This document shows positions 1 to 31,047 of a stretch of 31,047 bases of DNA, piece by piece; within the stretch, counting starts at the first letter, position 1, and each line of letters opens with the position of its first letter. The position numbers and the translations under genes were made by a program. The stretch covers positions 1-31,047 of IMG/VR virus record IMGVR_UViG_3300017779_000079. One strand, written 5' to 3'. Origin of the DNA: a virus. The notes beneath the pieces are model-generated. The model was not told the DNA's origin and searched no databases. It saw only the letters and a program-made list of their open reading frames with translations.

Positions 1-11
1 TAGGAGATAGT

Positions 12-926
12 ATGGCAGAAAAAACATATCATCAAAGAATGTACCCAGATCTTTATACTGAAGATGGTATATTAAAATCAAGTTTAATTCCTAAAGTAGA
101 CTACGGAGGATCAGGCACAGGTATAGATCCTTTAAATCTTGCAGGACCAGGAGGTAAAGGAACAGGAATGGATTTAGCAAATGGAGGTATTAACCCTTTA
201 TTCGAAACAATAGTAGAAGATCAAGATAAACTATCAGAATTTTATGATGACCAAATATTAAGAGAAGTAAAAAAACCTAAAACAAAAAAAACAAATAAAA
301 AAACTGAACAAGAGCCAGACGCTATAAACTCTACTAAAATGCTAGAGAAAGAATTAAAAGAAAAAGCGAAAGAAGGGGGTGATGAAAAAAGCATGCTCCA
401 AAAACTTTTTGAAAGATACGACTTAGTATCACTAGGTGCAGACATTGCAAGTGGTAAAGGTTTAGTTGAAGGTCTTAGAGATCAAGAAGCTTCTATTACA
501 CAATCTAAAAAAGATGAAGCCGCCGCTCTAAGACAAGCCGCATTAGATCAAAGTAAGATAGAATACAATTCAGCTCTTGCTCAACAGGCAATAGCTTATG
601 CTAAGAAAGCTGGACTGCCTACAAAAGAAATACAAAATGCACAAGGTATAGCGAAATCTAACGCACTAGGTACAGGTTTCGAAGTAGGTACTGCAGAGTT
701 TAATGAGGCTTATACAAAAGCATTCGGCCAAGCTTTGACGCAAATACTAATAAGTGCAGGAGATCCTTTAGGTTTAAAAGAGTTAACAAACCTTGGTATT
801 ATAGAGACTGGTGATCCTAGCGCATACTTAAGCGGAATAATACAACAAGCTCAGATACAATCTGGGAAAACTACAGATACTACAAGCATACCTCAAGTTA
901 CTTATGCTGATCAGTACCCAAACTAA
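12..926 (+). CDS. Unknown phage protein, 304 aa, upstream of giant virion protein
   Basis: I do not recognise a family. The start is supported by a Shine-Dalgarno AGGAG at 2-6, and the gene is complete within the window. The N-terminal 60 residues are Gly/Pro/Asp-rich and look disordered. Residues about 75-125 form a strongly charged Lys/Glu stretch. The rest is Ala/Gln-rich and predicted helical (about 145-235), ending in a polar tail. There are no transmembrane segments and no catalytic motif. It lies 45 bp before the 2597 aa gene on the same strand, so a virion or internal-core role, or a partner or chaperone of the giant protein, is the natural guess. That is inference from position only. 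Confidence 0.75.
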   Translation: MAEKTYHQRMYPDLYTEDGILKSSLIPKVDYGGSGTGIDPLNLAGPGGKGTGMDLANGGINPLFETIVEDQDKLSEFYDDQILREVKKPKTKKTNKKTEQEPDAINSTKMLEKELKEKAKEGGDEKSMLQKLFERYDLVSLGADIASGKGLVEGLRDQEASITQSKKDEAAALRQAALDQSKIEYNSALAQQAIAYAKKAGLPTKEIQNAQGIAKSNALGTGFEVGTAEFNEAYTKAFGQALTQILISAGDPLGLKELTNLGIIETGDPSAYLSGIIQQAQIQSGKTTDTTSIPQVTYADQYPN

Positions 927-958
927 GGAAGTTTACTTCCTGAATACACGCAAGTGTA
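927..958 (+). promoter_or_regulatory. Two tandem RNA hairpins between the 304 aa and giant genes
   Basis: GGAAG/CTTCC (927-931 with 936-940, four-base loop) is followed after four bases by TACAC/GTGTA (945-949 with 954-958) closing on a GCAA tetraloop, a GNRA type. There is no T-run, so a factor-independent terminator is unlikely. The hairpins sit directly before a poly-A tract and the ATG at 972, which has no clear Shine-Dalgarno. They may protect or process the mRNA end, or set the translation level of the giant gene. Confidence 0.5.
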
Positions 959-971
959 AGAAAAAAAAATT

Positions 972-3900
972 ATGGCAGTAGAATTTGAAACATATGATAA
1001 ATTTCTAACGACCTCACAGTCGCGTGAAAAGCTTGACGCTACTCTCACTCCTTACGATTCATCCACACCTACTGGATTTTCCAGTGCCCCTCGCTCCTCA
1101 GAAGATTATAAATACGTAGCATTAAATAGAAAACCAGACGCACCAAAGATTGCATTTTCTAAAGATGCTTCTGACGAAGAGATAACAGCTTTCTTAAAAT
1201 CAGGAGCAGCTCAACAGGCTGCAAAAGATATGGGGTACTTGTATACCTTTGGACTAAACGCCAGAAGGTTTGATGATCCTGATGATTTAGATGATACAGC
1301 CTTAACTAAAGGATTTAAAGCAGGTTGGTCTGGATTAAAGCAAATAGGACAAGGAGCCTTGGGAACTATATATGATATAGTAGGAGCTGAAGGTTTAGAA
1401 GATCTTTCAAATAAAGCTATACAACAGTATCAGCTAGATGGTGCAGCAAAACAATTTTATACAAACTCTAAAGGTGAGATAGTTCCATTTGAAACTTCGA
1501 TGGAGAAAGTCTTTGAATCAGATGAGAAGTTTAGCAATTTTGTAGACTGGTTAGCTTTCAATGTAGGAAATGCCGCGGCTACTTCTGTACCTATGTTTGC
1601 CGCTTCCGTTATTAATCCAGCACTAGCTGTAGGTCTTGCCTATGGTATGGGTGTTGGTGATTCTAGAATATCTCAATTAGAAGCTACAGGTTTTACAAAC
1701 GCGAATGCTGGTTTATCATTAGCTATGGGTGTTCCTTATGCTGCAGTTGAATACATGTTTGATGGTGGTGCTGTCTTAGGTAGAATCGTTAAAAATAAAA
1801 TGGCAAAGGGTACAAGCTCTTCTTATATGAAAAATATAGGAAAGGGTATTTTAGGTACTTCTCTTAAGGAAAGCTTTGCTGAAGGTACTCAAGAAGTAAT
1901 TACATCAACCGCAGGTGCCACAGAAAAAGGATTGCTTCCTGGTGAGAGTATAAAAAATTCACTAGCTCAATTATACAATGACAAAGATTTTTACAAGCAA
2001 GTAGCAGAATCTGCCGCTGCAGGTTTCGCTGGTGGTGGACCTTTTGGTATCGCAGGGGGCACGCTAAAAACAATTAGATATAATGCTGAGACAAAAGAAA
2101 AGAAAAGTCTGACCGAAAGATTAGAAGGTACTATTGATAATGCAACAATAGAAGAAGATAATGATTACTTTGATCAGGCAGGATTAAATAAAAATAGAAG
2201 ATATACAGTAGGCGGAGAATACACTGCGCTAGATGTTAACAAAGAAGTCATTAAAGATTCTGAAGGTAATTCTATTACTCCTGAATATGTTGTAAAAGGT
2301 ACAGCAAAAGTAAATGGAGTAGATAGTATTGTACTTCAATCTACTTTAAGAGGAATAGAAAATCCTGTCATAGCTATAGCTAAAAAAGATGTATCTTTAC
2401 TTACTCAAGTAGAAGCTCCAGAAACTGGAGATGGATCAACTCCACCTGAGGAAGAAGAAGAAACTATTGAAATGATGAATACTAACTCTTTTAATGCTAA
2501 GAAGAGAGAGTTAAAAAAGCGCGGCTGGATTGTAGAAGACTTTAAACCACAAGACAGTTCTAAAAATGCTGAAGCTATAAGAAGACAAGATGTAGCAGAT
2601 GCAGTAGATGATGAACTAAATTATATATCTCCTGAAGAAAGACAAAAGTTAGCGGCATTAGGCTACGGAGATTTAGGGTTAAGACCTCAAGGTCCTTTAC
2701 CTGAAGGAGTAAATATTGGTGATGGAAGTTTTGGTGAATCTGAAATCCTTAGTATGGAAAGAGATATTGTTGTACCTAAAGGACAAGAAAAAGGTAAAGA
2801 GAAAACTAGCGGTAGACTAAGATTAGAAGATATTTTAAATAACAATATTCCTTATGAACCTAGAGTTTTAACTGAAAAATATGTATCAGGTACTAAAAAA
2901 ACTGAGCCATTATCTCAAGAAGAATTAGTTGCTCAAGGTATAACTACAGGATATATGGACTCATATACTGATGATCAGATTATACAGGAACAAGAAGCCA
3001 ATAACAGAGCGATAGAACAAGCTACTGATTCTGAAGTAATAGAAATTTTAAAGGAAGATAATAGAAGATTATCTGCTGTTTCTGAATTAAAAAATTCTTA
3101 CCCTGTAGTAAGATATAACAAATTAAAGAATTTAATTAGAGGAACTTTAAATAGTATAGGTGGTGAATCTGTTATATACAAAGCTTCTAATATTCCAAAT
3201 AGGATTAATAAACTAACTGAGTCTCTAGAAAGAATTGACAGAGCTCCTGGAATAACTGCACAAGACAAAGATCAAATAAAGTTTAATCTTTCTTTACAAT
3301 TAGAGTTTTACAAAAGACAAAAAAGATTATTACAAGAACTGTTTATATCTTTAGGTCAAGATACTTTAACTGATACTGAAATTACTAATTTAACGTTAAC
3401 TAATAAAAGCCTTAAAGAAATTATTACAGCTATAAAAGGTAAAGAAACTAAAGTATACAAACAAGAAACTACTTATCTATATCAAAAAGGTCTTGATGAT
3501 ATGAGTGAGAAGGACTTCGAGAAATTATCTGATAAAGAATTTGATGAGTTACTAGAAAAAGAACCTGGTTTAAGTTTAAAACAATTAAAAGAGTTAGCTG
3601 AAGAAGCTGCTGCGGAACAAGCTTATAGAAAGGTTATCTCAGAAAAAAGAGCGAAGCTAGAAAAAGTAACTAAGAAACTAGCTGGCATGCCTAAAATACC
3701 AGAAGCAACAGATTTATCTTCTGATCTTTTAAATGATATACCTAAAATAAAAGAAATATTTAGACAAGAGTTAGATAGATTAGGATTAGATAAAGTAGAT
3801 TTAGATATAGTAATTAGAATGTTTATGAAGAAAGGAAACCCTAACGGATTATTTATAGCTGCCCCAGAAATTGCTAAACAATCTATTAAAGTCGCCCTAA

Positions 3901-6900
3901 TGGGAAGAGGTTTCAGAGAAGGAAGTACAGGTATACCTGGAGATGTTCTTAATGTAAACCCTGCTGATCCTAGAACATGGACATTACATCATGAAGCTCT
4001 ACATGCTTTATATGCTAATGAGTTCTTTACACCTGAAGAAATAAAAATATTAAACTCTGCTGCTAAAAAGTATTGGAGAAAAGAATACAACACAGATAAA
4101 ATATACAATGCTGAGTATGCAAAAGATAGATCAGTTAATTTAGAAGATATCCGAAATGAAGAAGCTACTGCAAATAAGTTTGCAGCTTACATGGCAGGAC
4201 AGTACTTTCCTAATGGTATTATCGAAAAACTTTTTAGTAGACTAAAAGTATTTTTAAACGGATTAGGTTTATCTTTTCTAAGGTTAGAATACACTAGTCC
4301 TTATCAGATTTTTGATGCTGTTCAATATGGAGCTATTCAAAAAAGAAAAGCTGCTGAAGATGCTAGAGAATTAAAAGAGACTGTAGGTAATAATGCTACT
4401 AAGTTTACTAATAAATCTCAAAAAGAATTTGATGATTTCTTTGAAGGTTCTGTAGTAACAGGAACTTCTTATGAAAATTCTCCACAAGGACTAGGCAGTC
4501 CACTAGAGAATAAAGAATTTAATGATGCTGTCATCAATGGTTACTTACCGAAGATTAGAGCCTTATATAAAAATAAAGAAGATACCTATGCTGCAAAATT
4601 TTGGGATGATGTAGGTCAGCTTATACTATTACTTACAGGAGGCAAAAATTATAAAGGAGTATCTGATTCTAATGATGTGCAAGAAGCTCAAATACTTTTA
4701 AACAGTTTAATATTATCTCTGCAAAACTCTGATAATTTTATAGACTTAAGACAGAATACTAGTTTAATAGAAAGCAGTAGCGCTTCAAATATTACTAACT
4801 TTATCTTAGGAGCAGAACAAACTGAATCTGCAGAGTCTTCTTCTTTTGTAGAGATGAGCATAAGTCCAAGATTTTATCTAAGAGATATTATTAATTTGAT
4901 GGAAATGGCAGGAACAAATCAAGTAACAAAAAGAGATGGAACAGTTAGTAGATTAAATGTAAGAGATTTATTAGAAGCACTAACTGCAATTGAACTTAAT
5001 TTACCTACTGAATCAATGATAGCAGAAGCATCCACTCCTTTAGTTACTTATTATACTAGCAATAAACAGAACCAAGATTTTACAGACACATCTTCACCTT
5101 TTATATTTACTTCACCAGGGTCAGCTTCACAAAGATTTCAAGAGTATTTAAATAATAACAATGTAGATGGCGATGAGTACACAGTAAGTGCTATGCTTAG
5201 TATAAAAAATCCTTTTGTGTTAGAACAACAAAGTATATCTAATACTATTAACGGTTACAAACTAGCAGATCAATTAGTAAAAAATAATATTATAACACTT
5301 GAGCAGTCACAGAACTTTATAATAAAAGCTCAAAAAGGTAATGATGAGTTATTAAAAGATTTAACAATCTTCTTGGACAAAAAAGGATATGATGGATATG
5401 TATTTAAAGATACTAGATATTTCAATGCAAGAGAATATTCTAAAGATTCTAATAGAGAAGCCTATATTCCTTTTAGAAAAAATCAAATATTAAAAGTATC
5501 TAACGAAGCCACTGATTTTGGAAACCCTAACATGGAAGCAGGATATAAGTATATGTTTGATATATCTGATAAACCTATAGATGCACCAATAGAACCTACA
5601 AGAGAGACCTTGCGCACAGAGACAAGGCAAATGGAAAATAAAATTAAAGATGATGAAGATACTTATAAAGAAGGGGGCACGGTAAGTCCATCAAAGTTAG
5701 GTAAGTTTTCTCAGATTGTTAGCCACGCCAGAGCATGGGCAAAGAAGTATCCTTTGTTTACTCCTCTATATGAATTAGTTTCATCTAGAGATAGAAAGAC
5801 TAGTAGTTTAGTTACTCAATACACTGAAAAACTTTTAGAAACTTTTATACCTATCATGAAAGATCCAACAGCAGCAGCTGCTCTTACTAAAGCATTTGAA
5901 ATATCTCAACAAGGATTAGAAGAACAATATACTGACCCTAAGACTGGTGAAATAAAAACAAGGAAAAGACCTGGAGGAAGATATAGAAAAAATGAAAACG
6001 GAGAAATCATATTTGTAGCACAAGAAGATGGCAGAGGTGCTAATAGTACAGTTAAGAAAGGAGATGTGGTAGTTCTAAGAGGTGATGTAGCTAAAGCTTA
6101 TGAAGACGTACAACAAGCTATGTTGATACAGCATCAAGAGATTATTAAAGCTATGCTTGCAAGTGAAAACAATACAGCCATTATAACTCAAGCCATAGCA
6201 ATTTTAAATACATATAGAAGAGATCTGCTAGATGACCCTATGTTTGCAAAGATACTTAATTTACGTGTGTCTTCTTCACAAGATCCTGATAGTGTAAATC
6301 CCTATGAAGATTTAACCTTACAAGAACTAGAAGCAATTAGAACAGAACTCTCTAGTACTAATACTTTTCTTCAACCTGATGGAAACATTAGAGAAGATAT
6401 TATAAATCCTGTTACTAATATTCTAGGAGGGAAGACTGCAAACTTAAATGCTATTATTAATGATGTGAGACAATATGAAAAGTTTAAAGAGAATGATTAC
6501 ATTCCTTTACAAAGGTATGGTGGTTATTTTATTACTGTTAAAAATAGAGAGACTCAAGAGTTAGTAGAGTATAGACAATTTAATAAAGGTAAAGTTTTTA
6601 ATAAGGTATTAAATGATGAACCTAACATAAGACAAGACTTAGCTGATAAATATAATCAAGAAACCTATGAGATTAGTGCAACTCAAGAAGTAGAGATTGA
6701 AGATCTGAGAAGAAATTTAGGTGCTGACTTTTTAACTTTAGATACAGTGGCTGGAACTTTGTCTGATGTAAATGCTAATAGTTATATTGAAGTTAGAAAA
6801 GAACTAGAGAAACTTTTAGTTGAAAAATATGGCATAAATAAAACTCCTGGTTTTAATATGTTCTTAAGCGCTAGAAAAGAAATAGGAGGTGTGCCAGGAT

Positions 6901-8765
6901 TTGAAACAGATTTTGCTAGATCTATCGCACAGTATGGTCAAACATCTAGTGAGTTTGCCTCAAGAACTAGATACAATGCTTCAATAAATTCTGCCGCTAA
7001 TAGATTAAAAAACAAAGATATAAATCCAGATGATAACTTAAGAAAAGCTGCAATAAAATGGTTAGACTATGTTAACGATCCTAAACAAGAGTGGGCTAAC
7101 ACTAGAAGATTAGGTTTCTGGTGGTTCTTAGGGGGCAACTTATCATCAGCTTTACTACAGCTAATGAGTAACGTACAGTTTGTTGGTCCTATGTTATCTC
7201 AGTTTGCTAATACACCTTTAGCTATTAAAGAATTAGGTAAAGCTACTGCTGAAGTAACTAAAATGTTAAAGCTTGGTAATCTAAAATTTCAAGATCAGTT
7301 CTTAGATTTTACATTACTACCTGATGATGTAAAAGAAGATGCCTTAAAAGATATAGCTAGTGGTTTACTAAAACAAGGATCTGCTATGAGAGAGGCTGGC
7401 ATGCCTACAGGGTCAGCTATTAATATAACTAGAAGCAAAGCTAGAAATGCTTTTAGAACAGCTGAGAACACTATAATCGGTGGTGCTTTTAATACTATGG
7501 AAACTGTATCTCGTTTGATTGCTTATATTGCTACGCATAGACTAGCTCAAAATCCAGACTTTAGAAAAAAAGCAGATGACTTTTTATCTGCTGATCAACA
7601 ATATGCTTTTAATAAAAATAATAATGATGGGATAGTTACTCCTAGAATACTAGCACAACACATGGTGGAGGAAGGTTTTGGTATTTATGGTAAATTAAAT
7701 AGACCACAAATTATGAGAGGCTTTGGATCTACAATTTTCTTATTTCAAACTTACGTCAGTCAGATGTTTAGTTTATTATATAGAATGGCTACAGCAGGAG
7801 GTAGAGGTAACAAATTAGTAGGTCAAAAAATATTTGCAAAAATGCTTTTAATGTTACTGATTACTGGAGGAGCTTTTGGATTACCAGGAGCAGATGATGC
7901 TTCTTGGTTAGCATCTACTTTAGGTAGACTATTCCCAGGTGTGGATGTAGATCTTAGAAAAGAATTTAGAGAGATGTTAAGTGATGCTGGTTTACCTGCT
8001 AAAGCTATAGAGTATTTTGAAAATGGAGTTATTCAAGCTGCTGCAAATGTTAACGTACAACAAAGATTAAGTTTAGGAGTTATACCTGGATCAGGTCAAA
8101 TCCGAGCGGTTGCTGGAGCTTTAGGTATTAGTAGTGGTGCTAGAATAGAAGAGTTTTTAGGAGCACCTGGTGCTATTGTTTTTCAAAATGCAAGAAGTCT
8201 TATAGAAGAACTTAGAAGCACAGGAGGTATTAGTTTTAAGGGAGCATATAGTGCTTTAACTCCTACGTTCATTAAGAATTTAGGAAAAGGATATAGTTAC
8301 TCAGTAAATGGTGGTAGAGCTTACTCGAAACAAGGTACTTTAATAACAGACAATCTAAATGCATTAGACATTGTCTTACAAGCTGCAGGTTTTACCCCTA
8401 CTGAAATATCTAAAAACAGAGAGCTGTTAAGATTAGAAAGATTTAACGGAGGTGCTACACAAGTTATTAGATCTAGATTTAACAGAAGAATTAAAGAAGC
8501 TTTTAGAATAGCTATGATTGGTAGACAAGATAGTGATGTAAAGGCAATACAAGAATCTCAAAAACAATTACAAGAAATTATGATTGACTTATACAAATTT
8601 AATAGTTCACAAGAATGGACTTATCAATTCCAGCCAGACTTGTATAGACTATTACAAGAAGCTATGCAAGATGTATACAAGTCTATGCGATTATCATCAC
8701 AAGGTTTAAAAGACATGACTATGAATATGTATGATGCTCAGTTGCTAGGGGTTAAGACCCCCTAA
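972..8765 (+). CDS. Giant polyvalent-type virion protein (2597 aa) with zincin and ADP-ribosyltransferase-like regions
   Basis: This is probably a protein packaged in the particle and injected with the DNA, built like the large polyvalent proteins of phages and conjugative elements. Residues about 120-370 are Gly/Ala-rich with hydrophobic stretches (around 195-260 and 345-365) that could insert in membrane. A zincin motif HEALH spans residues 1007-1011, with candidate third ligands Glu1063/1064 in an NEEATA context. Residues about 1350-1510 resemble the ART domain of polyvalent proteins: a YYTS start, a middle IKNPF segment, GYDGYVF, then IPFRKNQILK. Long helical regions and a hydrophobic C-terminal third (about 2040-2350) resemble the LPD38-type tail region. 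No polymerase motifs were seen, so an N4-like virion RNAP is unlikely. It uses ATG after a poly-A tract with no strong Shine-Dalgarno. Domain names are from memory of the families and need a profile search. Confidence 0.85.
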   Translation: MAVEFETYDKFLTTSQSREKLDATLTPYDSSTPTGFSSAPRSSEDYKYVALNRKPDAPKIAFSKDASDEEITAFLKSGAAQQAAKDMGYLYTFGLNARRFDDPDDLDDTALTKGFKAGWSGLKQIGQGALGTIYDIVGAEGLEDLSNKAIQQYQLDGAAKQFYTNSKGEIVPFETSMEKVFESDEKFSNFVDWLAFNVGNAAATSVPMFAASVINPALAVGLAYGMGVGDSRISQLEATGFTNANAGLSLAMGVPYAAVEYMFDGGAVLGRIVKNKMAKGTSSSYMKNIGKGILGTSLKESFAEGTQEVITSTAGATEKGLLPGESIKNSLAQLYNDKDFYKQVAESAAAGFAGGGPFGIAGGTLKTIRYNAETKEKKSLTERLEGTIDNATIEEDNDYFDQAGLNKNRRYTVGGEYTALDVNKEVIKDSEGNSITPEYVVKGTAKVNGVDSIVLQSTLRGIENPVIAIAKKDVSLLTQVEAPETGDGSTPPEEEEETIEMMNTNSFNAKKRELKKRGWIVEDFKPQDSSKNAEAIRRQDVADAVDDELNYISPEERQKLAALGYGDLGLRPQGPLPEGVNIGDGSFGESEILSMERDIVVPKGQEKGKEKTSGRLRLEDILNNNIPYEPRVLTEKYVSGTKKTEPLSQEELVAQGITTGYMDSYTDDQIIQEQEANNRAIEQATDSEVIEILKEDNRRLSAVSELKNSYPVVRYNKLKNLIRGTLNSIGGESVIYKASNIPNRINKLTESLERIDRAPGITAQDKDQIKFNLSLQLEFYKRQKRLLQELFISLGQDTLTDTEITNLTLTNKSLKEIITAIKGKETKVYKQETTYLYQKGLDDMSEKDFEKLSDKEFDELLEKEPGLSLKQLKELAEEAAAEQAYRKVISEKRAKLEKVTKKLAGMPKIPEATDLSSDLLNDIPKIKEIFRQELDRLGLDKVDLDIVIRMFMKKGNPNGLFIAAPEIAKQSIKVALMGRGFREGSTGIPGDVLNVNPADPRTWTLHHEALHALYANEFFTPEEIKILNSAAKKYWRKEYNTDKIYNAEYAKDRSVNLEDIRNEEATANKFAAYMAGQYFPNGIIEKLFSRLKVFLNGLGLSFLRLEYTSPYQIFDAVQYGAIQKRKAAEDARELKETVGNNATKFTNKSQKEFDDFFEGSVVTGTSYENSPQGLGSPLENKEFNDAVINGYLPKIRALYKNKEDTYAAKFWDDVGQLILLLTGGKNYKGVSDSNDVQEAQILLNSLILSLQNSDNFIDLRQNTSLIESSSASNITNFILGAEQTESAESSSFVEMSISPRFYLRDIINLMEMAGTNQVTKRDGTVSRLNVRDLLEALTAIELNLPTESMIAEASTPLVTYYTSNKQNQDFTDTSSPFIFTSPGSASQRFQEYLNNNNVDGDEYTVSAMLSIKNPFVLEQQSISNTINGYKLADQLVKNNIITLEQSQNFIIKAQKGNDELLKDLTIFLDKKGYDGYVFKDTRYFNAREYSKDSNREAYIPFRKNQILKVSNEATDFGNPNMEAGYKYMFDISDKPIDAPIEPTRETLRTETRQMENKIKDDEDTYKEGGTVSPSKLGKFSQIVSHARAWAKKYPLFTPLYELVSSRDRKTSSLVTQYTEKLLETFIPIMKDPTAAAALTKAFEISQQGLEEQYTDPKTGEIKTRKRPGGRYRKNENGEIIFVAQEDGRGANSTVKKGDVVVLRGDVAKAYEDVQQAMLIQHQEIIKAMLASENNTAIITQAIAILNTYRRDLLDDPMFAKILNLRVSSSQDPDSVNPYEDLTLQELEAIRTELSSTNTFLQPDGNIREDIINPVTNILGGKTANLNAIINDVRQYEKFKENDYIPLQRYGGYFITVKNRETQELVEYRQFNKGKVFNKVLNDEPNIRQDLADKYNQETYEISATQEVEIEDLRRNLGADFLTLDTVAGTLSDVNANSYIEVRKELEKLLVEKYGINKTPGFNMFLSARKEIGGVPGFETDFARSIAQYGQTSSEFASRTRYNASINSAANRLKNKDINPDDNLRKAAIKWLDYVNDPKQEWANTRRLGFWWFLGGNLSSALLQLMSNVQFVGPMLSQFANTPLAIKELGKATAEVTKMLKLGNLKFQDQFLDFTLLPDDVKEDALKDIASGLLKQGSAMREAGMPTGSAINITRSKARNAFRTAENTIIGGAFNTMETVSRLIAYIATHRLAQNPDFRKKADDFLSADQQYAFNKNNNDGIVTPRILAQHMVEEGFGIYGKLNRPQIMRGFGSTIFLFQTYVSQMFSLLYRMATAGGRGNKLVGQKIFAKMLLMLLITGGAFGLPGADDASWLASTLGRLFPGVDVDLRKEFREMLSDAGLPAKAIEYFENGVIQAAANVNVQQRLSLGVIPGSGQIRAVAGALGISSGARIEEFLGAPGAIVFQNARSLIEELRSTGGISFKGAYSALTPTFIKNLGKGYSYSVNGGRAYSKQGTLITDNLNALDIVLQAAGFTPTEISKNRELLRLERFNGGATQVIRSRFNRRIKEAFRIAMIGRQDSDVKAIQESQKQLQEIMIDLYKFNSSQEWTYQFQPDLYRLLQEAMQDVYKSMRLSSQGLKDMTMNMYDAQLLGVKTP

Positions 8766-8769
8766 CAAC
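8741..8769. terminator. Hairpin at the convergent junction, possible bidirectional terminator
   Basis: GTTG-C-TAGGGG pairs with CCCCTA-A-CAAC around a short loop, giving 6 + 4 base pairs with one mismatch. It overlaps the stop codon of the giant gene and lies 12 bp from the end of the opposing phosphoesterase gene. Neither side has a good T-run, so efficiency is uncertain. Confidence 0.45.
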
Positions 8770-8780
8770 CTAGCTTGTAC

Positions 8781-10019
8781 TTAACACATCCAAGAAACCC
8801 AGTCTTGAGACTTGGTTACATTAGAAGTGTCAGCTACTACAGGAACTTGGAAAGTCACACCATACTGAGGGTGCGTAAACCATAAAGCTTGTTGAGGTCT
8901 TTCCGACACGAAACGATTTGAGTAAGCATACTCATCATACCCTTTAGTTGATCCATTAACAATCGTACCTTTTAAAGATATGTATTGATGGTAGTGTCCT
9001 AGTATCACGTAATCAATAGTTTTGTTTTGATTATTATACTCTTGCTTAATCTTCTGAACGCCCCTAGCTATAGGACCAAGCATACCTACTATACCAGAAC
9101 CACCTGCAACGCCTAATCTGTCTCCATGTGTTAACAAATAACTAACACCGTATATCTTGTAGACCGTGTCAAACCCTGTTGGTATTTGGAATTGTATACG
9201 TTTGTCATTTTTAAAATGCCTTGCTAACAAATTATAAAGCATCCAATCATAGTTAGTTTTCGCGGCTTGTTTGTGGCGGTATTGCTTGTAAGTTCTAGAG
9301 TGATTACCAAATGTACATGGAACAAACACATTACCAAACACATCTGCAAATTTCTCAAGACCCCATGTCAAGTGATCTAATAAATCTAGCACGTGTTCTA
9401 TATTAGTGCCGTCATTATTTTCCGCTAACTCGTCATGTATATCTCCAGATATCATGTCACCACCTAGAGGTACCACAATCCCAGGATACTTAGGATTCAC
9501 CATATGATTAGTACATAAGTCAATTGTAGTTTCGATTACATTTTTAAATCTTTTCAAGGCTATGTTTCTATCATACTTATTAATACCATTGACAGCTTGT
9601 TCATCCACAACTTCACCCCAGTGAAAGTCCGATAGGAAAATAGTAGGAACTCCAGGTGCCCCCTTCGCAGGCGTGGATTTAGTTAACCATTTAGGTGGTT
9701 TGACTACATGCTTTTCTGCTTTGATTAGGCTGTCCTTAAGTCTTTGATGAGAGATATTATCTTTCGCGAGAGCTTCTATTTTCTTTTTAAGTTCCCTAAC
9801 TTCTGCATCGTGCTCGAAATCTTTCTCAATCAATGCCGCTTCTGCATCAGGGGGCACGATAGTCGGTTTAACCCCTTGTAATTTAGCCGCTTCTATTCTT
9901 TCTATTAACGTAGTGCGGGGTATTCCTAGGGATCTAGAGGCTGCCGCTTTATTGCCTTTATTTTTAATGACCGCATTTAACGTATCAATTAAAGTATTTT
10001 TGTTTGTTGTTCTTGCCAT
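8781..10019 (-). CDS. Metallophosphoesterase with N-terminal helix-turn-helix, 412 aa
   Basis: A calcineurin-like dimetal phosphoesterase; the substrate is not predictable and could be a nucleic acid, nucleotide or phosphoprotein. Metal-binding motifs appear in family order: D131-x-H133 (LSDFHWG), GGD188, GNH (N239, H240), THGD (H298) and GHYH (H342, H344). Residues about 24-42 form a helix-turn-helix of the Fis/homeodomain-like kind (AAASRSLGIPRTTL), followed by a charged coiled-coil linker at about 60-105. An upstream ATG adds 18 residues, but I chose ATG at 10019 because AGGAGA lies six bases before it and the -10 box (10042-10047) lies just upstream. The gene is a lone minus-strand unit between plus-strand late genes. 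The HTH suggests that it binds DNA, possibly the divergent promoter next to it (inference). Confidence 0.88.
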   Translation of the reverse strand: MARTTNKNTLIDTLNAVIKNKGNKAAASRSLGIPRTTLIERIEAAKLQGVKPTIVPPDAEAALIEKDFEHDAEVRELKKKIEALAKDNISHQRLKDSLIKAEKHVVKPPKWLTKSTPAKGAPGVPTIFLSDFHWGEVVDEQAVNGINKYDRNIALKRFKNVIETTIDLCTNHMVNPKYPGIVVPLGGDMISGDIHDELAENNDGTNIEHVLDLLDHLTWGLEKFADVFGNVFVPCTFGNHSRTYKQYRHKQAAKTNYDWMLYNLLARHFKNDKRIQFQIPTGFDTVYKIYGVSYLLTHGDRLGVAGGSGIVGMLGPIARGVQKIKQEYNNQNKTIDYVILGHYHQYISLKGTIVNGSTKGYDEYAYSNRFVSERPQQALWFTHPQYGVTFQVPVVADTSNVTKSQDWVSWMC

Positions 10020-10041
10020 GTTTTTCTCCTGTAGATTGGGG

Positions 10042-10070
10042 ATATTACCACGTTTTTTACCCCTTGTCAA
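10042..10070 (-). promoter_or_regulatory. Sigma70-type promoter for the phosphoesterase gene
   Basis: On the minus strand a perfect TTGACA (10070-10065) is followed after 17 bases by TAATAT (10047-10042). The predicted start lies about 10 bases upstream of the AGGAGA that serves the ATG at 10019. Its -35 box overlaps the -35 box of the plus-strand promoter. Confidence 0.75.
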
Positions 10071-10092
10071 CAACTTTCTCTAGTGGTATAAT
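10064..10092 (+). promoter_or_regulatory. Sigma70-type promoter for the small-basic-protein and lysis block
   Basis: TTGTCA (10064-10069), a 17 base spacer, then a consensus TATAAT (10087-10092). The expected transcription start, six to seven bases on, falls at about 10099-10100, on or next to the ATG of a 32-codon ORF. It shares five of six -35 bases with the opposing promoter, so the two may compete for RNA polymerase. Confidence 0.75.
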
Positions 10093-10099
10093 ACTTGTT

Positions 10100-10198
10100 A
10101 TGGAAAAAATTACAGATGAGATAATACTAGCTGTTCCTACTGTTAAAGTTGGTGGAGATGCAGTTGTAGTTGAAGAAGAATCAGACGATTCTGAGTAA
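10100..10198 (+). CDS. Possible leaderless acidic 32 aa peptide
   Basis: The ORF begins where the transcript from TATAAT at 10087 should start, so it would have to be translated as a leaderless mRNA. The product is acidic: its C-terminal quarter is almost all Glu, Asp and Ser. It precedes a chain of very basic proteins on the same transcript. No Shine-Dalgarno and no family are recognised. It could be a real peptide or just an untranslated leader. Confidence 0.35.
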   Translation: MEKITDEIILAVPTVKVGGDAVVVEEESDDSE

Positions 10199-10221
10199 CC
10201 CCAAAACAAAAAGGAAAACAA

Positions 10222-10689
10222 ATGAGTAAATATTATAATCCAAGAATAGGAGCTCCAGCTAAAAAGAAAGCCAACGTTTCTAAATCAAATGCACCAGGAG
10301 GCACACCTAAGTCTCCAAATAAAACTGGTAAGACAGGTACTAAAGCAGGACCTCCATTAGGAAAAACATCTCCTAAGAGTGAGATAAAAAAGAATCCAAA
10401 TTCAGCCCCACAAAAATCTAAAGGTGGAAGTAAATCTGAAATAGTAAAGAAAGATTCAAAAACTTTTCCAAAGAAAAAAACTCCTAGCTCTAAAGGTCCT
10501 CCATCTTTACAAGCACCAAAGAAAAAAGAATCTCCTAAAGCTGGCAAAAAAGATAAGAACTATAATGTCGGAGTATCTAAAGGTGGCGTATCTTTCGGAG
10601 AAGCTTTTAGACACTTCAGAAATGAAGGTGCTAAAGAATTTACTTGGAATGGTAAAAAGTATCATACTAAAACTAAGGAGGAAATGTAA
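10222..10689 (+). CDS. Lys/Pro/Ser-rich basic protein, 155 aa
   Basis: No family is recognised. Residues 1-110 are low-complexity and disordered, made of Lys, Pro, Ser, Gly and Thr with repeated PKK, KSK and GPP-type clusters, resembling a histone-tail or nucleic-acid-binding linker. The last 40 residues look folded (SKGGVSFGEAFRHFRNEGAK, then a Lys-rich end). A Shine-Dalgarno AAGGAAAA precedes the ATG. The stop overlaps the next start (TAATG), so the genes are coupled. Likely role: a DNA- or RNA-binding virion or late protein (inference from charge and company). Confidence 0.8.
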   Translation: MSKYYNPRIGAPAKKKANVSKSNAPGGTPKSPNKTGKTGTKAGPPLGKTSPKSEIKKNPNSAPQKSKGGSKSEIVKKDSKTFPKKKTPSSKGPPSLQAPKKKESPKAGKKDKNYNVGVSKGGVSFGEAFRHFRNEGAKEFTWNGKKYHTKTKEEM

Positions 10690-10847
10690 TGCCACAAGGA
10701 CCAGGAACATACGGAAGTAAAAAGGGCAGACCACCAAAGAAGAATATGATGAAGACAATGGCTAAGGCAGGTTTAACTGCTGGACAAAAGAAATTACCAG
10801 AGGCTCTTCAGAAAAAAATAATGAAGGCTAAGAAAAAGAAAACCTAA
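10689..10847 (+). CDS. Small basic protein with AT-hook-like core, 52 aa
   Basis: The gene starts in the TAATG that ends the previous gene and ends in a TAATG shared with the next one, so coupling on both sides supports it. The N-terminus MPQGPGTYGSKKGRPPKK contains a GRP core flanked by Lys, which is reminiscent of an AT-hook that binds the minor groove of AT-rich DNA. The rest is Lys-rich and helical. Small proteins with this kind of N-terminus are, from memory, common as hypotheticals in marine phages. Confidence 0.78.
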   Translation: MPQGPGTYGSKKGRPPKKNMMKTMAKAGLTAGQKKLPEALQKKIMKAKKKKT

Positions 10848-11065
10848 TGCCTATAGCTAGGGCTGGTTTGTATCAGCAAACAAAGAATGGTACAAAAAAG
10901 AAACCCAAGAAGAAAAAGTTTTCTACTCCTGGATCTAGAGCTAGAGCTAAAGCTGATAGGATAAAGAAAGCTATTCTATCTCAACGAAGAGGAGAGGGTG
11001 GTCCTAAACAAAAAGTTGTAATGAGAGGATTTGTAAAGGCTTTATATGACAAGTTCAAAGACTAA
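10847..11065 (+). CDS. Small basic protein, 72 aa
   Basis: No family is recognised. The gene is coupled to its upstream neighbour through TAATG. It is Lys/Arg-rich throughout, with a disordered first half (KKKPKKKK) and a helical second half ending in a hydrophobic patch (GFVKALYDKF). It overlaps the next gene by 20 nt in another frame. It belongs to the same series of short basic late proteins. Confidence 0.7.
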   Translation: MPIARAGLYQQTKNGTKKKPKKKKFSTPGSRARAKADRIKKAILSQRRGEGGPKQKVVMRGFVKALYDKFKD

Positions 11066-11237
11066 AAAATCTACTGTAAACAAAGCAGGTAACTATACTA
11101 AACCTACGATGCGTAAGGCTTTATTCAATAGGATTAAAGCTGGAGGAAAAGGTGGTGCCCCTGGACAATGGTCAGCAAGAAAAGCACAAATGTTAGCCAA
11201 ACAATATAAGGCTAAGGGTGGTGGCTATAAGTCATGA
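11046..11237 (+). CDS. DUF5872-like small basic protein, 63 aa
   Basis: The core runs YTKP...R..L..RIKAGGKGG.PGQWSARKAQMLA..Y...GGGY. It matches what I remember of the DUF5872 family, found in phages and large DNA viruses and of unknown function; the name needs a profile check. The conserved Gly, Trp and Arg positions suggest a compact nucleic-acid-binding fold. The start lies inside the previous gene (20 nt overlap). Confidence 0.78.
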   Translation: MTSSKTKKSTVNKAGNYTKPTMRKALFNRIKAGGKGGAPGQWSARKAQMLAKQYKAKGGGYKS

Positions 11238-11255
11238 CATTTATAAAAAGTATAA

Positions 11256-11555
11256 ATGGCTGATCCTAAAGTAGGTACAGGTAAGAAACCTAAGGGATCA
11301 GGAAGAAGACTATACACAGATGAGAATCCGAAAGACACTGTTAGTATCAAGTTTGCTACTCCGACTGACGCAAAAAAGACGGTTGCAAAAGTACGGAAGA
11401 TTAAGAAACCGTTTGCAAGAAAAGTTCAAATCCTTACTGTTGGAGAACAAAGGGCTAAAGTTATGGGTAAAAACAAAGTTGCTAACATTTTTAAAAAAGG
11501 AAAGACAAGCATAAGGAAAAGTCATGGCGCTAAAAAAATCACAAAGAAGTCTTAA
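11256..11555 (+). CDS. Basic protein, 99 aa, unknown
   Basis: No family is recognised. Residues 1-25 are Gly/Lys-rich and flexible. Residues about 28-75 have alternating hydrophobic and basic residues, as in a small beta-alpha fold (TVSIKFATPTDAKKTVAKV). The tail is Lys-rich. The ribosome binding site is weak. The end overlaps the next gene by 32 nt, which is unusual for this block and suggests translational coupling. Confidence 0.7.
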   Translation: MADPKVGTGKKPKGSGRRLYTDENPKDTVSIKFATPTDAKKTVAKVRKIKKPFARKVQILTVGEQRAKVMGKNKVANIFKKGKTSIRKSHGAKKITKKS

Positions 11556-11784
11556 GTCATGGACTAAACAGAAGTGGCGAACTAAATCTGGCAAGCCTTC
11601 TACTCAAGGACCTAAAGCTACAGGTGAAAGATACTTACCTTCATCTGCTATAAAAAATTTATCATCAAGTGAGTATGCAGCAACTACTGCTGCAAAGAGA
11701 AAAGGCAAAGCCCAAGGTAAACAGTTTGTGGCTCAACCTAAAAACATAAAAAAGAAAACTAAAAAATTTAGAAAGGTATCTTAA
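11524..11784 (+). CDS. Basic protein resembling DUF6321-type phage proteins, 86 aa
   Basis: Begins MALKKSQRSLKSWTKQKWRT and carries GERYLPSSAIKNLSSSEYAAT followed by Lys-rich segments. The pattern SLKxWxKxKW...GERYLP...L...EYAATT is one I recall from short conserved phage and giant-virus proteins (DUF6321 or a related family; check by profile). An AGGAAAAGTC site precedes the ATG. The stop overlaps the holin start (TAATG). Probably a DNA-associated late protein, by charge and context. Confidence 0.75.
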   Translation: MALKKSQRSLKSWTKQKWRTKSGKPSTQGPKATGERYLPSSAIKNLSSSEYAATTAAKRKGKAQGKQFVAQPKNIKKKTKKFRKVS

Positions 11785-12179
11785 TGTTTAATTTATTAAT
11801 AGGTCCGCTAACATCTTTACTAGGAGATACAGTCAAAGGATTTGTCGAGACTAAAAAAGCTAAAGCAGATCTAGCTTTGACAGAAATTAAAGCGCAGAAA
11901 AGTTTAAAGGAGCAACAGATTGCAGGTAAAATATCTTGGGAAGCTTCAGCTGTAGATCAGATGAAAGGCTCGTGGAAAGACGAGGTAATTTTATTATGCC
12001 TGTTAGTTCCTGCGGTACTAGTATTTATTCCTGGATGGACACCCCACATTAAAGCAGGATTTGAAGCACTACATTCATTACCTGATTACTACAAACATTT
12101 ATTATACATAGCCTGTTCAGCCAGCTTTGGTATCAAAGGAGCTAAAGGTGCTATGGGATTACTAACAAAAAAGAAATAG
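11784..12179 (+). CDS. Holin, GTA-type three-TM family, 131 aa
   Basis: Permeabilises the inner membrane so that the endolysin can reach peptidoglycan. Residues 1-20 are hydrophobic, about 22-60 are a charged helix, then KDEVILLCLLVPAVLVFIPGW (about 69-89) and YYKHLLYIACSASFGIKGAKG (about 105-125) are membrane segments, and the end is Lys-rich and cytoplasmic. The order and the DE-ILL-PA-FIPGW signature fit the GTA_holin_3TM family known from the gene transfer agents and phages of alphaproteobacteria. It lies immediately before the endolysin, the usual lysis-cassette order. Confidence 0.82.
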   Translation: MFNLLIGPLTSLLGDTVKGFVETKKAKADLALTEIKAQKSLKEQQIAGKISWEASAVDQMKGSWKDEVILLCLLVPAVLVFIPGWTPHIKAGFEALHSLPDYYKHLLYIACSASFGIKGAKGAMGLLTKKK

Positions 12180-12191
12180 GAGAATATATAA

Positions 12192-12638
12192 ATGCAAAAA
12201 AATTTAGAGGAGAGAGTAAAGGAACATGAGGGCTTTAGGAGTTCCGTATATTTAGATTCACTTGGCAAAGCCACTATAGGCTGGGGCCATTTGATAACTA
12301 AGGAGGACAAATATGAAGAAGGTATTGAATACAGCGTGGAAGATCTTGAAGAAACCTTTCAACTGGATCTGGAAAACGCTCGTCAAGGGGCTATGCGCGT
12401 TGCTCAAAGCAATGATATCGATCTTGACGATCACGAAAGTATCGTTAGAGAAGTTCTTATAGAAATGGTATTCCAACTTGGCGAAAGTGGAGTTGGTAAA
12501 TTTAAAAAATTCTTAAGTAACTTGTCTCAAAGGAAGTACGAAATTGCATCTGATGAAATGCTAGACTCTCGTTGGGCTATGCAGACACCGCACCGTGCAG
12601 AAAAACTATCTTATATTATTAGAGTGTTAGCACATTAG
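12192..12638 (+). CDS. Endolysin, T4-lysozyme-like muramidase, 148 aa
   Basis: Cleaves the beta-1,4 bond between N-acetylmuramic acid and N-acetylglucosamine. The family triad has exact T4 spacing: E13, D22 and T28 within EHEGFRSSVYLDSLGKATIG, followed by WGHLIT. Length is typical for a single-domain endolysin (T4: 164). There is no signal peptide, so it depends on the holin. Shine-Dalgarno AGGAGA lies upstream. The stop TAG overlaps the GTG start of the next gene. Confidence 0.93.
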   Translation: MQKNLEERVKEHEGFRSSVYLDSLGKATIGWGHLITKEDKYEEGIEYSVEDLEETFQLDLENARQGAMRVAQSNDIDLDDHESIVREVLIEMVFQLGESGVGKFKKFLSNLSQRKYEIASDEMLDSRWAMQTPHRAEKLSYIIRVLAH

Positions 12639-13276
12639 TGGCGTTCTTAGTAGCTAATGTTCCGCCAACTGAAGTCCTTGTTAAAAAGGAGTATCTCTAT
12701 GATTTTGAGAGGGGGCACGGTGAGTATGAACCAGGTATATGGATTACTGCCAAATCAATCCAAGGGCGTGCGTTATACTTTGAGACCTATCTCTACGAAA
12801 CGGGCGCTCTCTACGATAAACTCCCTATATCGGCATTCGTCTGGAAAGAAACGCAAGAACAGATGGAGCTCGAGGATCTAGAGCTTTGGGATTGTTTTAG
12901 CTACCACATCTCAGTTATACAAAAGGTGAGTGTTGGGTCGGGGAAATGTAAATACAAGGCTCCAAACGGGAATTTTTATTATGGGGAGTATTTATATACT
13001 ATAGATAGTTGTCATCCTGAATATAACATACCAGATATTGGGTATTCTGAAGTACCTACACAACATAAGTCTTTCAATATTATACAATTAGACAACGGAC
13101 ACTTTGCGGCTCAGCCTAATAACAGGGTTATATTTTATGATAAGTCTTTATCCCCAAAGAAGATGAGGTTCCCAGACTATAAGGTATCTACTATTGAATA
13201 TGGTGTTGAGAATAAATCTAAGTATACTGCAGGGGATGATAATAATTTCTTTTATGAGTTCTCAGAACAGGACTAG
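12638..13276 (+). CDS. Conserved phage protein of unknown function, 212 aa
   Basis: Starts with GTG overlapping the endolysin stop (TAGTG); no better start with a ribosome binding site was seen. It has a soluble, mostly beta-rich composition with many aromatic residues. The segment from about residue 24 to 70 (RGHGEYEPGIWITAKSI, then GRALYFETYL, GALYDKLPISAFVW) resembles a hypothetical protein I recall from several marine phages. No catalytic motif is evident. It is the last gene of the plus-strand late block, so a lysis-accessory or virion role is possible but not shown. Confidence 0.78.
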   Translation: MAFLVANVPPTEVLVKKEYLYDFERGHGEYEPGIWITAKSIQGRALYFETYLYETGALYDKLPISAFVWKETQEQMELEDLELWDCFSYHISVIQKVSVGSGKCKYKAPNGNFYYGEYLYTIDSCHPEYNIPDIGYSEVPTQHKSFNIIQLDNGHFAAQPNNRVIFYDKSLSPKKMRFPDYKVSTIEYGVENKSKYTAGDDNNFFYEFSEQD

Positions 13277-13291
13277 GTAGTTTACACTACC
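13276..13291. terminator. Short hairpin between convergent genes, weak terminator candidate
   Basis: GGTAGT (13276-13281) pairs with ACTACC (13286-13291) around a TTAC loop. It begins at the stop codon of the 212 aa gene and lies 19 bp from the end of the opposing 67 aa gene. It has no T-run. Confidence 0.35.
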
Positions 13292-13310
13292 CAGTTCGTC
13301 TGATTTATTC

Positions 13311-13514
13311 CTAGTACTTTATATAGTTACGAGGAAAAGATTTGTTGCTTTTGTAATAAGACAAAGCCCACTGCCAATCTTCTTTATATTCTGTCTTGGC
13401 AAAGTCTTCTAGACTTTCTTCATTCTGTTCTGATACAGAACTACCAAACATATTTACAAGCGAGTTGATAGAGTTTTTTGTTATTCCAAAAACTGTGTTC
13501 TTCATGTTTTCCAT
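13311..13514 (-). CDS. Small unknown protein, 67 aa
   Basis: No family is recognised. The start ATG at 13514 has GGGAGA five to nine bases upstream. A second in-frame ATG three codons on is possible. The N-terminal third is polar with a short hydrophobic patch, the middle is acidic, and the end is basic and aromatic. It overlaps the upstream 60 aa gene by 13 nt, so the two form a small operon at the end of the minus-strand block. Confidence 0.6.
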   Translation of the reverse strand: MENMKNTVFGITKNSINSLVNMFGSSVSEQNEESLEDFAKTEYKEDWQWALSYYKSNKSFPRNYIKY

Positions 13515-13684
13515 AGGTTCTCCCGTTTAGATATTTCAGCTAAGGCTCTCCAATAGTCCTTATCTTTGATAGGGAGTTTATCAAATTTGTTACGTTTAGT
13601 CAATTGAAAATCAGTGAATGACAGGTATAGCGTTTTTGCAAGGCTATCGTAAGGGGTAGAGTGTGGGTATTGATATTGATTCAT
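13502..13684 (-). CDS. Small unknown protein, 60 aa, behind an attenuator-like leader
   Basis: No family is recognised. A strong Shine-Dalgarno AGGAGAAC precedes the ATG. The composition is soluble and basic, with Tyr, Lys and Trp (DKDYWRALAEISKR near the C-terminus). The ATG lies 16 bases after the T-run of a strong terminator, so its expression may need readthrough of that terminator, either from the promoter at 13825-13853 or from the nrdAB transcript. Confidence 0.65.
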   Translation of the reverse strand: MNQYQYPHSTPYDSLAKTLYLSFTDFQLTKRNKFDKLPIKDKDYWRALAEISKRENLWKT

Positions 13685-13699
13685 TTGTTCTCCTATAAT

Positions 13700-13730
13700 A
13701 AAAAAAGGGCAGACTTTTCAATCTGCCCTT
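13700..13730 (-). terminator. Factor-independent terminator on the minus strand
   Basis: Read on the minus strand, AAGGGCAGA (13730-13722), an eight-base loop, TCTGCCCTT (13713-13705), then an uninterrupted T-run through 13700. The nine base-pair stem with a U-tract makes it the clearest terminator in the window. It stops either the nrdAB transcript or the short RNA starting near 13818, and lies directly before the ribosome binding site of the 60 aa gene. Confidence 0.88.
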
Positions 13731-13800
13731 CACTCGGTGTGGAAGTTGAGTATCCCCAAACTTTCCTTAAATATTCCATCTAAGGCTCGAAAGGTTCTTT

Positions 13801-13809
13801 GTGCCCCCC
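13801..13809 (-). repeat. Copy of the dispersed GGGGGCAC motif inside the candidate RNA
   Basis: Reads GGGGGGCAC on the minus strand. It lies at about nucleotides 10-18 of the predicted RNA. It and the copy at 27390-27399 are the only exact copies outside coding sequence. Confidence 0.8.
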
Positions 13810-13824
13810 ACTAAACTTAATATA

Positions 13825-13853
13825 ATTATAACACATTATTTTAATAAAGTCAA
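13825..13853 (-). promoter_or_regulatory. Sigma70-type promoter immediately after nrdB
   Basis: On the minus strand TTGACT (13853-13848), a 17 base spacer, then consensus TATAAT (13830-13825). The -35 box ends two bases from the nrdB stop codon. The predicted start is at about 13818. Confidence 0.72.
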
Positions 13854-13855
13854 TA

Positions 13856-14815
13856 CTAGAATGCATCAGACCAGTCACCTTGTACTGCACCTTTAGCATA
13901 TTCAGTAGACCTAGTCTCAAAGAAATTCTCGTGTGCTTGTCCATTAACTATATAGTCTACCCAATCTAATGGGTTTTCTTTTACACCATAATTAGGTTTC
14001 AGTCCTAGCTGTAACAGTCTTCTGTCTGCCATATAGTGAATATACTTTTTAACATCATCAGCAGTGAGTCCTTCAACAGGACCTTGAGCAAATGCTAAGT
14101 CTATAAACTTCTCTTCGAGGTTTACCATATCCCTACATATATCGTACAATGACTTCTTGAACTCATCATTCCAAAGTTCGGGCTGCTCATCTAGTATAGT
14201 ATGAAATAACTTAATCATGTTTTCAACGTGATGATTCTCATCTCTAATAGACCATGCAACAATCTGCCCCATGCCTTTCATCTTACCAAACCTTTGAAAG
14301 TTTAATAACATAATGAATGAGCCAAACAATTGTAAGCCTTCTCCGAACGCAGAGAACACAGCCATATCTCTAATAGCTTTTTGATTTTCCGTGCCCCCTT
14401 TACTTTCCCAAAGATAGTTATGCTTGTCTGCCATCTCTTTATATTCTTGGAAAGCTTTGTACTCTCTATCGTCCATACCTATAGTATCATTCAATAAAGA
14501 ATAACTGTGCGCATGGTTAGCTTCTGATGTAGCAATAGCAGATAACATCATACGCACCTCTGGTTTTTTAAACATTGGCATATACACATCCATATAGGCT
14601 TGTGCAATGTCTACATCTCCCTGTGTAAAAAATGTTAGAATTTGTTTTACTAAATTCTTTTCCGCATCATTCATCTTAGAGTTCCAATCATTTACATCTT
14701 CATGTAGCGGTACTTCACTGGGTAACCAGTGCATCTTTTGTTGTTGATCGTAAGCTTCAAACGCCCACGGATATTCAAACGGTTTATAATATTCTCTTCC
14801 TTCAAATACTGACAT
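13856..14815 (-). CDS. nrdB: Ribonucleotide reductase class I, beta subunit, 319 aa
   Basis: Generates the tyrosyl radical used by NrdA to reduce ribonucleotides. All expected residues are visible with E. coli-like spacing: metal ligands D67, E98, H101, E159, E193 and H196, and radical Tyr105 (SEANHAHSY). The iron signature RDENHH is at 192-197. The C-terminal tail ending GDWSDAF is the part that docks on the alpha subunit. The length, somewhat shorter than E. coli (376), is usual for phage versions. The Shine-Dalgarno AGGAGAAT overlaps the nrdA stop, so the two subunits are coupled. It supplies dNTPs for phage replication. Confidence 0.96.
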   Translation of the reverse strand: MSVFEGREYYKPFEYPWAFEAYDQQQKMHWLPSEVPLHEDVNDWNSKMNDAEKNLVKQILTFFTQGDVDIAQAYMDVYMPMFKKPEVRMMLSAIATSEANHAHSYSLLNDTIGMDDREYKAFQEYKEMADKHNYLWESKGGTENQKAIRDMAVFSAFGEGLQLFGSFIMLLNFQRFGKMKGMGQIVAWSIRDENHHVENMIKLFHTILDEQPELWNDEFKKSLYDICRDMVNLEEKFIDLAFAQGPVEGLTADDVKKYIHYMADRRLLQLGLKPNYGVKENPLDWVDYIVNGQAHENFFETRSTEYAKGAVQGDWSDAF

Positions 14816-14823
14816 CTATTCTC

Positions 14824-16584
14824 CTATGCTTCGCAAGAGACACAAGTCTCTTCTTCTTGTTGTTTATAATCAGGTCTCACTGTTCGTTCTATTTTAGTAG
14901 TCAAGTTCTCGACCTTTTTTAAAGCTTGACTTCTTAAGTAATACAAAGTTTTAACTTTATTTTTCCATGCTTTATAGTGTACTAAATGTAACTCTCTAGA
15001 GTTTACATCAGGTGGTAAAAATATATTAAGACTTTGTGATTGACAAATGTACTTCTGTCTATCGCCTGCCAATTCAATCAATCTGTTTTGATCTATCTCA
15101 ATAGCAGTCTTGAATACTTCTTTGTCTTCGTCTGATAAGAAATCAAAGTGTTGTACACTACCACCATTAGTAGTAATAGATTTCCAAACCTCTTTGTTAT
15201 TCCTATTAAGTTCTATCAACCTTCTCTCTAAGTACTTGTTACGTATTTCAAATGTACCTGTCAAAGTCTTTTGAGAAAAAGCGTTTGCTCGCATGGGTTC
15301 TATTGACGGAGACGTACCCCCACAGATAATAGAAGATGAAGCATTAGGTGCAATAGCTATCACATGGGAGTGTCTTTTGCCTGTACCTTCCATATCTGAA
15401 GGGGAACCTCTCTCAGTTCCCAACTTATAGTTTACGAGTTGAGCTTGTTTGTTTATATGTTTAAAGATATCTTCATTAATAGATTTAGAGATAGGACTAT
15501 CAATAGGTAAGGATCTCTTTTGAAAGTAGGTATGTAAACCCATTGTTCCTAACCCTATTGCGCGTTCATGTCTTGCACTATTAACTGCTTTCCACATATA
15601 CTGCGGAGCATTATTAATAAAAGATTCTAGCACGTTATCAAGCATGCGAATTAAATCTTCAATGAATAACGGCTCGTTTTTCCATTCATCATAGTACTCT
15701 AAGTTCGTAGAAGATAAACAACATACTGCAGTTCTATCTATTGAAGTAGGTAATGTAATCTCTGAACATAAATTAGAGTGATTAAACTTTAAACCTAAGT
15801 CTTTTTGAGACTGAGGTAAAGCATTGTTAACTGTATCAACAAAAGAAATATAAGGTTCTCCTGTAGCTATTCTTGTTTCAAGAAGTTTAATCCATAAAGT
15901 TCTAGCGTCTAAAGTTTTTATAATTTGTTGAGTATGAGGATCAATTAAATCCCAAGGCTTGCCATCACCTACTGCTTCCATAAAAGCATCAGATATGTTT
16001 ACACCGTGATGTAAGTTTAAGTTTTTCCTATGGATGTCACCGCCAGTTGGTTTGCGCATTTCAATAAACTCAACAATCTCTGGATGAGATATGTCCATGT
16101 AAGCCGCATAGCTACCACGTCTTGTTGCACCTTGATGAAACGCAGTCATCTGTGAATCAACCACGTGCATGAAAGGTATTACTCCTGTAGTTTTATTACC
16201 AATACTAGTAGCCATACCTTGTGATCTAACATCACCCCAGTATCCACCAATACCACCGCCCATACTAGACAACCAAATGTTTTCAGTATAGTGATCTGCT
16301 AAACCTTCTCTAGAATCGTCTACGTAATTTAAGAAACAAGATATAGGTAGCCCCCTTGTAGTTCCACCATTAGAAAGTATAGGGGTAGCAAACATAAACC
16401 ATAGCTTACTCGAGTAGTCGTATAACCTTTGAGCATGTGCTTCATTATCAGCAAAAGCCATTGATGCTCTAGCGAAAGCGTCTTGTGGACTTGCTTCTGT
16501 AGGTAACATGTACCTGTCTTTTAGTATCATTTTACCTGCTGTTGTCAAGAGGTTATCACGCGAGTAGTCTATATTTATCTTCAT
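14824..16584 (-). CDS. nrdA: Ribonucleotide reductase class I, alpha subunit without ATP-cone, 586 aa
   Basis: Catalytic subunit that reduces ribonucleotides to deoxyribonucleotides with NrdB. Visible active-site residues are C83 (GLPISCFLNY), N271/C273/E275 (SNLCSEITLPT) and C288 (AVCCLSS), together with the phosphate-binding PNASSSIICGGTSPSIEP. A C-terminal CxxC (581-584) serves thioredoxin/glutaredoxin-dependent re-reduction. The first redox Cys is at residue 83 against 225 in E. coli, so the N-terminal ATP-cone is absent and dATP inhibition is expected to be lost. A start 16 codons upstream exists; I chose ATG at 16584 because AAGGAGAAACA precedes it. Confidence 0.95.
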   Translation of the reverse strand: MKINIDYSRDNLLTTAGKMILKDRYMLPTEASPQDAFARASMAFADNEAHAQRLYDYSSKLWFMFATPILSNGGTTRGLPISCFLNYVDDSREGLADHYTENIWLSSMGGGIGGYWGDVRSQGMATSIGNKTTGVIPFMHVVDSQMTAFHQGATRRGSYAAYMDISHPEIVEFIEMRKPTGGDIHRKNLNLHHGVNISDAFMEAVGDGKPWDLIDPHTQQIIKTLDARTLWIKLLETRIATGEPYISFVDTVNNALPQSQKDLGLKFNHSNLCSEITLPTSIDRTAVCCLSSTNLEYYDEWKNEPLFIEDLIRMLDNVLESFINNAPQYMWKAVNSARHERAIGLGTMGLHTYFQKRSLPIDSPISKSINEDIFKHINKQAQLVNYKLGTERGSPSDMEGTGKRHSHVIAIAPNASSSIICGGTSPSIEPMRANAFSQKTLTGTFEIRNKYLERRLIELNRNNKEVWKSITTNGGSVQHFDFLSDEDKEVFKTAIEIDQNRLIELAGDRQKYICQSQSLNIFLPPDVNSRELHLVHYKAWKNKVKTLYYLRSQALKKVENLTTKIERTVRPDYKQQEEETCVSCEA

Positions 16585-16630
16585 TGTTTCTCCTTTAAGA
16601 TTGTATTGTTTGTAGAGGGTCGAACTTTGC

Positions 16631-16660
16631 ATTGTATCATATTACCTTAAACATGTTCAA
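16631..16660 (-). promoter_or_regulatory. Possible promoter for nrdAB
   Basis: On the minus strand TTGAAC (16660-16655), an 18 base spacer, then TACAAT (16636-16631) with an upstream TG. It overlaps the end of the helicase gene and lies about 47 bases before the nrdA ATG. The match is moderate; nrdAB may equally be read through from upstream. Confidence 0.4.
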
Positions 16661-17912
16661 GTGCTTTAGGGAAAACAACTCCATCTTTTACTTCGATGTA
16701 GCCAGAGTCTTCCATAGCTTTGACTGTTTGCTCCAATTCGCCAGGGTTAGGTATTTTACGTAGCAACTCCCTCTTAAATTTCTTTAGATGTACGTATTTA
16801 TTTCCGTTATTTTCCATAGTATTCTTAAACCATGTACCCATATCTTGGGCTATCTTACCTGTTCTACCCATACCAAATCCTGCCAATGCTTTAGGCATAT
16901 GTTCTTCTACTTCAAACATTAAGTCTTTAGTACGTTGCCAATGATCCCAAGTAATAATCCTACTACTACTATTAGAAGCTGATATTGACAAGGCTATCTT
17001 AATGAAGTGAGATACTCTACGCTGAGAATACTCAGATAGGTTAGGGTCGGTAGGCTCAGGCGGTAAGCCTGCTTCTATATCTGAATTGATTTTATCAAAA
17101 GCTTTAGGGTCAAAATGCGCAGGACCATACATCTTAGATATTTGAGATAAGTCTTCTCTCAAGTTCATTATAGTTTGATCATCAATTCTTTTTTGTAAAA
17201 GAGATTGAGGAATTTTTGGACCATCATAAAACACAGGTATGATTCTTGATAACAAACCTTGAGACCTCGCATCTTCAGGTAGGTTGTCTACAAATTGTTC
17301 AGGGGTAGCACAAGCTATCCAATTTAAACAAGGACCTTTAATAATATATTCTCCTGATGTTTTTGTTTTATGGGAGTACTCTTCTTTACTATCCCACATA
17401 TCTGTTAGGAACATCTGTAAATATCTCTCGTGTCTAGATAAGAATGTACCTAACTCAGATGTAACTAAAGTAAGAGAGCCATCATGAAACTCATCACTTG
17501 GTGTTGACAATCTCATATCCCAACGAGAAGACTTACACATATCTACTGCAAGTTTCTCAGGAGTAATCCTATCTTGTATACAATACAAAGGGTACTCTCT
17601 CATACCGTACTGATCTAATCCAGAATTAAATTGCTCATGGTCTGGTTGAGATCCAGGTGGTGTAGTTAACTTACTAAATATCTTACTATATGGTAGAACA
17701 AGACTAACTGATTTGTTACGCCCAGGTCCAGCTATCATGACAACGAATATATTAGATCGTATATCGTAGTTCGCCATTGGAAACCAGACGCGTCTCCCGA
17801 TAGCACCAGCTACTGAAGAAAGCGCAGACCATCTCCTAAATATTTTAGGAATAGGACTATCAGCACTCGCTTCAACACAAGCATCTATGTAATCTTTATA
17901 TATTCTAGACAT
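16647..17912 (-). CDS. DUF3987-like replicative helicase/ATPase, 421 aa
   Basis: Probably unwinds DNA at the phage fork. The N-terminus IPKIFRRWSALSSVAGAIGR, followed by a hydrophobic strand and AGPGRNKS, fits the DUF3987 helicase-like family, which stands in for DnaB-type helicases in many phages. The Walker A is atypical: GPGRNKS (62-68) has Asn where Gly-Lys-Ser normally has Gly. A Walker B-like strand is SLTLVTSELGTF (about 145-156). The last 70 residues look like a winged helix. There is no zinc-binding primase domain. The start overlaps the polymerase stop by 8 nt, and the gene lies between polymerase and RNR, which supports a fork role. Confidence 0.75.
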   Translation of the reverse strand: MSRIYKDYIDACVEASADSPIPKIFRRWSALSSVAGAIGRRVWFPMANYDIRSNIFVVMIAGPGRNKSVSLVLPYSKIFSKLTTPPGSQPDHEQFNSGLDQYGMREYPLYCIQDRITPEKLAVDMCKSSRWDMRLSTPSDEFHDGSLTLVTSELGTFLSRHERYLQMFLTDMWDSKEEYSHKTKTSGEYIIKGPCLNWIACATPEQFVDNLPEDARSQGLLSRIIPVFYDGPKIPQSLLQKRIDDQTIMNLREDLSQISKMYGPAHFDPKAFDKINSDIEAGLPPEPTDPNLSEYSQRRVSHFIKIALSISASNSSSRIITWDHWQRTKDLMFEVEEHMPKALAGFGMGRTGKIAQDMGTWFKNTMENNGNKYVHLKKFKRELLRKIPNPGELEQTVKAMEDSGYIEVKDGVVFPKALEHV

Positions 17913-19449
17913 GTTTCTCCCATACTGTTAAATCTTTCCACGTGTTACCAACCTCGGCAACTGATGGAATAATAAGTTCTCTATCACCAACCTTGATAGG
18001 GTTAGTCATACAATTAATAATCTCAGGCATAAGTTCATCAACTCTATCCGTTGGCACTTGTCCTAGAATAGCGTCATGAACTTGCCCAAGTACTTGTACC
18101 CCTCTACCTTCGAGTTCATTCCACACACGATAAAGACCCATGTTCAATAGATCTCCTATGGTAGATTGGGGTACGTAGGCAATAGCCTCACGCAAAGTAG
18201 AGGCATCACTGAGTCTTCCCCAGAATTGTCTGCGCCTACCTAGTGGTGTCACTAGTGCCCCCTCCTGTTCTAACTGTTTATGCACATCCGAGTGCCACTT
18301 TTGTATACCAGGAAATGCTCCCTGAATACGCAAGTACTTTACTTTATCTCCAAACTCAACCCCATAGGAGGCTAGTTCATCAAAGCCTCCCTTGGGATCT
18401 TGCTTGTGCCAACGTGCTACAGAATCGACAGGTATAACTCCGCCATAATATAACAGTTGGAATCTCGTAGCGTGTGATATCTTAATCTGCAAATGTCTAC
18501 CTAGTGAGGTAGCTGAAAGACCATAGTTGGTGCCATGCCCTGCTCTCTTACATATATCCCTATAACTAAAATGTAGGTAAAAAGGTTTGTCAGCTAAGGC
18601 ACGCTCTTGTTTCGCGTCTCCACTCCAACCCATATTAGGCCACACCATTTTAACAACTGTAGTATGAAGGTCACCACTCTCACATGCATTGATGTACCCT
18701 TCATCGCCAGTAATATATGCAACCACGCGTGACTCTGCTTGTTCAAGGTCTGCATAAAACATAGTCATACCTGGATCAGGTACGAAAATTGAACGTAAGT
18801 CTTTCGTGATGTTTTGTAGATTAGTACCAGTACCCCAAGGCGATTCCGATGATGACCATCTTCCTGTCTCAGTTCCTGCTACGTTATATGAACAACGTAT
18901 ACGATTGTCTTTATCTTTAGTAGTATCTAATACGTTGAGTTGTTTATCAATGTCACGTAGTGCCATGATAGTATTACAGAATGGTCTTGCTCTAGGATAT
19001 TCTTTACGTAAATGTTCTAGTGCTTCTCTATCTGTAGAAACTTTTTGCTTACCTTTCTTGTAAGAAATAACTGGAGGTAAAGTTAGTGACTTATAAAATA
19101 AGTCTTGTAATTGTTTTGGTGATGCGTGATTTAGATCTTTATCTACTACAGCATTAGAAAATAAATTAAGCATGCGCTCTAACTTTAATCTCTTATCTTT
19201 AAGAGGGGCACGCATATTTTTAACCTTATCATTGTCCACTAGCAAACCACGTTGCATCATTTCCATCGCAGGTTTTAAACTGTCTAGTTCAAACTGATAA
19301 GTTTTAGTAGTCTCTTCGTCTAATTCTTTTTTAATCTTCTGCCAAATCTCTAGAGTAACAGCACAGTCTAGCGCACAGTATGTCCAAAGAGTTTGTTCGG
19401 AATCAAGTTCTATATTTTGAATGTCTACATTCTTGATTATTTTTGCCAT
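17905..19449 (-). CDS. DNA polymerase family A, polymerase part with only the end of the exonuclease domain, 514 aa
   Basis: Replicative polymerase. Motif A is DLEQAESRVVAY with D234. Motif B is R297-x3-K301 ... Y309-G. Motif C is VHDAI with H458-D459-A460, where the usual Glu after Asp is replaced by Ala. The residue at the position of E. coli Phe762 is His305, while Phe, Tyr or Leu are the forms usually reported in phages. The N-terminus supplies only the third exonuclease motif, Y24-x3-D28 (YCALDCAVTLEIW). Exo motifs I and II are in the 367 aa protein encoded two genes upstream, so a working proofreading domain would need both chains. GGGAG lies ahead of the ATG. Confidence 0.93.
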   Translation of the reverse strand: MAKIIKNVDIQNIELDSEQTLWTYCALDCAVTLEIWQKIKKELDEETTKTYQFELDSLKPAMEMMQRGLLVDNDKVKNMRAPLKDKRLKLERMLNLFSNAVVDKDLNHASPKQLQDLFYKSLTLPPVISYKKGKQKVSTDREALEHLRKEYPRARPFCNTIMALRDIDKQLNVLDTTKDKDNRIRCSYNVAGTETGRWSSSESPWGTGTNLQNITKDLRSIFVPDPGMTMFYADLEQAESRVVAYITGDEGYINACESGDLHTTVVKMVWPNMGWSGDAKQERALADKPFYLHFSYRDICKRAGHGTNYGLSATSLGRHLQIKISHATRFQLLYYGGVIPVDSVARWHKQDPKGGFDELASYGVEFGDKVKYLRIQGAFPGIQKWHSDVHKQLEQEGALVTPLGRRRQFWGRLSDASTLREAIAYVPQSTIGDLLNMGLYRVWNELEGRGVQVLGQVHDAILGQVPTDRVDELMPEIINCMTNPIKVGDRELIIPSVAEVGNTWKDLTVWEKHV

Positions 19450-19466
19450 TGCTTTTTTCTCCCATA

Positions 19467-19709
19467 TTAGTCTTCGTCTAAATCGTAATCTCTTTCTATA
19501 ATCATATCAATATAATGTTTAGCTTTGAGTAAATCTTCTTTGCCTCCCTTCCTAGTATGCCTACAAATATACTTGATAGCATTACCCTCAGCGAACAGCA
19601 TCTTATTCTCATTAACAAATACTGATGGTTGTATTTCAAACTCTTTATAATGATATCCGCCTACTTGCGTAGCATAAGCTGATGTTGTTTTATTGTTTGT
19701 ATAACTCAT
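19467..19709 (-). CDS. DUF3310 small phage protein, 80 aa
   Basis: The core GGYHYKEFEIQPSVFV followed by EGNAIKYICRHTRKGGKEDLLKAKHYID is the DUF3310 pattern, a very common phage family of unproven function that is sometimes labelled nucleotide kinase. I chose ATG at 19709, with GGAGA just upstream, over a GTG three codons earlier. It overlaps the 95 aa gene by 20 nt. It lies between the two halves of the polymerase exonuclease domain. Confidence 0.88.
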   Translation of the reverse strand: MSYTNNKTTSAYATQVGGYHYKEFEIQPSVFVNENKMLFAEGNAIKYICRHTRKGGKEDLLKAKHYIDMIIERDYDLDED

Positions 19710-19977
19710 TCTCTCCACCTACTATATTAAATATTTCATCTCTCACTTCTTTAGGATTTAGTTCTGCATACTCACACACAACACTAAAGTCCTCTGATTT
19801 TCCGCGCAACCAAATCTTTGCTTTCTCTTTGTTTGCTTGAAATTCTCTTGCATTATTCACAGTCATAAAATCTATTAACGCTTGGTCTATGACAGCCCTC
19901 CACAGCCGTACTTCCTTTTCAATAGTTACTAAATCATTTGGTATTGGTAACTCCGAAAAGTACGGAGCTCGTTTCAT
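19690..19977 (-). CDS. Conserved small phage protein, 95 aa, unknown
   Basis: The pattern LWRAVIDQALIDFM ... KAKIWLRGKSEDFSVVCEYAELNPKEVRDEI is one I recall from many phage genomes, usually near replication genes: a helical domain with a Trp-Leu-x-Gly step and an HTH-like C-terminal half. The function is unknown. The ribosome binding site is weak (AGGAAAG is 15 bases upstream). It begins ten bases after the stop of the UDG/exonuclease gene and splits it from the polymerase. Confidence 0.8.
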   Translation of the reverse strand: MKRAPYFSELPIPNDLVTIEKEVRLWRAVIDQALIDFMTVNNAREFQANKEKAKIWLRGKSEDFSVVCEYAELNPKEVRDEIFNIVGGENELYKQ

Positions 19978-19986
19978 TTATTATAA

Positions 19987-21090
19987 TCATTCTTTCCTGG
20001 TGCTCTTTGAGAACTTAGCCATAGTTTTCCAAGCACCCTCATTAGTATAGATCGAACCTAAGTAGCCCAATCCTTTTTGTTGTTCTGGTTGTAGCGAATG
20101 TTGTGCGTGCATTGTATCATGCACTACACCTGATACTAGTATATTCTTTTTATATCGTAACCAAGATACATCATACGTTTGATTCTGTGCTACCTTAGTT
20201 ATCTTATCGTTCTCTAGTATTTTCTTTATCCATTGCCATGCCTGTACCTCTTCATCATAAGAAGTCCAATAGTTCTTCAGGTCTTTTCTTCCATCGTAAA
20301 ATGGAACTACGAGAGCAACACTATCACTAGGAGCAAACCCAATGCAAGTAATGTCACCTGATGCGGTCTCGATGTCGAAACTAAGAGGTACGTCTTCATT
20401 GTCCTCTCGTATATATTTTTCTTCAAAGTCTTGAAGGTCTTTAATAGTTGGTTCAATCCATAACTCTCTTTCTACTATTTTAGTTTCTTTAGTTTCTGAT
20501 TCCAGTAATGCTTTCTTTATATCGGCAAGCACTATCGGTCTGAAATCGTAGTTTCTAACTATGGCACTAGGACTATACGTGGCAAGAACTTTTGTTTCCT
20601 CACTTAAAGTTTTAGAATTTAAGATTGTTCCCCTGTAAGTTCCAACTTTGTCTAGTCCTGTCAGCGCCCATAATGCCAAGCTACCCATAGCAATAATGAT
20701 ATTAGGTTTCACAGCATTAAGCTCGTTTGCTAATCTCTCTATGTCTGATTCCTTTTCTTCCTTCAGATAACCAAACCCACTCAAAGAATATTTACTACGC
20801 CAGTCTGTTGTCTTACATAATGCTTTGTACTGTGCACGATTATGAAAGAAGTATGCTGGGTTTTCTTGAGCAGGCTTAGTAGAGATTGCGTATGTCAGCA
20901 AGCAGTTCTCCACACCTATGTCTAATATCTCGACTAGCTGGTTGAACATTCTACCAGCAGAACCTGTCATAATTTTGCCAAGTCTAGCCTCATCGTTAGT
21001 AGGAAAGTCAAAGACAAAAGCAACATTACATTGCAGATCGTTCTTTGGTTTCTGAGATGGAACTGGTTTAAGAACTGCGTGCTGTGTCAT
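19987..21090 (-). CDS. UDG-like domain fused to the first part of a DnaQ-like 3'-5' exonuclease, 367 aa
   Basis: Residues about 1-195 resemble the family 4/5 uracil-DNA glycosylase fold: a motif-I region with the G...TGSAGRMFNQL end, the central IIIAMGSLALWALTG (131-145), and YSPSAIVRN (172-180) where HP is expected. Motif I lacks the usual GE-PG, so glycosylase activity is doubtful. Residues about 230-345 are family A polymerase proofreading sequence: Exo I D239-x-E241, Exo II N303-x3-D307, and H324-D325. The protein ends after LGSIYTNEGAWK plus a basic tail and lacks Exo III, which is encoded in the polymerase gene two ORFs downstream. Probably both chains form the proofreading unit (inference). 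Confidence 0.82.
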   Translation of the reverse strand: MTQHAVLKPVPSQKPKNDLQCNVAFVFDFPTNDEARLGKIMTGSAGRMFNQLVEILDIGVENCLLTYAISTKPAQENPAYFFHNRAQYKALCKTTDWRSKYSLSGFGYLKEEKESDIERLANELNAVKPNIIIAMGSLALWALTGLDKVGTYRGTILNSKTLSEETKVLATYSPSAIVRNYDFRPIVLADIKKALLESETKETKIVERELWIEPTIKDLQDFEEKYIREDNEDVPLSFDIETASGDITCIGFAPSDSVALVVPFYDGRKDLKNYWTSYDEEVQAWQWIKKILENDKITKVAQNQTYDVSWLRYKKNILVSGVVHDTMHAQHSLQPEQQKGLGYLGSIYTNEGAWKTMAKFSKSTRKE

Positions 21091-21092
21091 GA

Positions 21093-21536
21093 TTAGTTAC
21101 TCAGTATTCTTTTTACTGAGGCTTGTAAGATATCTTTATTCTTACCAACCATCTCATGTTTGACAACTCCTTTGAAGGATTTGCCTATTGCCATTTCTAG
21201 CAATTCACTATAAGGTAAGTCATCTACATGACCTAACTCAATCCCTGATGTAAGGAAAGACTTAAGACCCGTTGCAGGGTTCTTAACCTTCAGTGCATTC
21301 GGAGTTGCCCAAAACTCCATACGTGTCGGCTCTGCATTAGGCAGATCAGAATCCTTAAGATCCGATTCTAAAATACCTGTAGCTTTGACATTCACTTTTA
21401 CAAGTGGTGTCTGGTTCTCCCCTACCACATCCGCTCTATAGCTAGTGATAGTGAAGTCATAACTACCCTCAGGTAATACAACTGATTCAGGTGTCTCCTG
21501 GGGTGTCATGTTTAGAAAGTCAGCAATGTTTGACAT
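21093..21536 (-). CDS. SSB-like protein of phage recombination module, 147 aa
   Basis: No strict motif is visible. The beta-rich pattern (PEGSYDFTITSYRADVVG ... PLVKVNVKATG ... GKSFKGVVKHEMVG) and the position right after a Sak4-like ATPase fit the OB-fold or DUF669-like single-strand-binding proteins that pair with Sak4 recombinases in phages. It would coat ssDNA at forks and during annealing. The start overlaps the ATPase stop (TAATG). Confidence 0.65.
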   Translation of the reverse strand: MSNIADFLNMTPQETPESVVLPEGSYDFTITSYRADVVGENQTPLVKVNVKATGILESDLKDSDLPNAEPTRMEFWATPNALKVKNPATGLKSFLTSGIELGHVDDLPYSELLEMAIGKSFKGVVKHEMVGKNKDILQASVKRILSN

Positions 21537-22339
21537 TATTTGTCTCCTTTCGGTTTGCTTGTTTCAAGTTTACTTTTCGCATTTGATTGTATGGAAGTAA
21601 ACAACTTGTTCAAGTCTAGTTCCATGTTAGATTCAATCAAGCTAGGCGCAGTTACTTTGAGATCCATCTTGTTATCAGATACTGTTCTCAGAGAACGTTC
21701 ATTGCCTTTGCTTGTTGTCTTACTATCAATACGACATACGCAGTTAAAGTATCTACCTATCTTAGTAGATAGCTTTGAGCCTACGGAAGTAGGATATGCT
21801 TTCGCAATTCCTAACTCACCTTCCATGTACTGAATATGTGAAGTAACTACCACGTTACATTTCACCTCGTCTCCTGTAATATATTGAAGAATATTTTGTA
21901 CATCTCTAGCGGCAGTTCCCCATTCAGGTTGGGTTGGTTGCTCGGTAGGTTTCTTATTGTTGAAGACAAGAGCACCCCTTAGTGCCGCTTCGCCCATCAA
22001 CGTTAGAGAATCGATAACTAAAACAGTATCGTCTCCCCATTCTTTCACAGAACCTAAGTTCTCTTCTCCGTCTTTCCAAGTTGACAACAACTGTGCCCCT
22101 CTTCTAAACGCAGTAGCTTGTCCTAGTGAATCTCTTAATGTAACATATGATACCCTAGATACTGCTTCAGGTGTTAAGTATTCTGGTAGAATATCTAAGC
22201 CGTCATCATAATCTAGGATACGTAGTTTTTTACCTGCGTTAGCTAAACTCGCCAGGGCAGATGTCTTACCACTACCACTATCTCCTACGAGTAGTAGCTT
22301 GGTAACACTTGTTGATTTATGTTTACTAATGTTTGCCAT
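21536..22339 (-). CDS. Sak4-like RecA-fold ATPase, 267 aa
   Basis: Single-strand annealing or strand-exchange ATPase, often annotated AAA_24 or Sak4. Walker A is GDSGSGKT (19-26) and Walker B is the strand TVLVIDSLTL. Later segments include VTSHIQYM and a long C-terminal strand region. The size matches Sak4 (about 230-300). A promoter candidate lies upstream (22363-22390) and AGGAG precedes the ATG. Neighbours are the SSB-like protein downstream and a Cas4-like nuclease upstream, a typical phage recombination set. Confidence 0.88.
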   Translation of the reverse strand: MANISKHKSTSVTKLLLVGDSGSGKTSALASLANAGKKLRILDYDDGLDILPEYLTPEAVSRVSYVTLRDSLGQATAFRRGAQLLSTWKDGEENLGSVKEWGDDTVLVIDSLTLMGEAALRGALVFNNKKPTEQPTQPEWGTAARDVQNILQYITGDEVKCNVVVTSHIQYMEGELGIAKAYPTSVGSKLSTKIGRYFNCVCRIDSKTTSKGNERSLRTVSDNKMDLKVTAPSLIESNMELDLNKLFTSIQSNAKSKLETSKPKGDK

Positions 22340-22362
22340 TACGGTCTCCTATTTAAGTTGTA

Positions 22363-22390
22363 AGTATATACTAAATAAATTAATTGTCAA
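22363..22390 (-). promoter_or_regulatory. Sigma70-type promoter ahead of the recombination and replication genes
   Basis: On the minus strand a perfect TTGACA (22390-22385), a 16 base spacer, then TATACT (22368-22363). The predicted start is near 22356, and the Sak4 ATG is at 22339 with AGGAG between. It overlaps the end of the 68 aa gene. Confidence 0.6.
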
Positions 22391-22586
22391 GAAAATATTT
22401 ATTAAGCAACTCAATTTGTTCTTCATACTTACCCATTGCATTAAGTTCTTTCTCTATACTTTCTAGTATATCAGTGTGCTCACCAACACCGACAGCACTA
22501 TCCATGTAAATTAATACATTTGCTTTGTGCTTTGCAATCTGTCCTTCAGCATGTTTCAACATTGCGTCAATCATTATTAGTTTCAT
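22380..22586 (-). CDS. Small helical protein, 68 aa, unknown
   Basis: No family is recognised. It is soluble and probably two to three helices (MLKHAEGQIAKHKANVLIYMD, then SIEKELNAMGKYEEQIELLNKYF). The start overlaps the stop of the Cas4-like gene by 4 nt (ATGA), so it is co-translated with it. Confidence 0.75.
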   Translation of the reverse strand: MKLIMIDAMLKHAEGQIAKHKANVLIYMDSAVGVGEHTDILESIEKELNAMGKYEEQIELLNKYFLDN

Positions 22587-23542
22587 TGTTTCCCCCCTTC
22601 TACCACTTCAAGTACTGTTGGTTTTGTTTCTTCTAAATCTGCGTGAAGTTCTTGTCTGAAATCTTCTTTAAAGAACATCTCTCTTTGATTACCTGCATGT
22701 GAACAAGTCTCTCTAAATTTGCAACCACCATAATTATTACACGCAGTAAAATCTGCGGGGTAGTAGCCAGAGTTAGCATATACATCTGATATATCAAGGT
22801 GATGAATCGTATCATCATACCACTCGTCAAGTAATTCTTTTTGTACATTGAATACTTGTCTAGCAAACCTTGTAAAGTTAACACCTGTTTGTACTCCGTC
22901 AATGATAGCACCATCAACAGGCAACTTAAGTACTTCACGACATGCCCATATGTATGCGAAGATCTGATTGTTTGGCATGAAGCCTTTGAAATAATAATCA
23001 GACAACGCAGTCTTTGTAGTTTTAAAATCTACAATATATAATCTATCATCTATCGTAACTATCTTATCAATTCGTCCACTAAATCTATGACCTCTCTCGC
23101 CAATAGGTACTTCGAATCTCTGCTCAAGAGCAGGCGTTCCGTCAGGCATAGTAGCTAACTTAAGATTATCATCCCAGTATTCTTCGGCTCTCCACACTAC
23201 AGCACGTAGTGCAGATTCTAATCCTCGTGCTTTATCATCAGAGTTTTTTAGATCCTCGCCAAAATTTTCGAGCACAAATTTAATAGCACGTTGTAGTGCT
23301 TCGTCTTTAGATTTGCCTTCGAACTTTGCAATCTCCATCTGCTCAAAGCCTTCGTGAACGGCTGAACCAAATCCTGTGGCAGTACCATAGCTAGCATGTT
23401 TCCAACCATTTAGCACAGACCAATCATAATATCTAGGACATGCTAAAAAAGAACTTAAGCTAGATGTATCCCAAACCTTTTGGATGGGGGCACCTCTTTC
23501 ATTCCACACGAACTTACGTAGTCTCTCTGGTAACTCACTCAT
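22583..23542 (-). CDS. Cas4/RecB-like PD-(D/E)XK nuclease with iron-sulfur cysteines, 319 aa
   Basis: Single-strand exonuclease of the RecB/Cas4 superfamily, likely processing ends for recombination. Catalytic pattern: H63 (AVHEG), D159 (GRIDK), D172-F-K174 (YIVDFKTT) and Q193 (NNQIFAY). Four cysteines placed as in Cas4 and AddB, C35 (LACPRYYDW) and C268, C274 and C280 (CNNYGGCKFRETC), would hold a 4Fe-4S cluster. There is no CRISPR array or Cas1 nearby, so this is the phage recombination type. It is clustered with the Sak4 ATPase and the SSB-like protein. The C-terminal 25 residues are acidic. Confidence 0.9.
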   Translation of the reverse strand: MSELPERLRKFVWNERGAPIQKVWDTSSLSSFLACPRYYDWSVLNGWKHASYGTATGFGSAVHEGFEQMEIAKFEGKSKDEALQRAIKFVLENFGEDLKNSDDKARGLESALRAVVWRAEEYWDDNLKLATMPDGTPALEQRFEVPIGERGHRFSGRIDKIVTIDDRLYIVDFKTTKTALSDYYFKGFMPNNQIFAYIWACREVLKLPVDGAIIDGVQTGVNFTRFARQVFNVQKELLDEWYDDTIHHLDISDVYANSGYYPADFTACNNYGGCKFRETCSHAGNQREMFFKEDFRQELHADLEETKPTVLEVVEGGKQ

Positions 23543-23552
23543 TATTGTCTCC

Positions 23553-23792
23553 TTATTTTATTGATGGCAGTATAACATTAGGTCTATACTCCACATAGTT
23601 CTCAATCAAATCTGATGGAACACATTTCAACATCAGACCATCTATATCATTCAGTTCTTTTGATATACTTGCACGTGCTATCTCGCAATTATTAACATCA
23701 GGATATAAAAATTGTGATGCCATGTTGATACATTTCGTATCATCAACAGGACCTAAACATAAATATCCTATTAAAAATACTACTGTTTTCAT
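23553..23792 (-). CDS. Small possibly exported Cys-containing protein, 79 aa
   Basis: No family is recognised. It starts with Lys2 then VVFLIGYLCLG, a short hydrophobic run that could be a signal peptide or weak membrane anchor, followed by a soluble part with Cys21, Cys36 and Cys57 that could form disulfides if exported. The start overlaps the previous stop by 4 nt. Confidence 0.65.
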   Translation of the reverse strand: MKTVVFLIGYLCLGPVDDTKCINMASQFLYPDVNNCEIARASISKELNDIDGLMLKCVPSDLIENYVEYRPNVILPSIK

Positions 23793-24031
23793 GTCTCAGA
23801 TAACAACAAGTCTAAAGGATTCTTGTCGAACTTTTTAGGCGCTGTCTTTGTAGCAGTACTCTTACTTATTCTCTTGCCACTAGCTTCTGCCTGTCTCACA
23901 TTCTCTCTTGTTGCTTTTAAGTAAGCCACAATAGTTTTAATTCCCTCTTCATTCTCTGCTAATTCTAAGGGATCTGTCTCTAATAATTCTGTAGGAATCT
24001 CTAGAGTATCTTCTTCTTTTTCTTTAGTCAT
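23789..24031 (-). CDS. Small acidic-to-basic unknown protein, 80 aa
   Basis: No family is recognised. The N-terminal half is very acidic (Glu-rich), a helix follows at about 30-50, and the last third is Lys-rich with FDKNPLDLLL near the end. It is coupled to neighbours on both sides by 1 nt (TAATG) and 4 nt overlaps. No catalytic motif. Confidence 0.7.
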   Translation of the reverse strand: MTKEKEEDTLEIPTELLETDPLELAENEEGIKTIVAYLKATRENVRQAEASGKRISKSTATKTAPKKFDKNPLDLLLSET

Positions 24032-24333
24032 TAGTGTTTGGTCTCCTCACCGTAATGTTTGAAAGCATTTACAACTTCGCTCTCTGATTTGATAGCTTCT
24101 TTTTGCATCTCGTCTATCATTTGACCAGACGTAGATGTTGTATGTAGAACGTCAGCTAGTAAGCTAAGCATACCCATTGCTCCATACTTTAGGAAAGACA
24201 ATCTCATGCCTACCTCCATCATGGCAGATACTAATACATCTGTTGAGTAGCGTTCACTTGCTTTTATAATTGCTGGTTTTAATTCTTCCACCGCTTTTTC
24301 AAATTCTAATCTATACTGTTCTTCTTCAATCAT
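24031..24333 (-). CDS. Helical unknown protein, 100 aa
   Basis: No family is recognised. It is mostly helical and charged, with a central hydrophobic stretch (FLKYGAMGMLSLLADVL, about 48-64) that could be buried or membrane-associated. AGGAG lies seven bases before the ATG, and the start overlaps the previous stop by 4 nt (ATGA). Confidence 0.72.
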   Translation of the reverse strand: MIEEEQYRLEFEKAVEELKPAIIKASERYSTDVLVSAMMEVGMRLSFLKYGAMGMLSLLADVLHTTSTSGQMIDEMQKEAIKSESEVVNAFKHYGEETKH

Positions 24334-24656
24334 ATCTCTTCTCCTGTATCTGAATCCTTGATAACCAAGTCTTCAATTCTGTCAAGGACATTAGAAATTT
24401 CCACACCCTCTTTGGTTGTATCTATGGACAGCATATCATACTTGTTATGATCAACATCATCTTTACCAGCCATCTGTTCACGATATGCTTTTATATATCG
24501 GTGCATCCTCATCTTTAAAGCGAAAGGATTGTCGCTTGGTATCGTTAGTTTAACGTCTTCTTTATCAACTGAATCAATATATTTACTTGCCTTTTCCAAA
24601 GCGTTTGAAATATCTATCTGTTGGAATAAATTGTAAGTCTTTGGATTGAACCCCAT
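24330..24656 (-). CDS. Helical unknown protein, 108 aa
   Basis: No family is recognised. Of several in-frame ATGs I chose 24656, because AGGAGG (24671-24666) sits nine bases away, while the ATG at 24662 is only three bases from it and those further upstream lack a site. The first 74 nt overlap the end of the 74 aa gene in a different frame. The protein is charged and helical (RMHRYIKAYREQM), with an acidic C-terminus. Confidence 0.68.
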   Translation of the reverse strand: MGFNPKTYNLFQQIDISNALEKASKYIDSVDKEDVKLTIPSDNPFALKMRMHRYIKAYREQMAGKDDVDHNKYDMLSIDTTKEGVEISNVLDRIEDLVIKDSDTGEEI

Positions 24657-24807
24657 CTCCATGTACCTCCTGTAAATATTCGTAATCGTTTGAATCAAAT
24701 CTAGGATCATCCATAAATTCGTTAACGTCCATCCTGTCGTCAAACAATTCGAGTGTCTCATCTAATAGGTGCTCATCACCTGTTTCGTATAGTCTTTTCT
24801 TTGTCAT
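24583..24807 (-). CDS. Acidic unknown protein, 74 aa
   Basis: No family is recognised. AAAGGA precedes the ATG. It is strongly acidic in residues 5-50 (DETLELFDDRMDVNEFMDD) with a basic C-terminal end (RYFKRFGKGK). Acidic small phage proteins are often DNA mimics or inhibitors of host enzymes, but nothing here proves that. Confidence 0.68.
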   Translation of the reverse strand: MTKKRLYETGDEHLLDETLELFDDRMDVNEFMDDPRFDSNDYEYLQEVHGDGVQSKDLQFIPTDRYFKRFGKGK

Positions 24808-24821
24808 AATGTAGTCCTTTC

Positions 24822-24935
24822 TTATGTTATTAAATGATAAATAGCACTAAATAATAGTAGCGAGGGTATTCCAAACCAAGTCATTACTATTAAAAGCTTA
24901 GTAAATGCAATGCAAAATTCTTCAAAGTCTGTCAA
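24822..24935 (-). CDS. Single-TM micropeptide, 37 aa, TTG start
   Basis: The TTG start overlaps the TGA stop of the upstream GGCT-like gene (TTGA), with GGAG six bases ahead. The sequence TDFEEFCIAFTKLLIVMTWF, followed by a second hydrophobic run, is an acidic N-terminus and then one long membrane helix. It fills an otherwise empty 124 bp. Too short for standard gene finders. Confidence 0.6.
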   Translation of the reverse strand: MTDFEEFCIAFTKLLIVMTWFGIPSLLLFSAIYHLIT

Positions 24936-25345
24936 GGATTACTCCATTCCATTACATTTCTTTTTATCTTTATGTTTTCTCTAGTCAAGAAGCTAGGTGC
25001 GTAAGGTATATCTTCCATGACATACATCTTAACAATCATTTGGGTTTTATTACTTAGGCGAACTAAGTTCTCTACCATTTTATATGATGCCCCTCTCTCC
25101 ATTCTATCTATGTAATGATAGATAGCTTCGTTAGTTATTTTAAAAACCTCGCCTCTTATCTTATACTTAAATACATCAGCATTATCTTTACCTCTGTACA
25201 CTATAGGATAAGCATTACTTAAATCTCCCATGTTAAAGTTTGAGTCTACAGTTATTGCAGTATCTATAAACTCTTGCGTCTTAAGAAGATCGTGTAGTCT
25301 TTCGTTTCTTTTTAGCGTTCCGTACACGAACAGGTATTCTTCCAC
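24932..25345 (-). CDS. Gamma-glutamylcyclotransferase (AIG2/GGCT)-like protein, 137 aa
   Basis: The family cleaves gamma-glutamyl amines or peptides, releasing 5-oxoproline. The signature YLFVYGTLKRNERLH (residues 4-18) is the phosphate-loop-like YGTLK motif, and the length fits a single AIG2-like domain. A Glu-containing catalytic region is expected in the middle; GASYKMVENLVRL is a candidate. The start is chosen as GTG at 25345, which begins just before the motif and has a GGAA-rich site, rather than ATG at 25387. It overlaps the zincin gene by 65 nt in another frame. Its presence in the same strand block as an amidoligase and a glutamine amidotransferase may be meaningful. Confidence 0.78.
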   Translation of the reverse strand: MEEYLFVYGTLKRNERLHDLLKTQEFIDTAITVDSNFNMGDLSNAYPIVYRGKDNADVFKYKIRGEVFKITNEAIYHYIDRMERGASYKMVENLVRLSNKTQMIVKMYVMEDIPYAPSFLTRENIKIKRNVMEWSNP

Positions 25346-25685
25346 TTTCTTTTCCTTCCCTTTCCATTTCAAACTTAATCCAATCACCTAGTCCACTATG
25401 ACATAGCACTTCGGTTATAAAATTACCATATGAATTAACAATCGTTTCTTCTTCTTTTTCTTTCAAATGATATTGATAATAACCTACATGCAGTAGTTCA
25501 TGCAGTACTACATTGATTGCGTCAGCACCCCCTAGTTCAATCATCTCTTTGTCTAGAAAGATTTGATAGGGAGGTTTAATTACAAACGTACCTTGAGCCT
25601 CACCAACTTCGTACATTAATTTGTGAGGTATACAAACTAACTCAACTTTAAATGCACCAACTCTTATGTACTTAGGTAGTTTCAT
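25281..25685 (-). CDS. Small zincin-like metallopeptidase, 134 aa
   Basis: VVLHELLHVGYYQYHL carries HExxH (H82-E83-x2-H86 by my count, within one or two residues), followed 12-15 residues later by an EEET segment that could give the third zinc ligand. The N-terminal half is beta-rich (YIRVGAFKVELVCIPH). Short phage zincins like this are known but their substrates are not. The C-terminal 22 residues are Lys/Arg-rich and are the part overlapped by the GGCT-like gene. Confidence 0.78.
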   Translation of the reverse strand: MKLPKYIRVGAFKVELVCIPHKLMYEVGEAQGTFVIKPPYQIFLDKEMIELGGADAINVVLHELLHVGYYQYHLKEKEEETIVNSYGNFITEVLCHSGLGDWIKFEMEREGKESGRIPVRVRNAKKKRKTTRSS

Positions 25686-25697
25686 AATATATTCTTA

Positions 25698-25835
25698 TCA
25701 CATTTTAGAACGAATGTCAACAAATTTATTATCTTCATCGTCTCTTATGTGTATATTATACCAGACCCATTTCATTTTAGTTAATGGTTTAGGTTTCTTG
25801 ATATTTAATAGTCTATATATTAAGTTCTTTATCAT
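25698..25835 (-). CDS. Basic unknown peptide, 45 aa
   Basis: It starts directly after the stop of the 76 aa gene (TAAATG) and ends 12 bases before the zincin ATG, filling the gap exactly. The first half is basic and hydrophobic (NLIYRLLNIKKPKPL), then WVWYNIHIRDDEDNKFVDIR. No family is recognised. Support is from packing and codon continuity only. Confidence 0.5.
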   Translation of the reverse strand: MIKNLIYRLLNIKKPKPLTKMKWVWYNIHIRDDEDNKFVDIRSKM

Positions 25836-26066
25836 TTAGCTCTGTCCTTTCTTACTGTCATTGTGTCGGGGTGTGTGGTATAACCAACCCATGTCACTGA
25901 TCTCTTGCCTGTTAAATGCTTCGACAAATTGTCGGACATTATAATACTTAGGATTATATTCTGCTGTACCTACGCCACTGTCAAGGAATCTTTGTAGTTC
26001 TTCATCCGTCACAGTGTCGGAGGGATTCCAATAGGCTATATCCCATACTAAATCCTCACCCTTCAT
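25836..26066 (-). CDS. Unknown protein, 76 aa
   Basis: No family is recognised. It is soluble, acidic and aromatic, with a helix DEELQRFLDSG and then NVRQFVEAFNRQEISDMGWLYH, an arrangement that looks like a small folded domain. The start overlaps the previous stop by 11 nt. Confidence 0.68.
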   Translation of the reverse strand: MKGEDLVWDIAYWNPSDTVTDEELQRFLDSGVGTAEYNPKYYNVRQFVEAFNRQEISDMGWLYHTPRHNDSKKGQS

Positions 26067-26274
26067 TGTGTATTCCTAACCATTGGAAGTATGCTTTGTG
26101 ATCCTCTATCCTTTGTTGAGGAAATGCATCATAACATTTAGCCATACGTTCTACAATAAATGCTTCGGTTTCTTTACTAGATATATGCTTATCCATAAAT
26201 TGATACACCCCTTTAGCGAAAGCTAGGTTGTGTCTATCTTCTATTTTAACTATCTTACTTTCTTTCTTTGTCAT
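26056..26274 (-). CDS. Unknown protein, 72 aa
   Basis: No family is recognised. A short basic N-terminus is followed by a helical domain (NLAFAKGVYQFMDKHIS, EAFIVERMAKCYDAF). It overlaps the previous gene by 20 nt. Confidence 0.65.
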   Translation of the reverse strand: MTKKESKIVKIEDRHNLAFAKGVYQFMDKHISSKETEAFIVERMAKCYDAFPQQRIEDHKAYFQWLGIHNEG

Positions 26275-26401
26275 CTCTACCCTTTTCCTTCTTTACTTTT
26301 TCGCGTAATTCAAAAAGTCTTAATGCTTTGTTGACTGATAAGTTCCCATTAGCATTTAGTTTTTCTAGTGTACTAAACTCTGAGTGTTCTTTTGCGTTCA
26401 T
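26255..26401 (-). CDS. Small basic helical peptide, 48 aa
   Basis: The ATG at 26401 has GAAAGAGA upstream. The sequence has a polar N-terminus (NAKEHSEFSTLEKLNANGN) and a basic helix (NKALRLFELREKVKKEKG). It overlaps neighbours by 29 and 20 nt. It is the only good minus-strand reading through this interval. Confidence 0.5.
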   Translation of the reverse strand: MNAKEHSEFSTLEKLNANGNLSVNKALRLFELREKVKKEKGRDDKERK

Positions 26402-26549
26402 TGTGTATCTCTTTCTCAATGTACATATGAAGTATTTGTATTTCTACTTCTCTTTGTACGATTTGTTTATGCATATAAAGATATGCTCCACCATATCCTA
26501 AAGCACCCATGATTACCAGCATTAAAAATAATAATATATCTAATCCCAT
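26373..26549 (-). CDS. Single-TM small protein, 58 aa
   Basis: One membrane helix (ILLFLMLVIMGALGYGGAYLY, residues 5-25) is followed by a charged cytoplasmic or periplasmic helix rich in Glu, Lys and Arg. The start overlaps the stop of the 27 aa peptide by ten bases. The two form a pair of adjacent membrane peptides. Confidence 0.6.
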   Translation of the reverse strand: MGLDILLFLMLVIMGALGYGGAYLYMHKQIVQREVEIQILHMYIEKEIHNERKRTLRV

Positions 26550-26623
26550 AGCACACCTGCCATTACGAGCACGATAGTTGAAGCTATCATTACTATTTCA
26601 ATTACGTTCCCATCTGTATACAT
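26540..26623 (-). CDS. Membrane micropeptide, 27 aa
   Basis: MYTDGN, then a run of Ile, Val, Met, Leu and Ala with one early Glu, then WD: a single hydrophobic helix of about 18 residues. The ATG lies one base after the stop of the 50 aa gene. Too short for standard callers. Support is its exact fit in the overlap chain and the clear TM composition. Confidence 0.5.
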   Translation of the reverse strand: MYTDGNVIEIVMIASTIVLVMAGVLWD

Positions 26624-26624
26624 G

Positions 26625-26777
26625 TTATGTGTCCTCGCTTTCTTTTATTTCGGCTTCCTTATCTCCAAACATTTCTCTGTCTTTCTTTAGTTCAGCTACA
26701 AGTTTCTTTTCATATTCACTTAGGTTGTTATCGTCTTGTTCTTCTAATTCCATAAGCCATGCTTTAACTTTGCCCAT
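26625..26777 (-). CDS. Acidic helical peptide, 50 aa
   Basis: Begins MGKVKAWLMELEEQDDNNL and continues as one Lys/Glu-rich helix. GAGGAAG lies close ahead of the ATG. It overlaps the 55 aa gene by 14 nt. No family is recognised. Confidence 0.6.
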   Translation of the reverse strand: MGKVKAWLMELEEQDDNNLSEYEKKLVAELKKDREMFGDKEAEIKESEDT

Positions 26778-26931
26778 GTTCTTCCTCACTTTCTTCAAAT
26801 AAATCTATGACATCATTCCTAAAACCATGATAGGCGTTAATGTGATCTTGATCTGCAGGATTATAATCAAAGTGTTTGATAACTAATTTAAATAGTTCAT
26901 CATCTATTTTCATAAATTCTTTGTCAGTCAT
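26764..26931 (-). CDS. Acidic unknown peptide, 55 aa
   Basis: GAGGAAG precedes the ATG at 26931. It is soluble, with KIDDELFKLVIKHFDYNPAD then HINAYHGFRNDVIDLFEE, so probably two helices, ending in a Glu-rich tail. It overlaps the 65 aa gene by 8 nt. No family is recognised. Confidence 0.6.
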   Translation of the reverse strand: MTDKEFMKIDDELFKLVIKHFDYNPADQDHINAYHGFRNDVIDLFEESEEEHGQS

Positions 26932-27121
26932 TTACTTCCTCACTTTCCTGTGTTAATTGTTCTAACTTCTTGTTGAAGTATTCCGTTGCCTCGAACCAAC
27001 CTTGTGCTATTAGTTCATCATCAGTTAGTTCATCTCGTTCTTTGTACCTATCAAGAGAATCAGATAGTTCTGAGTTCAATCTAATAAGTTCAGTCTTTAA
27101 ATCGTTTATTATCATTTCCAT
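26924..27121 (-). CDS. Coiled-coil-like small protein, 65 aa
   Basis: First gene after the gene-free region. AAAGGA precedes the ATG. Residues 3-30 form a heptad-like helix (LKTELIRLNSELSDSLDRYK), then ELTDDELIAQGWFEATEYF and an acidic tail. No family is recognised. Confidence 0.7.
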   Translation of the reverse strand: MEMIINDLKTELIRLNSELSDSLDRYKERDELTDDELIAQGWFEATEYFNKKLEQLTQESEEVND

Positions 27122-27430
27122 ATTATAATCCTTTCTGTGAATAATTCAATGACTTTTTTGTCGCACTAGTATAATACCGAGAGAACACCGAATGTCCTCG
27201 TATTACACCATAACCGAGTACCCCACCCCCACCCCTCTAATATACGATTTTAATTATATTATTTTTTTATTATATATAGATATATATAAAGGGTTAAGGT
27301 ATGACATACCAGGAATGGGTGTTATTCGGGGTTTGTCGGTGATCTGTCGGTGTTATATTGTGAGTAAGGGGGTGTTGCAATTCATTTTGCCGTGCCCCCT
27401 CACTCGTGAGGTATTAGCCATGCTAATCTT
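27122..27430. other. Gene-free 309 bp region, candidate replication origin
   Basis: The only intergenic stretch above 300 bp on either strand. It holds: a C-rich tract CCCC-A-CCCCC-A-CCCC (27221-27235); about 55 bp almost wholly A/T (27240-27291); an inverted repeat GGTATG-A-CATACC (27298-27310); direct repeats TGTCGGTG (27334-27341, 27345-27352) spaced 11 bp, one helical turn; direct repeats GGTGTTAT (27318-27325, 27349-27356); a copy of the dispersed GGGGGCAC motif; and hairpins CCTCAC-TC-GTGAGG and TTAGC-CAT-GCTAA. An AT-rich core beside short iteron-like repeats is the usual look of an origin. A weak promoter for the 65 aa gene may lie near 27171-27198. Confidence 0.5.
27390..27399 (-). 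repeat. Copy of the dispersed GGGGGCACGG motif in the gene-free region
   Basis: On the minus strand the motif directly follows the hairpin CCTCAC-GA-GTGAGG. Other exact copies of GGGGGCAC (either strand) are at 2055, 5673, 9656, 9850, 12711, 13801, 14391, 18255 and 23486; seven-base versions are at 11155, 19205 and 22093. Confidence 0.8.
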
Positions 27431-28207
27431 TTAAGTTAATGGGATTGAATACATAGAGTCATCCCATTCAGTAGGGTATCGATTATCAGCTAGATGTTTT
27501 TCGTGGTCTTTAAATACAATGTTGAATTTATTTCTACCTAAACAGGCACTAAATAACTTCATTGATTTTGGTATACCTTTTGGCATATTGTGTGATCTAA
27601 ATGCTACATCAAAAGGATTGAGTGTCGGTCCACTACTACTGAAGAAGGGTAATTTATCTCGCAGCTTAGGATATAGATTAGGATATGATTGCCATATGTT
27701 AGAACGTTTCATGAACCTTCTAAGTCTTGCGGAGGTTTTATCTTCCATTTCAGTTGCATCATAATCGTAATAAGATACTCGTGTACCCCTAGCTATTAGT
27801 ATATACTCAGAAATATTTCTTCTGCTAACAGAACTAGCATTACCCAAGAGTTTTAATCGCTCAGTTAGATTCTGCCTAAGCTTATCAACAGAACTTCCGT
27901 CTTGTTCTATAACTTTATACCTATGTAATGAAGGGTATATAGCAGGTAGAATTTTGGCGATGCTCCAATTTATATTTTTCATATATAGCGAATCGTTTTC
28001 GTATTCATGATACAAAGCTGTACGTACATTGATATTATCATTAGCAATTATGTGACTAGGTAGTTGTCTAGCTTCTTGTACATTCATTAGAACCTTAGAC
28101 TTACTTCCTTTGCGTGATACTTCAATGAAGTTATCGCCTGTGAATAATGATACACCAAACAGTGTATCATTACCTATCTTATTCATATGGTATACAGATT
28201 TAGTCAT
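27431..28207 (-). CDS. Unknown protein coupled to glutamine amidotransferase, 258 aa
   Basis: I do not recognise this protein. It is soluble, basic and without transmembrane segments. The N-terminal 60 residues are beta-rich (GVSLFTGDNFIEVSRKGSKS). The middle has a helical part (SSVDKLRQNLTERLKLLG). Later come ARLRRFMKRSNIW and a Pro/Gly-rich loop (FFSSSGPTLNPFDVAF). The start overlaps the GATase stop (TAATG), so it is made in step with it and could be a third component or target of that system. It ends at the candidate origin. Confidence 0.75.
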   Translation of the reverse strand: MTKSVYHMNKIGNDTLFGVSLFTGDNFIEVSRKGSKSKVLMNVQEARQLPSHIIANDNINVRTALYHEYENDSLYMKNINWSIAKILPAIYPSLHRYKVIEQDGSSVDKLRQNLTERLKLLGNASSVSRRNISEYILIARGTRVSYYDYDATEMEDKTSARLRRFMKRSNIWQSYPNLYPKLRDKLPFFSSSGPTLNPFDVAFRSHNMPKGIPKSMKLFSACLGRNKFNIVFKDHEKHLADNRYPTEWDDSMYSIPLT

Positions 28208-29175
28208 TATTTATTACCTTTCTTTGTTGATTTGTATTTAACCTGAGTGAGTTCATGTACAGAATCATACAATTCTTCTTCATCAGCGTAGCATAAGTCA
28301 TGCAATAGTTCTGCCGTACCTGAGGGATTCATTTGTACAATCTGATTTATCTCATCACTTGTAGCACCATAGATATCACATAGGTTATACAGTTCACCAT
28401 CTCTACACATATCCCATTTCTTACTTAGGGGTACGTGTTCTTCTTTGTCGTAGTCATAGTTATCTACGAATGAGTGACCTAAATCCCAATTATCATAGTA
28501 ATCACTTTTGAGTCTGTGATTAGTACCATAGGTGGTGTATGTTAGCTTAGGTTTATTACTTCCCAATGTATCTGTTATAGGATCGTAATCCATACCCATA
28601 CCTCTTGATAGAGAGTACGTATTGGATAGCCACATATCATTCTCTAGTGTTTCACCCTCATCTTCGTTGATGATTGTGAATTGCTTTGTCTTACTGTCTA
28701 GAAACAATAGCTTATCACTACCAATACTTTCAGCAATCATTTCTTGCCATTCAGTATTGTATAACAATTCAGGATTGTTAGCTAACATTGGACGTAGTAC
28801 ATACTTAACGTATTGATGAGTATCGGATTTGTCTTTGTCGATCATAGGCGTTGGTAATGCAGGTCCGTTATGCATCATGAAAACATCACGCCCATGCTCT
28901 TCAGCATTTAGTACACTAAATGGGTGACAGTTTCCTTTGTTGCTACTACCAGCAGTAGTGAATCTCCAATGTAATCCCATTGGAATCTTCATGTCTTTGT
29001 ACTCATCAAATAGCTTGACGATATCGTCAGCAGTCTTAGGTACAATCTTTCTTGTTTGTATTCTACCTTTACGTAGAAACATGATACCAAATCCGTCAGA
29101 ATTATTCTGATAAGCTGATTTGATTAGGTTTTCTTTGACTTCGGATGAGTCATTTGTTTTAACTATTAAGCACAT
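28207..29175 (-). CDS. Class II glutamine amidotransferase (Ntn hydrolase), 322 aa
   Basis: Expected to release ammonia from glutamine using the N-terminal Cys2 exposed after Met removal. Supporting motifs: MCLIV at the start, NNSDGFGIMF (24-33), GLHWRFTTAGSS with the conserved Arg, CHPFSV, and MMHNG with the Asn-Gly oxyanion region. These fit the YafJ-like GATase II group. The C-terminal 120 residues are acidic and Tyr/Asp-rich and outside the family core. Its first ten bases overlap the end of the amidoligase gene, so ammonia could be passed to that ligase (inference from pairing, in line with described amidoligase/GATase operons). Confidence 0.88.
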   Translation of the reverse strand: MCLIVKTNDSSEVKENLIKSAYQNNSDGFGIMFLRKGRIQTRKIVPKTADDIVKLFDEYKDMKIPMGLHWRFTTAGSSNKGNCHPFSVLNAEEHGRDVFMMHNGPALPTPMIDKDKSDTHQYVKYVLRPMLANNPELLYNTEWQEMIAESIGSDKLLFLDSKTKQFTIINEDEGETLENDMWLSNTYSLSRGMGMDYDPITDTLGSNKPKLTYTTYGTNHRLKSDYYDNWDLGHSFVDNYDYDKEEHVPLSKKWDMCRDGELYNLCDIYGATSDEINQIVQMNPSGTAELLHDLCYADEEELYDSVHELTQVKYKSTKKGNK

Positions 29176-30518
29176 TCGTTTACCTCACTTTCGTTAATAG
29201 TATTTATTCTAGCTTTGCTTTTAACGTAATCGTTTTTAACAAGCCACTTATATAGGTAGGGATATATTGCTCTGTTGCTTTGCAATCCTACCCAGTCTAC
29301 AAAGTTTTCGTATGTCAGATTAGACACAGATGTAGTATCTATATCGTAAGCTGATTGTTTTGCAAATCTTACCAAAGCATGTACAAATTCTAGGTTTCTA
29401 AATATACCAAACTTCTTGAGGTTGCCTCTGAATATTCGGAACTCAATGGTACTAGCTTTGCCTAGATTTAAAGCTTCATACTTATCGCTTCTTTGCAATC
29501 CATTCTTAATATGTTTATCAGATTGTCTTGCCCATTGGCTAGATGATCTACCTGCGATCTTGTGAACGAACTCTCTATTGTGTTTGCTATTGATGAACAC
29601 TAATAGTTTACCAATATCTAAAGGTGTCACAAACTTTCTGCCTACGTGGATATGTGTACCACATGTTTCAGTATGCCATGATTTGATACGCCCTGTAAAG
29701 TCTTTCTTACTCTCACAGAATTTTGACCAATAGTATTTCTGTGCTTTTAAGGTAGCTGGTGCAGTCACAATCTCACCACCATTACGAAGCGATCCGTCAT
29801 ACTTTACCAAAGCGAAGTCTCGCATTGTACTATGTATATCTGATACTACACCTCTAAGGCATATATCATTACGAGCTTCCCATTCACCCTCATATCCTAG
29901 TAGCATTTCGTCATCTGTATCACTTGGTAGACTTACCTTGTTAGGTAAAGTATCAAGCACATTGTAATCATAGGCGTATCTACCATAACTTTCTTCATCC
30001 TCATCATCATAGTATTCTTCATCATCATAAGGAAAATCATCTTCATGGTAATACATTCCGTCATCCTCATGATATCGGTATGATGCATCAAGACACCCAC
30101 TGCAAACAAACCTGTCAAGATTTGCACCTTCAATATAGGTTGCCTCATCTTCATGCATATAGGTATCACAATCCATACACTGTCTGAGATCGTAGTCCGT
30201 ACAACTTTCAGTGATAAGCTTGTATTTAAAAGGTATTATTCTTCTACTTCTTTTACCTTTTTCTACTATATATTCTTCATTAGACGGTGTATCGATTAGA
30301 TTTATATATAGAAGTTTTGTTTCTTTAATTACTGTATCCATAAGGTTGAAGCAGTCTACTATATCATCATTGTTAAAATATTTTTCTATAGCATTTGAAG
30401 ATGTATTGAGTATATTTGAATAACGCATAAACTTTAATACATCATAGTACGATTTACCTAATGTAAGACAAGAAGTATTTCGTAGAGTTTTTAGTAGTGT
30501 TTGTTTTGTTTCTGTCAT
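29166..30518 (-). CDS. Amidoligase (COOH-NH2 ligase, glutamine-synthetase fold) with zinc ribbon insert, 450 aa
   Basis: Predicted to form an amide or isopeptide bond at a carboxyl group using ATP. Amidoligase_2-type motifs in order: GYEGEWEAR (208-216), YDGSLRNGGEIVTAP (240-254), CGTHIHVGR (286-294), NREFVHKIAGRSSSQW (314-329) and ASTIEFRIFRGNL (355-367). Ahead of it are an N-terminal helical region, a four-Cys zinc ribbon (C114, C117, C139, C142) and a very acidic Asp/Glu/Tyr stretch (150-180). I chose ATG at 30518: GAGG is eight bases away and the start overlaps the stop of the 43 aa gene (ATGA). A start 25 codons earlier has no site and would cover that gene. Confidence 0.85.
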   Translation of the reverse strand: MTETKQTLLKTLRNTSCLTLGKSYYDVLKFMRYSNILNTSSNAIEKYFNNDDIVDCFNLMDTVIKETKLLYINLIDTPSNEEYIVEKGKRSRRIIPFKYKLITESCTDYDLRQCMDCDTYMHEDEATYIEGANLDRFVCSGCLDASYRYHEDDGMYYHEDDFPYDDEEYYDDEDEESYGRYAYDYNVLDTLPNKVSLPSDTDDEMLLGYEGEWEARNDICLRGVVSDIHSTMRDFALVKYDGSLRNGGEIVTAPATLKAQKYYWSKFCESKKDFTGRIKSWHTETCGTHIHVGRKFVTPLDIGKLLVFINSKHNREFVHKIAGRSSSQWARQSDKHIKNGLQRSDKYEALNLGKASTIEFRIFRGNLKKFGIFRNLEFVHALVRFAKQSAYDIDTTSVSNLTYENFVDWVGLQSNRAIYPYLYKWLVKNDYVKSKARINTINESEVNECA

Positions 30519-30646
30519 GAATAATACCTCATTATTATTATTAAAAATATAGCTAGGATTGTAGCAAATACCGAAGTAATTACAAGTAGCCATTCTGTCG
30601 CATTAGAAATAAAGTTTTCTAAGTTAACCTTTTTGTTAAAGAGCAT
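30515..30646 (-). CDS. Single-TM micropeptide, 43 aa, between the 89 aa gene and the amidoligase
   Basis: MLFNKKVNLENFISNATEW, then a membrane helix of about 20 residues (LLVITSVFATILAIFLIII), ending MRYYS. The ATG overlaps the stop of the upstream 89 aa gene by one base (TAATG), with GGGAG just ahead. Its TGA overlaps the amidoligase ATG (ATGA). Overlap at both ends is good evidence for translation. Confidence 0.7.
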   Translation of the reverse strand: MLFNKKVNLENFISNATEWLLVITSVFATILAIFLIIIMRYYS

Positions 30647-30915
30647 TATGCTCCCTCGTTCATAGTTGACGCTTGTACCTGTAAACATTCTTGATGATTT
30701 AAACTAGCATCAGCATATACTGTTATAAATCCTTGCTTCTTATACATAGCATTAAATCGTGAATAGGTTGCGGGGTAAGGCACTCCATTCCTATCTAAAT
30801 AAGGGGTTTCTGTATTTAGATATTTTGATACGCTTTCGTAAGTAGCTTTTACATTTCCGAATACTTTAGGATAGTCAATAAAACTACCATATAATATATT
30901 AACAATTCTACTCAT
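30646..30915 (-). CDS. Unknown protein, 89 aa, first gene of the amidoligase cluster in the window
   Basis: I do not recognise a family. It is basic and Tyr-rich, with a mixed fold (NILYGSFIDYPKVFGNVKAT, then TYSRFNAMYKKQGFITVYAD), ending in MNEGA. The start ATG at 30915 follows an A/G-rich site. A TTG 13 codons earlier lies inside a hairpin and is less likely. It could be a substrate or partner of the downstream ligase; only position suggests this. Confidence 0.65.
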   Translation of the reverse strand: MSRIVNILYGSFIDYPKVFGNVKATYESVSKYLNTETPYLDRNGVPYPATYSRFNAMYKKQGFITVYADASLNHQECLQVQASTMNEGA

Positions 30916-30930
30916 TTTATTTCTCTTTCT

Positions 30931-30985
30931 TCTATACTTTAGGTATAGAGCCAAATCCTATTTGAAAAGGAGGAAACTAGGATTT
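30931..30985 (-). promoter_or_regulatory. Tandem hairpins in the 5' leader of the amidoligase cluster
   Basis: AAATCCTA/TAGGATTT (30953-30960 with 30978-30985) encloses a 17-base loop that reads TTTCCTCCTTTTC on the minus strand, an anti-Shine-Dalgarno-like sequence. Then TCTATAC/GTATAGA (30931-30937 with 30943-30949) forms a seven base-pair hairpin just before the ribosome binding site of the 89 aa gene. Possible translation control. Confidence 0.45.
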
Positions 30986-31010
30986 AGCTTTATATCTAAT
31001 TAATTGTTTT

Positions 31011-31039
31011 ATTATCGTATTCTTGTATTCGTTCCTCAA
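31011..31039 (-). promoter_or_regulatory. Possible sigma70-type promoter for the amidoligase cluster
   Basis: On the minus strand TTGAGG (31039-31034), a 17 base spacer, then GATAAT (31016-31011). It would give a leader of about 90 bases containing the two hairpins. Any gene further right is outside the window. Confidence 0.5.
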
Positions 31040-31047
31040 TTCTATCA

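Follow-up and report, generated by a model that had tools for sequence, protein, structure and literature searches.

A predicted, pared-down amidoligase/GATase/GGCT module in the early operon of a marine phage

Five genes that overlap end to end in a marine phage, described in an earlier note as one translational unit built around an amidoligase and a glutamine amidotransferase (GATase), raise the question of whether they form an undescribed system and which molecule such a system would modify. The five ORFs lie at 27431-30915, all on the minus strand, in a window by which we mean the whole analysed stretch of 31,047 nucleotides (IMG/VR record IMGVR_UViG_3300017779_000079). The coordinates given earlier proved correct in every position, as did the overlaps of exactly 1, 4, 10 and 1 nt between p89, tm43, ligase, GATase and p258 (Table 1), and the operon reading was borne out. 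Since tens of other viral contigs show the same order of genes, as found on following up the suggestion to survey neighbourhoods in other phages, and since the small ORFs have dN/dS values below 1, the cassette exceeds chance. The early operon begins with the cassette, from which terS and terL are divergent, and continues into nucleotide and DNA metabolism genes. A sigma-70 promoter scan gave a site count below that of shuffled sequences and was uninformative, while PADLOC defence families gave weak matches only, which we judged to be chance. A search of Genome_contigs with the GATase profile found no relatives and therefore yielded no host clue.

Table 1. Positions and assignments of the cassette genes and of the downstream GGCT gene
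Feature	Position	Strand	Basis or remark
p89, 89 aa, function unknown, apparently a sub-clade-specific accessory gene	30646..30915	-	no Pfam/NCBIfam match
tm43, 43-aa single-span membrane micropeptide (predicted)	30515..30646	-	recurs between p89 and ligase
Amidoligase (predicted), 450 aa	29166..30518	-	PHROG amidoligase families, predicted fold, catalytic residues
Class II (Ntn) GATase (predicted), 322 aa	28207..29175	-	N-terminal Cys2, begins M-C-L-I
p258, third conserved gene, apparently a new protein family of about 214-318 aa	27431..28207	-	post-GATase position
GGCT (gamma-glutamyl cyclotransferase), AIG2-like, exact start uncertain	24932..25387	-	PF06094; downstream, same early operon

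The ligase comprises an N-terminal helical region, a zinc ribbon (C114-x2-C117 ... C139-x2-C142), an acidic linker and a C-terminal glutamine-synthetase-like COOH-NH2 ligase domain (about 200-433); both the ribbon and the acidic insert claimed for it are present, the latter as an Asp/Glu/Tyr-rich stretch at about residues 143-185. The proposed profile searches succeeded in one collection and fell short in the other: the ligase matched PHROG amidoligase families at E 1.8e-8 and 5.8e-8, its best PHROG match being phrog_16683 (E 6.8e-23), whereas as single sequences the ligase scored 16.4 bits against Pfam Amidoligase_2 (PF12224; cut-off 22), a matter of threshold and not a biological feature, and the GATase 17 bits against GATase_4 (E 0.0029; cut-off 23). 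An AlphaFold2 model of the ligase (mean pLDDT 66.7, with the ligase core mostly at 72-94) had YbdK, GS and Dop as its top Foldseek matches (E down to 3.6e-5), and VIA on residues about 200-450 gave Z 12.2 for YbdK, about 10 for glutamine synthetases and 9.5-9.7 for Dop/PafA. The significant structural matches, YbdK, GS, GmaS, Dop and PafA, are all ATP-dependent and of the same fold, with YbdK the best neighbour; structure prediction, on which the amidoligase claim had been said to depend, thus returned the expected fold. E210, E212, D241, E249, H289 and H291 are invariant (75/75 homologues), and E359 and R361 occur in 74/75, the remaining one having a gap. The resulting E-x-E / D-x7-E / H-x-H / E-x-R pattern, conserved in 74-75 of 75 homologues, we take to correspond to the residues that bind metal and substrate in glutamine synthetase, E129/E131, E212/E220, H269 and E357/R359. 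It is because of the PHROG families, the predicted fold and the conservation of catalytic residues, and not because of the sub-threshold Pfam scores, that we uphold both enzyme assignments, and the modelled structure lends good support to the prediction of a COOH-NH2 ligase of glutamine-synthetase fold preceded by an N-terminal zinc ribbon.

In the GATase, C2, R71, N103 and G104 were found in 72/72 homologues and D118 in 71/72, the exception being a gap; presumably these are the counterparts of GlmS C1, R73, N98-G99 and D123. Its profile (A2) matched the StenR_269 GATase (E 1.5e-19), phiEco32 gp83 (3.7e-5) and LUZ24 gp19 (6.5e-5). Judged by its sequence, the GATase of this locus is of class II with all catalytic residues present, which agrees with the earlier assignment from the N-terminal Cys2; the glutamine-site residues Arg, Asn-Gly and Asp are likewise conserved. 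The GATase gene stands directly downstream of the ligase gene in 86 surveyed loci, not all of them independent, and the exceptions are distant homologues; the check on neighbouring genes proposed in the earlier note came out in favour of the pair. Very probably, then, they constitute an amide-forming enzyme pair, in which the GATase probably supplies ammonia to the ligase in trans.

The claim that the system is undescribed did not hold, because phage modules of amidoligase and GATase, many with GGCT, have already been described in phiEco32, LUZ24, RIO-1, PSA-HP1, PhiM6, Marvin and OM43 phages; the locus is a pared-down version of this amidoligase/GATase/GGCT module. As in the modules of phiEco32, LUZ24, RIO-1, PSA-HP1, PhiM6 and StenR_269, an amidoligase near a class II GATase shares one early operon with GGCT, and in the classical modules the three enzymes likewise come early, ahead of primase/replication genes. 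Unlike these, the window has a ligase with a zinc ribbon, and its p258, p89 and micropeptide are new. Not detected, in turn, was an ATP-grasp (RimK/Ddl-like) enzyme: a custom profile (A6), used because PF14243 missed the positive controls, recovered ATP-grasp proteins in LUZ24, RIO-1, phiEco32 and UFV-P2 and found none in the window, itself a fragment, or in 11 relatives of 37-61 kb. A second COOH-NH2 ligase (PF14395) was found in LUZ24 and phiEco32 and not in the window or the 11 relatives, with a model of limited sensitivity since RIO-1 and StenR_269 also escape it. Ligase and GATase in tandem are shared with the OM43 phages MEP401/MEP402 and with mycobacteriophage Marvin, whose ligases are about 24-31% identical to that of the window; MEP401 has the same 10-nt ligase-GATase overlap and the Marvin ligase a zinc-ribbon-like CxxC N-terminus, but in neither MEP401 nor Marvin did we find p258 or a PF06094 GGCT.

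Further down the operon lies the GGCT gene, which is absent from the earlier note (PF06094, E 2.6e-12, 47.8 bits, cut-off 22.8). GGCT occurs in 41/41 related contigs long enough to hold its region, 1.9-11.6 kb from the enzyme pair and not adjacent to it, while in phage C75C1 it is fused to the GATase beside the amidoligase and in RHph_N3_13 it adjoins the GATase. The PF06094 search of four complete genomes (Marvin, ctgrD200, AR1086-1 and MEP401) did not find it, so GGCT is not always needed. Among 26 contigs of DNA-polymerase relatives taken as a control, 9/9 with the ligase also carry GGCT, and most of those without ligase and/or GGCT end before or near the region; as this leaves no clearly informative ligase-free relative, co-occurrence within the clade is not independent evidence. 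We consider it likely that GGCT belongs to the same pathway as the enzyme pair.

That the 258-aa protein is a real part of the locus was confirmed by a position-blind profile, 68/70 matches of which lie directly after a GATase, with relatives overlapping the preceding GATase by 1, 4, 8 or 11 nt. No match to p258 was found in Pfam, PHROGs, NCBIfam or PDB, and its model (pLDDT 72, pTM 0.71) gave no Foldseek match at E <= 0.001 and VIA Z values of 2.3 at most, which does not in itself make the fold new. The protein has no detectable homology to the 190-205 aa protein of unknown function that accompanies the enzymes in the classical module (phiEco32 gp85, LUZ24 gp17; hhalign probability about 0.1%), nor has it a profile relation to the ligase that would mark it as a degenerate ligase copy. 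Going by sequence comparison, p258 represents a new, previously unnamed protein family and the regular third gene in this clade; its dN/dS of 0.47, against 0.13 for the GATase, points to faster evolution than that of the enzymes.

The p89 protein has no Pfam or NCBIfam match and a dN/dS of 0.32 (vs L003); 27 related loci carry a homologue of it upstream of a micropeptide and the ligase. In nearly all p89-bearing loci, p89 and the ligase flank a hydrophobic ORF of 31-48 aa, which frequently shows the motif [IV][DN][FL][ED]...AT[EQK][WC]-TM; pairwise NG86 dN/dS values for tm43 are 0.2-0.7, mostly near 0.3, and so the membrane micropeptide, too, was rightly counted as part of the locus. The comparisons thus indicate that p89 and tm43 are real genes confined to one sub-clade. 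The earlier idea that the small proteins or p258 could be the acceptor does not generalize: p89 and tm43 are not a general substrate because of this confinement and their absence from many loci that carry the enzyme pair, and p258, missing from several clades, is no universal substrate either.

What, then, might the pair modify? With predicted fold, catalytic residues, gene linkage and operon position established, we regard the locus, at about an even chance of being right, as a reduced, membrane-linked variant of the module that alters a host envelope molecule early in infection, since a conserved TM peptide is encoded with the cassette and the classical modules share its enzymes and early position. 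The GATase would hydrolyse glutamine at Cys2 and pass ammonia to the zinc-ribbon ligase, which with Mg-ATP would phosphorylate a carboxylate, most likely of a gamma-glutamyl-type or similar side chain, and then form the amide; GGCT would remove or recycle gamma-glutamyl products, p258 would most likely recruit the substrate or act as a scaffold, and the micropeptide could tether the complex to the inner membrane. The likeliest target would be a molecule of the host envelope, for instance a lipid-linked stem peptide of peptidoglycan, whose modification could keep out rival phages or make the wall more stable. For the envelope as target we would go somewhat below an even chance; nothing in the window sequence points specifically to peptidoglycan, and it is conjecture that peptidoglycan is the target and that the phage gains by excluding superinfection. 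Enzymes of the AsnB/LtsA type also amidate peptidoglycan and serve as a working analogy, although the ligase folds of MurT-GatD and AsnB differ (Mur ligase, AsnB synthetase) and GatD is a class I GATase. In PMC3267633, MurT-GatD is a ligase and glutaminase that amidates stem-peptide carboxylates, an analogy and not a homology. For the phiEco32/LUZ24/RIO-1-type module, modification of peptidoglycan has been predicted (Iyer et al. 2009, Hardies et al. 2013, as cited in PMC5498523 and PMC6256558). Phage authors infer cell-wall modification by such modules; for the known ones, too, this is predicted, and in the literature surveyed no phage member has a measured activity.

The same enzymes could instead serve small metabolites, the ligase making a gamma-glutamyl amide or amine in the manner of GmaS and YbdK, the GATase giving ammonia or glutamate and GGCT degrading the product to 5-oxoproline, so that glutamine, glutathione or amine pools are reshaped during replication. 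YbdK is indeed the best structural neighbour, GmaS is also matched, genes of nucleotide and DNA metabolism follow in the operon, and GGCT in cells acts on small gamma-glutamyl compounds; yet it is uncommon for a free amino-acid ligase to carry a zinc ribbon and a long acidic linker and to come with a conserved extra subunit, nor would it need a membrane peptide, and we hold this reading to be rather unlikely. The predicted fold and the metal and substrate residues of the ligase domain are those of YbdK, GmaS, glutamine synthetase and PafA-Dop alike; the partner GATase and the added ribbon and linker set the window ligase apart from all of them.

A protein substrate, with carboxylates of host or phage proteins amidated, deamidated or cross-linked as PafA/Dop do on Pup targets and with p258 or the zinc ribbon picking the target, would accord with the Dop and PafA matches, with the frequent binding of macromolecules by zinc ribbons and with a conserved, faster-evolving third subunit. 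Against it, none of the locus genes stood out as a Pup-like modifier in general searches, the pairing with a GATase favours ammonia over a protein amine, and p89, the micropeptide and p258 are each absent from some clades; we think it unlikely. Hypermodification of phage DNA or nucleotides, in which the enzyme pair would form an amide on a modified base, strikes us as very improbable: the cassette is early and among DNA-metabolism genes, and amidotransferases are part of known base-modification pathways, but the family-named proteins of the window, a partial genome, include no recognised base-modification enzyme, and the known ligase-fold relatives act on amino-acid carboxylates.

A bolder and doubtful reading is that the two enzymes and p258 are the three subunits of a new kind of amidation machine docked at the membrane. 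In it p258, a protein without recognisable relatives, would choose the substrate, and zinc ribbon and micropeptide would place the machine on a target in the host envelope or on a host protein that known phage enzymes leave unmodified. Descriptions of phage amidoligase modules go back to 2009, with no demonstrated substrate for any member in the literature surveyed. The set in the window, one ligase, one ammonia supplier, one conserved p258 subunit and GGCT, showed none of the extra ligases that complicate the phiEco32/LUZ24 modules and is therefore among the simplest in which to find the modified molecule, and the p258 family offers a specific handle on substrate choice.

Judged from its gene content, the 31-kb virus record is a tailed-phage fragment, and we found that the five cassette ORFs described in the earlier note do overlap end to end, by exactly 1, 4, 10 and 1 nt; that note, however, overlooked a gamma-glutamyl cyclotransferase (GGCT) gene in the operon. 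Relatives reaching further place the cassette close to where the early operon begins, oriented away from the terminase genes, and downstream of it come exonuclease, Sak4-like, polymerase and ribonucleotide reductase genes. The family-A DNA polymerase is divided into polymerase and exonuclease parts in two minus-strand ORFs (17905-19449 and 19987-21090) with two small genes between them. Between the p258 gene and the next small gene lie some 310 bp (27122-27430) with no evident gene, which contain A/T-rich and G-rich stretches and may hold a promoter or terminator. In Caulobacter phage Kuura, the closest cultured polymerase relative, the cassette is not annotated and neither GGCT nor p258 found a match.

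Cassette genes and the GGCT gene of the same operon
Feature	Length	Position	Strand	Basis
p89	89 aa	30646-30915	-	ORF
membrane micropeptide	43 aa	30515-30646	-	ORF
ligase	450 aa	29166-30518	-	ORF
GATase	322 aa	28207-29175	-	ORF
p258	258 aa	27431-28207	-	ORF
GGCT		24932-25387		PF06094, 47.8 bits; same operon as cassette

As a single sequence the ligase matched Pfam Amidoligase_2 weakly (16.4 bits, below the cut-off of 22); in PHROG, amidoligase families gave E values of 1.8e-8 and 5.8e-8, and phrog_16683 one of 6.8e-23. A structure model built on an alignment of 13 sequences (mean pLDDT 66.7, mostly 72-94 in the core) retrieved YbdK, glutamine synthetase, GmaS, Dop and PafA, and in a second structure comparison YbdK scored Z 12.2, glutamine synthetases about 10, and Dop and PafA 9.7. 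Residues E210, E212, D241, E249, H289 and H291 are the same in all 75 homologues, and E359 and R361 are kept in 74, with one gap; in pattern and spacing these residues agree with those that bind metal and substrate in glutamine synthetase. The zinc ribbon retains C114, C117 and C142 in 73/75 and C139 in 61/75. On contig G060 (37021-38283) the ligase carries one in-frame stop, reflecting a decayed copy or a sequencing error.

The GATase begins with Met-Cys, and its profile matches the GATases of StenR_269, phiEco32 and LUZ24. Its C2, R71, N103 and G104 occur in all 72 sequences, and D118 is present in 71, with one gap; these five are the complete glutamine-hydrolysis set of class II enzymes. 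A ligase-alignment search yielded 80 viral loci, and wherever there was room the GATase start fell between -10 and about +50 nt relative to the ligase stop codon. Over all loci, cultured phages included and not all independent, the pair is adjacent in 86 and not in 2, leaving out contigs cut at the ligase end. AR1086-1 has no GATase adjoining the ligase, and in C75C1 and RHph_N3_13 it lies further downstream. At the level of sequence and model, the predicted ligase/GATase pair is documented by fold, catalytic residues, linkage and early position.

GGCT was present in 41 of 53 related contigs, 1.9-4.3 kb downstream in 37 and 10-12 kb in 4; the other 12 all stop short of the position expected for their clade. 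Phage C75C1 (L035) encodes, downstream of the amidoligase, a single protein (5001-5897) that joins a GATase at its N-terminus to a GGCT at its C-terminus and is annotated as gamma-glutamyl cyclotransferase only; the RHph_N3_13 GATase is overlapped by a GGCT-like gene. These independent linkages are an argument for placing GGCT in the predicted pathway of the ligase and GATase. No GGCT turned up in Marvin, ctgrD200, AR1086-1 or MEP401. Behind locus L112, on contig G055 (5426-5690), the GGCT gene is interrupted by two in-frame stops, in a decayed copy or through sequencing error. Overlapping the window's GGCT gene, a 134-aa protein (25281-25685, minus strand) with a HELLH motif and weak similarity to PhageMetallopep/SprT is possibly a module-linked peptidase; a similar small protein adjoins GGCT in L039 and L006.

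When 6,806 ORFs were searched iteratively by profile, blind to position, p258 gave 70 matches in GATase-bearing loci, 68 of them directly 3' of the GATase, with recurrent overlaps of 1, 4, 8 or 11 nt. The profile did not find it in the L006/L008 and L009-L018 clades, G075 or G076, nor was it found in Marvin, MEP401, ctgrD200, C75C1, RHph_N3_13 or the classical module phages. Pfam, PHROG, NCBIfam and PDB sequence searches gave chance-level matches at most, and its structure model (pLDDT 72, pTM 0.71) had no significant match among PDB structures. Thus, p258 is a new family and the third component of the cassette version in the window's clade. That it keeps one place and evolves faster (dN/dS 0.47, versus 0.28 for ligase and 0.13 for GATase) suggests a role in substrate recruitment or scaffolding. 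In 27 loci a p89 homologue precedes the ligase, with a short hydrophobic peptide, often carrying a common motif, in between, and dN/dS indicates purifying selection on both. Since 37 loci have ligase, GATase and p258 with neither small protein detected, p89 and the micropeptide are accessories of one sub-clade.

Elsewhere, on the plus strand, a 2597-aa protein (972-8765) is a polyvalent protein, possibly injected: it contains an NCBIfam PLxRFG domain (E 1.8e-53) and matches ADP-ribosyltransferase ART-PolyVal below threshold. For a 212-aa protein on the plus strand (12638-13276; phrog_3704, E 7e-90) that adjoins a lysozyme-like gene, the 'ferredoxin' label looks doubtful because it has no NCBIfam match.

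Early in their genomes, LUZ24, RIO-1, phiEco32 and StenR_269 encode an amidoligase, a GATase, an ATP-grasp enzyme and a GGCT, and an additional COOH-NH2 or glutamine-synthetase-like ligase is annotated. Authors of papers on such phages infer that these modules modify the cell wall. ATP-grasp was not found in the window or 11 relatives by a profile that detects it in four classical phages (LUZ24, RIO-1, phiEco32 and UFV-P2), nor was PF14395, for which sensitivity is limited; the cassette is therefore a reduced variant of the classical module, not a full member. Glutamine-derived ammonia would pass to an acyl phosphate bound on the ligase, with p258 as adaptor, the micropeptide as membrane anchor and GGCT acting on the products. 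A small metabolite or a protein would be a less probable target; our conjecture is that the cassette would modify an envelope molecule.
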